64,000 bases of DNA, from NCBI GenBank assembly GCA_025526915.1, contig JAHLKH010000006.1, positions 62,001 to 126,000 of the forward strand, given 5' to 3'. The DNA comes from Entophlyctis helioformis (taxonomy: Eukaryota; Chytridiomycota; Chytridiomycetes; Chytridiales; Chytriomycetaceae). The notes below the pieces were generated by a model, which was given only the letters and a program-made list of their open reading frames with translations, made no database searches and was not told the origin of the DNA. The position numbers and the translations under genes were made by a program. Positions 1 to 64,000 of the stretch are shown here, piece by piece. Position 1 is the first letter of the stretch; the number at the start of each line of letters is the position of its first letter.

Positions 1-80
1 AGCACCATCCAAGGCTCTGCAAGTAGCCGCTGCATTCACCCCAGCTGGACAGCACTGCGGCACTCCCTCACACGCCAGAC

Positions 81-3000
81 ATGCGCGTGTTGATGGCGTC
101 GGCCAGCAAGATTCATCCGTCTCTGTCCGCGCCAACTAGCGCCAAGATGCCTAATCAGCCGCACAAGCAATGCCAGAAACACCAACATCCAGACCATGGC
201 TGCGATCCGTGCAATCAAACCAGCACAGACACGCCTTCGTCGTCATCCTCGTCATCTACGGCCAGCATACCGCTGAGCCGCGTCTCGTCGGACCAAGCCC
301 TGACTGTTCTTGTGGACTCTAATCTGTCCACCACGGTGTCGGCGTCCGTGTCTGCATCTGCATCCACTTCAACGATCACGTCAAGCCACCATACTTTTGC
401 CGATTCATCATCCGTGTCCGACAAGCCAGACCCGTCGCTGTCGTCTCCACATGATCTGCTCCAGCCACTCTTCATCCTTCGCGTCTCGTCACCAACGAAT
501 TCGGATTCAGAATCCAGTCATGACGGCCAGCTGGGTATGTGCCACGGGCAATGTCATGGATGCCGTCAGTGCTTTGCTGATAATGCCTGGCTTTCTGGAC
601 CAGACCTTGAGCAACCCGCCCTGCCCAAAGGCAGTAACGCACTCTTGGTACCGTCATCCACCGCATCTGCTGTGTCGCCACGTGCATCTTATCCGGGGCT
701 AAACCACCACCAGCAGCAGCAGACATTGTCAAGTGCAAGCCAGTTTCCTGCCGCGCATGCTGCTCCAGCCGCGCCAGCATCGTCGCCATTATCGCTGCCT
801 CGTTCAGACTCTCAGCAGCATCAACTGCATGATCAGCACCAGCAGTCACCGGCTGCGACAACAGAGCAAGACTCGCCGCTGCGGCCAGCATCATTGGCTC
901 CCGCCTTCACAAGCCCGAAACCGACCAGTCCAGCCCAAAGCAGGCTTTTTCCAACCGCACCTGCAGCCTCGGTATCGCGATCTGTGTCGCCAGCAGCCCC
1001 ATCCAGCACCCTTGTGCCCGCATCCTTGTCAACGACTCCAACGCAGGAAAGCAACAGCTTCTGGAGTGCCATGACACCTTCCAGCCTGTTTCCGGACGGC
1101 TTCAGCTCGCCGTACGCGTCCCAGTCTATGGATGCCATGCTGATGCCTGGCGCGCCGTTTGCGGCATCATCGCTCAAGCCAGCACTGCATTCTGCACCTT
1201 CTCAGACGCCACCGCAGAAGCAGCAGCAGCGGCAGCATGTGGACAGTGCGGTGTGTGCTGATCCCCAGTCTTTGGACAAGAGTCTCTGGCGTCGACACTC
1301 TCTGCCCGTGCATTCAAGCATTGGCGACGCTGGCTATCAGCCGCATCTGGGGTTCCACCATCAGTGCGCGTCTGACGGCCTTGCGAGCCAGCACAGCCAC
1401 TACCAGCAACATGGCGGCCACCGGTTGAAGCAGCAGCAGCAGCAGCATGGCCACCATTCCAGCAGCGCAGCAGCAGCATCTGCAACGATTGGTGGCATGT
1501 CATCGGATGCGTCGTTGCCGCCATTCCAGCCACCTTCCCGTCGCGGATCCATCCTTCGACGTGTAAGCACTGATCGCCAGCAGCTTGTCTTGATCATGTT
1601 TGCTCGCCATGCAACTCACACTCTTTCACGGCAGTCGTCGCATGACGTCTATCCAGCCGACTCGGATGGAAGCATGGCTGGTCAGGCGTCATTGGCATGG
1701 CTAAAGGCCGCGTCCTTGTCAAACTCGCCACATCGGACGGCAGCCGGCAGTCATGAAGCGTACTCTGCCAACGCATTCATGCATCCGTTTTCACCAGATG
1801 CAATCGCAGGCTCCGTACCCGACAGCCAGTACGGCTGGGACGACAGCATCGCATGGCTATCAGCCGCGCTCGCTCATGGCACGCGGGCCTTCCACGATTA
1901 CTTCGCCGGCCGTCGTCAAGTCGCTCGCCTTCAATGCCCAACCATCAGACGCCATCAATGCATCCGAGAGCCTGTGGAGCTCGCAAGTCGTGTCGCAGCC
2001 AGACGACCTGCCGCCAGCACACGCCTCGCTCCATTCCATCCACTCGAGAACAAACAGCGGCGGCAGCTCATTTGGCAGCAATGGCAGCAATAGCGGGTCA
2101 AGCAGCAGTGCAAGAACCAGCGTCCGCAGCAGCATTGCCTGCACGTGTTCGGCATCCAGCCCATTGGGCGAAATGTGTCCCGCATGCACACTGGCAGCCG
2201 CCTCGTCTGCGTCGAGTGGCGCTGTAAATGGAGGGCATCGTGGATCGTTTGGCTCGGGCGGTGGTGGCCCAACCAGCGCAGCCACGGGAAGCGCAGGATA
2301 CATGAACGGGTTTATGAATCGCACACGGATACACACGAGCGGCGCTGGCTACAATCCCGATCTGTCGCGCCCGTCGCCGTTCCGCCGCCATAGCCTGGAC
2401 ACGTTTGCGTCTTGTCCAGCAGGCCAGTACGACGCGCTCCTTGTGTCTCATATGGGACAGCTACCACACGGTCTGTTGTCACCCACATCGCCAACAACAC
2501 GCCGCTCGTCGGCATCGTCTGCCGCATCGTCATCGACGCTCTACACCAACGATCACCCACTCTCCAGAAAGGGCCAGCCCACCGCTGCCGTAGAGTGCAA
2601 GGACCCGTCGATTGGACCATCACCGTCGACTGCTGCTCCGGAAGCAGGATCGACGGGCGGCGTGGCTCAAGCACCACCGTGCGAGACAACATCGCCGCGA
2701 GACATGCGCATCGTTGCCGAGATCCAGACATCCAACTTTCCCGTCGATTCCGCCAAGCTGACGTCCGAGTACTTTGACTGCCTGACGCGCGAGGCACAGC
2801 GGCTGTGTATCGAGCTTGTGCCGTCACAGGAGATGTTCCAGCTGCAGCGGACCGTGTTTCTGATGCTGCAGGATGCTGTCAGACTCGTGTTTTCAGGTTT
2901 GTCAGCCACACGGCGGTTGCTGAGGGAGAGGCTGGCCACTGATCTGGGAAGCTGTGTTGGATGGGAGTGCAGACGCTGTCCTGGATTGTGCGGGTGCGAT

Positions 3001-4563
3001 TGTTTCTGGGTTCTCGCAGCCCGGTGCTGGTAAGCCATCATTACGCACAGCGTGCCTGCCATACTTTGCCAGCACTGACACGGACGCGGCATGATGCGAC
3101 GCGACGCAGAACTGGACTTTTGCCTTGTCTTGCCGTCCATCTCGGGGTCAGTCGCAGCGTGCGGCGCGCAGTACATTGAACGGCTTGGCAATGCACTCAA
3201 GAATGGTACGTTGGCTGCACATGAATACATGCATACGCGCAAGAGTGCTCACCAACGTCGTGCTGGATAGCCGGAATCAAGGAGATCAAAGTGCTCACAC
3301 GTGCACGCGTGCCGATCTGCAAACTGAGGTGAGTGTGCTGTTGATTCTATCTTTGGCCCACGGATACCCATACTAACAGCCGCTTTTCGCGCTCGCATCC
3401 CGTCAACAGAGATCCAATGACGTATGTATAGTTGATTTGACATGAACTGTTGTTGCGTCCAACTGACATTCGCCCAACGGCACTGCAGTGGCATTCCGTG
3501 TGATATTGGCATCCAAAGTAGTCTGTGGACCCACATCACACGACTGCTGCGCACATATGCCTGCATCGACTCACGCGTCCAAGAGCTTTCGATCGTCAGT
3601 GAGTCGTGGGCCGTGGTGCGTGTACCAAACGAGCCGTGCCAACTAACGCGAGCAATCGAGTCCGCCACTGGGCCAAGAACCGTGGGATCAACGAGCCGTC
3701 CTTTGGCACACTGTCGAGCTACTGCTATACCCTCATGCTCATCCACGTGCTGCAGCTGCGAGGCGTGCTGCCGTGTCTCCAGTCGATTGTCGATCCAGAC
3801 AAGGCGGCCGTGCTGGGATCGCCGCCGACCGTCCTGGCCGACGGCGACTTCAACGTGTACTTTTATGACGACCTGTCGCTGCTGCCGCGTTTCTGGGTGG
3901 GAAACAACACCGAAACAGTGGGCGAGCTGCTGGTTGCGTTCTTTCAAGTACTATGCATGCGAGTTTCCGTATGTGCATGGTGGGTCTCGGCACCGCATTC
4001 TGCTCTCTAAAGACAAGTTGCTGACGCGTTGCTGGACAGGCGTTGTAAGCATCCGGACAGGCAGCGTGCTATCCAAAGACGACAAGGGCTGGACAAAGCA
4101 GGTAAGGCTCGATGCTGGTCTATGACCTCATTGGCACATGCCACACCAAAAGGTGCGTTTCTGATGCGTCGGCCAACCGAACCAGTCGCAGCAAGAGCAG
4201 CACCAGGGAGTAAGCGGTGCAGGAAAAGACCGGTTCTGGCTCTGTGTGGAGGATCCGTTCGAGACGACCCACAATGTCGGCCGTCCAGTCGACAAGGAGA
4301 CGCTCTATGACGTGCGGGGCGAGTTCATACGGTGCGTGGTTCCGTGTGAATGTAGTGGCCGACTGTTGTCTGGCACGCGATCCTGACAAAAGCGATGTGT
4401 GTGTGTGTGTGCGTGCAGAGCGTCCAAGATACTGTGCGGCGGACCAGCATATGCCGGCGAGATGATGCTGGCCAAGGTGTGCGAGCGCGTGCCGGCATTG
4501 GCGTCGTCCAAGCGTCCAAGCACAGGGCCGCTGAGCCAGACACAACCACGGCGGACATGGTGA
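81..4563 (+). CDS. Cid1/TUT-type nucleotidyltransferase (non-canonical poly(A)/poly(U) polymerase)
   Basis: Multi-exon gene. The N-terminal ~900 residues are low-complexity Ser/Gln/His/Ala-rich sequence; the catalytic part begins near 2700 (RDMRIVAEIQTSNFP). A palm-like segment near 3080-3205 reads DAELDFCLVLP, followed by GIPCDIGIQSSLW (third carboxylate) near 3490 and HWAKNRGINEPSFGTLSSY near 3665-3720, the Cid1/PAP central-domain signature. A PAP-associated domain follows (TVGELLVAFFQ near 3920; VEDPFETTHNVGR near 4250). This family adds U or A tails to RNA 3' ends. The frame changes between about 1750 and 1900 (frame 3 to frame 1), meaning a short intron I could not place or a one-base error. 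Start: ATG at 81; stop at 4561-4563. The first carboxylate of the usual DxD appears as Glu (ELD). The family is clear; the subtype (Cid1, Trf4, TUT4/7) is not. Confidence 0.8.
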
Positions 4564-4841
4564 TTGCGGGAAGAGATGAAAAGGGAGCGAGGAGTCGAGG
4601 ACAGCACGATGAGTGGCGATGATGGCGTAGAACGAGATGAACGGATTGCACAGACACAAAACGACACACGCGCCGAAACGCGTGCCGATTGGACAGGATA
4701 GACGGCACGCACGGCGCGGCAATACACAGCGAGGTAATAAAGCCAGAACTACACACGGTCCCGTCTCTCCCTCCCTTTCTCCCTTTCTCCCATCTCTCGA
4801 TACAAACTGCTTTGTATTGTGCACACATGAACGGCCGGTCT

Positions 4842-5596
4842 TTAGTCATCATCGTCGTCAGCCGGCGCAGAGGCGGGCACGACGGCCTGCGCGGCACCGC
4901 CGAACGGATCGTCCGATCTCTTCTGTGCCGTCGTAGGGCGAGACGAGCGTGATGGCGGTGCCGCGCACCACAACCAGGCCCAGCGGACGCGTGCTCGTGG
5001 TCAGCCGCGACGGATCGTTGATGTCTGTGGCGGCAGGTGTCAGCAGCGAGAAGCACCGGAACGCATCAGAGGGCATCGGCGAGGCACGGCTTTGCCTCTG
5101 AGCGTCTCCTCGGTGTTGTCGAGCACCAGATTCTGCAGCGGATCGAAGCCCTTGAGCGTGCCGACGACTGTGCGCATTGCGGGGCCGTCGTCAGTCTGCC
5201 ATTCCAGCCACGGCGCTGCACACGCAACGCAGCTCACCTTGGCGGCCGCCCTGGTACTGCACGATGATGCGCTTGTTGCTGTACTTGGCCAGATCCAGGA
5301 TGTTCTCCTGCTCGCACGCACACGCACATGCACACGCACATGCACATATGAACGCACACGCACACATACACCGAGTCAGCGTCGTCTGCCACACGCACGG
5401 CCTCGCTGCTTGCACGCACCTTCTTGGGCTTGTCCGTCGGCCCGTCGCGGCGCTGCTGCTGCTGCTGGTATCCGCCACGGCCGCCACCACGGCCACCACC
5501 ACCACCGCCTCCGCCGCGTCCGCCACGGTACCCACCACCACCACCGCCGCCGCTGCCTCCTCGACCACCACGACCGCCTTCCATACGACCCGACAT
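4842..5596 (-). CDS. LSM7: U6 snRNA-associated Sm-like protein LSm7 with RGG-rich N-terminus
   Basis: Sm1 motif ENILDLAKYSNKRIIVQYQGGR, joined by introns to VVGTLKGFDPLQNLVLDNTEE, then RPLGLVVVRGTAITLVSPYDGTEEI (Sm2). LSm7 is a subunit of the LSm1-7 (mRNA decay) and LSm2-8 (U6 snRNP) rings. The ATG at 5596 starts MSGRMEGGRGG; before the Sm fold lies a ~55-residue Gly/Arg-rich (RGG) extension and a Q run, absent from typical ~100-residue LSm7. The intron at 5025-5095 uses a GC donor (GCAAAG) and joins ETLR to DINDPSRL. After GTEEI the frame fails: a one-base shift gives DDPFGGAAQAV... with an acidic DDDD tail ending at 4842, which resembles family C-termini; without it the ORF ends at 4858. 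Head-to-head with ELP1. Confidence 0.85.
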
Positions 5597-5635
5597 GTTC
5601 AACAGTTGCGAGTTTGGGTTGCCGGCAAGATCGCC
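5597..5635. promoter_or_regulatory. 39-bp divergent promoter/5' leader between LSM7 and ELP1
   Basis: Only 39 bp separate the LSm7 ATG (5596, minus strand) from the ELP1 ATG (5636, plus strand). Transcription start sites and much of each promoter must therefore lie inside the partner's 5' transcribed or coding sequence. No TATA-like motif is visible in the gap. Confidence 0.6.
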
Positions 5636-8600
5636 ATGCGCTCGTTTTCGCTGCTGTCCGAGCGGTCTGCGCTACTGGTGCCTTTTGCGGGCGACGGCGA
5701 CGGCAACGGCAACAGAGGCAACGGCAACAGAGGCAGGGCGGCCGCACGGCTGTGTGTGGACACCGAGTCCAAGCATGTGTATGCGGCGCTGGTCTCGGCC
5801 GACCAGCCGACCGCCACCATCTTCCGCATCGGCGAGACGCTTGTACGTTGTGTGGTCGTCGTCGTGGTCGTTGAGTGGTTGCGTGCGTGCTGACAGCTGG
5901 CCTTGCATGCGGTGCAGAGCGGCGGGCTGGACGTGGCCGAGGTGCTGGGCCTGCCCGACTCGAACGGGTTCATGACGAGCGACCTCGACGACGCGGCGGT
6001 GGCGGGCATCCAGTTCGTGGCCGACTCGCAGGCGCTGTGCGTCGCCATGCATTCGGGCGACATTGTGCTCGTGCACCTGGACGGCCCCGAGGGTGCTGCT
6101 CCGCATGTAAATACGTCGCCGTCGTCGCATGCTGGTGGTGGTGGTGGTGGTGGTGGTGATGCCGTGTGCCCAGCTTGGCATGACACGGCATGGCATGGCA
6201 CGGCACGGCAGCCACAGACTGACGCTGCGCTGCGCCGTGGCAGATCGAGAACGTCGGCGTGATCGACGGCGGCATCCGCGCCATGGAGTGGAGCCCCGAC
6301 TCTGAGCTCGTTCTGTTTGTGACGGGTGCGTGGCCGGCTGCTGGTGCACGCAGGCCGCATCGCGAATGTGGCATGCGGTGCAGATCTGGCGGGAATGGCG
6401 TGGCTGACGCGACTGGCTGGAATGCGCTGGCAGGCAACGGCACGATCCTGGAAATGACAAAGGACTTTGACGTTATCTGCGAGGTGCCCATCGACGTGGA
6501 TGCCCAGGGAGAAGGTACGTGTGTGCTTGCGTTCCCATGCACCAAGCGCACATGGCGAACCTGCGATCGGCGACCTGCGACTGGCTGACTCTGCCCATCG
6601 ACAGCCGTGCCGGTCAGCATCGGGTGGGGCAAGAAAGAGACGCAGTTCCACGGCACCGAGGGCAAGCTTGCGGCCAAGCAGTCCAACCAGCCGCAGGTCG
6701 ACAAGACATACCTGTCGCCAGAAGACGACCACGTCCCGCGACTCTCGTGGCGTGGCGACGGCAACTACTTTGTGTGCTCAACCGTCGACGCCGCCCAGGG
6801 CCAGCGCAAGCTACGCATCTACAACCGCGAGAGCGTGCTGCAGAGCACGAGCGAGTTTGTCGCTGAGCTCGAACACCCCTTGTCGTGGCGTCCTTCTGGC
6901 AACCTCATCGCGTCGACTCAGCGCCACGGCCAGCTGAAGCGCGAGGTGGTGTTCTTTGAAAAGAACGGTCTGCGACATGGACAGTTTGCGCTTGCGAACC
7001 CAGACGATATCGTGCTGGACATGCAATGGAACGCGGATTCGACTGCCCTTGCCCTGCTCGTGTCTCGGCCGGCGTCTGATTCCCACCAGCCCAACCCGGC
7101 GTTGATCCAGATCTGGACAGCCAACAACTACCACTGGTATCTCAAGCAGGAGATCCGTGCAGAGGCTGGATCCACTGGATACAACTGCATGCTGTGGGAT
7201 CCCGAGGCTCCCCACAGACTCCACGCTCTTCTCAATGGCAAGTGCACAGTCTCGCTCACAGCCAGCCTGCGATTTACAGCTGACACGTCGTTGCAGATGG
7301 AGAGTACCGCAGATTCGACTACATCCCCGAAGTCTACACCAGCTCATCGCTCTCTGCCAGCAGCTCGGCTGTCGTGGCAGTCATTGATGGCGCCAAGCTG
7401 CTGCTCACTCCCTTCCGCCACAAGAACGTGCCGCCGCCAATGAGCTTTGCCAGCATTGCTCTGCCTGCACCTGCCAAGTTTGTCGCTTTTGCTCCATCCT
7501 CGGCCGCGTCGGTCAATGCCGCAGCCATCCTTCTTGCCGACGGCACGGTGCACTTTTGGGACAAGATCGACCAGCCGTCGGCTGCTGTCCAGCATCTGGG
7601 CCATCTCGTCCTGCCGGCCGGTGCATCACCCCGACAGATTGCGTGGACAGATGCCGATACGGTGCTCGTGCTGCAGCACGATGCTGTCGCCGGCACTGAT
7701 GTGGTCAAGGCGTACACGTTTGACCGCAGCGCGAGTCCGTTTGCGATTACAAAGACGGCCGAGATCTCGCACGCCGAGCGTCGCGTCTTCTTTATCCGCA
7801 TCTACCACAACGTTGCCTCGGGTATTGTCGCTCTGCAGACGGCTGGCGGCAAGATCTTCCAAGGTCAGTCACTGCCACTGGCCAGCGCCTTTCCTCCTTG
7901 CCCTGGTATCCGAACCACTGACTCTTGCCACTAGTGTCGCAGCATGACGGCGAGTGGTACAGCATCCAAAAGCAGACGCTTCCGGCTGTGTGCCCCTGGA
8001 TGGCGTCAGTCGAGCTAGGCCCGACCCTTGACACGAAGGAAGTCGCGTGGATTGGTCTCAGCGAACGCAACAAGCTGTTTGTCAATGACCGCACCCTGAG
8101 CAACCAGTGCACGTCCTTCACCACCCACGACGAGTTTCTGATTCTGACGACGTTGTCTCATACTGCTCGTTTCTTGCCGCTGTCACTGCCATCGCACGGT
8201 AGGCACAATCGCTTGTGGTGACTATGCGATCGCGGGTTTATCAGACTGACGTTGATGGCGGTGCAGAGTTTCTGATTGCTGAGCCGACGGCGCCTGCTGC
8301 TGGGTTTGACGAGCAGCATCGCCGCGTCGAGCGTGGATCGCAGATTGTTGTCGCTGTCCCTGCTGGCGTCACGCTTGTTCTCCAGATGCCGCGTGGTAAC
8401 CTGGAGACAATCAGTCCACGTGCACTCGTCCTCTCGACTGTCCGCCACGCCATTGACCGGTAAGGCATCTGCTATGCGGTCCGTTCCTGATGCGTGCGTA
8501 TTGCTGGATACTAACGCCTGGATGGGCAGACTCAACTACCGCACGGCCTTCATTGCGTGCCGCAAGCACCGCATTGACATGAACCTGCTTGTCGACCATG

Positions 8601-10542
8601 ATCCCGACAGGTTCCGTGAACACGTGGCCGACTTTGTCAAGCAGATCGACGATCCCGATTACCTCAACCTCATCATCTCGAGCTTGCGCAATGAGGATGT
8701 CACCAAGACCATGTACCCTGTCAAGGCCGTGTCGTCCACCAGGTCCGTTGCCCCCACTGCTGTCCAAGAGCGTGAATGCTTGCTGACGTGGACGGTTGCA
8801 GGGATGTGAGCAACAAGGTCAATGACATTTGCACGCTGATGGCCACCGTGCTCGACAAGCTGGACGCGGAGCGGTACATTCAGTCGATCCTCACGAGCGA
8901 TGCGCGCCGGCTGCCGCCTGACCTTGAAGGAGCCATGCGCCGTATCTACGCCGTCAAGGGCAAGTGGCTCAGTCCATGCAGTGTGCCGAGCAGGACACTG
9001 ATACCGATGCATGGCACATCCAACAGAGAAACAGTCGCCAGAAGCCGCCGAGTCTGCGCTCAAGTACCTCATCTTCCTGGCGGACGTCAACAAGCTCTAC
9101 GACGTCGCGCTCGGCATGTACGATTTCGCGCTCGTTCTCATGGTTGCCCAGCATTCGCAAAAGGACCCGCGAGACTACCTGCCGTTCCTGTCGGAGCTGC
9201 AGAAGCTGCCCAAGTACTACCAGCGCCACCGCATCGACGATCATCTGGGCCGTCGCGAGTCTGCGTTGCGCAACCTGAGTCTTGCTGGCGAGGACCGGTT
9301 TGACGAGACGGTGCGGTACATGCGACGACACCAGCTGTATGCGACAGGCATGACGTTGTACGGCGAGGAAACGACCCAGCACCGGACGATCCTTGTCGAG
9401 TTTGCCGCCTTCCACGCCTCCAACTCGGCGTATGACGAAGCAGGCATGCTATACACGCTGGCGGGCGAGCTGCCGCTTGCGCTGGAGATGTACACCAACG
9501 CCGGTCTGTGGCGGCAGGCGTACACGGTCGCGCTCGACATGGGAGCCTCGGACGCCGAGATCCGCGGAGTGGCCGAGAGCCTGCTGGAGCTGCTCACAGA
9601 GAACCGGGATTTCCTCAACGCCGCACATGTGTGTCTGGAGATGCTCGCGGACCCGACGCGCGCGGTCACTGCCCTCGTCGCCGGCCACCACTGGGCCGAC
9701 GCGATCCTCGTGTGCACGCGGTCGCGGCTCCCCGACCTCCGGGCCACGGTCGTCAAGCCGAGCGCGATCACCGTCGGCCGCCACCTCCTCGACGAGATCA
9801 CCGAGATGGGCGGCACATACACGAGCCAGCGGCACCGGCTCCGACAGGTGCGGCTGGAAAAGACCCAGCGGGCTGCCGATGCGGCGGCGGGCGTGCCGGA
9901 CAGCCGGCTGGACGACATTGACATGTTTTCGGATACGGCGTCCATGGCGACGACGCGCGTGACGGGCAGCATGGTGACCAGCCGGGCATCCATGTCCACC
10001 ACAAAGACGGGGTGTGTTTCGTCGTATCGCTGTCCCATTCCGTCTGATCTCCCTGCCGTGACGTGACGTGAGGTGACGTGATGTGCACTGCTAACACGCC
10101 AACGTGCATTTACAGACGCACGTCCAAGCAACGCCGAAAGTACGCAAGACGTCGCGCGGCAGGCAAAGAGGCGGCTTTTGAAGACGAGTTTCTGCTGACA
10201 TCCCTCGCCAAGCTCGTCACGCGCTCCAACACCATCCAGACAGAACTCCAGCATCTGCTGCCGGTGCTGGCCGGTTTTGGCGACACGCGTCTTGTGCGCG
10301 ACCTCCAGCGGCTGTTCCGCGCGACGCTGGGCACGCTCGCGGATGGGCTCGACGAGATCTTTGTCAAGGAGCCGGCCGGCGGCGATGGCGCTGCTGCTGC
10401 TGCTGGGGCGACTCCTGCTGCGACTGCTAGTGCGACTGCCGGCGATGATGGCGGCGATGTTGATGCGCCGACGCACGCACCGGTGGTCGTGCCCCGGCCC
10501 GTCATGATCACCACGACCAAGTGGTGGATGGACTCGTTCTAG
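5636..10542 (+). CDS. ELP1: Elongator complex subunit 1 (Elp1/IKI3/IKAP)
   Basis: Scaffold of the Elongator complex, which modifies wobble uridines of tRNAs. The N-terminal WD-propeller part carries the family signature GVIDGGIRAMEWSPDSELVL, then NGTILEMTKDFDVI and VSIGWGKKETQFHGTEGK. The TPR-like C-terminal half includes DDHLGRRESALRNL and a basic RTSKQRRKYARRRAAGKE segment (tRNA/kinase-linked region of Elp1), ending KWWMDSF. Twelve exons are frame-proven: 5636-5842, 5918-6106, 6244-6325, 6434-6514, 6605-7237, 7297-7863, 7935-8198, 8267-8459, 8530-8742, 8802-8959, 9027-10011, 10116-10542. Two introns (7238-7296 and 8960-9026) have GC-AG ends with GCAAGT donors. Near-complete length. Convergent with DHX16, 93 bp away. 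Confidence 0.95.
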
Positions 10543-10635
10543 CGCATCCCGGAATGAACAGCTCAGCAGTCTGGCAAAACACTTTAATTGCAGAGGCAAG
10601 TGGAGGTGGAAGCGAACGAAAGGCAAAAAGGAGAA

Positions 10636-14495
<3,860 letters not shown>

Positions 14496-14544
14496 CTTGT
14501 TGTGCGTTGGCCGTTAGTTTGATTGCTGCCAAATTGCTTGACAA

Positions 14545-16955
14545 ATGTCGGAAAATGATAAAGTAAGCGACCGAATGGTGGTGTGCACCGAGGCGACATG
14601 CACCGGAAGGCTGACCGCTTGGCCGCCAGGACAAGCCGACGGCCTACGAACTCAAGCCCCTCGGTGCGCCGGTGATGGCCGGCTGGTCGCTGACGCTCGC
14701 CACGGGCCTCCTCGAGACCGCTGGCCGCCGCATGGGCCTCGTCAACAAGCTGGCGACTGACGCTGGCCTCCATCAGCTGCGTGGCGTGCACCTGCCCGAG
14801 TCGCCGACCTTCCTTCCGACCGACACGCTCGCTTGCGAGGCCGCCGTGGCCGCTGCCGGTGTCGCTGCCCCGCCCTCGTCTGCTGCTGCTGCTGCGGCAT
14901 CTGCCCAGGCAAGTGCTCAGCGGCCATTCCCCCTTTCCGTCGTCACTGCCGCTCATGAAAAATTGTGGCGTTTTTGCAGCTTGTTGCTTCGCTCGTGACT
15001 GCCAAGCGGCCCGCCTCGGCCTTTGTGTCGGCCATGGATCTGCACGAGGCCTACAAGGCACGCACGACCACGCCTGTGCAGGTCGCCGAGCACGTCGTGT
15101 CGGCCATCGAGTTTGACGCGGCGCAGGACAAGCCTGTCGGTGCCATGTACGTCTGGCTCAAGGACGAGATCATGGCCCAGGCGAGAGCCTCGGCCGATCG
15201 CTACGCCCAGGGCAAGCAGCTCGGTCCTCTTGACGGCGTTCCTGTCGGCAAGTAGTGCACGCTCGTACACGCGCTGACTCTTGCAATCCTGGCGCATGCG
15301 GCTGACGTTTGTGTGTCTATGCAACTGCAGCTGTCAAGGACGAGGCGGACGCTGTTCCCTACGCGACGGGTCCGTATCGCCATGCTTGCCACTGGTCGCT
15401 TGCTCAGCCAGTCGAGAGAGGCTGCAAGACTGACCTGTCCACACACAGGTGGTGGCACGACGTTCCTAAAGACGCCTGCAACTGCCGATGCAGACTCGGT
15501 CGCGAGACTCCGCAGCGCAGGCGCCATCATCATTGGAAAGACGCGCATGCACGAGCTCGGCGTTGATGTGACAAACTGCAACCCCGGCTGTGGCACGCCT
15601 CGCAACCCTTACAACGTCGACCACTTCACTGGCGGCTCGTCCGGCGGCTCGGCTGCTGCGGTCGCTGCCGGTCTCTGCCCGATCGCCATTGGTGCTGGTA
15701 CGACGCGTCTTGGCGTCTGTTTCCAACCACTCTGCTCAGACTGACACCTGCTCATGCCATGGTGTGCAGACGGCGGTGGCAGCATCCGTATTCCTGCTGC
15801 TTACACCGGCGTGTTTGGCCTCAAGCCGACCGCCGGCCGTATCTCTGGCAGAGGCTCGATGCGACTTGCTATGTCTGTCGGCGTTGTTGGTCCCATTGGT
15901 GCTACCGCCCACGACCTGGCCTTGTCGGTAAGTTGGCCGTCGTAGGTGGCGTCGTGAGTGGTGTCATCCACACCTCACTGACAGAGTCGCCATGAAGTAT
16001 GCCTTGATGGCCGGCCCCAACCCCGACGATGTTACTGCCAAGAACAACCCCGCGACAGTCGTCAAGGACTTTGACAAGGCAAGCTGCACTTCCGACACCA
16101 ACACACACTTGGCATGCACATCTCTGACTGCTTGCATCCAACAGATCGAGTCGCTTGCTGGCATCCGCATTGGTGTCTACTGGCCGTACTTTGAAGACGC
16201 GGTATGCCTTCCCATTGGCATGTGCACGGCCATCAGCCGGCATGACTCTAACTGACCGGCGGATGCGCTGCTGCATAACCACAGGACCCTGTGATTGTTG
16301 CTGCTTGCAAGGCTGCACTTGACAAGCTCGTGGAGCGCGGCGCTACTCTGGTCGAGATTGCCATCCCGGACTTGGCACTCTATCGCACCTGCCACGCCAT
16401 GACCATTCTGTCCGAGATGAGCGTGTTTGCCTCAACGCTGCCTCAAGCCTCCCAGCTGGGCACTGGCACTCGCCTCATGCTGTTGACAGCCACGGCGCTG
16501 ACGCCGGCAGACTACATCAACGCTCAGCAGATCCGCACGCGTGGCATGGATCTCATGCGCAGACTGTACAAGGACGTGGATGTCATTGTCACTCCCACAA
16601 CGGCCATTCTGCCGCCCAAGATCGTTGACGGTGCTCTGACCCACGGATACTCCAACTACAGCGAGGGCAGCAAGGCCATGCAGTACATCTGTAAGTTCTG
16701 CTCGGTTTCTGCCGTCCCAGACCTGTCCATGGCTTTGATTCTGACGTTTGTTTCACGACAGTCTTTGGCAACTTCCTTGGCCTGCCCGCCGTGACTGTGC
16801 CTGTTGGATACGCAGAGCCCAGCAGCCTGCCCATTGGCATGCAGTTCATGGGCAAGTGGTGGGACGAGAACCTGCTTCTCCGTCTCGCCAATGCCACCGA
16901 GCACGTGCTGTCCAAGGAGCGCCGCCCTGCCAGCCTCTACTCGAAGCTGATCTGA
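14545..16955 (+). CDS. Amidase signature family hydrolase, copy A
   Basis: Ser-cisSer-Lys amidase related to fatty-acid amide hydrolase and GatA. Spliced sequence has [13 protein letters not shown] (catalytic Lys), [25 protein letters not shown] (cis-Ser) and [20 protein letters not shown] (nucleophile Ser in GGSIRIP). Ten exons: 14545-14562, 14630-14908, 14980-15247, 15331-15369, 15449-15697, 15770-15927, 15998-16078, 16145-16201, 16285-16690, 16762-16955. The tiny first exon (MSENDK) joins [10 protein letters not shown] in frame, which sets the start. Three introns (14909, 15248, 16079) have GC donors; only the GC-AG reading at 15248 restores the VPVAVKD motif. The ~80-residue N-terminal lead includes an Ala-rich stretch but no clear signal peptide. 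The physiological substrate cannot be told from sequence. Confidence 0.88.
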
Positions 16956-17079
16956 TCCACCACTCCACAGGACGCCATCCTGTTTCCCCATTCGTGTTCC
17001 CCCATTCGTGTTTCCCGACTCCATCATCCCTTGCGTTCATCATCAATCCATGTATTCAAATACACGGTCGCGTGGCTGG

Positions 17080-17463
17080 TCATGGCTTGGACGTCACATT
17101 GTCCTTGGGCTTGAACGTCTTGGCAAACGTCTCGGCAACCACAAGCGGGAAGACCAGACTGGCGTCTGCGTACACCTTGACCGACTTGGCATCCATGCGG
17201 ATCTTTCCCCACGACACGGCCTCGTCGGGCCGCGCGCCAGCATCGCTGCCATCAAACTCCTGTCCCGTGTTGATGTACACAGCGTAGTCTGCGCCATTCC
17301 GCTGTGGATACATGCGTGTGTGTGTGCGTGTGTGTGTGTGTGTGTGTGAGTGTCAGACGCGTCTTTCGGTTGGCACAAGTCCAAAGTGATCAGATACAAA
17401 GAGAGAGAGAGAGCGCGCGGGAGCGTGGCAAGTACCATCAGGTTGGCGTTGCAGATATGGCAG
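17080..17463 (-). pseudogene. 3' fragment of deoxyhypusine synthase (duplication relic)
   Basis: Contains the last DHS exon ([16 protein letters not shown] to DNVTSKP, stop near 17080), the preceding intron with its GT-rich tract, and the final codons of exon 4 (HICNANLM) before homology stops at about 17463. No upstream exons exist here, so it cannot encode the enzyme. It is nearly identical to 20460-20843 of the full gene and marks the edge of the duplicated unit. It may still serve as a transcript terminator for amidase copy A. Confidence 0.9.
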
Positions 17464-17850
17464 GGGGTGATCCAAAATGGATCAACGACAACGGATCTGT
17501 TCATGCGGAGCTCCGGACGAGAGCATCCCCATTCTTGGTCGCTGAGAGCCCGGCGGTCCAAGATTGGGGCATTCGCAGGCCGCAGACAGCTCTGGCTTGG
17601 CTCTGACTTGGCTGGCGCAACTGTCACACTGGCTGTCCAAATGGCAGACCGGCCGGTGAGAATGGGCAGTGAACGAGCTGAGTTGAAGCACAGCACGACT
17701 GCAAGAGGCAATGCCACGCTTTGGAACGCCGGCAGGTCACGGCCGAGACTATCACGTGTCCACAGATATGTCATCTGTGACTTTCACATGACTGGACACA
17801 TGATGTTGTGCGACTCCTCCTGCATCGTCCCTCACCTCCTCGTGCTTCGG
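17464..17850. other. Unique spacer at the duplication junction
   Basis: About 390 bp match neither duplicated unit nor a recognisable gene. It holds GC-rich single-copy-looking sequence with no conserved ORF. It presumably contains the promoter of amidase copy B and was inserted or created at the duplication junction. Confidence 0.6.
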
Positions 17851-17884
17851 CCGTTGGTTTGGTTGTTGCCAAATTGCCTGGAAA

Positions 17885-20335
17885 ATGACGCAAAATGTTC
17901 AAGTGGGTGGCAGGCACGGTGGCGGTGTGCACCAGATGGCCGACCGCCCGTCCGTGCTGACCGCCCGCCTGCACGCACTGCCGCCAGGACAAGGCGACGG
18001 TCTACGACCTCAAACCCATGGATGCGCTCGTGATGGCCGGCCCGTCGCTGAGACTCGTCACGCGCTTCCTCGAAACTGCTGGCCGCCGCATGGGCCTCAT
18101 GAACAAGCTGGCGACTGACGCCGGCTTCCACAAGCTGCGTGGTATGCACTTGCCCGAGCCGCCGACCTTCCTTCCGACCGACACGCTCGCTTGCGAGGCC
18201 GCCGTGGCCGCTGCCGGTGTCGCTGCCCCGCCCTCGTCTGCTGCTGCTGCTGCGGCATCTGCCCAGGCAAGTGCTCAGCGGCCATTCCCCCTTTCCGTCG
18301 TCACTGCCGCTCATGAAAAATTGTGGCGTTTTTGCAGCTTGTTGCTTCGCTCGTGACTGCCAAGCGGCCCGCCTCGGCCTTTGTGTCGGCCATGGATCTG
18401 CACGAGGCCTACAAGGCACGCACGACCACGCCTGTGCAGGTCGCCGAGCACGTCGTGTCGGCCATCGAGTTTGACGCGGCGCAGGACAAGCCTGTCGGTG
18501 CCATGTACGTCTGGCTCAAGGACGAGATCATGGCCCAGGCGAGAGCCTCGACCGATCGTTACGCCCAGGGCAAGCAGCTCGGTCCTCTTGACGGCGTTCC
18601 TGTCGGCAAGTAGTGCACGCTCGTACACGCGCTGACTCTTGCAATCCTGGCGCATGCGGCTGACGCTTGTGTGTCTGTGCAACTGCAGCTGTCAAGGACG
18701 AGGCGGACGCTGTTCCCTACGCGACGGGTCCGTATCGCCATGCTTGCCACTGATCGCTTGCTCAGCCAGTCGAGAGAGGCTGCAAGACTGACCTGCACAC
18801 ATGCAGGTGGTGGCACGACGTTCCTAAAGACGCCTGCAACTGCCGATGCAGACTCGGTCGCGAGACTCCGCAGCGCAGGCGCCATCATCATTGGAAAGAC
18901 GCGCATGCACGAGCTCGGCGTTGATGTGACAAACTGCAACCCCGGCTGCGGCACGTCTCGCAACCCTTACAACGTCGACCACTTCACTGGCGGCTCGTCC
19001 GGCGGCTCGGCTGCTGCGGTCGCTGCCGGTCTCTGCCCGATCGCCATTGGTGCTGGTACGACGCGTCTCGGCGTCTGTTTCCAACCACTCTGCTCAGACT
19101 GACACCTGCTCATGCCATGGTGTGCAGACGGCGGTGGCAGCATCCGTATTCCTGCTGCTTACACCGGCGTGTTTGGCCTCAAGCCGACCGCCGGCCGTAT
19201 CTCTAGCAGAGGTTCGTTGCCTCTTGCTGTGTCTGTCGGCGTTGTTGGTCCCATTGGCGCCACTGCCCACGACCTGGCCTTGTCGGTAAGTTGGTCGTCA
19301 TAAGTGGCGTCGTGAGTGGTGTCATCCACACCTCACTGACAGAGTCGCCATTCACATGCCATGTACACGCCATGCAGTATGCTTTGATTGCCGGCCCCAA
19401 CCCCGACGATGTTACTGCCAAGAACAACCCCGCGACAGTCGTCAAGGACTTTGACAAGGCAAGCTGCACTTCCGACACCAACACACACTTGGCATGCACA
19501 TCTCTGACTGCTTGCATCCAACAGATCGAGTCGCTTGCTGGCATCCGCATTGGTGTCTACTGGCCGTACTTTGAAGACGCGGTATGCCTTCCCATTGGCA
19601 TGTGCACGGCCATCAGCCGGCATGACTCTAACTGACCGGCGGATGCGCTGCTGCATAACCACAGGACCCTGTGATTGTTGCTGCTTGCAAGGCTGCACTT
19701 GACAAGCTCGTGGAGCGCGGCGCTACTCTGGTCGAGATTGCCATCCCGGACCTGTCGCTCTATCGCATCTGCCACGTTTCGACCATTCTGTCCGAGGTGG
19801 ACGCGTACGCCTCGTCGCTGCCCAAGAGCTCCAAGCTGGGCGCTGGCACTCGCCTCATGCTCCTGACAGCCACGGCGCTGACGCCATCGGACTATATCAA
19901 AGCTCAGCAGATCCGCACGCGCGGCATGGACCTCATGCGCAGACTGTACAAGGACGTGGATGTCATTGTCACTCCCACAACGGCCATTCTGCCCCCAAAG
20001 ATCGTTGACGGTGCTCTGACCCACGGATACTCCAACTACAGCGAGGCCAGCAAAGCCATGCAGTACATCTGTAAGTTCTGCTCGGTTTCTGCCGTCCCAG
20101 ACCTGTCCATGGCTTTGATTCTGACGTTCGTTTCACGACAGTCTTTGGCAACTTCCTTGGCCTGCCTGCCGTGACTGTGCCTGTTGGATACGCAGAGCCC
20201 AGCAGCCTGCCCATTGGCATGCAGTTCATGGGCAAGTGGTGGGACGAGAACCTGCTTCTCCGTCTCGCCAATGCCACCGAGCACGTGCTGTCCAAGGAGC
20301 GCCGCCCTGCCAGCCTCTACTCGAAGCTGATCTGA
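17885..20335 (+). CDS. Amidase signature family hydrolase, copy B
   Basis: Tandem paralogue of the preceding amidase with the same ten-exon structure: 17885-17902, 17988-18266, 18338-18605, 18689-18727, 18807-19055, 19128-19285, 19378-19458, 19525-19581, 19665-20070, 20142-20335. The Lys (VPVAVKD), cis-Ser (GGSSGGS) and Ser (GGGSIRIPA) motifs are intact, and the same three GC-AG introns are kept. The first exon differs (MTQNVQ; donor GTGGGT). The sixth intron is 22 bp longer. Most sequence is almost identical to copy A, but residues after EIAIPD ([17 protein letters not shown]) and the N-terminal exon differ strongly. Both copies look functional. Confidence 0.88.
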
Positions 20336-20459
20336 TCCACCACTCCACAGGACGCCATCCTGTTTCCCCATTCGTGTTCCCCCATTCGTGTTTCCCGACT
20401 CCATCATCCCTTGCGTTCATCATCAATCCATGTATTCAAATACACGGTCGCGTGGCTGG

Positions 20460-20700
20460 TCATGGCTTGGACGTCACATTGTCCTTGGGCTTGAACGTCT
20501 TGGCAAACGTCTCGGCAACCACAAGCGGGAAGACCAGACTGGCGTCTGCGTACACCTTGACCGACTTGGCATCCATGCGGATCTTTCCCCACGACACGGC
20601 CTCGTCGGGCCGCGCGCCAGCATCGCTGCCATCAAACTCCTGTCCCGTGTTGATGTACACGGCGTAGTCTGCGCCATTCCGCTATGCATGCATGCGTGTG

Positions 20701-20738
<38 letters not shown>

Positions 20739-21954
20739 AGACGTGTCTTTCGGTTGGCACAAGTCCAAAGTGATCAGATACAAAGAGAGAGAGAGAGCGC
20801 GGGAGCGTGGCAAGTACCATCAGGTTGGCGTTGCAGATGTGGTGCTTGATCACGCCGCCGCCAAGAATGATCATGCCCGTTTTCTTGGCAAACACGGCTT
20901 CGTCGTTGATGGCGCGGATATCGCTGGCAATGTCGATCACCAGACCCGGGTTTCTGAATGTGTGAAAGTAGATCATGTCGCCGAGCGAGCCGTCTGTCAG
21001 AGCAGGGCAGTACACGGGAATGTCATTCTGTCGTTGCCGGTGGCATTGTTAGCGGTGCAAGTGAGCGGGTGATAGAGCGAATGGGCGGTGCACGAGGTAC
21101 CTTGTATGCCCAGTAGTAGATGCTCTCTTCGTTATTGATCTCTTTGCCGAGACGGTGGATCATCTTGGACGGTGTCCAAAGCGTGCCCTGCATCCAACCC
21201 ACGTCAGCCACAGCGCGACACGGCACGACACATGCCAATCAGCCAGCCACGGACCTGCTCCTTCTGCTCCTTGAGCATGTCGTCAAGCACGGGCATGACC
21301 CAGTCCTCGAAATGGCAGTAGTTGTCGTTGGGCACCAGCAGATTGCCGATGCGGTTCAGTCCCTTCTTGCGCAGCTCGGCACCGGGCAGTGAGAACTGGC
21401 CCAGGTACGTCGGCCCCATGGTTTTGATAAAGTCCTCTTCGACGCCGCCGGCCGACGACACGATGACGTCGACCATGCGGTTCTGCACGAGGTAGCGGAT
21501 GATGTCGCGGATGCCCGCCGACACAAGGTTGGAGGTGTATCCCAGAAAGATCTTGCAGCGCAACCGGGACCGTGTCTGGGCGTCCTTCAGCTCTTCCTTT
21601 TCGTCGGGGTCGACAGGGTCGTCCGAGAGACGCCATTGGATCTGTCGAGCGGTATGTGAGAGAGCAGCGATCGCAAGCGCCGGTGCAAGCATATGCGCAT
21701 GGGCATGGATGTGTGCACACGAGGCGACGCACCATTTGGTTGACGACGGCAATGGCCTCGCCCAGGTGTGTGGCCTGGAAGCCCGTGGTGAGCATGGACG
21801 CCATGAGCTTGGCGTAGTCGACGCCCTGCGAGAAATCGTAGCCGCCCACACGCACGGCATCGTCGGGCATCGGCGCCGACTGCACCAGCACGGCCTCGAC
21901 GGCTTTCTTGCGGTCTTGCTCGTCCTTGTGCTGCTGCTCTTGCTCTTGCTGCAT
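20460..21954 (-). CDS. DHS: Deoxyhypusine synthase
   Basis: Transfers the aminobutyl group of spermidine to a lysine of eIF5A using NAD. Five exons (21954-21733, 21641-21255, 21187-21101, 21027-20818, 20681-20460) join in frame. Landmarks: [86 protein letters not shown] (the Lys is the active-site lysine region), [45 protein letters not shown]. The ATG at 21954 starts a Gln/Glu-rich leader. Transposon copy 1 begins 44 bp upstream of this ATG, inside what must be its promoter or 5' UTR. Complete. Confidence 0.95.
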
Positions 21955-21998
21955 GTGGATGGTCGTTGCAAGGGCAAATCCAAAATTTTCTTTTTTCT

Positions 21999-22021
21999 GG
22001 CCCGATATTCATACAATTACC
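21999..22021. repeat. Terminal inverted repeat, right (3') end of copy 1, with flanking 8-bp duplication
   Basis: Begins GGCCCGATATTCATAC on the plus strand; its complement is identical to the right end of copy 2 (37206-37228) and differs by one base from that of copy 3 (62879-62901). The adjoining TTTTTTCT (21991-21998) is repeated exactly beyond the other end. Confidence 0.9.
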
Positions 22022-22262
22022 AAGCGTTTTGGAATTAAATTCGACCCGAGAGGCGACGAATGCAAACCCACATATCACGTGATTCAAGGCTCGAGTCAGC
22101 AACGAGCATGCGACGACGAGCGGGCGAGGCACATCCAACAAGGGTCTCACCTTGCACCATTGTTTGAACAATGATGTGATAAGTGACCCGTTAGGTCGAT
22201 CGGGAGGTGCCCCGATTCAAAGTGTTGGTAGTGGTGGTGCAAGTCAGAGTGCCAAAGGCTTG
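22022..22262 (-). ncRNA. Candidate omega/fRNA scaffold region at the 3' end of copy 1
   Basis: Non-coding DNA between the stop codon of the nuclease gene and the terminal repeat. It holds a perfect 6-bp stem ATCGGG/CCCGAT (22199-22204 with 22211-22216, written on the plus strand) next to a second short stem (GACC/GGTC). Both are kept in copies 2 and 3. Fanzor/TnpB guide RNAs are known to derive from this position, overlapping the 3' end of the element. That this DNA makes such an RNA is inference. Confidence 0.45.
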
Positions 22263-25200
22263 TCATGCGAGACAACACATGGCTGGCAACCAGGCTTGGG
22301 CACGACTTGCACGCCGCTGGATGGCAGTATGCATTGCCTTGATGTCTGCAAGGTGCTCTGGCGTGGCTGGATCGTCACTGGCTGGCGTGTGCGTCAAATA
22401 GAGCGGCCGGTGTCCAAAGAGCAGATGCCACAGTGCGACCATCCCGATGTTGGTGGCTCCAAGCACATCGCGGTGGTAGACGGTCTTGCAGTCTGTGCAC
22501 TCGTAGCGTCGCAGGTTGGTGCGGTTATTGTCTGGGATCCGTTGCTTGCACTGCGGGCACATCTGGCTGGTCAGGTTCTCGTTGCAGCGGTAGATCTGTG
22601 TGTGTGTGTTCATGATCGTGTGGTCAGTTGGTGCACAGATGGATGGATGGCATATCCAGACGCACATAGGCATATCCAGACGACCGCAGATGCCTGATGA
22701 GAAACCTCTCAAACACAGCATGCCGGCCACCTTGGCCTGTAAAGTCGATGCCAAATGCCCAGACAACGGGAATGTTGTCCTTCTCAGGGTTGCTGACAGG
22801 GAGGCCTTGAGATGCAGCAGATGCGCGCTTGCCAGTGGTCGATCCTGCCAGCTTCATGATGCCCTCAAGAGCGTTTCCGCGAATTGACATGCTGTTGCTG
22901 CGCTTGGTGAACCGCTTGGCCTTGACCTTCTGTGGAATGCCATGCCATGCCAAGCCGTCCAGTGTGATCAGCATGGCGATCAAGCAGCATGGCGGTCATG
23001 TCAATGGGCATCCAGAACCAGAGAAAACGTACCCGTGCATTCAGGAATGGCGAGCAGTACGCACGGCAGCGCAGATCCCAAAAGGCTCTCTCGCCTGCTG
23101 AGACGGCTGGATCGGCATGTTTTGCTGTCTTGAATGCAATGGCCTCGTGGAGTCGGCTGCCTTGGCATATCGATCAGCAAACCTGACACAAGAGGCAGGC
23201 ACTGTGAGTTGATCTGGTCAAGCGTGCACGTGGCAGAGTCATTGCATGCATACCAGTCCTGAAAGATGCGCTCAGCATGTGCCATGCCAGAGGAGAGCAC
23301 GTACTTGGACTCGAGCTTATACGAAAAGTCTCTGAGATCAACCAAGATGCTGGACGCGCCATACAGGTACCGCTGGCCCCAATCAATGCCAACAATCCGC
23401 ACAAACCGGTAGCCCTTGTTGGTGAACAACTTGTTGGCTTTGATGATGTTGCGCAGTCGCTGCGAGGCATAAAAGTTGCGCTGGCCTGTCATGCCATGGC
23501 ATGAGTGAGGAATGTGCAATGCATGTGCACCAATACGCGAGTTTAGCATGCAAGTGGCTTACAGGATTGGGTGCTTTTGGCTTGGTGGCTGTGGATGGCA
23601 TGTCAGTTGCTGCTGGTGCCAAGTGTGCATCATAATGGCACAGCAACTCACATGTGCCATCCATGTGATCATGCCCATCATGCCCATCATCATCATCAAT
23701 CAGAATCATCATCATCATCAACCCACGGCTGCTGGCCTGAAGACACCAGATTGGAGCATGCAGATCAAGGCGGCAGTCAGAATCAATGTGTGCACCATCG
23801 CATTCAAGCACGCCACATACAGCAAGGTGACTCTGGACGGTCTGTTCGGCTATTGAGAGCCAGTTGAAAGATGCTGTATCCATCCGTCCTGACGCTGCCT
23901 GTCAGGATTGCCTTGGTCCGTTTTGCTGGACGCACAGCATCAATTGCAGCCTTGATATGCTTCTCACGCTCCTTGCCAACCAGACCCTGCTCATCAGCCT
24001 CTTGCGTCGCCTTGGCTGTGGCTGGCTGTGGCCTTGGCAACCGCGTCCATCTCCACAAGAGTACCAACTCTGACCTTGATATGCTCCTCGCGCTCCTTGC
24101 CAACCAGACCCTGCTCGTCAGCCTCTTGCGTCGCCTTGGCTGTGGCCTTGGCAACCGCGTCCATCTCATCTTTGGCTTGTGCAGGTGTCTGGAAGCGACC
24201 TTTCTCGGGGCGGAGGCCGGGAAGCAGGACGTCGAGAACACAGAGCTCTTGACTTGCGCTGAATGCGTCTTGGATCTTGCTATTGGGCGTCTCAAGCTCC
24301 AAGTCTTCATCTTTGTAGTCTTGGACAAAAGTGCAGTGTCAGCATCAAATCATGTAAACATGACATAAACAAGTGCGACCTACTGAGTGCATCCAGAAGC
24401 TCCAGTCTCAATGTCTGCAAAGCATCACTCTGCTTGCCATTCTTGCGCTCATCCGTGGTCCCCATTACCGCCCAAAAGAGGGTGGCCTCGGTAATGAGGA
24501 TGAACGGGTCGCGGCTTGCCGCCTCAGGGCACAACTTGATTGTTGTGCCAACAGCAAGCTTGCGCAGCTCGTAAAAGATCCTGATCTCTGAGAGTGACGC
24601 ATTGCTCAAGATCGGCACAAGCACATGCAATGCTTGCGGGATTGTATCAAGACCGCCGTTGTCTGTGGCTGGCAGCGTGCTGGGTGTCACGGCCGCGGTG
24701 GTGGCCTTGTCCTTCCTGTGCCGTTGCCTCTTGGGTTTGGCACTGTTGGTGGCCGATGAAGAGGTGGACCGGTTGTGCTTGAGACCCGAGGCAGGAGGGG
24801 CAGCGTCTTGAGCAGCGTCTAGTGAGGCGTCCTCAGTGGCCGGTGGTGTGGTTGATGCTGGCCCTTTGCGCCTTTGTTTCTTGCGTGTCGGTGGGCTTGG
24901 TGTGGCGACCTCGGCAGCAGTGCGTTTGGCATCCTCGGCGGCGGCATGCTTGGCATCCTCGGCGCTTCTTAATGATCCCGATCCACCTGTCAACATCCTT
25001 GGCAGACGCACCCTGCACCAGGCTGTGAGCTGCATCAACCAACAGCTTGGACTGGTTGGTCATAAAATGGGTGGCCAGCATGCGGCCGACATCGCGTGCA
25101 AGGTTGCTGTAGATGTTTTGCCTTGCTTTTGCACAAAGGCTGCTATCAAGCCTGTAGGGCAGGACAGCCTCCATAGTGTCCGTGTGCACAGCGTCTGCCG

Positions 25201-28200
25201 TCGGTGCACTCTTCTGCATCAAGGCAGACAGCTTTGCATTCGCCTGCTCCACAGTTGACTTGAACTCATTGGCCTTGGTTGTCGCTGTCTGCTGCACGCG
25301 TGCTGTCCGTGAGATTGACTTCCGTGTGCCTGCTTTCCATGTCGCTGCTTGCCGTGTGGTTTTCTGTGCTGCGGATGCCTGCTGTGTCGCGTCCACCTGC
25401 CCCTCCTTCCGTCTCCATGTCCGATGTATGATCAGCTGCATCACGGTGACGATCCAGCAGTGGACAGGGTACTTGATCGCATGCGGCTGGACCATCTTAT
25501 CATCCGCCATGATGTATCCAATGTGATATAGCAGCATGTCCAAAGCACCCTCGCCACCAGACGTGCTGCTGGTGAGCGCCGTGAGCAGCTCATTTGCAGT
25601 TGGGACTGCTGGCGGCTGGGCGGCTGGCAATGGTGCACCGGTGCTGCTGGCTGCTGTTGCTGCTGTTGCTGTCACAGTCTGCGATGCATTTGCAAAGGTG
25701 CAGATCTCAAGCACCGTGTCGCGCTCGAGAGGCACCAAACTGCCATAGCGAGGTATCTCTGTGTTGCTGCTATGTGGTCCTGTGCCATACATCAGCCATG
25801 CATTGATGCGCTTTTGGAGGATGCACCTGCCCGTTGTCTGCATTGTGCCCTTGCCCTCGCCGAGGTCGTCTGGGTTGATGTAGTAGTATGTTTTCACACT
25901 GCCACTGGTGACTTGCATCATGCAGTAGTCAAGTGGCAGTGGCGCGTCTGGGCTGAGCTTGACAAGAACCTCGACTATCGCGCCGATCAACGCAAGGACA
26001 GCACACAAGAGGCCGGCTGTGTAATTGTACACCGTCAGGAGGGCGTCCTTTCTGACCGAAATGGCCGTCTGCTTGGCCAGCGGTGTCTTGGTATGGGTCC
26101 CAAAATACTTTGTATACTCTGGCTTGTTTGACAGCATCTTCTGCTCATTTCACGAGTGCACCAGTCAGCCTCACAACACCAAGCATCCAGAGCAACATGG
26201 CAACCAAACCCCATACCGCCAGATCCACAATCATAACACGGCTGTTATGCTGTGCCTCATCCCCATCCTCATCCTCATCCTTGCCCTTGCCTTTGCCTTT
26301 GCCTTTGCCATTGCTCTTGCTCTTGCTCTTGCTCTTGTCCTCATCCTTGTACTTTGGTGCTTTGCGATGATGCTGCACGTTTTTCCGACTGTCTGGTGTT
26401 TTGACTTTGAGGACCCCATTGACTGTCTGGACTGGCCCTGATGTCACGCAGCAATTGCCCGCAACATCCAGATGTGTCGCCCATCTATCATGATATTCGT
26501 GTCTACCAGCAGAATCCATGTCAGCAAGCACAATCAGGGCTCGCAGCATGCCATCTGCCACTTACGTGCTTGTCGTTGTTGGAGATGGGGCCTTCCGGTG
26601 GCGTCGCCCTGACTTCTTCTTGTTTTTCTTGATGGTATTCTCGGTCGCAGCCTTCTCAGCTCGCTCGGCATTCTCCTTTGCATGTGCAGCCTCTGTCTCC
26701 TCAGAGAATTGGAATGGCGCCTGCCATGGTTGGATGCAGCATCAGGCATCCCTTCCTTGTGCACGCAACACAGTCACAATCACCAACGGTGCCCTGTAAC
26801 CTACCGTCGTATTAGTGTCATCAAGTACACCAATGAGAAGTTTCTTGCGGTGTGCTTGTTCAGGGCGATCGTTGTCAGATGACTTGGGCAGCGGTGGAGG
26901 AGGACCAGCCTGTGGAGTAGAATGATCAGCAATCGTGCCAAAACAGTACAGGCACACACTGTCAGTGGAAGATGAGACGCACGGCGGCTTGCTCAATGAC
27001 TTTCTGCAGCAGGGCAATAGCCGTTTGACGCTGATTGACGAGCGTGATTGAATTGCCCTTGCTGATATGTCGATTCTTGAGGCCATTCAAGTCATTCAGT
27101 AGGTTTGTGGCCTCATCATGGATAACTGCAAACGTGTCTGCCGGCGCCACTCTTGTGCTGATCCGTCCGCGGTACTCGGTCTTCTTCTTGCCTGTATCTG
27201 CAATAGCACATTCAACAAAAACGGCACTGTGAGTGGATTGCATCAACCATTTCAATGCAAGCAGAATATACTTGGAGTGGCTGTATGCCGGTGGGGGGCA
27301 TTTTGTGGATGCACGATCTCATCCAGCTGCGTCTTCATTCTTGGAGCAACAGTCTGTCCAGGAGCAATGGATCGAGTCAGTCACATTCAAGATCAACAAC
27401 CGTGTGTGGTGCAAGAGGAACGGCATGCATCCAAGCCGTGCAGCAACTTACAAAAGCATGCCAAATCATCTGATCCGCCTTACTGAGCACCATGTAATCA
27501 TCTGGCTCGATGGACTGCTCGCGCACAATCTGCAGCAGCTGTGCACTAGCCGCCCTGCAGATGGCTGCGAGGATGTCACGGCTAGTGACTCCATCATACT
27601 TGCTCGCAAGGAGATCAACTGTTTGCTCTATGATGGCGTCCAATGCCACGTGGCAGCCATTGACCTCCTTGAATGCCACATCCAGCCGCCTGCTGGCAAC
27701 AATGCCATTGGCAAGCTGTTTGACGCGATCGCTCGTCAAGTGGACAGGTGGGACACCAGTCTTGGCTTGCTGCTGCAGCTGCTGCGCAGTATGGATCAAA
27801 CAGCAACCAGGCGATGAGCACCTGCACAATAACAAGATCGCAGCATCAGAACCAGGAAAGCCATGTCAGTTTTCCAGAAACACCACAGATGGCATGCATG
27901 CATACTTGGCTCCAGCCGAGGCTGTCACGTTGACATACATGTGGTTGGCATTGCCTTGTTGAGGCCCAGATCTGTGCAAGGCATGCAATCGTGTCAATGC
28001 CAATATGTCCATAATATCCTTCAAGAATAGACTTGCCTCGCGACAATCGGGGCTGCAAACGTGCCAACTGGCGCTTTGGGCTCGATTCGGTCGACAAAGA
28101 CTGAGAATGCATTCTTGAACATTGGTATGAGGCTCTTGTCATGACTCTTGGCCAAGTCCTTGATGTACGCGTCCCTGAGGTCATACATGAACACCTTGGC

Positions 28201-29234
28201 CTCTTCAGGAGTCTCGAGTTTTCTATAGAGCTCGGCCTCCTTGCCATCCAACTTGGCTGCCTTGCGATCGAACCACGCGTTAATGAACTTGGCAGCGGCC
28301 GCGATCCCTGAAGGCAATACAAGCAGAATTGCGCATGAAGACAACAAATGGCATGTGAGTCATGACAGACAACAAAACAGGCGCGGCAACCCACCATGGC
28401 GATTGCGGCCAAAAAAGTCTGTATGAGAAAACGCTGCAACACCCTGACATGCACCGCGAAAATCCCGCACGCCCAATGCAGACGCGGTTGAGGCGATACC
28501 GCCATGGTTGTATGAGCGAGGCTGGTTAAACCGCCCATGCTGCAAGTGGGTCACAACGATACCACATTGACCAGCACAATGAGCAACCAGATCAGAGTCA
28601 TTGGAGACAACAACGATTGGCTTGTCACTGTCACAAAATGCAGACCATAAGCCATCAGTCACAGTAGAATGATCCAAGGCAATGTTACCTTGGCTCGTGA
28701 ACACGGCGGGCGATGCATACATCAGCCTCATAATCACACCAGCATACCGTGCATCCCTTCTTTTTGCCAACAAGCTCGTTGAGGGCCTCAACGATGTGCT
28801 GTTTGTCCGTCTGTGTCAATGTGAAAAATCGGCCAAGAGCATGGGTCTCCTTTCTGAGTGGCCAACAGCAGAAGATGGTTAGTAAGGCAGCCACACAGTA
28901 CAGAGTAGCAAACCTACTTGGTCATCAACCCAATCTGCTTGTATTCTTGACGGCGGAACGCATACCGCAGGACCTTGACCGCCGCATGCAGCATCTTGAG
29001 TGCGCGGTGTCGGTGCTCGATCTTGATTCCCGCGTCTCCGCGGCGACCGTCGACGTGGAATTTGATGGTGTGGCCGTCGCCGACCGACGCCATGAACAGC
29101 TTGATGGCCGGCTTGACGATGGCCTTCCAGGCATCCTTGGAGTCGGGCAAGCTGAACGATGCTGTGGCGATGAGCTGCGAGTAGAATACGCTTAGCACGT
29201 CAATGTGTAACATGCTGCTGACAAAGTCGTCTGT

Positions 29235-29287
<53 letters not shown>

Positions 29288-29417
29288 TTGCTGGTCGCTG
29301 TTGCTGCAGTGTGCTGTGGACCACGTGCTGCACGACCTGGCTGAGTGCTGTGCCAGCAAGGTAGAGCCAGACGGCACAGCCTAGCTTGAGCATTCTCAAG
29401 TAGCCGCGGACCGTCAT
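22263..29417 (-). CDS. FEN1/XPG-like nuclease fused to Fanzor (TnpB-like) RNA-guided nuclease, transposon copy 1
   Basis: Multi-exon gene. The 5' part starts MTVRGYLRML (compare MGxxGL... of FEN1) and carries HIDVLSVFY, FHVDGRRG, DYEADVCIAR, SNDSDLVAHC and SHTDFF, matching the metal-binding blocks of FEN1. The joins 29417..28917, then ..28695, ..28390 and ..28037 keep the frame with proper splice sites, the last through a GC donor. A long middle part of unknown fold follows, including a basic KPKRQRHRK segment (possible nuclear signal) near 24720. The 3' part has RTDGYSIFQLALN, VGIDWGQRYLYGAS (RuvC-I), VVWAFGIDFTGQGG (RuvC-II position without Glu), then NENLTSQMC, CPQC, CTDC and YHRDVLGATNI (zinc finger and RuvC-III). 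Stop at 22263-22265. Continuity from FEN to RuvC as one protein is inferred; one join near 27290 is unresolved. Confidence 0.82.
23946..24165. repeat. ~100-bp direct duplication inside the copy-1 Fanzor coding region
   Basis: The segment encoding MDAVAKATAKATQEADEQG plus LVGKEREEHIK appears twice (about 23946-24050 and 24071-24165). Copies 1 and 3 otherwise align here with a single occurrence in copy 3 (60690-60795). The linker reads VRVGTLVE. It is a recent tandem duplication in copy 1. Confidence 0.75.
28037..29417 (-). other. FEN1/XPG-type nuclease domain of the copy-1 gene (domain annotation)
   Basis: Four exons encode an N-terminal and an internal XPG block plus an H3TH-like stretch. 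Acidic residues at the FEN1 metal-ligand positions are visible: D in HIDV, D in HVDG, E and D in YEADV, two D in SNDSDL, D in HTDFF. After the last block, GIAAAAKFINAWFDRKAAK reads like the helix-two-turn-helix region. Known FEN1-family enzymes cut 5' flaps and related branched DNA. A TATATATA-type peptide from a GTTGCT hexanucleotide tract (29229-29290) is inserted between the N-terminal lead and the first Asp. Confidence 0.8.
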
Positions 29418-29445
29418 GTTGCGTGGTGCTGGTGCGTGTGATGGG

Positions 29446-29448
<3 letters not shown>

Positions 29449-29486
<38 letters not shown>
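29449..29486. repeat. GT/AC dinucleotide tract inside copy 1
   Basis: About 38 bp of alternating GT just upstream of the FEN-like start codon (29417). Similar tracts occur at 17302-17349, 20694-20737, 35539-35552 and 62157-62180, mostly inside introns or 5' leaders. Confidence 0.8.
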
Positions 29487-30648
29487 TGTGTTGGTGTGTG
29501 TATCTGTTTGTTTGCGGGCAAACACAGCGCGTTCCAAAGTGGCGCGCTTTGATCAGATCTGATGGGCGGAGTTGAACTTTTCATTGCATGAAAACAGAGA
29601 GTGAGTCGACAGAGAGCGAGCATCCAGGCACTCGCCGTCCCCTGCCCAACAGCCATCAAGGGAGCAGCGAGCACCAACAGCCAGGCGTTCAAGATGCGGT
29701 CGTATGTTGCTGGCACAGTCATTGATGAGATGCCACTCAGTGCGCAGCTTGACATGCACCGTGCAGCATCACTCTGCGTGTCATGAGCTGCATTGCAGCG
29801 AGCCTCTCTCCAAGTGTCGTCTTCTCAGTCAATGTCCCACTGCATCCAACAATCGTCCTGTGACCCAGTGCGATGCAGTTGGTGTTGCCTGACTGGCCAG
29901 CTGGTCCATGGACAGGTTGGCCGTTGGCGCACTGTCTGCATCGCCCCTCTGCTCTGGATTGTCCTTGTCAACAAACACAGTGCATGCAAGACTGGGATCG
30001 TCAGGATTGTCGCCATCATCGTCGTTGTTGTGGTTGTTGAATGAATGGAGAGTGCTTGGTCTGTCTGTCTGGCCACTCCAGTTGCTGCTCAGTGGATCGC
30101 ATCCAAGATGCCATCGCACCAAGTGCAATGTGGCCAGACACGCCTGCCAGCACTCGCGTCCTCCTCACCAATCTCGTCTGGATCAGTGTCGTCGAGTGTG
30201 CTGCTCGTCGAGTGTGCTGCCACTGCCGAGTTTGGCATCCAAGTCGGCATGCCAATCCAGCTGTCCAGCAAGCAGTTCCTGCAGCCAACTCCCAAGGATC
30301 GATCCATTGAGCACGTCTCAGTGGCTGCTCATCTGCTGTTGCTGCATTCCATGTCGCAGTCGGAAAGCACCAGGCAGCTCAGTCCTGCGATGCCAACACT
30401 CTCGCTGTCCTCTTGAACAACAGCCAGATCGCCCTGTTCACGGCCGTCTTGCCAACGTCTCTTGTTGCTGTTTGGAGCCATCAGACATGCACGCAGTCAG
30501 TGCCAAGACAACGCAGACACGGCCGTCAGACTGCTGTACCATCGTCGTCGATGGGCAATGGAGCATGACTGGACAGACAGCGAGTCAACGCACCCGCTTG
30601 CCTGTCTGCAGCCTGCCTTCTGTCCGCCCGCCTTGTTGGGCACGCCTC
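29487..30648. other. Element 5' region between leader ORF and FEN-like start
   Basis: No reading frame here is conserved in copy 3, whose equivalent interval (55330-55558) is only about 230 bp. Short minus-strand frames (e.g. 29829-30128, acidic NNHNNDDDGDNPDDP) could be exons of the leader ORF, but I cannot prove splicing. Treated as 5' UTR or intron. Confidence 0.4.
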
Positions 30649-30945
30649 TCAGACGGCCACGACCACGCTGCTCTGCTGCATGGCCTGCTGGACTGCCTGC
30701 TGCATGCCACTTTGAGCAGTGAGCCTCGTCGTCCCCCCGAAGGACTCGACCAAGGAGAGCTGGACCATATCCGTGCAGATGGGTGAAAGGGTGGCGCGCT
30801 GTCTGCTAGGCCGTGTTGAAGGTGTGGTGGAAGTGGTGGTGCTGTCGCCTGCGTCGTTGTCGTTGGGCTCGTTGTTGCTTGTGTGCAGTTGGGCGGCAAG
30901 TGCAGCAGCGTCTGGATCTGGCATGGCGCGTTGCTGTGCACGCAT
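30649..30945 (-). CDS. Small leader ORF of transposon copy 1 (MRAQQR...)
   Basis: Starts at an ATG 34 bp inside the CCAAT array and encodes 98 residues: MRAQQRAMPDPDAAALAAQL, then a Thr/Ser/Asn-rich stretch. The same start and flanking bases (TCTAGAGAGCC...ATGCGAGCACAGCAAC) are present in copy 2 (about 35939) and copy 3 (55307). Copy 2 keeps MPDPD.AALAAQLHT; copy 3 diverges after MRAQQR. It may be the first coding exon of the nuclease gene or a separate upstream ORF. Function unknown. Confidence 0.5.
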   Translation of the reverse strand: MRAQQRAMPDPDAAALAAQLHTSNNEPNDNDAGDSTTTSTTPSTRPSRQRATLSPICTDMVQLSLVESFGGTTRLTAQSGMQQAVQQAMQQSSVVVAV

Positions 30946-30978
30946 CGCGCAGTGTCAGCACCGCGCAAGGGCTCTCTA

Positions 30979-31120
30979 GATCGACCAATCACAGCGATTC
31001 CACCAAGATCGACCAATCACAGCGATTCCACCAAGATCGGCCAATCACAGCGATTCCACCAGGAGTTGACCAATCACAGCGATTCCACCAGGATTGACCA
31101 ATCAGGAATATTCCACCAGG
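30979..31120. promoter_or_regulatory. Tandem 28-bp CCAAT-box array at the left end of copy 1
   Basis: Five head-to-tail units starting near 30979, 31007, 31035, 31063 and 31091, each with ACCAATCACAGCGATTC (CCAAT on the plus strand, ATTGG toward the element gene). The array abuts the left terminal repeat and ends 34 bp before the leader ATG. Copies 2 and 3 keep two boxes each (about 35862-35905 and 55220-55275). CCAAT boxes are bound by the NF-Y/HAP complex, so this looks like the element's own promoter. Confidence 0.75.
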
Positions 31121-31143
31121 GGTAATGGTATGAGAACCGGGCC
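31121..31143. repeat. Terminal inverted repeat, left (5') end of copy 1
   Basis: Ends ...GAGAACCGGGCC on the plus strand and matches the complement of 21999-22021 at 19 of 23 positions. It is followed directly by TTTTTTCT (31144-31151), the second copy of the target-site repeat. Copies 2 and 3 have lost this terminal repeat. Confidence 0.88.
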
Positions 31144-31272
31144 TTTTTTCTTTGCATTTGCAATCCCAACATTAAACGACTCGCGCCGCTCAGAGCGCTC
31201 AGCAACCAACGGCACCTCGCAAGCGTCTGGATCCCTCTGCGGCGTCGCCTGTCATCCGCACCAACACCCAGC
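31144..31272. promoter_or_regulatory. Remaining PUS7-side part of the DHS/PUS7 divergent promoter
   Basis: Holds the second TTTTTTCT repeat, then a C/G-rich leader up to the PUS7 ATG. Without the transposon, the DHS and PUS7 start codons would be only about 165 bp apart. Confidence 0.6.
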
Positions 31273-34149
31273 ATGTCGTCGTCTGCCGAGCCTGCTGCTG
31301 CGCCTGCCGTCCAAGAGACCCGCAGGCACACCGACTGGAGCAACTCGGTCGCTGCAACGGAAGCCGACTTGGGCATCTTGGAGTACATCAGCCGATCCAC
31401 ACCGGCCTTTACAGGCATCATCAAGCACAGGTGCCTGCCAGCTCGCTGTGGCACTCGATGCATGCCGATCCAGTGCGCATGCGTCTTGTGCCTCGCACTG
31501 ACATCCATGGCCTGATGGACGTGCAGGTACAGCGACTTTCTGGTCAACGAGGTCGACCTAAGCGGCGAGATTGTGCACTTGCGCGAAACATCCATGGCTA
31601 CGCCTGAGCAGGCTGCCTCTGCTGCTCCTGCTGCTGTCTCGACTCCTGCTCCTGATGCAGAAGTTGCTGCTGCGGCTGCCACGACAGAGGAAAAGGTGCG
31701 CTCGTTCCCAGCATGCAGCCATGTGCATTGCAAATGCCTGACTGATCTGCAACCGGATCTCGGCAACAGGACGTTCCCGCCAAGCTGGCTGAGCTGGCTG
31801 CTGTGCTGCAAGACGAGGACATCATCCCAGAGATCCAGGCACTCTTGGACGCAACTGGTGCAGATGCCAAGAAAGTCGTCATGACAAAGGTATGGGTCTG
31901 CCACCGACGCACGCGATCGCACCGATCCGACTCACACACGCATCGCCATCGTCAACAGTCGATCCCCGAAAAGAACACACGCACGCTGGTGCACCAGACG
32001 GTGCGTTCGCTGTTTGCCGGCCAGCTGGACACGTACACGGAGAAAGACGCGATCGCCATCTCGCGTCCGACGGCTGCCACATCGCGGCGCAATGCACCGG
32101 CCTCCAGAAAAGGCAACAACGGCAAGTCCAAGGTCAAGGCATCGTTTGCTGATCTGGGTGGCGAGTTTTGCCACTTTACGCTGTACAAGGAGAACATGGA
32201 CACCATGCAGGCGTTGTCGATGCTCGCCAAGACCATCAGGTACGCTTGATGTCGTGCGTGTGCGTGTGCGTGTGCATGACTGCACGCTGTATCGGATGCT
32301 GGCCTGACACGTCGGAATGGATAGGGTGCCGCAACAAAGCTTCACGTTCAGTGGGACAAAGGACCGTCGTGCTGTGACCGTGCAGCGCATCTCGGTTCAT
32401 CGCGTGCGGCCCGACGTGCTGCTGGGTCTCAACAGACGTATCCGCAATGCGCGTATCGGCGATCTCAAGTGAGCATGTCGATGCTCTTGGCTGCCGCGGT
32501 GTAGGATTGACGTTTTGCGATGGATGACCAGGTACACGACCGAACGACTGGCTCTTGGATCGCTCGCCGGAAACCATTTCACCATTGCGCTTCGGTAACC
32601 ACGGTGGCTGGTTTCCGTATTGCAGCAACACGTGTCAGACTCACTCTGGCCATCGCCTGCCACAGCAATGTCGAGGCAGAGTCGGAGGATGCCATCAACC
32701 AGTCGCTTGAATCGTTCAAGAAGCTTGGCTTTATCAACTACTATGGCATGCAGCGGTTTGGTACACGCTCGATCCCGACATACGCTGTCGGCCTGGAGAT
32801 GCTGTCTGGAAACTGGGCTGCGGCCATCGATCTCGTCATGTGTGCCAAGGGCGATGGTGGGTCCCTTTTCTCTGCCACTCCATACTCGCTTTGCAAGCCA
32901 CTCACATGGAAGGCAGAGGACCCCGATATCATTGCTGCCCGCGAGCACTGGTTCAAGTACAGGGACGCCCAGGAAGCATACGAAATGTTCTCGCCGCGGC
33001 TGCTCGCTGAACGGTCTGTGCTGAAAGCGTATGCATCCATGGGCAACACGCACAACCACTTGGGTGCGCTCCAAGCCGTAAGCCTCTTCACCCTCCATCT
33101 GCCGTCGTTCCTCTCATGGCGACATCTCTCTAACTTTGCACAACCCAGATCCCAAGATCCCTGCGTCTGATGTACGTCCACGCGTACCAGAGTCTGGTCT
33201 GGAACCATATGGCCTCGGAACGCGTCCGCATGTATGGCCACACGCCAGTCATTGGCGATCTCGTGCGGCCGCTGGGTGTCTCGGACACGGATCTGGACAT
33301 TGCCGACGACGCCGATGCCGACGCGGACACTCTCCCGGCCACCACTACTACGGACACCGCTGGCACTGCTGGCACCGAGACGGCCACGACCGCCGCCGCC
33401 AAGGGACACTTGTCAAACCGCAAGAACCAGCCCGTGATCATTGAAACGGCGGAGCAGGCGGCCCAGTACACCATGGCCGATGTCCTGCTGCCGATGCCGG
33501 GCCACGCGATCCTGTACCCGCGCAACGCCATCATGGACATGTACAAGGAGTTTATGGGGAAGCATGGGTTTGATCCGCTTGACATGACGCGCAAGATCAA
33601 GTGAGTGGCGACGGCGTTGTGTGCGTGTGCAGCGTGTGCAGCCGTGTGCAACGAGAGTGCTAACATGTATATCCAGGGAGTTTAGTCTGACGGGATCGTA
33701 TCGGCCGGTGGTGTCGATGCCACGCAATGTGTCGTGGTGCGTGTATGATGCAGGGACATGCGTGCAATGCCGAGGATGCTAACAGGAAGTGTGGACAGGC
33801 GGATGCTGAGATACAATGACGATCATATGCCGCTCGTGCAGACTGATCTGGACATTATCGAACGCAAGCCAGTGCCTGAATCGATTCCAGGTGCGTACTT
33901 TCCAACGCCAGCCTGACAGCCGTGATGACGGGTGCTAACACAAGATGGGCTTGTGCAGACGGGAAGAAACTCGCGCTCGTGGTCGAGTTCACGCTCGGTG
34001 CGTCGCAGTACGCGACCATGGCTCTGCGCGAGATCACCAAGACGGACACGGGCTCGCGCCACCAGACGTCGCTGTCACGCGAGACCAAGCGCAAAGAGGC
34101 TGACGATCCCGAGACTGCCGCTGATGCCAAGAAGATCAAGACGGAGTAA
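31273..34149 (+). CDS. PUS7: tRNA/mRNA pseudouridine synthase Pus7 (TruD family)
   Basis: Isomerises U to pseudouridine in tRNA, snRNA and mRNA. Landmarks: GIIKHRYSDFLVNEVDL (split by an intron with frame-proven ends), EFCHFTLYKENMDTMQAL, SFTFSGTKDRRAVTVQ (the Asp after Lys is the TruD catalytic Asp), GNHFTI, GFINYYGMQRFGTRSIPTY, AYQSLVWNHMAS, VLLPMPGHAILYPRN and VVEFTLGASQYATMALREI near the end. An acidic DADADAD/TTTT insert (about 33300-33400) interrupts the TRUD domain. About ten short introns. ATG at 31273; stop at 34147-34149. Its 3' end converges on OMA1. Transposon copy 1 ends 130 bp upstream of the ATG. Confidence 0.95.
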
Positions 34150-34245
34150 AGCTGGATAAACTGCGTTTGTGTGAATGTGCATGTCATTTCTGTTTTTATA
34201 CTCGAGTAAAACGAGCAAGTCATGTGCAATGAACGGGCGTGCGGC

Positions 34246-35842
34246 TCATGTCCAGCGCAATCGGTCAAACAGCAACCGTGAAATGGATGCAGTCTGCAGC
34301 GTGCTCGTCAGCCGACTGCATGAGAACGCAAACAGGAGATGGCAAGGACGCACCTCTCCGCAGTTTGAGTCGCGCAACGTCTCTTCGGCCTGTGGCATCC
34401 ATTCGCGGATCTTGTCGATGCGCGAAGCTGTCACCAACCAGGATCAGTCCCATCCACCAGCACAGCACAGGCAGCCGCCGACGACACTCACAGTGCGATG
34501 GATGCGTGCTCAAGAATTTGGGCACGTCCTGTCCTACATCTGCGTGGCTCATTCTCTGCCACCGCATGTCAGTACATAGACTGCCGTAAGACGACGCCAG
34601 CCAAAATGATCACCAACGAACCTGCCACATGGCGACCGCTGCATGCGGGTCATAGCACGCCTTGGCCATGAGCTGCAGCCCAATGAAATCCGCCTCGCTC
34701 TCACATTTCCTGGAGAACGGTCTCTGCAGATCCACATGTCAGTCGAGAACTCGCGCGTCATGCCATCCCATGCCATGTCACGCCACGCCACGCCATTGGC
34801 CAAGACACACCATGATGCCCAGATCGGTGATGGCACGCGTAAGGAACGGGCTGGGACCAAACACGGCAACAAACAGTATCTGCGCCACGACCAGGATCTT
34901 GGTCCATGTGAACTTTTCAACCGAGTGCCGCGCCAGCTGGTGTGCCATCTGTCGACGTGCGTGTCAGCGCATCCATTGTAAACCACATGCTGCACGACAC
35001 ATGCGACACGCCACATGCCGCGACCCATGTACCTCGTGGCCAAGCACGGCCGCCATGCCGTCTTCCGTCTGCACAATCGGAAGGATGCCCGTAAACACAA
35101 AGATCTTTCCGCCTGTCCACCGCATCATCAGCAACATGTGTGATAGCGGGCCTGTGCACACAACACCAATGCACACATGCCGCACGTACCCGGCAGCACA
35201 AAGGCGTTGCGTTGCGCGTCGTTCACGACATGGATTTGCCAGTCGGCCGCATTCAGCCCGCTCGCGGCGATGAGGCGGCGGGCAACCCTGGCCACGAACA
35301 GCGAGTAAGGGTGGTTGGCCGGGAGGAGCGCGGGGCCGACCTCGGCCATCACCTGCCGGTACGCCATGTCGCCCAGCAGCGCTTCCGTGGCGGGCGAAAC
35401 GTCGTTGAACCGCGTGCGGCCGGATATCGGCACCGTTTCCAGGTGCGTGACGATGTAGCCGGCCAGGAAGACGGCGGCTGCTGTGGCACCGAGGGCTGCA
35501 TACGGTCTGCGGTAGAACGGAAGCCGCCCTGGATGGTGTGTGTGTGTGTGTGTACGAGCCAGCCTGGTTAGTGGCGTGCGTCATTTGTGTGTGACGGCCG
35601 GCGACGTACGGCTACTGGTGCTTCCAAAGTACTCGTAGCCATTGGCGCCGGTGGCTCGAGCGGTGGGCTCTGGTGGCGGGGCTGCGGGTGCCGGTGTGGT
35701 GGAGATGGGCACGGTCTTGCGTCGCTGCGGGCTGCGTGGCGGCGGCCGCGTTGCCAGCGTGCGGAGCGGCAGCAGCCGTTGGTGCAGCAGGAGTGTCGTT
35801 GCGCGCAGCGGCTTCAGAACATGCAAGAGGCGAGACGCCATG
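34246..35842 (-). CDS. OMA1: OMA1-like mitochondrial inner-membrane metallopeptidase (M48)
   Basis: Begins [20 protein letters not shown] with an Arg-rich, acid-poor leader typical of mitochondrial targeting. A single membrane segment follows ([20 protein letters not shown]), then the M48 core: [18 protein letters not shown] joined across an intron to MAHQLARH (HEMAH zinc motif), a hydrophobic region [16 protein letters not shown], and [19 protein letters not shown] (third zinc ligand Glu), then LSTHPSH and [19 protein letters not shown]1 processes OPA1-type and other inner-membrane proteins under stress. Stop at about 34246, close to the PUS7 3' end. The ORF appears to extend upstream of the ATG only by reading into transposon copy 2, which starts about 20 bp away. 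Confidence 0.9.
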
Positions 35843-36004
35843 TACGTCGTGTTGGAAAGATACTGATTGGCCAATCCTGGTGGACTCGCTGTGATTGGTC
35901 GATCTAGAGAGCCCTTGCACGGTGCAGACACTGCGCGATGCGAGCACAGCAACAACGCGCCATGCCAGATCCAGACGTGGCTGCACTTGCCGCCCAACTG
36001 CACA

Positions 36005-37069
36005 CAGGGATCTGCGCTGCCATGCGTACTGCACGCCATTCCTGAATGCACGGGTACGCTTTCTCTGTTTCTGGATGTCCATTGGCATGATCGCCATGCT
36101 GCTTGATTGCCTGCTGATTGCACTGGATGGCATGGCATGGCATGGCATTCCACAGAAAGTCAAGGACAAGCGGTTTGCCATGCGCTGCAAGCGCATGTCT
36201 GATCGCGGACAGGCTCTTGAGGGCATCATGAAGCTGGCAGGATCGACCACTGGCATGCGCGCATCTCATGCGTCTCAGGGCCTCCCTGTCGACCGATCAA
36301 AGTCGACAGAGGACAACATTCCTGTTGTGTGGGCATTTGGCATTGACTTTACAGGCCAAGGTGGCCGGCACGCTGTGTTTGAGAAGTTTCTCATCAGGCA
36401 TCTGCGGTCGTCTGGATATGCCTATGTGCGTCTGATGCCATGCCATCCATCCATCCATCCATCTGTGCACCAACTGACCACACGATCATGCACTCACACA
36501 CACAGATCTACCGCTGCAACGAGAACCTGACCAGCCAGATGTGCCCGCAGTGCAAGCAGCGGATCCCATACAAGAACCGCACCAACCTGCGACGCTACAA
36601 GTGCATACCATGCGAGACCGTCTACCACCGAGATGTGCTTGGAGCCACCAACATCGGGATGGTTGCACTGGAGCATCTGCTCTTTGGACACCGGCCGCTC
36701 TACTTGACACACACCAAAGCCGACAGCAATCCAGCCACGCCAGAGCACCTCAACAGTATCGCAAGAATGCATACTGCCATCCAGCTGCGTGCACGAGATG
36801 CTCCACCTGTTGTCCCACAGCCTCAAACGCGGAAACACTTCAAGTCGCATGTGGCCTCATGGGATCAGATCAGCCTGTCGACCAGCAGCGTTCAAGACGT
36901 GCTGTACAGCAGCGTTCAAGACATGGTCCATCTGTCGTCCAGCAGCGACCAGCACGCAGACAGCCTGCCCTCAAGTCACCTGTCACTCATCCCACACAGT
37001 GACTTGTTTGACTACCAACACTTTGAATCGGGGGACCTCCCGATCGACCTAACGGGTCACTTTTTCTAA
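36005..37069 (+). pseudogene. Fanzor C-terminal fragment in copy 2
   Basis: Encodes DLRCHAYCTPFLNAR, then after an intron KVKDKRFAMRCKRMSDRG, IPVVWAFGIDFTGQGG, FEKFLIRHLRSSGYAYV, NENLTSQMC, CPQC...CIPC and YHRDVLGATNIGMVAL, continuing to a stop at 37067-37069 (DLTGHFF). The zinc finger and RuvC-III are intact. RuvC-I (DWG...), the DNA-binding half and the FEN module are deleted, so no active nuclease can be made. The open frame is surprisingly well kept, and its 3' part overlaps the candidate guide-RNA region. Confidence 0.85.
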
Positions 37070-37205
37070 CGATAAAGGTAAGCCTCTGGCTGGTGTGCCT
37101 CGCCCACCTGTCGTCGCATGTTCTTTGCTGACTCGAACCTTCCATCGTGTGATACGCGGGCTTCTTTTCGACGCCTCTTGCGACGAATTTAACTCCAAAA
37201 CGCTT
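37020..37205 (+). ncRNA. Candidate omega/fRNA scaffold region, copy 2
   Basis: The hairpin ATCGGG(37027-37032)/CCCGAT(37039-37044) and the adjacent GACC/GGTC stem (37046-37058) are followed by about 150 bp of non-coding sequence strongly conserved with copies 1 and 3, up to the terminal repeat. Conservation beyond the stop codon and the position at the 3' end of the element suggest an RNA role. Inference only. Confidence 0.45.
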
Positions 37206-37409
37206 GGTAATTGTATGAATATCGGGCCACAAGATGGCGTCCGTGCACCAGCCGTAGACTGCACAGCAGCGATCGCCCGATAAAAGCTTATGGCATAGTA
37301 TAAAAGACGAGGCGGTTTATAGTCGATGAGGTGCTGGTAAACATGCTGGACGAGAAGGGACAGAATACAAAAATGGGATGGGGTTGTCACGGGCCGGGGG
37401 TGGTATGGT

Positions 37410-39344
37410 CTATTCTTCCTTGGCATCCTTGGGGCCGCCAAACAGGCCAAGACCGAAAATGCCCTTGCTCTCCGCCTTCTTGGTGCCATTGTTGCTCTTG
37501 TTGCTGCTGCTGCTCTTGCTGCTCGCATCCGACTCGTTGCCATCCGTGTTGCGGCTGTTGGGCTGGATGCGCTTTTTGTTGTCGTCGTCATCAGAGTCCG
37601 AGTCCGAGTCCGAGCCGCCAGAGTGGGCAACCTCGGACACTTCCAGCTGCTTGAGCGTGTAGAGCGCCAGGTTCTTGACCTGTCTCTGGGCGGCGCCAAA
37701 GACAAAGTTGATGGAGCGCATGACAATGCCGTTGGACGCAAAGACGACGGCGAGGGTCTTGCCAGTGCGGCGCATGAGGATGCTCTTGTCGCCATCGGCA
37801 GCGCGGCGCTGGATCGTCTTGATCATGGTCTCCTCGAGCATGTGGCCGATAAAGTAGTCGTCGTCCATGGCCTCGCGGAGGAGCAGCGGCTCGCAGAAGT
37901 TGATGTACTGGCGCTGGTACGAGACGGGGATGACGAGGGGCAGCGAGTGCGTCGGGTTGGCGGGGTTCCAGTGCAGGTCGTAGAGAGTCTTGAACATGTC
38001 ATTGACACCAATGCTGGCGACGGGGACAACAGCGTACTCTGCAGATTGGCAGCCACGGCAGGATCACCACACACGAGAGCCGAGTGAGTATCGTGCACAG
38101 CAGTGAGCCAAGGCGAGAAACCGCCATCTTGTTCACTGGCTACTTACGCTCCTTGGCGGCAACCAAGTTGATGTCGTTGATGACGTGGCTCTTCCAGATG
38201 AGCTTGTACTTGGGGTCGGACGACTTGCGGAAAAAGTCGCGACGGCCGCCGGGGTACACGAGCAGAGGGTACTCGAGGTACATGAGGTAGTCAAAGATGT
38301 CGGGGCGGTGGGCGTTGAAGGCGCCAAAGAACTCGAGCAGCTGCTTCCAGACGGGAATCTTAAAGTCTGGATGGATGGCGAGGCCGCCACGTGTCAGATG
38401 GGTTGCATGGCACTGAAGACGCGAGCGCGCGCGCGCGTGCACTTACGCATGGGCTCGATGGCTGTGCGGGGAAGAACGCCGGTCTTGAGGTAGATGGCAG
38501 AGAGGGTCGACAGCGTGTCGATACCTGCACGGCACCGAGGTCAGCCACGAGCAGGAGCAGGAGCGGCGTGCGGCAGGCGGCAGAGGCAAGGCACGCACCA
38601 AACAGGTTCTGGTTGCCGACGTAGACGATCTTGTCCTTTGGCAGGGCAATGTCGCCCCAGGCGGTGCTCACGGGCAGGAAGAAGAGGATGAAGTTGGCGA
38701 CGGGATACAGGATGATGCTGGTGGGCTGGCGCCACTTGTCCATGGGGCGCGAGCCAAACTCGAGCATGGCCGGATACACCTTCTTGAGCGAGCTGTGCCG
38801 CGGCAGGGCAAGGTGCACGGCGAGGTGCACGGGTCAGCAGCGCAGCAACACAACAGCGCAGCAACAACCAATTGCACGGCGACGCAGACAGAGGCGGCGC
38901 TGGCGATTGGCGATTGGCGATGGCGCAGGGCCAGCGGCGGGGAGTGCGGCCAGCGATAGCAGGCGGCTGGGGCACCGGTGCCTGCCAGTGTGCGCTAGGG
39001 TCTGCCAGTGCCTACCCTCTGCCAGCGTCTGCCAGCGTCTGCAGGGCAGCAGATGCAGCTGCTGCTGCCACCAGGGAACTGCCACAGCAACTGCCACAGC
39101 CCGACAGCAACGGAAGCGACAGCGGCACAAGAACGCACCCGTAGACGGAGACGGCAGCGTCCTTGGAGGTGGTGGCGACCGACATGAGGTTCTCCCTGGT
39201 GCGGGGGCTGAGGTTGCTGAACTGGGTCTGGGCGCTCTTGGCAGAGTCCCAGACAAACTTGGTTGCGGCCGGGAAGCGGGACGCCAGGCCAAAGGCCATG
39301 CTGGCGTAGCCGGCGCTGGCCTGCGCACTTGCGATGGGGTCCAT
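37410..39344 (-). CDS. DGAT2/TMEM68-like membrane acyltransferase, possibly catalytically altered
   Basis: Spliced sequence: N-terminal MDPIASAQASAGYASMAFG, a hydrophobic span (ILYPVANFILFFLPV), KIVYVGNQNLFGIDTLSTL, DIFDYLMYLEYPLLVYPGGRRDFFRKSSDPKYKLIW, then VVPVASIGVNDMF. The YPGG...R and VPV..IG.N motifs match the plant phytyl-ester synthase/TMEM68/DGAT2 acyltransferase group, which makes neutral lipids. The catalytic His of the N-H-x5-D motif is replaced by Gln (NQNLFGID, frame proven across the intron). The C-terminus carries an acidic SDSDSDDDD and Ser/Asn-rich tail. ATG at 39344; TAG at 37410. It could be a pseudoenzyme or use another nucleophile. Confidence 0.7.
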
Positions 39345-39570
39345 GAGAGGCGGGCGGTGCGATGAGGTTCGTTGATTGGTTGGCGGGAAAGGCTGGCGAA
39401 AGGCAGGCGGCGAGATGGTGCACACTGGCGCGCCGGTCTCCGTTGGTTGCATTCCTGCACATGCACAGATGCTTACCACAACTACCACCACCAGAACCAC
39501 AACTACCACCACCGCCATGTCCTACGAAGCCTGGCATACAAGCGCATCTATTCATTGAATTATCTTATAA

Positions 39571-41467
39571 TCAGAGCATGGCAGCAAGGGCAGCAAGGAC
39601 GGCAGCGGCCGAAACCGACGCAGACTTGAAGGCACCAGAGAGGATCGACTCGTCCTCGCCGTAGGCAGGCTTGTCGGCAGGCGTGGCAGCAGGCGTCTCG
39701 GCGCCATAGGCAGGCTTGTCAGCGGGCGTGGCCGCAGGGGTAGAGTACGGGCCGTAGGCAAGCTTGTCAGAGGGAGAGGGAGCAGGCGTGGCAGCGGGAG
39801 TCTCGGCAGCGTTGCCGTACGGGTTGTAGACGGCGGGGCCAACGGTCGTGGTGGCAGCGACAACAACAACGGGGCCAACGGTCGTAGTGGTAGATCCAGC
39901 AACAGGTGCGACAGTCGTGGTCGAACGTGCAACGACGACAGACGCGACAGTGGTGGTCGAAGCAGCAACGACGGGAGCGACAGTGGTGGTGGTAGAAGCA
40001 GCAACGACGGGAGCGACAGTGGTGGTGGTAGAAGCAGCAACGACGGGAGCGACAGTCGTGGTCGAAGCAGCAACAGGCGCGACAGTGGTCGTGGCTCCAA
40101 CGACGGGAGCATCAGTCGTGGTGGTCGACGAAGGAGCAGAAGCGCAACGGGCAAACATGCGGTTGATCCAGTTGCCGAGACGGTAGCCGGCCTTGGCGAT
40201 CTGGATGTTGACGACGGGAGCAGCGTCATCGTAGTACTTGCCGCCAAAGTCCTGGGTGGTGTCCTTGTCGACCGCGGGCCAGACGGTGTTGCAGTTAAAG
40301 TCGTTCGAGTCGGTCGCCCAGTCGATGGCGGCGAGCGAGTTGCGGTTCTGGTTGACGGCGAACACGCTCTTGTTCGACAGCCAGCCGGCGAGCTTGTCCT
40401 TGTACTCGCCGTTGATCTTGGTCATGAGGTGGTCGGCGTAGTTCTTGGCCGACGCGCCGTCGTTGCCCGACACAAAGAGACCCTGCGACTTGAGGTACTT
40501 TTCGGGGATGGCCGTGTCCCAGATGGCGTGGAGCTTTGAGTTGGCATTGCCGTCAAAGTTGACGATGCGGTCGTTGCCGCCGCGCTCGCGACCGCAGGCG
40601 TGCAGGGGCTGCGCAATGTCGCCGATAAAGTGCACAAGGAACTTGAGTGCCTCGTAGCGGTCCTGCTTGGGCAGACCGTTGTTGCACGTGGCGCGCGCCG
40701 TGTAGTTGCCGATGGCGCCGACGATACAAGCGCCTGAAGTGGTGATGGGCAGGAGAGGAGTACAAGGCGGATTGTGGTCAGACCGCGGGCACACAAAAGA
40801 CACGTGTCTACGGGTTCATGGGCACAACAGGCCACTTACTGGTCTTGCAGTCACGGTCGTCGTCGTAGTTGCACTTCTCAGGAGGAGTGTCGAGAGGGTC
40901 GACAAAGTCTGTGACAAGGAGCAGGCGATGGGCAAAGATGGCAAGAGGGCTGTCAGTCAACGAGCCAGAGAGTGCAGCCAGAGAGCGCAATCATGGCAAG
41001 GCACGTACGGTATTCGCGGCTGAACGAGAAGGCGGCAGAGTTGCGAACGATGTCGGCCCAGACCTGCAGCAATCGATGGTGGATTGAGGATGGGCAAGCG
41101 GACCCGTCAGCACACAGGTCTCGGCAGTTCATCGCGGTCGTAAGAAACAGCACAACTCACCGACACGTAGGCAAGCGTCTCGGTGGGCTTGAGGAGGTCG
41201 GCGACGACAGCCTTGGCGTTGTCGTCGAGGAAGTTCATGGCGACGTAGCCGACGGTCCAGTGGCCTGTGGACGTTGGATCAGGAGCAGGAGTGCACAGAG
41301 GGGACAGGACAGGACAGGACAGCGTCAATCACATGGGCAGACGACGGTAAGGCAGCAAGACAGCAAGAAAGGCAGCGATGCGAGCAGAACGTACCGACAC
41401 CACCCCAGGCAGAGACGGCAGGAGCCGACGCAGCGGCCAGCGCAAGAGCAGCAATGGGGGCGAACAT
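39571..41467 (-). CDS. Secreted GPI-anchored S1/P1-type nuclease
   Basis: Zinc-dependent single-strand nuclease/3'-nucleotidase. The signal peptide MFAPIAALALAAASAPAVSA ends just before WGGVGH, so the mature protein starts with the Trp that ligates zinc. Further ligands: GHWTVGYVA, VWADIVR, YHFVDPLDTPPEKC (His restored by splicing), FLVHFIGDIAQPLHACG, GGNDRIVNFDG, LHAIWDTAIPEKY. After the catalytic domain there is a stalk of TTTVAPVVAAS repeats, a Pro/Ala/Tyr region (TPADKPAYG), and a hydrophobic C-terminus (SVSAAAVLAALAAML) that fits a GPI signal. Such enzymes scavenge nucleotides and phosphate outside the cell. Stop at 39571. Confidence 0.9.
39840..40130. repeat. Minisatellite encoding the Thr/Val/Ala stalk of the S1/P1 nuclease
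   Basis: Imperfect ~45-bp repeats (GGAGCGACAGTGGTGGTGGT core) give TTTVAPVVAAS-type units, about seven copies, with near-identical adjacent units at 39965-40050. Such tracts vary in length between strains. Confidence 0.8.
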
Positions 41468-42005
41468 GGCGTGAGTGGAGATGGGCGGAAAGTGCGAGGC
41501 CGTCGATGTGCGCCTTATGAAGGAGTGAGCTCGCCGCGCCGCTGTCACAATGCGCTGCAAGTTCACCAACCGAATTCACCACCCGTTCTGCCACGTGCAG
41601 CCGCGAGCTGCACAATTTTGCATGATGAACGGGTCGTGTTGAATTGCAGATGTCTGATTGGGCAAGGAGCGGCAAGGCTGGCAAGGGCACGTCCAAATTT
41701 AGGAAAATTAGATTATTGCCACGCGCGGGCTGTTGAATGCGGCACAGTTGGTCTGTGTCCAAGAAGGAGCAAACCCACCTTGTGACACGATCATCGACTG
41801 ACTGGTGAAGGCCAAGCCTTGTCGGTGGAGTGTTGAAACAATATGAGATCGGTGCGGGAAAGCGGGCAGGAGAGCGTTCAGCGTCTGTCGATCTGTTGAG
41901 CAGGACAGCCAGCCAGCCACGGACGACAGCGCAGGAGAGAGGTGTAAAAGGAGACCAAGAGTGTCCCGAGGTGCAGCAAAATGGCAGGCAGGGCAAAAGG
42001 AAGTG

Positions 42006-42078
42006 TGCCTCCTAGGTGATTTGAACACCTGACCTCTTGCTTACTAGGCAAGCGCTACTACCACTGAGCTAAGGAGGC
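42006..42078 (-). tRNA. tRNA-Thr (anticodon AGT)
   Basis: The minus strand folds as a cloverleaf. Acceptor GCCTCCT pairs with AGGAGGC plus discriminator A; D-arm AGCTCAGTGGTAGTAGCGCT; anticodon stem CTTGC/GCAAG with loop CTAGTAA (anticodon AGT); T-arm AGGTGTTCAAATCACCT. No intron. The D-loop and T-arm contain the A and B box polymerase III promoter elements. Confidence 0.95.
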
Positions 42079-42285
42079 TCCTCTTGTTCGATTTCACCCA
42101 CATTCAACAAGTACAAAAATGCTCAAACATCATTGCACATTATCACAGAGTCACCGCACACAAACACACAGCCAGCCAACCTCGGGCAATCTGTGAGTGG
42201 CTGCATCTGCTCCGCCCCGTATCCCGCCCCATATCCCCCACCAGCCTGCACACCACGTCAGTCACACTGTGCACGATGGCGGGGC

Positions 42286-44088
42286 ATGCCTTGCCGTTGG
42301 ACATTCACGTGCTTGGTGGAGTGGCTCTTGTCCTCACAACCACAAAGCGAGCAAGCGGCTGTGACGATGACGACAGTGCGACAAAGTACAGGCAACGCAG
42401 ACGCAGCAGCAACAGCAGTCGGCAACGACCATGTGCGCCGTCTGCAGATCCTGCTGCAGGGCACAGTCGAGCAGCTGGTTGCCCTTGGCCGCACCGACAT
42501 TGTGCTGGCTGTCGTCGAGCAGGTCGTTGGAGCAAGTGGCGGCCTTGCCGTCGAGCCAGACCAGCCAGACCAGCCAGGACAGCCAGGGCAGCAACGACAG
42601 CCGCAAGAGCAGCCGCCAGCCAAGCGACTCAGGACAGCAGCAGCAGCAGCAGCGACTGCCCAGCCAAGCGTGCCTCGCTATGTGGTGCCGCCTGCCACCG
42701 GTAGCCTCGCCTTTGGCAGCAGCCACTGGGACGCCAAGCCCATCGAGATCCACGCCATGATCCTCAAGGCAGCCGGCCCTCTCACTCGCTTCCTGTGCGG
42801 CCTGCTCGGGGACAAGCGCCGCATCGACGAAGTGACCAAGCTGCAGCTGTGGACCGATGCACTCAAGATGGACTGGCAGGGCGATCTGGCGCTGCTGCCG
42901 GACGTCGAGCTGTCGGCCAACAACGGACTGTTGCTCGCACACTCTCGCTCCATGTACGACCGTCTCTGCGAGCGCTTTCCTCAGCACACTGAACCCTTCT
43001 GGTCAGGCTCAGACACACTCAACAACAGCTATGACATACCACCCCATTACGATAGCTGGGACAGCCGCCGGCTGATTCTCATTCCCATGTGGCACGGCTG
43101 GTACGACCTGGTTGACTTCAAGTATCCGATCACACTCGCTCGCATGGCCATCTGCTTTGGCTTCCTCGATCTGCTCAAGCATCTCGACGACAAGTACGGC
43201 ACGCTCCAACGCTGGATGGCCACGCACGATCCGACAAGCGAGTTCTGGCACAGAGCAGTGGATGTAGCTGCGAGCTATGGGCATCTCGATGTGGTGCAGT
43301 ACCTGCTGGATGCTGGTGTGCCGGGATGCACGACTGGAGCCATGGACTCTGCAGCCGAAATCGGCAACCTGCATGTCGTCAAGTGGCTCCACGCCTATCG
43401 AACAGAAGGGTGCACGGCCAATGCGATGGACTGGGCCGCCGGAAACGGTCATCTACATGTCGTCATCTGGCTCCACGCCAACCGAACGGAAGGATGCACA
43501 TCATGGGCGATGAATTATGCGGCTTGCAACGGCCATCTGCATGCCGTCAAGTGGCTGCATGCCAACAGGACAGAAGGATGCACAACGTGGGCGGTGGATT
43601 GTGCAGCAGAGAATGGGCATCTCGATGTGATCAAGTGGCTCCACGCGAACAGGACGGAAGGATACACGACTGCTGCAATGTACAATGCTGCAAAGGGTGG
43701 CCACTATGATATCGTGTATTGGTTCCACGAGATCCGCGGCGAAGCGTGCACGACACCTGCGCTGGACGCCGCCATTCACAACGGACACTTGGACATTGCC
43801 AAGTACATGCACTCCAAGGGCAGCCGCGCATCAAACGACGTCATTGATCGTATGCCTGAGATAGGCAACGCCGAGATGGTGCGGTACTTGGTGGATTGCG
43901 GTTATCCAGTTGAACTCGGGGCACTCGACCGCGTTAAAACAACCGCAATTGCCAACATTCTCCTCGGCAGCCTCACGATGGACCGCATTCAGGCGCTGCT
44001 TGCCCGAGCGAAGCAAGGAGAAGGCACCAAGATCGCCATCAAGCGGCTCGAGTCGGCCATCAAGAAACTGCAAAAGCCGCGCAAGTGA
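42286..44088 (+). CDS. Ankyrin-repeat protein with WLHANRTEGCT-type repeats
   Basis: Single exon. The first in-frame ATG is 42286 (MPCRWTF); the next, 42367 (MTTVRQSTG), is the better start because it precedes the conserved-looking RRLQILLQGTVEQLVALG helix. An N-terminal Pro/Gln/Ala linker contains AKRLRT (possible nuclear signal). From about 43255 there are at least seven ~29-residue ankyrin-like repeats (NGHLHVVKWLHANRTEGCT...AMDWAA). This repeat class is common in chytrids and in large DNA viruses, where it mediates protein contacts. The last ~80 residues are basic and helical. No intron, unlike most neighbours. Partner unknown. Confidence 0.8.
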   Translation: MPCRWTFTCLVEWLLSSQPQSEQAAVTMTTVRQSTGNADAAATAVGNDHVRRLQILLQGTVEQLVALGRTDIVLAVVEQVVGASGGLAVEPDQPDQPGQPGQQRQPQEQPPAKRLRTAAAAAATAQPSVPRYVVPPATGSLAFGSSHWDAKPIEIHAMILKAAGPLTRFLCGLLGDKRRIDEVTKLQLWTDALKMDWQGDLALLPDVELSANNGLLLAHSRSMYDRLCERFPQHTEPFWSGSDTLNNSYDIPPHYDSWDSRRLILIPMWHGWYDLVDFKYPITLARMAICFGFLDLLKHLDDKYGTLQRWMATHDPTSEFWHRAVDVAASYGHLDVVQYLLDAGVPGCTTGAMDSAAEIGNLHVVKWLHAYRTEGCTANAMDWAAGNGHLHVVIWLHANRTEGCTSWAMNYAACNGHLHAVKWLHANRTEGCTTWAVDCAAENGHLDVIKWLHANRTEGYTTAAMYNAAKGGHYDIVYWFHEIRGEACTTPALDAAIHNGHLDIAKYMHSKGSRASNDVIDRMPEIGNAEMVRYLVDCGYPVELGALDRVKTTAIANILLGSLTMDRIQALLARAKQGEGTKIAIKRLESAIKKLQKPRK

Positions 44089-44512
44089 TGACTGGATAGC
44101 CAAGAGCCGCTGCTGGAATGAAGATGCGATTGTTGCACTTGCCTGCCCATTCCGCCACAACTTGCACTGTGTCTGCCAATGCTGCAAGAGGCACTCTGTG
44201 AGACCGTCAGCCACAGCAGGGATGCTGATCTCAGGGATGCCATCGAGTATGTCGTTGAGGAGCAGGTTGAACAAGCGGGCAGACAGCAGTTTGCCTTGGC
44301 AGACGCCTTGACCTTGTCGTCAGTGGCCCCTTGGCTGTGCACCGACCGGCAGGCCTAGTCAAGGGCTGATCCACCGTCCATAGCGACGCAGTGTGTATCT
44401 TGTCGATGCGCTGCCAGAGTATGCCAAGACGTCCAGGCATCCACAGCAGAGTTCATTACGGGAGAATATAGGTACAGGCTAAATAGGTGCAGGCGGACAG
44501 GGGTGCGGGTCA
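44089..44512. other. Intergenic region between convergent genes
   Basis: About 420 bp between the ankyrin stop and the stop of the minus-strand gene at 44513. It should hold both 3' UTRs. No conserved frame or RNA gene seen. Confidence 0.5.
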
Positions 44513-45025
44513 TTAGCCACCCATGAGGCGTGCACGCATGATGAGTTCTCGGCGCCGCGCTGCGATGAGCCGGATGCTCTCCTTGGCGAGGTGCTGCAGG
44601 GAAGCGACGCCCGGCGACTGGTCGTGTGCGGCGTGTGCTGACAGCGGCGGCGGCGTCGGAGGCGTCCCGTGCGTGTCTGCTGCGTCTGCGGCCGGCGACT
44701 GTTCCATCTGTGTCTGTGCCTGTGTCGGTGTCTGTGCCTCGTGGTCATCGTCGTCGATGCGTTGCGCCTTCGGGCGAGCGTGTTCCGTCGGCGGCATCTG
44801 CCTGTGGACGTTCAAGTTGCGCACAAGGACGGCGCGATGCAGCGACTGCACAGGCTGCGGTGCTCGCCGTTGCTGTGTGGGTTGCAGATGCCGTGTGGGT
44901 TGCGCAGGCCGTGTGGATTGTGCAGGTTGCATCAAGGGCAGGCCCGACGACTCGATGAGTTGCAGCATGGCCGGCAAAGTGGTCGTGTGAGCAGAACCGG
45001 ACAATGATTCTCCGGATTCCAACAT
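44513..45025 (-). CDS. Unrecognised small Pro/Gln-rich protein
   Basis: Open from an ATG at 45025 (MLESGESLSGSAH) to a TAA at 44513-44515, 170 residues, with no intron. The middle is Gln/Pro/Thr-rich with an acidic DDDDHE patch. The C-terminal helix LQHLAKESIRLIAARRRELI is the only part that looks folded. Alternative starts are 45053 (inside the LACTB2 first exon on the other strand) and MLQLIESSG near 44970. I do not recognise the family; expression is not proven. Confidence 0.5.
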   Translation of the reverse strand: MLESGESLSGSAHTTTLPAMLQLIESSGLPLMQPAQSTRPAQPTRHLQPTQQRRAPQPVQSLHRAVLVRNLNVHRQMPPTEHARPKAQRIDDDDHEAQTPTQAQTQMEQSPAADAADTHGTPPTPPPLSAHAAHDQSPGVASLQHLAKESIRLIAARRRELIMRARLMGG

Positions 45026-45026
45026 A

Positions 45027-46135
45027 ATGGAGGCGCTGCACCCGCTGGCGAGCATCCGCCAAGCAAGCCCGCTGGTCCTGGGTTGGTTGGTTGGTTGGCT
45101 GGATCGTGGTGGCATCAGTTGGCCTTTGTTGGATGGATGACTGGCTGGCCCCAGACGAGCATCAGATGGCTGACGGCAGCCTGCGGGCGCTGGCGCAGCG
45201 GTGCTTGGCCTCAATCCCGGCACCTTCACGCTGCAGGGCACCAACACCTACGTGGTCGGCGCCGGCCCGTCGCGCATCCTGCTTGGTGCGTGAGTCTGTG
45301 CGTGTGTGCATCTTGGCGTGCGTCTGTGTGTGTGCGTGACCTTGGACTGACGCTGCACATAGACACCGGCGAGGGCGTCTCTGGCTACGGCCCGCTGCTG
45401 CTCGGTGCCCTGCGCTCTGCGGGCGTGTCGCAGCTGTCGCACGTCCTGTGCACGCACAGACACCACGACCACATTGGCGGCATCCAGCAGGTGCTCGATG
45501 TCGTAGCCGCGCTGGGCCAGGACCCGTCGACCGTCCAGATCCACAAACGCTCCACGCCGCGAGACTCGGCGTCGGCATCGCCAGCCCGCCCATTCCTGGA
45601 CATTGCCCACGGGCAGGTCTTTGAGACGCAAGGAGCGACACTGACGGCGATCCACACGCCGGGCCACACCGACGACCACACGGCCTTCCGTCTGGGCCAG
45701 GAGAACGCCATCTTCACGGGCGACTGCGTGCTGGGCCAGGGCTCGGCCGTGTTTGAGGATCTGGGCCAGCTGCTCGCTTCGCTGCGTGGCCTGGCCGACC
45801 TCACGCCTGGCAGGCTGTATCCCGGCCACGGCCCCGTGGTCGAGGAGGGCACGCCAAAGATCGTCGAGTACATTCGCCATCGGCTCGAGCGCGAGGCCCA
45901 GATCCTGGCAGCCATGCGGGCCAGACAGCCCGTGTCGGGGCAGGCATGGACGCTCGCCGACCTTGCAGCCGCCATCTACAAGGGATATCCGCCGGCCGTT
46001 CTGCCGGCAGCCGAGCGCTCGATCGCACAGCACCTGCACAAGCTTGAAGCGGACGGTGTGGTTGTGGGCTGTGCATCCGACCGCGACGGGTACGCACAGG
46101 ACGGCCAGTCGGTGCGTGCATGGCGCCTCGCTTGA
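45027..46135 (+). CDS. LACTB2: LACTB2-like metallo-beta-lactamase-fold endoribonuclease
   Basis: Three exons (45027-45081, 45198-45285, 45363-46135) give [39 protein letters not shown], then [13 protein letters not shown]. Zinc motifs: [10 protein letters not shown] (HxHxDH), [16 protein letters not shown] and LYPGHGPVV. The C-terminal winged-helix part ([31 protein letters not shown]) matches LACTB2, a single-strand RNA endonuclease of mitochondria/cytosol. Full length (~310 residues). Its ATG is one base from that of the minus-strand gene (CAT-A-ATG at 45023-45029). No clear targeting peptide. Confidence 0.92.
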
Positions 46136-46232
46136 GTGGCTGGTGTGCCGCAACGAAGCGTCGCAATGAACAGGCATCGCACTCCTGGCAGTTTCCTTGC
46201 AACACGCAAAGGTTGGCGCGGCCGCGTCCGCC

Positions 46233-49200
46233 ATGTCCGATGCATCCGATGCCTCTGATGCGTCCGTGTACGAGGCCCTGAGTCGCTCCGAGCGCATCGT
46301 CAACGTGCGTGCGTTCATGTGCGCTTGTGTGTGCGCTTGTGTCCGTATGCGTCTGCCAGCTGACGCTTGATGCGCAACAGGGCTCGGTGGTGCTGGACTG
46401 GCAGCAGATGCCGCTGCACACGCACGGCCATTCGAGCGGCAGCCACCACCACAAGCACCACAAGCACCACCACCACAAGCACCACGGCTCGGCCCACTCG
46501 CTGGCACATGTGCTCCACCGAGCCGTCCGTGCCAACCAGATCCAGCAGCAGCAGCAGCAGCAGTCTGCTTATCCGATGCTCGCTGATGCTGGCTCGGCCG
46601 TCCATGCAGACATGCAGAGCAGACGCAGAGGACGGCCACGCACAAGACCAGCACACGCCGGCGTCAGCGCCACTGCAAGTGCAAGTGCAAGCCGCAGCCG
46701 CAGCCGCAGCAAGAGCCCACACAGACTCCTGGCCAGCGAATCGGACTGGGAAGATGTGCCACAGGGCACTCTGCCGGCAGCAGATCTGAATGCAGTCCAA
46801 GCATCCGCATCACAGAGCAGCAGCAAGCGGCCGTATCTCTTCAGCAACTGCCACTTTACGTATGTGCGGCCAGACGCAGTCGGGGGTCTGCTCGATCCAG
46901 CCGTGGTAGCATCGGCTGCATCGGCTGCAGCGGCAGCTGGTGGTGGGTCGATCAAGCAGCTGCCTGCTCTGCAGACCATCATCGAGGCTCCCGGCTCGGC
47001 TGCTCAGTCGGCGCACGCATCCACCAACGGATCACCGCGAATCGGGGTTGCGACCATGGCTGCCTTGTTGGCGGGTCGTCGTCATCTGCTGCTCCTCTGG
47101 CTGATCTGCCACTGCCGTCATCGGCTGTCCAGCCGGCCCATCAGCAAGAACAGCCACACCAACAGCAGCAGCAGCAACCACCGGCTGAACTCAAGCAGTT
47201 GCTTCAGACACTCAAGTCAATGCACAATCAGACGCCGCCGCCGCCGCCTGCACATGAACCTGCCCAGTCGCCCTTGAAGTCGAGTCTCAAGGTGTGTGTT
47301 TTGGTCCTGTCTAGGGCATTCACTGTCCATATGCTGCCTATGCACTTACCTGGACACGCTGCCACAGAGAGAGGCACCACGGCTCGGTCTTGGCACGACA
47401 TCCATCATGACCATGTCGGAGCTATCTGTGGATCCGCCACGCAATGATGCAGCGGCTGGTGCTCCTGTATTCGCGTATTCATGGGACGTGCCATCGCGTG
47501 ACGTGACCACAGACGCGTCCTTGCACGATGCATCCACGAGACCGGCCGAGAGCGTAAGCCGCGACTGTTGGCTTTCAACGCCGCTGGACGGAGTGTGCTG
47601 ACCGCTTTATGTTGCCAGGCACACGACCACTCATCATCCATGCGATCGTCACTGAGGCAAGTTTGGACTGCATAGAGTGATGGCAACGGCCGCTTGCTGA
47701 TGTTGTGGCACCTCCAGGTTCGACATGGCAGACCCAGTCGCTCTCAGGAAGCAGAAGGATGCTCTTGCTGTTGTGCGTCACGAGCTGGCCATTCTTGCCA
47801 AACAAATCCAGGTGAGGCATGCTTCTGCCAGCAAGCTTATGCAAACACAAGGCTGATGCTATGGCATGGTCTGGATCTAGAAACGCAGCGATGACGTGAC
47901 GGAACGAGAGAATGCAGTGCGGGCCAAGGAGCAGACGCTGCGGTCTCGTGAGCTGGATCTCGCCGACCGCGAGACGTCTCTCGCATCGATGGAGAAAAGG
48001 GTACACGCTCAAGAGACGCGCATCAGCAAGGAAGTCGAAAGCCTCGTGGCGCTCCGACTCAAGCAGCACGATCTCGGCGTCAAGCAGGATGCCGAAATGA
48101 TTGTCAAGCGGTACGACGACATGGTCGAGCAGATTGGCCGAGAAAACAAGCGGCTGCAGAGCTCGCTGCGGGATCTCGTCGCCACCAACCGTGCTCTGCG
48201 CGACCAGAACAAGAAGATGATGGCTGATATGGATGACAAGAGCCAGCGGCTCGAGGAGACGCTGGTGCTGCTCAAGCAGTGCAAGGAGCGCAATGACCGG
48301 CTCAAGACGACGATGGCAGTGCCGCGGAATGCGTCGAGTCCTGTGCCTGGGTCGGCGACAGGTCGCAGTGGAGGGTCTCGCGCTGGCATGCGGCCACAGT
48401 CGCAGTCGCATGTGCGGTCTGATGACACGCAAGCAGCGGGATTGGGGACCGGCGTTACACCAGCCGCGGAGATGATGCATCAGATGCGACGGCTGATTCT
48501 GAGCCAGCCCGTCAAGCTCATGGTCGATGGTGAGACCCATCCACTGTCTGCAGTCTACGTCTTGGCTGAGTTTGCGATTGTCCTGATTCGGGATGTGTTT
48601 GTATCGGTGTTGCAGCGCATGTGCAAACCGTGGCAGAGCAGGCAGATCAAGCCTCAAAGCCAAAGACAGTCAAGTCACCAGCGAGCACCACCAGCCACTC
48701 GATCCGAGACGTGATCAAGCTTATCCACGTGCTGTTTCTGATGGCGTCCAAGCCAAGTCGCGCCAATGCAGCCACTGTGACAGACACGATGCTCTGCGAT
48801 GCCATCGCAATGTCTTTTGCTGCCCTTGACGGCCTGACGGTCATGGATACCACCAAAGCCGATGCGGCGACAACCACGGCGACGGCTGCATCACTGCATA
48901 CAACGGCGCTGCAGATCATGGACATGTACCTTGAGCTTGCTCTTGACCTTGTGCGACGGCCATCCGCGACGCGCGTTCAAGTAAGATGCTGCGTCTCAAA
49001 GCATGGATACGCATGGGCTGACATTCAACGCACAGAGACACACGGTTGCATCGCTGGTGTACAAGTCGTTTATGGAGATGACGGTAGCACATGACACAAC
49101 GAGTGCACGGACAGCACGACGAACGGCGCATGGAAGAGTGCTCATGTTCCTCGTCGTGCTTGCTGGCGTGGTTCAGACCGACGTGCTGGAAGCCATGCTT

Positions 49201-49788
49201 GACGGGCTGCTGTCAGAGATATCGTCCAGCGAGGTATCTATGCATGCATGCGATGGCTGGCTGATCCACCGTTGACGCCGACTGACTCACTGGCTGTTGT
49301 GGAAGCAGGCGTCCAAGCAGGCGTTCGTGACTGCCAATGGTGCCATGACAGTGCTGTCCATGCTGCGTATCGCCGACACACAGCCGCGACTGGCGTTTCT
49401 GGCATCAGCCGTGCTGCTTGCAGTCGCTGGCGAAACTGACGCAAGCGATGCGGGCGATGCGGGCAGCGACAGCAGTGCCAATCTAGAGTTTCTGCGCCAG
49501 TGTGTCCAGACCGAGGCGCTGGATACCATCGTTGGCGGACTGCGATGCATTCGCGAAGTGCCGACGCTTGAGAACGTGGCGGCTGTTGTGCAGAAGCTGT
49601 CGCGGCCACTGCAGCTGCGAGAAGCCCTGCGGAGCCATGGACATCTGCTCGTGGTCCTGCGCGGCATTCTTGCGCAGCAAGGGAGCAGTGCCAGTGGCGG
49701 CACTGGCAGCAGCAACGGGCAGCACAGCTCCGAGTTTGTCATGGTGAATGTGCGGTCGATTGTGCAGAACCTCGAGCAGCTCGAGTGA
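46233..49788 (+). CDS. Coiled-coil/helical-repeat protein, possibly CCDC138-like (centriolar)
   Basis: First exon MSDASDASDASVYEALSRSE joins GSVVLDWQQM across the intron 46305-46380. A His-rich tract (HHHKHHKHHHHKHH) and an Arg/Ser region (SRSRSRSKSPHR) follow. From 47720 a coiled coil runs ~180 residues (RKQKDALAVVRHELAILAKQI ... EKRVHAQETRI ... QRLEETLVLLKQCKERND). The rest is all-helical (PVKLMVDGETHPLSAVYVLAE, NGAMTVLSMLRIADTQPRLAF) and ends at a TGA at 49786-49788. The layout (disordered head, coiled coil, helical tail) resembles CCDC138, but I cannot confirm it. A frame change near 47060-47290 means an unplaced intron. Confidence 0.6.
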
Positions 49789-50445
49789 GTGCTGCCAGCT
49801 TAATGAAATCGCGTCTGGGGCAGGCATCGTCGTCACAGATGGATGGACAGACGGGCGTCGACAGGACCAACGTCTCGGCCTGGCCATCTCGGCGTTGACA
49901 CGGCTGTGTACATCGCATGACATTGCCTGGCACTGTGGAAGCAGCTGCCAGCAGACATCCAAGCGGGATCTGGCTTTCCTACAGATGCACGTGCATCTGC
50001 CTGTTCGGCCGAACACCAACGTCACATGCCCTGCATCGTTCAAGGAGTGTAACGGGTGCACAGAGGACCAGGAGTGCAAGGAGTGCAGGAGTGCAAGGAG
50101 TGCAAGGAGTGCAGGAAATGCAGCGAGTGTACAGCCGGCCACGTGGAGGGTTGCTCCGACGTTGCACCGACAACGTCACGGGACCACGAAAACAAGGGTC
50201 TCGACGGACGCGACCATGCGGAGAAAGCTGTGAGCAAGGAGCGTGTTCGTCTCGTGGGCTCATCTCGTGCGCATAATCCACGGGCAGGTTGCTTGGCGGC
50301 GGGCAGTCGAGGGGTTGGCGGCGGGGGTGTGATGCTGTGCGATGCTGTGCGATGCAGTACGATGCAATAAAAGCCGGGTGATGCCCCCTCATCACCATCG
50401 TACCACAACTCCTCCCACTCAAGCAACGCACTCCCAAGCCCAGCC
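49789..50445. other. Intergenic region with GAGTGCAAG microrepeats; lipase 1 promoter
   Basis: About 650 bp without a credible gene. At 50065-50130 the unit GGAGTGCA(A/G) repeats about seven times. A possible TATA-like AATAAAAGCC lies at 50365-50375, about 75 bp before the lipase ATG at 50446. This is an A-rich TATA position common for secreted-enzyme genes. Confidence 0.5.
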
Positions 50446-51883
50446 ATGAAATTCTCGTCGCTTGTCCTCGCTGCCGTCGCAATCGCTGCGCCAGTCCTTG
50501 CTGCTCCTGCCGCCGGCACCCACTCGGCCGCCGATCTCGAGGCCCTGTATGCGCAGCAGCTCGGTGCGTCGCTCGAGCTCCAGCAGGCCATCTACACCAA
50601 CGCTACGCCCGCCACCATCAAGGCTGTCGAGTCGGCCACCTCGTCCGACATCAATACCATCGGTGTTCTCGCCAAGCGCTCTGCTGCCGATGCCGACAAC
50701 GACGAGACGCTCGTCAAGCGTGCCGACACGGCCGTCGACCGTGCGACCATTGAGAGGTTCAAGACGTTCACGCAGTATGCGTCTGCTGCCTGTGAGTGCT
50801 GCCGCTGGATCTCGCTGGCTGGATCTGTGTGCACGATTGCCGCTGCGTCACGTGGCCGTGTTCGATCTGGCCGTCGGCTGACATTTCACGGCGATGCAAC
50901 GATCCTGCCTGTCGCCCGTCTGCCCGCCTGCCCGCCGCCCGCCTGCCTGCCGCCTGCCCGCCTGCCATCCGACGACACTGCAGACTGCCCGAGCGTGGTT
51001 TCCAACTGGGGATGGAACTGCGGCAGCTCCTGCGAGGGCCGCACTGCCGACACGGTCGTTGAGAAGTCGTTTGACAACTTCTTTGGGCCTGGCACTGCCG
51101 GGTGAGTGGCGCTGCCTATCTGTCTGTCCGTCCACCTGCGATGTGGTCTGGTGGCAGACTGCGCTTGCTGACAACTGCCCATCCGCCTGCCCATCCACCT
51201 GCCCAGCGCCGTCACCTACAACCAGCGCACCAAGCAGATCGTCGTCGTCTTCCGTGGCTCCGTGTCCGTCAACAACTGGCTGCAGAACTTCATGATCTGG
51301 CTGCAGAGCCCCGACTTCAACGACATGGCCGACTCGACCATCCCCAAGACGTTCAACGGCAGAAAGGTGCGCGTGCACAAGGGCTTCCAGGAGGCGTACT
51401 GCAGGTCGGCCGCTCGTGCAGTCGACCGTGACCAGGCTCATGAAGCGCTTCCCAGACTTCCAGGTCGTGTTCACGGGCCACTCGCTCGGCGGTGCGCTCG
51501 CCTCCATCGCTGCGCTCGACTTTTACGACATCAACGGCGCAGCGGGTGCGGCCAAGCTCACTCTCGCCACGCTCGGCCAGCCGCGTGTCGGCAACGAGGC
51601 GTTTGCCAACTACGTCAACAGCCTGCCGTTTGCGTCGCGCATCTTCCGTCTGACGGCCAACCGCGACATTGTGCCCGAGCTGCCGCCCAACCTGCCCGGT
51701 CTCGAGTACGTGCACTTTGCCCAGCAGTACACGGTGCGCGACAGCGGGGCGACGGTGCGCTGCGAGAACGATGGCGGCCGTGGCGGCGAGACGTCGGGCT
51801 GCTACAACCCTGGCCTCGTGTCGGGCGTGGTTGACCACATTGTGGGCTACTACGGCATCCAGACCATCCTGCGCATCTGCTGA
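50446..51883 (+). CDS. Secreted class-3 lipase (Rhizomucor miehei type), lipase 1
   Basis: Signal peptide MKFSSLVLAAVAIAAPVLA, a propeptide with Kex2-type Lys-Arg sites (LAKR, LVKR), then AAYCPSVVSNWGWNCGSSC, TKQIVVVFRGSVSVNNWLQN (oxyanion RGS), VHKGFQEAY, FTGHSLGGALAS (nucleophile Ser in GHSLG), LGQPRVGNEAF, RLTANRDIVPELPP (Asp) and VVDHIVGYYG (His). Hydrolyses triacylglycerols outside the cell. Two introns (after YASAA and after PGTAG) are frame-proven. Between AY (about 51399) and VQSTVTRLMKRF (51416) the frame shifts by one base with no room for an intron, so the gene is either broken or carries an assembly error. Stop at 51881-51883. Confidence 0.85.
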
Positions 51884-52361
51884 GCGTCGCTCTCTCTCTC
51901 TCTCCTCTCCATCATCATCGTCATCTCATACAAATACAGCGTCCCTGTGCACACACTCCACCTTGCAGCTGCCCACACACGCCGCCGTGCGCAAGCCTAC
52001 CGGCTACCACTGCTTGAACCCGGCACGAGCATGCCAGGGGACACAAGCCACGACCCTTGTGACACACCCCGTGACGACGTCAAACTCGTGTGACGTCTTT
52101 GCATGCAAGGCAGGCAGGCAGAATGCGGTGGCGTTTCCGCTCTGCTGACAGATCGCATGCGGCAGAACCGTCGCACGTGTCCAACGTTTCTGCCGTGTCG
52201 TCCCGTGACAGACAAACTTTTTCCCCGCAGAGACGCAGGGGCGCAGGGTGCAGACTGCGCTGCGGATCCAGCCTGCCCGCCTACAAAAGGGGCCGCCCGT
52301 CCCCGCATCGCTCGGCCGGCATCCCACGATCAAGACACATACACATACACCGCCATCCGCC
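51884..52361. other. Intergenic region between the two lipase genes
   Basis: About 480 bp. Starts with a CT-rich run after the lipase 1 stop. A TACAAAAGGG motif near 52282 and a CACATACACATACACC leader precede the lipase 2 ATG and look like its core promoter. No gene seen. Confidence 0.5.
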
Positions 52362-53430
52362 ATGGTCTCTGCCCTCCACTCTGCCGTCGCTCTCCTCGCC
52401 CTCGCCGGCTCTGCCCTCGCCAGCCCTCTGCCCCAGCGCGGTGTCTCGACCAAGCTCGTCGATGCTGCTCGTGTGACCGAGTTCACCAACTTTGCGCAGT
52501 ACGCCATGGTCGGCTGTGAGTGTCTTTCAGTCTCTGGCATGGACTGTGCACCGCCCGCCTGATCGCTGACCACTGCCATGAATGCATCCATCCATCGCTC
52601 TCTGCTCTCCACCCTCTCTCCCATCCATGCAGACTGCGACCCCATCGTCAACCAGTCGCAGTGGACCTGCGGTAAGGCCTGTGGCGGTGCAACGGCCGGC
52701 ACCAGAGTCACCAAGACGTTTGTCCCTTCGGATGCCAAGTTCAAGGCGACCGGCGTCGTGACCGTCAACGACCGCACCAAGCAGATCGTCGTCATCTTCC
52801 GCGGCTCGACCACGGCCGACGACTGGATCGCCAACTTCAACTTTGTCCTCGACTTCCCCGACTGGTTCGAGAACCGCTCGATGGGTGACGGCTCCAAGCT
52901 CGCGATTCCCAAGGACGCCAAGATGCACAAGGGCTTCTCGGTCGACTACGAGCGCACCCGCGCTGTGATCCAGCCGGCCATTGCCAAGGCGGCTGCCGAG
53001 AACCCGACGTACCGCATCGCCATTGTCGGCCACTCGGCCGGCGGTGCGCTTGCCATGATCGCCGCCGCGACCTGGCCAACCTGTACGGCACCAAGCTCGC
53101 CTCGCGCACGTCCGTGTACACGTACGGCCAGCCGCGCACCGGCAACAAGGAGTTTGCCAACTGGTTCGCCACGATCCCGCTGGCTGCCACGTACCGTCTC
53201 ACGCAGCAGGACGATCCCGTCGTGCACCTGCCGCCGTCGTGGATCGGTGGATACCGCCACGCCAAGCAGGAGTTCCACATTGACGAGAACCTGCGCACGG
53301 TGTCGTGCACCAACGAGTCGGGCAACGCGGCGAGACGACCGACTGTGCTGGCGTCGACAAGTTTGATGTCGATATCGCCAAGCACCGCAACTACTTTGGC
53401 TGGCAGTCCAACACCGTCTGCAGTCTTTGA
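52362..53430 (+). CDS. Secreted class-3 lipase, lipase 2 (two apparent frameshifts)
   Basis: Paralogue of the preceding lipase with 15-20 N-terminal hydrophobic residues (MVSALHSAVALLALAGSALA) and no Kex2 site. Splicing joins YAMVG to YCDPIVNQSQW. Motifs: QIVVIFRGSTTADDW, MHKGFSVDY, VGHSAGGALAM (GHSAG nucleophile), YGQPRTGNKEFANWF, LTQQDDPVVHLPP (Asp), then KHRNYFGWQ (His). The frame must shift by one base near 53066 (before LANLYGTKLAS) and again near 53327 (before ETTDCAGVDKF); with both shifts the protein ends at 53428-53430. Two single-base errors in GC-rich runs suggest assembly problems, but a decaying paralogue is also possible. Confidence 0.8.
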
Positions 53431-53728
53431 TCGCAGCCATCTCGCCTTGCCTTGTCTTGTCTTGCATACACCTCATCGTCGTACATTGCATCCATCCATA
53501 GCATCTTTATAGCACCATACAATACACTCGCTCTTGCTCATCAGTCACTTCTTGTTCGTGCAGATCAAGCCCTCGCAGACTGTCCAAGACTGGACGGACT
53601 GTGTCTGTGGTTGATGGTTGTGTCAGACATACTCTACTCAGTTTCCGTACTTGTTGCCTATGCCACTGGAACATCCATTGGCAGGCAGTGATGTTGCCAA
53701 AAGCTACAATGCTCTTCTTCATTGTTGA

Positions 53729-55160
53729 TCAGCGGCCACCGACGCGGAAGGCAGCACGCCGCTGGCTGGCCGAGGCAGAGGATGCAGAAGACGGCCGATC
53801 TCGTTGTGTGGGGCCTGGTGCTGTGTTTCCAGACGCGCCATGAGCTGGCAGTGACGGTTGCGACAATGCCGTGGCTTGTTGCGGTAGCTGTGGATTCTGC
53901 GATGGCTGTTGTGGCTGTTGTGGCTGTTGTGACTGTTGCGGCTGCTGCTTGCTGCTCTCCTTGGCCACGATCTGGATGAGCTTGAGAACACGGTCCAAGT
54001 TGAATCCAAACGGTGGCGACCATGTCGTTGTACTGGCTGCAAGTGGTGCTGGTGACTGGCACTAGCAGCAGCTGACACTGCTGACGACGACAGCGCGGCT
54101 GGATAGACTTGTGGTTGCGATCGCGACGCCATGCCAATATGGTGCTCGGTGGCCGCTGCGTTGGGGCCGAGCCCCTCTCCTTCCAGCTCAGCGAGCCACC
54201 AGTTGTGGTTTGGCAGTGGCAGTCCAAGGTCAGCCAGCCTCGCCCCCTTGTCCCGCAGAAACGCTGCGACAGCCTGCTGTTTTTCGGACCCGCTGCCGGC
54301 CTTGGCTTGGCTGCTGCCGAGGGCCGCCAAGTACCTTTGATGCGCGCGGTGCTTGCGGTAAAGAGCAGCACGCTCGGGCACATAGAAGCACAGCCAGTCT
54401 TCAGTCGAGCGCGAAAGCCCTTGTGTCGTGTATGCCATCTGCCAGCCGCGGATACCCAGATGCGCCGTCATGAGCCGATAATACGCCGTGAACGAGTCTG
54501 CAATGTAGTGCCACGCGTCCGTGTCGCATGTGTGGAGCCAGACCTGTGGGCCATCCAAGTTGACGTTGTTGGTGGCGGCGTCCTTGTCGCGATGCGGTCT
54601 CGCGTAGCAGAGACAGACGTATCCGTACGGTCTGCAGTCGGCCAAGACAAACGCAACGCCTTGAGGGGCTGGTGCCTGGTTGCCGGCCGGCTGTTGCCGA
54701 GGCGAAGCTGGCCCCGGGTCGGGAAGAAGGTGCTCGAGAGAGACGATGTGCATGTGGCCCAGAGGCATGGTTCGCGTGGTGTTGCTGCCACCAGACTGCT
54801 GGTGCTGTGCGTGGTGGAGAAGCGAATGGACGCTGTCGCGGCTGTGGGTGTTGAAGTGGTTGGCGCTGCTTGCGTCCTGGCCGTCGTCGTCGTCCTGGTC
54901 GCCGTCGTCATCGGCGCATGTGACTGCCCAGGTGAGCGCGATGCCGTCCGACACGAGCAGAAACGCGACGAGGTCGTCTGGAAGCGACACGCCGTTGTCT
55001 CGCTCCCAGACGGCGACAAGCATGGCGTGGACGGTGGCCGAGCGTGTAGCTTGACGTTTACAACGCTTGGACACGACTCGAGATACGGCAAAACGTCTGC
55101 CAGGAGTGTCTCTGCGACGTGCCTCTGGTTTACAGCCGAGCTGCCTTCCGTCTGCGGCAT
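53729..55160 (-). CDS. TPGS2: Tubulin polyglutamylase complex subunit 2 (TPGS2-like)
   Basis: Regulatory subunit of the TTLL1 polyglutamylase complex that modifies axonemal and neuronal tubulin. The SMI1/KNR4-like fold is visible: VAVWERDNGVSLPDDLVAF, SDGIALTWAV, MPLGHMHIVSLEHL, then the strongest match, ADSFTAYYRLMTAHLGIRGW and MAYTTQGLS. ATG at 55160 (MPQTEGSSAVNQRHVAETLL). The first ~45 codons and the rest are in different frames, joined by one missing base near 55040 (KLHAR / ATVHAML). A downstream intron near 54050 probably leads to FNLDRVLKLIQIVAKESSKQ and a Gln/Ser/Pro tail ending at 53729. Transposon copy 3 begins about 57 bp upstream of the ATG. Confidence 0.82.
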
Positions 55161-55217
55161 GCTTCGTCAAGTGACCAAGTTCAAGAACGCTGAAAAACAC
55201 AAGTTTGATGAGATCGC

Positions 55218-58200
55218 CTCTGGTGGAGTCGCTGTGATTGGTTGCTCTTGGTGGAATCGCTGTGATTGGTTGATCTAGAGAGCCGTTGTGCGTGCAGACA
55301 CTGCGGATGCGAGCACAGCAACGGCAGTGGTGCAGGCAGCAGCGCCTGCTGTCTCGCTGGGCGGTGCGTGTGTGTCCTCCATGAATAAAGAGGGACGAAT
55401 GCATAGTCATGTGCAACGCTCTCTCTCTCTCTGAGGAGCATGCCATTCCACACACACAGACCAGTGCTCCATGTGTTGCTGCCAACCATCAGTCTGATAT
55501 TACGAGAGCAGCTTGCCCATAAAACGACCGACACCACGCAACAACAAACCAACGAGCCATGGGAGTCGACGGCAGTCTCCCCACCATCGACAAGAGAGGT
55601 GGTGTCAAGACATACAAAGCAGACACCCTCTCTCGGGTGCAATTCAGGCCATTGCCAGCAGCAGCCAGATGCAGCAGCAAGCAGCAGCAGCAGCAGCAGC
55701 CGACTCCGAGCCCATCAGCTGCATCATCCATGTCGACATCGTTTGCCTGCTCTTCATTGACATTATGAGAGCAGCAGCCGCAAAGCCGCCCCAGTCTGAC
55801 AACGACTGGAGGCTGCTACTCGAGCCACTCATCAACAGCCTTGCCGCAGCCATTGGACAGCTGCACACGGTCCATCTGCACGTCGATGGCTCGCAGCTTG
55901 ACACTGCCACCAAGGCTGCTTATGCGGGCGGGCCTGGGCGGCATTGGAGGCGGCATCCTTTCTCATGGCCGAGGCAGCCAAGTGAAATGCCGGCCAGAAG
56001 AGCGGCAAGCTCTCAAGGTATGCTGTTGGCTGCTGTTGATCTGCATGCTGTACTGACTCAATGCCATTCCAGAAACGAGATGCAGCGCCTGCAGAAGGCA
56101 TACCCCCTGACGCGGCAACGCAAGGCAGCCATCTCGAAGGCCCTGGGCAGTCTTCTTGGATACTTCAAAGGCGGGTCGTCTGTGTGCCTTTGCGAGAACG
56201 AGGCGGATGTTTGCATTGCACGCCATTCCCGCAAAGCAAGGTTGGTGGTCTTCTGCATGCTTCTAGAATCCATGGCTCACGCGCCTTCTTGACAGCACGC
56301 GCCAGTCATTGTCATCAGTGGCGACTCCGATCTGGTGTTCCACTGTGCCGGCTATTGCCCTGTCCTGCTGCTGCAAATGCGCAGTGGGCAGATCAATAGA
56401 ATGCGATCCTACAATCACCATGGGATTGCCTCCATTGCAGCCGCCTTAGGCTTGCCAGACATTCCCTTTGTCTGCCAGTTGGTGGCCGCAATGGCGAGCA
56501 ACGACTATTTCCATTGTGTTGGGATTGGTAAGTTGGCTTGCCTGCTTTGCATTTTTGGATGTCATGCACTGCGACCTTGACTTACTCGTGATGCTGTGAT
56601 GTGGACTTGAAAGGAATCATCACGGCTGCAAAGTGCATCATGGCATGCATTCGTTTGGAGGCAGAGCAGCTGGGCATCTCTGTCGCGGATGTCTGTGAAT
56701 GCCTCCAAGACCCCGACATTGCCAGGATGTTTGTGCATGTCATCAAGATCGCGTTCATGTGGCAGATGCACCAGATCGGTGGCAAGCCTCTTGCTCAGTC
56801 ATTCAGCAATGCCTTTGCGGTGTTTCTCAACCGTGACGAGAGAGGAGCCGATATTGGAGAGATCACAGCCCCAGCATGTGGCCATTATGCCAGTGTGTTT
56901 GCAGGACAGATGCGGCAGTAAGTCTTGCTTTGGATGCACTTGGACAGCATGGCATTGACATGAATGCATGCACCATCCAATGGCAACAGCATCACTGCCA
57001 ACAGGACCATCTCGCCCCAAAACAGGTAGGCACGGCTGCGATCTCTGCAGGATTCTTGTGGCACTGACTCTGATGGATGCCACTGGCAGATCTGCCTCTG
57101 CATGCACAGCCTACAGCACTGCTGCTTGAGCCACACGGCACAGCAGCTGAAGGGAAATGCCAGTCGTGGAGTTTGGCACATCACACGGGACGCAGTCACA
57201 GAGCTCGCCAACCACACTGTCAGCACAAGGCGGATGGACGGCGTTTTTGGCGAATTCAATGGCTGCCGTGTCGTGCTTGGCTGCATCCTCCGGTGCACAG
57301 CAGATCAGCTTGCCAATGACAGCATCAACGGCCGCGACATTCTTGCTGATATCTGCGAGAATGCAAGCAAGCAGCTGCTCCAGGCTGTCCACGAGAAGGA
57401 TCTTGCTACAAAAGGATATGAGACACTCAGCCCAGCTGAGCAGAGCCTGTTACACGCCTTTGTGAGTTTTGGATGGCTTGGATGTGTGTCTTGACTGTCC
57501 ACTGCATGCTGTTGCTGATTTTGAGCATGGCTGACTTGATCCATCACTGGGCGAGCAGATGGTGATCCTGAGACTGCAGGAACGGCTCAAGAGGTATCCA
57601 GGCATCGCATGTGCACCATTCAGGCGTTCAAGGAAGCCAGGTTCGCTCTGCATTTGTTTGGCACAGTGCGACCTTGTGTATTCACAATCAATCACGGCAT
57701 TCTTCTGGCAGGCAACCGCAAGGCTAAACAGCACCGCAGAAAGAGCACACGGATCGCGACTCGAAAGGCTGTCGCTGCCATTCGCAAACAGGCCGTAGAT
57801 ACGCTGAATCTCTTGGAATGCCAAAAGAAACACAGCCCGGATGACTTCAAGCCACCGGCACTTTCTGAGCAGTATCAACAAGCCACAGACACGCTGAAAC
57901 TGATCATTGAGCGAGCTCCAGTGCGTCTTTGCATTTGCTGGCTCTGTTTGCATGTGGCGGCTTGATGCACCTGCTCATGCTTTGACTTGACAGGTCGGCA
58001 AGCCACCGAAAGCGCCAAAGATGCTGCTGCCATCTCAAGCCGCAGCTGATGGCACAGATCGCGACAAGATTCTCTACATTGATGTGCTTCAAGACACAAA
58101 GACAACCGTGAGTTGAACTGCAGGCTTGTGATCATGAGCATCTTGTGCACATTCAGAATGCACGCCTAAGATTGCATCCAAACATGGCAGGAGCCATACC

Positions 58201-61200
58201 TCGTCACACTGGCCAGACAGGCTGTATTCAAGAAGGAGCGAGAAGAGCGTGCAGAGAAGGCCGTGACGGACAAGACCATCCAGGAGCACAAGAAGGATGC
58301 GAGCAAGCAAGCCCGCCAGGCTCAATCTGAGGACGAGACACGGGCGTAAGTGGCATATGGCATGTCGCGTGCCTTGAATGTGCATGCTGACCAGCGCGTT
58401 CTTTGACAGATACGAGCGTGGTGAGAGATCAGCAATACGGCAGCTACTGGAAGCAATCTATCGCCTGATTGCATTGCCAGTCATGACGGGTGCCGCTGCC
58501 ATCCATGGCGATGAGCCAAGGCCGGTGGAGAGCACATATGATCGTCCTGAGCAGATTGTCAATCTCGCGGTATGGTTCTGGATTGGCACGTTGATCTGCG
58601 CTTCTGGTTTTGTGTGTGTTGACTTGTGCGATGTGCAGGAAATGCTCTCTGCCGACCCCATCTTTATGAAGGCGTTTGGATGCCAAGTCAAGATGCCGCC
58701 GGCGATGCAGACGCGCGGCACAGTCGTCGAGGACATCTTCAACGCCGTGTATCGTTTACGGCGACCACATGGCGCGCAGGTCTCATTCTGATCGCCGCGA
58801 TGATCGAGGAGTTGGTCATGCTCAAGCCAGACGCGCCGCTGCCACTTCGATACTGCGTCTTGGAAGCAACAAAGGACAACATTCTGTTTTGTCAATCCGG
58901 ACGACCTTGGCAAGAAGAGATCATGGACTCTATGCCAATGGGTGCATTCTGGACAGCAGCATCACCGCGTGGCAGATGTACGGCGATGGCCCACGCAGCA
59001 GCAACAGCAAGCTGCATCGGTATGGCGACTTGGTGACCCTCGAGAGCGGCGCGGTGCTCAAGATCTGCGAGTTCAAGGCAGCCAAGAAGGCCACACAGCC
59101 TGATGACCACGGCGATCATGGCCACACAACCACGACAACCACGGCGACCACGACGACCACGGCGAGCATGATGAGCAGGGCGTGTCACTCGAGATCTCCT
59201 TGCACAATGTGCCCGAGCTGCCTGTGCAGCCTGACGACTTGGACACCCATGACGAGCATGATGTGCACAATCCAGCAGCAGCATCCAGCGCACCAATGCT
59301 CCACCACAAGCTGTCCAGCGACCAGCCGTCCAACAGCAAATGATCTGCTCGCGGCGCTCACCAGCAGCGTCTCTGGCGGTGAGGGAGCCGTCACGATGCT
59401 TCTGCGATACCTCGCGTACATTCTGGCAGGTGGCCAGATGGTCAAGCCACGAGCGCACAAGCATGTTGTGCACTCATGGCTTGTTACGACCATGCAGATG
59501 ATCATTCATCGCACTTGGACAAAGGGGATGGTGCAGGACAGCATGGCGCAGATGCAGGAGGATGCAGCCAAGCTGCGCATGTTTGCAATGGATGCAGACA
59601 CGGCGGCCGCAACACAGCAGGCAGCCACAATCCAGGCGTCTGAGATGCAGGATGACGCGATGCAGATGGAGGCAGTGCAGATGGAGGCAGACGCCATGGA
59701 TGGCGTTTTGCCTGGCATTCTTGACAACAGCTTATGCGCAGATGCCATGACCAGTATCTTCAGCAATCTGGCCAGGGATATCTGCGGCACCCTCTCTACG
59801 CATTTTATCTCGAACCAGTCGATGCTGGTGGACGCGGCAATCCACCGCCTGGTTCCTGGCTCGTCTGCTGAGGATGTCAAGAAATGGCGCGAGATCATGT
59901 CCAAGGCCGCCGATGTTGCCAAGGCCGCAAAGGCTGCAAAAGACGCCAAGGACGCCAAGGCTGCCAAGGCCGCCAAGGCTGCTGCTGCCAAGGACGCCAA
60001 GGCCGCCAAGCTTGCTGCCACCAAGGACGCCACACCACAAGCCACTCTGGATGCCGCCCCTCCCACAGCAGGCTGCAAGCGGCCCGCGTCAAGCTCTTCA
60101 TCGGCCACCAACAGCGCCAAACCCAAGAGGCAACGGCGCAGGAAGGCAAGGCTCCACCAAGGACGGTACGCCTGGCACAACGCAGGCCACAGAGGGCCAA
60201 GACGACGTTGAGCTACCGCAAGCATTGCACAAGCTCATGGCGGTCGAGTGCAACGCGTCATTGTCGCCGGCAGGCAAGTTCAAGCAACTGCGAGATCTCG
60301 CAGGCTCATCCCTCAAGCTGTGCCCGCAGCCGGCGAGCCGCGATCCCTTTGTCCTCATCACAGAAACCACCCTCTTTTGGGCTGTGATGGGGGCAAAGAA
60401 GGATCGCGTACCCACCAAGGACAATGCTGTCTTGCAAGCATTGAGAGAGCAGCTCCTTGCTGCACTCAGTAGGTCGCACTGCCTGTAAATGCCATGTCTG
60501 CATGATATGATGCTGACACTGCACTTTTATTGTAGACTACAAAGATGAAGACTTGACACTCGAGTCACCAAATGACACGATCGAGAAGGCGTTTAGTGCA
60601 AGCCGTGAGGTTTGTGTTCTCGACATCCTCCTTCCTGGACTCTGTTTGAGCGAGCGACGCTTCCAGACTCCTGCGGAGGCCAAAGCGCGAATGGACGCGG
60701 TTGCCAAGGCCACAGCCGATGCCACAGCCAAGGCGACGCGAGAGGCCGACAAGCGGGGTCTGGATGGCAAGGAGCGCGAGGAGCATATCAAGGCTGTGAT
60801 TGATGCCGCGTGTCCAGCGAGGCCAATCAAGACAATCAGACTCGGCAGCATCATGACGGATGGATACAGCATCTACCAGCTGGCTCTCAATGGCCGCACA
60901 AACCGTCCAGAGTCGCCTCGCAGTATGTGGCATGCTTGGATGCTTTGGTGCACACATTGATTCTGACTGCCGCCTTGATCTACAGATCCCAATGCGGTGT
61001 CGTCAGGCGAGCAGCCCAGTATTTTTGATGATGGAGGTCTTGGTGGCCTTGGTGGCGTGAATAATTGCTTGGATGATGCCTTGGATGGCGAATGTGAGTT
61101 GCTGTGCCAATCCAGACGCACACTTGTTGTCCACACCGACTGACATGCCATCCACAGCCGCCGATCCAGCCGACCCATCAGCCACCAAGCCAAAAGCGAC

Positions 61201-62901
61201 CAATCCTGTAAGCCACTTGCATGCCAACCTCGCGCATTGGTGCACATGCATTGCACATTCCTCACTCATGCCATGGCATGACAGGGCAAGCGCAACTTTT
61301 ACGCTTCTCAGCGACTGCCCAACATCATCAACGCCAACAATCTGTTCACTGACCAAGGCTACCAGACTGTTCGCGTTGTCAGCTTTGATTGGGGCAAGCG
61401 GTACCTGTATGGCGCGTCCAGCATGTTGGTTGATCTCAGAGACTTTTCGTATAAGCTCGAGCCAACTACGTGCTCTCCTCTGGCATGGCACATGCCGAGG
61501 GCATCTTTCAGCGGTGGTATGCATGCAATGACTCTGTGCACTCTTGACCAGATCAACTCACAGTGCCTGCCTCTTGTGCCAGGTTGCTGACCGACTTGCC
61601 AAGGCAGCGGACATCCAGGCGGCCATCGCATTCAAGACAGCAAAGCATGCTGATCCAAACGTCAAGCCTGGCGAGAGAGCCTTTTGGGATCTGCGCTGTC
61701 ATGCGTACTGCACGCCATTTCTGAATGCACGGGTACGTTTTCTCTGTTTCTGGATGCACATTGCCATGACCGCCAAGCTGCTTGATCGCCTGCTGATCAC
61801 ACTGGATGACATGGCATGGCATGGCATTCCACAGAAGGTCAAGGCCAAGCGGTTCACCATGCGCAGCAACAGCATGTCTATTCGCGGAAACGCTCTTGAG
61901 GGCATCATGAAGCTGGCAGGATCGACCACTGGCAAGCGCGCATCTCATGCGTCTCAAGGCCTCCCTGTCGACCGAACAAAGTGACAGAGGACAACATTCC
62001 TGTTGTCTGGGCATTTGGCATCGACTTTACTGGCGAGGTGGCCGGCATGCAGTGTTTGAGAGGTTTCTCATCAGGCATCTGCGGTCGTCTGGATATGCCT
62101 ATGTGCGTCTGATGCCATGCTGTCCATCCCATCCATCTGTGCACCAACTGACCACACACACACACACACACACACACAGATCTACCGCTGCAATGAGAAC
62201 CTGACCAGCCAGATGTGCCCGCAGTGCAAGCAGCGGATCCCATACGAGAACCGCACCAACCTGCGACGCTACGAGTGCATACCATGCAAGACTGTCTACC
62301 ACCGCGATGTGCTTGGAGCCACCAACATTGGAATGGTCGCCCTGTGGCATCTGCTCTTTGGACACCGGCCGCTCTACTTGACGCACACCAAAGCCGACAG
62401 CAATCCAGCCACGCCAGAGCACCTCAAACGCATCGCAAGAATGCATACTGCCATCAAGCTGCGTGCACGAAATGCTCCGTCTGTTGTCCCACAGCCTCAA
62501 ACGCGGAAACACTTCAAGTCGCATGTGGCCTCATGGGACCAGATCAGCCTGCCGTCCTGTGGTATTCAAGACGTGCTGTACAGCAGCGTTCAAGACACGG
62601 ACCATCCGTCGTCCAGCAGCGACCAGCACGCAGACAGCCTGCCCTCAAGCCACTTGACCTGCATCCCACACAGTGACTTGTTTGACCACCAACACTTTGA
62701 ATCGGGGCACCTCCCGATCGACCTAACGGGTCACTTTTCTAACGATAAAGGTGAGCACCTTGTGGATGTGCCTCGCCTGTCTGTCGTCGCATGCTCGTTG
62801 CTGACTCGAACCTGCCATCGTGTGATGTGCGGGCTTGCATTCGACGCCTCTTGCGACGAATTGTATTCCAAAACGCTTGGTAATGGTATGAATATCGGGC
62901 C
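55218..62901 (+). mobile_element. Transposon copy 3 with FEN1-like + Fanzor gene (~7.7 kb)
   Basis: Left side: two ATTGG boxes of the 28-bp array and TCTAGAGAGCC, then the MRAQQR leader start (55307); the outer left terminal repeat is missing. Right side: 62879-62901 matches the copy-1 terminal repeat at 22 of 23 positions. The gene order and exon pattern match copy 1 throughout. No matching target-site repeat can be defined because the left end is lost. The right end lies about 115 bp from the stop codon of the next (minus-strand) gene. Confidence 0.88.
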
Positions 62902-62959
62902 TGAAATGCACAGGTTTAATGAGGTCTCAATGCTTGGAAGAGAGACAGTGAAGAGATGA
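55559..62959 (+). pseudogene. FEN1-like + Fanzor nuclease gene of copy 3, apparently frameshifted
   Basis: Co-linear with the copy-1 gene. FEN part: MGVDGSLPTI (family start), IIHVDIVCLLF, LHVDGSQLD, ENEADVCIAR, SGDSDLVFHC, ASNDYFHCVGIG. Then GIITAAKCIMACI across a proven intron (56528-56613), KRSR-free helical middle, PKRQRRRK (possible nuclear signal, near 60120), MTDGYSIYQLALN, VVSFDWGKRYLYGAS (RuvC-I, about 61380), VVWAFGIDFTG, NENLTSQMC, CPQC...CIPC, YHRDVLGATNI. Frame breaks relative to copies 1 and 2: near 55930-56070, 58880-58960, 61981 (missing base gives TGA) and 62030. A missing T near 62733 removes the stop used in copy 2, so the frame runs through the terminal repeat. Either a dying copy or assembly errors. 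Confidence 0.8.
62700..62878 (+). ncRNA. Candidate omega/fRNA scaffold region, copy 3
   Basis: Same hairpin (ATCGGG 62701-62706 with CCCGAT 62713-62718), same GACC/GGTC stem, then conserved sequence to the terminal repeat. Bases around the stems are almost unchanged among the three copies. RNA function is inferred from its place in known OMEGA elements. Confidence 0.45.
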
Positions 62960-63015
62960 CAATGAAAAGAAGAGAGGGGGAGAACAAGAATCCGAGAGAA
63001 TGAGGAATGTGCTGC

Positions 63016-64000
63016 TTAGCGCCACTGGGCACTCGGAATGCCGGTGGACATGCGGTGGTTGGGGTTGGCCGACGCGCCCATGAGGTTGCTGCCGTTGTTT
63101 CCGTTGGTGAACGATGCTCTGCCACCGGCAGGGCCATTGTTAGTGGTGGTGTTGTTGTTGTTGTAGTTGCTGTAGTTGTTGTTGCCTCCATTGTATGCTG
63201 GACCAGGCTGGTTGCTGTTGTAGGTGTTGTTGTAGTTGCTGCCGGTGCCGCTGTTTCTATTACCAAAGCCGTTCGAGTAATTGGCAGACTGACGAGAAGT
63301 GCTGGATGCGGCCGACTGGAAGCTGGTGCGGTTGCCGTTTCCACCGCCCATGCTGTTCATGTTGCTGCCAGGGTAGCCGTTGAATCCGTTGGACATGCGC
63401 TGGTCTGGCGCAGCATAGTTGGTGTTTCCACCGTACGTGTTGAACGATCCCTGGTTGGAGAATCCGCCAGCGCCAGCCATGCCGCCGATGGGCATGTTGT
63501 CGTTGCCGTTGTTGCCTCCACCAAAGCCAGAGCCAGCAGGGGTCGCGTATCCGGTCATGTTTGGCGGCTGCTGGTGCTGCTGCGGCATCATGCCAGGGCC
63601 ACGCTGGAAGGCGGGCTCCGAGCGCATGCGGCGCAGACCGTCTCCATTGCTGTTGCTGCCGACGACGCTGGGCGAGTCACGGCGCTGGCCCCAGTTTCCA
63701 GGACGATCCGGACGCACCCACTGCTTCTTGGACTTGACCACGACCGGAAAGAAGATGCTGTTCAGCTGGCTCTGTCTGCATGTCCATGCATCCAGTCAGT
63801 CTTGCTGAGAAAGGGCGAATGCATGCAAGCAATGGGCTGTGTGAGTGAGTGTATGTGTGTGCACGTACGCCTTGTAGACATCGTCATGGGTCTCGCCGGT
63901 GATCTGGATGGCGTTCTTCTCTCGGATGAAGGCAATGTCGGTGAAGGTGTCGAGAGCGATCTTGCTGCATGGCGAGGTGCGTTGAGCATCGGGGCAGAGC
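63016..64000 (-). CDS. Unrecognised Asn/Gly-rich protein, N-terminus beyond the window
   Basis: Partial gene running off the right edge. Visible exons encode SKIALDTFTDIAFIREKNAI, QITGETHDDVYKA, then after an intron (acceptor near 63770) QSQLNSIFFPVVVKSKKQWV and RPDRPGNWGQRRDSPSV. The rest is low-complexity Asn/Gly/Ser/Met-rich sequence (NNNYSNYNNNN, GFGGGNNGND), the kind found in RNA-binding granule proteins. The segment FIREKNAIQITGETHDDVYKA could be the end of a KH-like RNA-binding domain, but this is weak. TAA at 63016-63018. Confidence 0.6.

Follow-up and report, generated by a model that had tools for sequence, protein, structure and literature searches.

Known Fanzor proteins cut DNA under the guidance of RNA (PMC10432273). 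Most Fz1 proteins are 600-700 residues long (PMC11423790), and one described element, SPu-1, spans ~2.1 kb and contains one 633-residue ORF, 33-bp terminal inverted repeats (TIRs), and putative TA duplications (PMC3627910). The family motif has been given as D-X(125,275)-[TS]-[TS]-X-X-C4 zinc finger-X(5,50)-RD (PMC3627910), with the catalytic residues in the order D, E in a loop ahead of the TNB zinc finger, and D (PMC11423790), in the sections of these papers that we consulted. The consulted sections of PMC3627910, PMC10711439, PMC10432273, and PMC11423790 make no mention of a FEN-Fanzor fusion. Among the titles and abstract openings listed in a wider literature search, none described a Fanzor or TnpB protein fused to a FEN, XPG, or PIN domain, in line with an earlier note on this DNA, whose author knew of no Fanzor with a FEN-family domain.

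We analyzed a window of 64,000 nucleotides (contig C6:62001-126000) from the 29.57-Mb, 482-contig assembly of the chytrid Entophlyctis helioformis, which is the scope of all genome-wide counts given here. The window contains three copies of one element. Their features are as follows, in window positions.

21999..31143, minus (the coding strand): copy 1 element, 9145 bp, with imperfect TIRs; the boundaries lie where the matching between copies ceases.
31144..31151: target-site duplication on the 5' side, AGAAAAAA, from the flanking bases.
31121..31143, minus: 5' TIR, GGCCCGGTTCTCATACCATTACC.
29418..31143, minus: 5' leader, long, with tandem CCTGGTGGAATCGCTGTGATTGG units and without a conserved reading frame.
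28037..29417, minus: exons 1-4 (28918-29417, 28689-28853, 28395-28627, and 28037-28307), putative FEN/XPG-superfamily-like nuclease domain, from the exon model, an acidic motif, a weak family match, and a low-confidence fold match.
24384..27971, minus: exons 5-12, middle region without a family match; frame break near 24.96 kb in copy 1.
23563..24319, minus: exons 13-14, with a 124-bp tandem duplication in copy 1.
22266..23485, minus: exons 15-18, putative Fanzor RuvC and TNB zinc finger with catalytic D, E, and D; PF07282 at 2.1e-10, TnpB models in 5/5 relatives; frame break near 23.49 kb.
21999..22262, minus: non-coding 3' end, a candidate guide-RNA scaffold that shows strong conservation in 27 copies from several subfamilies.
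21999..22021, minus: 3' TIR, GGTAATTGTATGAATATCGGGCC.
21991..21998: target-site duplication on the 3' side, AGAAAAAA, from the flanking bases.
35847..37228 (start approximate), plus: copy 2, internally deleted, retaining 5' fragments and, from the other side, the final 1.2 kb, which holds the TNB exon and the 3' end.
55221..62901 (start approximate), plus: copy 3, of a divergent subfamily, with matching exons, several frame breaks, and an intact 3' end.

Copy 1 had been read in the earlier note as a one-strand exon series leading from a FEN1-like domain to a Fanzor nuclease. The order stands: on the minus strand, the recognized gene runs from an ATG at 29417 to the end of the last open frame at 22266, with the stop at 22263-22265. 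The series is not an unbroken frame in copy 1, however, which differs from the sister copy L039 (contig C138) by two frame breaks, one near 24.96 kb and the other near 23.49 kb, and by the 124-bp tandem duplication at ~23.95-24.20 kb. L039 is the one copy of the seven fully examined (copies 1 and 3 and L039-L043) for which an open frame is known. We assigned the splice sites of its 18 exons by hand, taking copies 1 and 3 as the guide, and adjusted them at two places in L039; the result is a single open frame of 1898 codons, with every phase consistent and introns of 61-102 bases (16 GT-AG and one GC-AG). In the predicted protein, the N-terminal nuclease-like domain is followed by a ~1200-residue middle and by the Fanzor RuvC and zinc-finger exons. 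We infer that the middle region (exons 5-12) probably includes the Fanzor REC part and that exons 13-14 are probably part of WED. The first five joins of an NCBI gene model for another copy, P0121, agree with the hand model of L039. This 520-residue model begins upstream of our ATG, omits a piece of exon 1, and terminates in exon 6, and the models P0122-P0124 end near exon 3. Since these models are short, the FEN and Fanzor parts are not linked in the public annotation. The exon model supports a predicted single 18-exon gene for a protein of ~1900 residues, with a FEN-like N terminus and a Fanzor C terminus.

The C-terminal part carries the complete Fanzor motif. In an alignment of five copies, D35, Thr-226 and Ser-227, Cys-230, Cys-233, Cys-250, and Cys-253, and Arg-259 and D260 are invariant, and so are the three putative catalytic residues D35, E223, and D260, which come in the order described for Fanzors. 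As the earlier note had expected, PF07282 (Cas12f1-like_TNB) matches the last exon of copy 1 (E = 2.1e-10), and in the 1898-residue L039 product it scores 40.4 bits against a cut-off of 26.3. Five of five copies match NCBIfam TnpB models at the zinc-finger end (best 1.8e-7), with scores far under the curated full-length cut-offs, and a PDB profile search of the Fanzor part gave weak rows, one of them a TnpB-like protein. The gene lies in a eukaryotic transposable element: it is framed by TIRs and target duplications, and the FEN1 gene of the host, spliced by hand, encodes a protein 100% identical to that of Entophlyctis helioformis. These findings support assignment of the C-terminal part as a putative Fanzor (Fanzor1-like) nuclease. 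The last ~180 bases of the elements are conserved across 27 copies from several subfamilies, as expected of a guide-RNA scaffold; in this 3' end, two of 48 predicted pairs covary, and folding is no better than that of shuffled sequences (z -1.07). A SprT-family model also matches the zinc-finger end in all five copies (best 0.0034).

We investigated the identity of the N-terminal domain, for which the earlier note had proposed a FEN1/XPG-type nuclease. Seven acidic positions are retained in 24/24 to 25/25 covered copies. Their spacing, 50/86/2/21/2/58, resembles the 53/72/2/19/2/52 found in host FEN1 between the positions that we take to be its metal-binding carboxylates, and none of 100000 random placements fitted a FEN1-like acidic spacing. 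The domain thus has the seven carboxylates in FEN1 order and spacing by which we define the FEN/XPG/XRN 5'-nuclease superfamily. It is not placed in the FEN1/XPG family proper, as judged by XPG_N, XPG_I, or FEN1-profile matches. The genome searches with PF00867 and PF00752 gave four and five matches, located on contigs C1, C2, and C43 and none of them at a locus of the element, and a FEN1 profile found no significant match in the domain, scoring no better than on shuffled sequence. XPG_I_2, presumably the label for Asteroid/Mkt1-type proteins, matched six of eight copies (best 4e-4, under its 24.2-bit cut-off) and was the sole Pfam family in several copies at E<=1; in the genome search, it was found at none of the element loci, with matches on C1 (in an ORF also matched by XPG_I) and C38. 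The two AlphaFold models obtained are both of low confidence (pLDDT 41 and 43). For the FEN core of a low-confidence model, 16 of the best 20 VIA-align rows are FEN/EXO1/T4-T5/XRN-type nucleases; the model resembles EXO1, T5 FEN, and T4 RNase H, and XRN1 and XRN2 structures are also among the best matches. The assignment to the FEN group derives from the seven conserved acids with FEN1-like spacing, the below-cut-off XPG_I_2 likeness, and these low-confidence structure matches. It is partly supported, and because the Pfam XPG_N/XPG_I families and the FEN1 profile fail to detect the domain, we name it FEN/XPG-superfamily-like rather than FEN1.

A profile of the domain was also searched against 5.77 billion proteins, of which the 7992 candidates that had the most words in common with it were scored. 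Five matches were found at E<=1, all of them hypothetical proteins of Entophlyctis helioformis, and among the candidates scored none came from outside this species. No match was found in viral contigs. The presence of XRN1 and XRN2 beside EXO1 and T5 FEN among the best structures suggests that the domain might act on RNA rather than on DNA, trimming either the guide RNA or the element transcript at its 5' end as XRN- or PIN-type relatives would. The weak Pfam matches, which include a PIN-like YacP NYN family in one of eight copies besides XPG_I_2 in six of eight, point the same way. Yet DNA 5'-nucleases (EXO1, T5 FEN, and FEN1) account for several of the top structure matches, and the acidic spacing is of the FEN1 type. 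We consider action on RNA unlikely, if still worth weighing.

By its sequence features, the family is one of roughly 7-9-kb transposons in Entophlyctis helioformis. We set the ends of copy 1 at 31143 and 21999 by comparison with L039, L040, and L041. GGCCCGGTTCTCATACCATTACC and GGTAATTGTATGAATATCGGGCC form imperfect inverted repeats of ~23 bp at these ends, and both are flanked by the identical 8-bp target duplication AGAAAAAA. With up to three mismatches allowed, a 24-base version of the 5' TIR occurs at 84 genomic sites and the 3' TIR at 170, and the reversed patterns used as controls occur at none. We compared the flanks of 20 further elements and four more, giving 24 end pairs, or 22 after two with a repeated 5' flank had been dropped. 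A shared stretch of 7-11 bases was found across the element in 14 of the 22 pairs, and matches of at least 7 bases were found in 9 of 462 crossed pairs. Some of the crossed-pair matches stem from similar flanks. The duplication measures 8 bp in elements with clean ends and ranges from 8 to 11 bp overall.

TIRs and target-site duplications are normally produced by a DDE transposase. No transposase was recognized in the element, and neither Pfam searches nor inspection of the 5' leader frames revealed a further gene in the 9.1-kb copy 1; in four aligned copies of the leader, insertions and deletions disrupt every frame, and no conserved frame was found. Pfam gives nothing above noise for the 1193-residue middle, whose conserved residues include no visible invariant DDE-like triad, and the element was not placed in a known DNA transposon superfamily (MuDR-like elements were considered). 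The FEN-like domain, perhaps together with the middle, could itself be the transposition machinery, processing flaps or branched intermediates at the element ends, so that the protein would serve mobility and not homing. The lack of a recognized second gene would fit this proposal, as would TIRs and 8-11-bp duplications typical of cut-and-paste movement. Against it, the triad expected of an enzyme that makes such ends was not seen in the middle, and there are internally deleted copies that keep both ends (C35s and C436s, which have common flanks, and C199s), which means that the machinery can act in trans. We regard a transposition role as improbable, although not markedly so.

We next consider selection on the gene. 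Among pairs with a finite value, dN/dS ranges from 0.20 to 0.56 in the FEN exons, from 0.36 to 0.70 in the middle, and from 0.27 to 0.65 in RuvC/TNB, and is thus below 1 in both nuclease parts. The great sequence distance of the N-terminal domain from known FEN families could mean that it is a structural or DNA-binding remnant devoid of catalysis. This is very improbable given the low dN/dS of the FEN exons and the retention of all seven putative metal-binding acids in the covered copies, across subfamilies whose FEN dS exceeds 1. Between subfamilies (four pairs, L039 with L041, L042, and copy 3, and L042 with L043), dS runs from 1.08 to saturation in the FEN exons, from 0.87 to 1.58 in the middle, and from 0.57 to 1.19 in exon 13. 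In RuvC/TNB, it is 0.18-0.20, versus 0.57 to saturation elsewhere in the same pairs. Similarly, L039 and L041 are 91% identical in the 5' leader and 68% in the FEN exons including introns. Both ends of the element thus appear to have been homogenized by recombination, with the interior diverged. Such ends fit frequent copying repair but do not prove it, and at the 3' end ordinary ectopic gene conversion could account for them.

The earlier note had found the same order of parts in copy 3, which bears closer comparison. There, matching exons span about 55.7-62.5 kb, with frame shifts inside several of them, and the FEN part is 28-53% identical in amino acid sequence. L039 exons recur in order in the other subfamilies (17 of 18 in L041, 15 in L042, 16 in L043, and 14 in copy 3, where a 13-residue exon-9 match is out of order); exon 11 was not detected in any of the four, and exon 5 was detected in L041 alone. 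The pairing is not chance adjacency either, as had been argued from these two copies. A 73-residue FEN exon used as query gave 150 listed matches, from 150 of 155 candidates scored, at 147 distinct loci, and the RuvC and TNB matches listed define at least 199 distinct Fanzor loci. Among the matches listed, a same-strand Fanzor exon lies 3-9 kb downstream of 94 of the 147 FEN loci, at a median distance of 5.1 kb (86 of the 94 within 4.4-6.2 kb). Over the same range, no locus has a Fanzor exon upstream in the same orientation or downstream in the reverse one, and one locus has it upstream in reverse orientation. Widening the range to 3-15 kb raises the number to 108, and 39 of the 147 FEN loci listed have no such exon within 15 kb. 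Seen from the Fanzor side, 93 of the 199 loci listed have a FEN exon 3-9 kb upstream and 106 do not; 23 of these 106 are plus-strand loci less than 7 kb from a contig start, and the remaining ones may have a deleted, divergent, or missed FEN exon. A smaller count with fewer matches gave 43 of 69, with none reversed. FEN-Fanzor linkage is far above chance. That these are two adjacent genes or an assembly coincidence, as the frame breaks in copy 1 and the NCBI models P0121-P0124 ending in or before exon 6 might suggest, is hardly tenable given the open 18-exon frame of L039, exons joining FEN to the middle that keep the frame in copy 1 and can be read across the corresponding junctions of copy 3, and an order fixed at 94 of the loci listed.

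Taken as a whole, the data are best explained by a transposon family in which a single FEN-like-Fanzor gene would provide an RNA-guided cut and resection, followed by homing-like repair; we put the probability of this reading at about 0.5. At the sequence level, the analysis shows an open frame in one copy, an element bounded by TIRs and target duplications, conserved active-site residues and dN/dS below 1 in both nuclease parts, and genome-wide spread. The pairing of the two domains in one gene suggests that the element may cut DNA and also trim the resulting ends, much as the two-step cut-and-process system put forward in the earlier note would do. In this model, an RNA derived from the conserved 3' end would load the Fanzor part and direct it to sequence beside the right end of the element, such that element-free sites, either empty donor sites or allelic ones, would be cut. 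The FEN-like part may then resect or trim the 5' ends at the break, which would let the break be repaired by copying the element from the sister or homologous chromosome. This homing-like repair would keep or spread the element. Movement to other sites may depend on a transposase supplied elsewhere, because none was recognized in the element. A bolder version, which we offer tentatively and think somewhat doubtful, is a natural single-protein RNA-guided homing machine, in which the Fanzor half cuts, the FEN/EXO1-like half resects, and repair is steered to copying. Were this so, eukaryotic transposons would have put together a programmable nuclease that comes with an end-processing nuclease attached. 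The retention of a 5'-nuclease-like domain joined to a Fanzor in numerous divergent copies within a single genome points to a role in break processing, and the arrangement could serve as a natural template for RNA-guided cutters that favor repair by copying.

We compared the predicted protein to known systems. Its N-terminal domain shares seven acids at near-equal spacing with FEN1, EXO1, T5 FEN, and T4 RNase H, and enzymes of this type give the core model its closest structural matches. Unlike in these nucleases, the domain lies inside a transposon protein, an EAD replaces the EAE, and the XPG_N/XPG_I and FEN1 profiles do not detect it. The likeness to Asteroid/Mkt1-type XPG_I_2 proteins is below cut-off. 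TnpB proteins of IS200/IS605 and IS607 elements resemble the zinc-finger end, as the NCBIfam models indicate; unlike them, the Entophlyctis gene is eukaryotic and spliced, has no TnpA adjoining it, and matches far under the full-length cut-offs. Closest are the Fanzor1 proteins (SpuFz1 of Spizellomyces punctatus and relatives), which share RuvC and C4 zinc finger, the D-X(125-275)-[TS][TS]XX-C4-RD arrangement, and the E just ahead of the zinc finger, and which likewise belong to eukaryotic transposons with inverted repeats and to loci that keep the ends without the gene (PMC3627910, PMC10432273, and PMC11423790, in the sections consulted). Unlike SPu-1, however, the Entophlyctis element is 9 kb long, with 18 exons, ~1900 residues, 8-11-bp duplications, a large middle, and an extra nuclease domain.

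We compared the synonymous divergence of exons 15-18, which encode the RuvC and TNB zinc finger portion of the Fanzor nuclease, with that of the remaining gene segments in element copies from different subfamilies (L039, an 18-exon open-frame copy, paired with L041, L042 and window copy 3, and L042 paired with L043). Between subfamilies, dS is 0.18-0.20 for exons 15-18, whereas the remaining segments range from 0.57 up to saturation. The 3' nuclease module thus seems, from these sequence comparisons, to have been swapped or homogenised between element copies. The 5' leader, in which an open frame is absent, shows 91% identity between subfamilies (L039 versus L041), compared with 68% for their FEN exons:

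window 29418-31143, 5' leader, 1.7 kb

Two elements, L070/L071 (contig C18) and L100/L101 (contig C272), share an identical 30-base 5' flank and a near-identical 3' flank, and their sequence contexts therefore place them in duplicated or repeated target sequence. In L091 (contig C141) and L093 (contig C176), the 3' flank is almost identical but the 5' flanks differ, which suggests either insertion into a repeat or recombination at it.

Repeats in the window include a tandem duplication (14602-16287 and 17960-19667), spaced by 3.36-3.38 kb and 88-99% identical within matched blocks, and a related pair (51203-51292 and 52750-52839; 74% identity), the second member of which falls inside an open frame with a class-3 lipase match (Pfam Lipase_3). 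ARAGORN called a tRNA-Asp at window 22309-22392 on the plus strand, opposite to a Fanzor 3' coding exon, and this call found no support in Rfam. A tRNA supported by both ARAGORN and Rfam is an ordinary host gene:

window 42005-42078, minus strand, tRNA-Thr (AGT)
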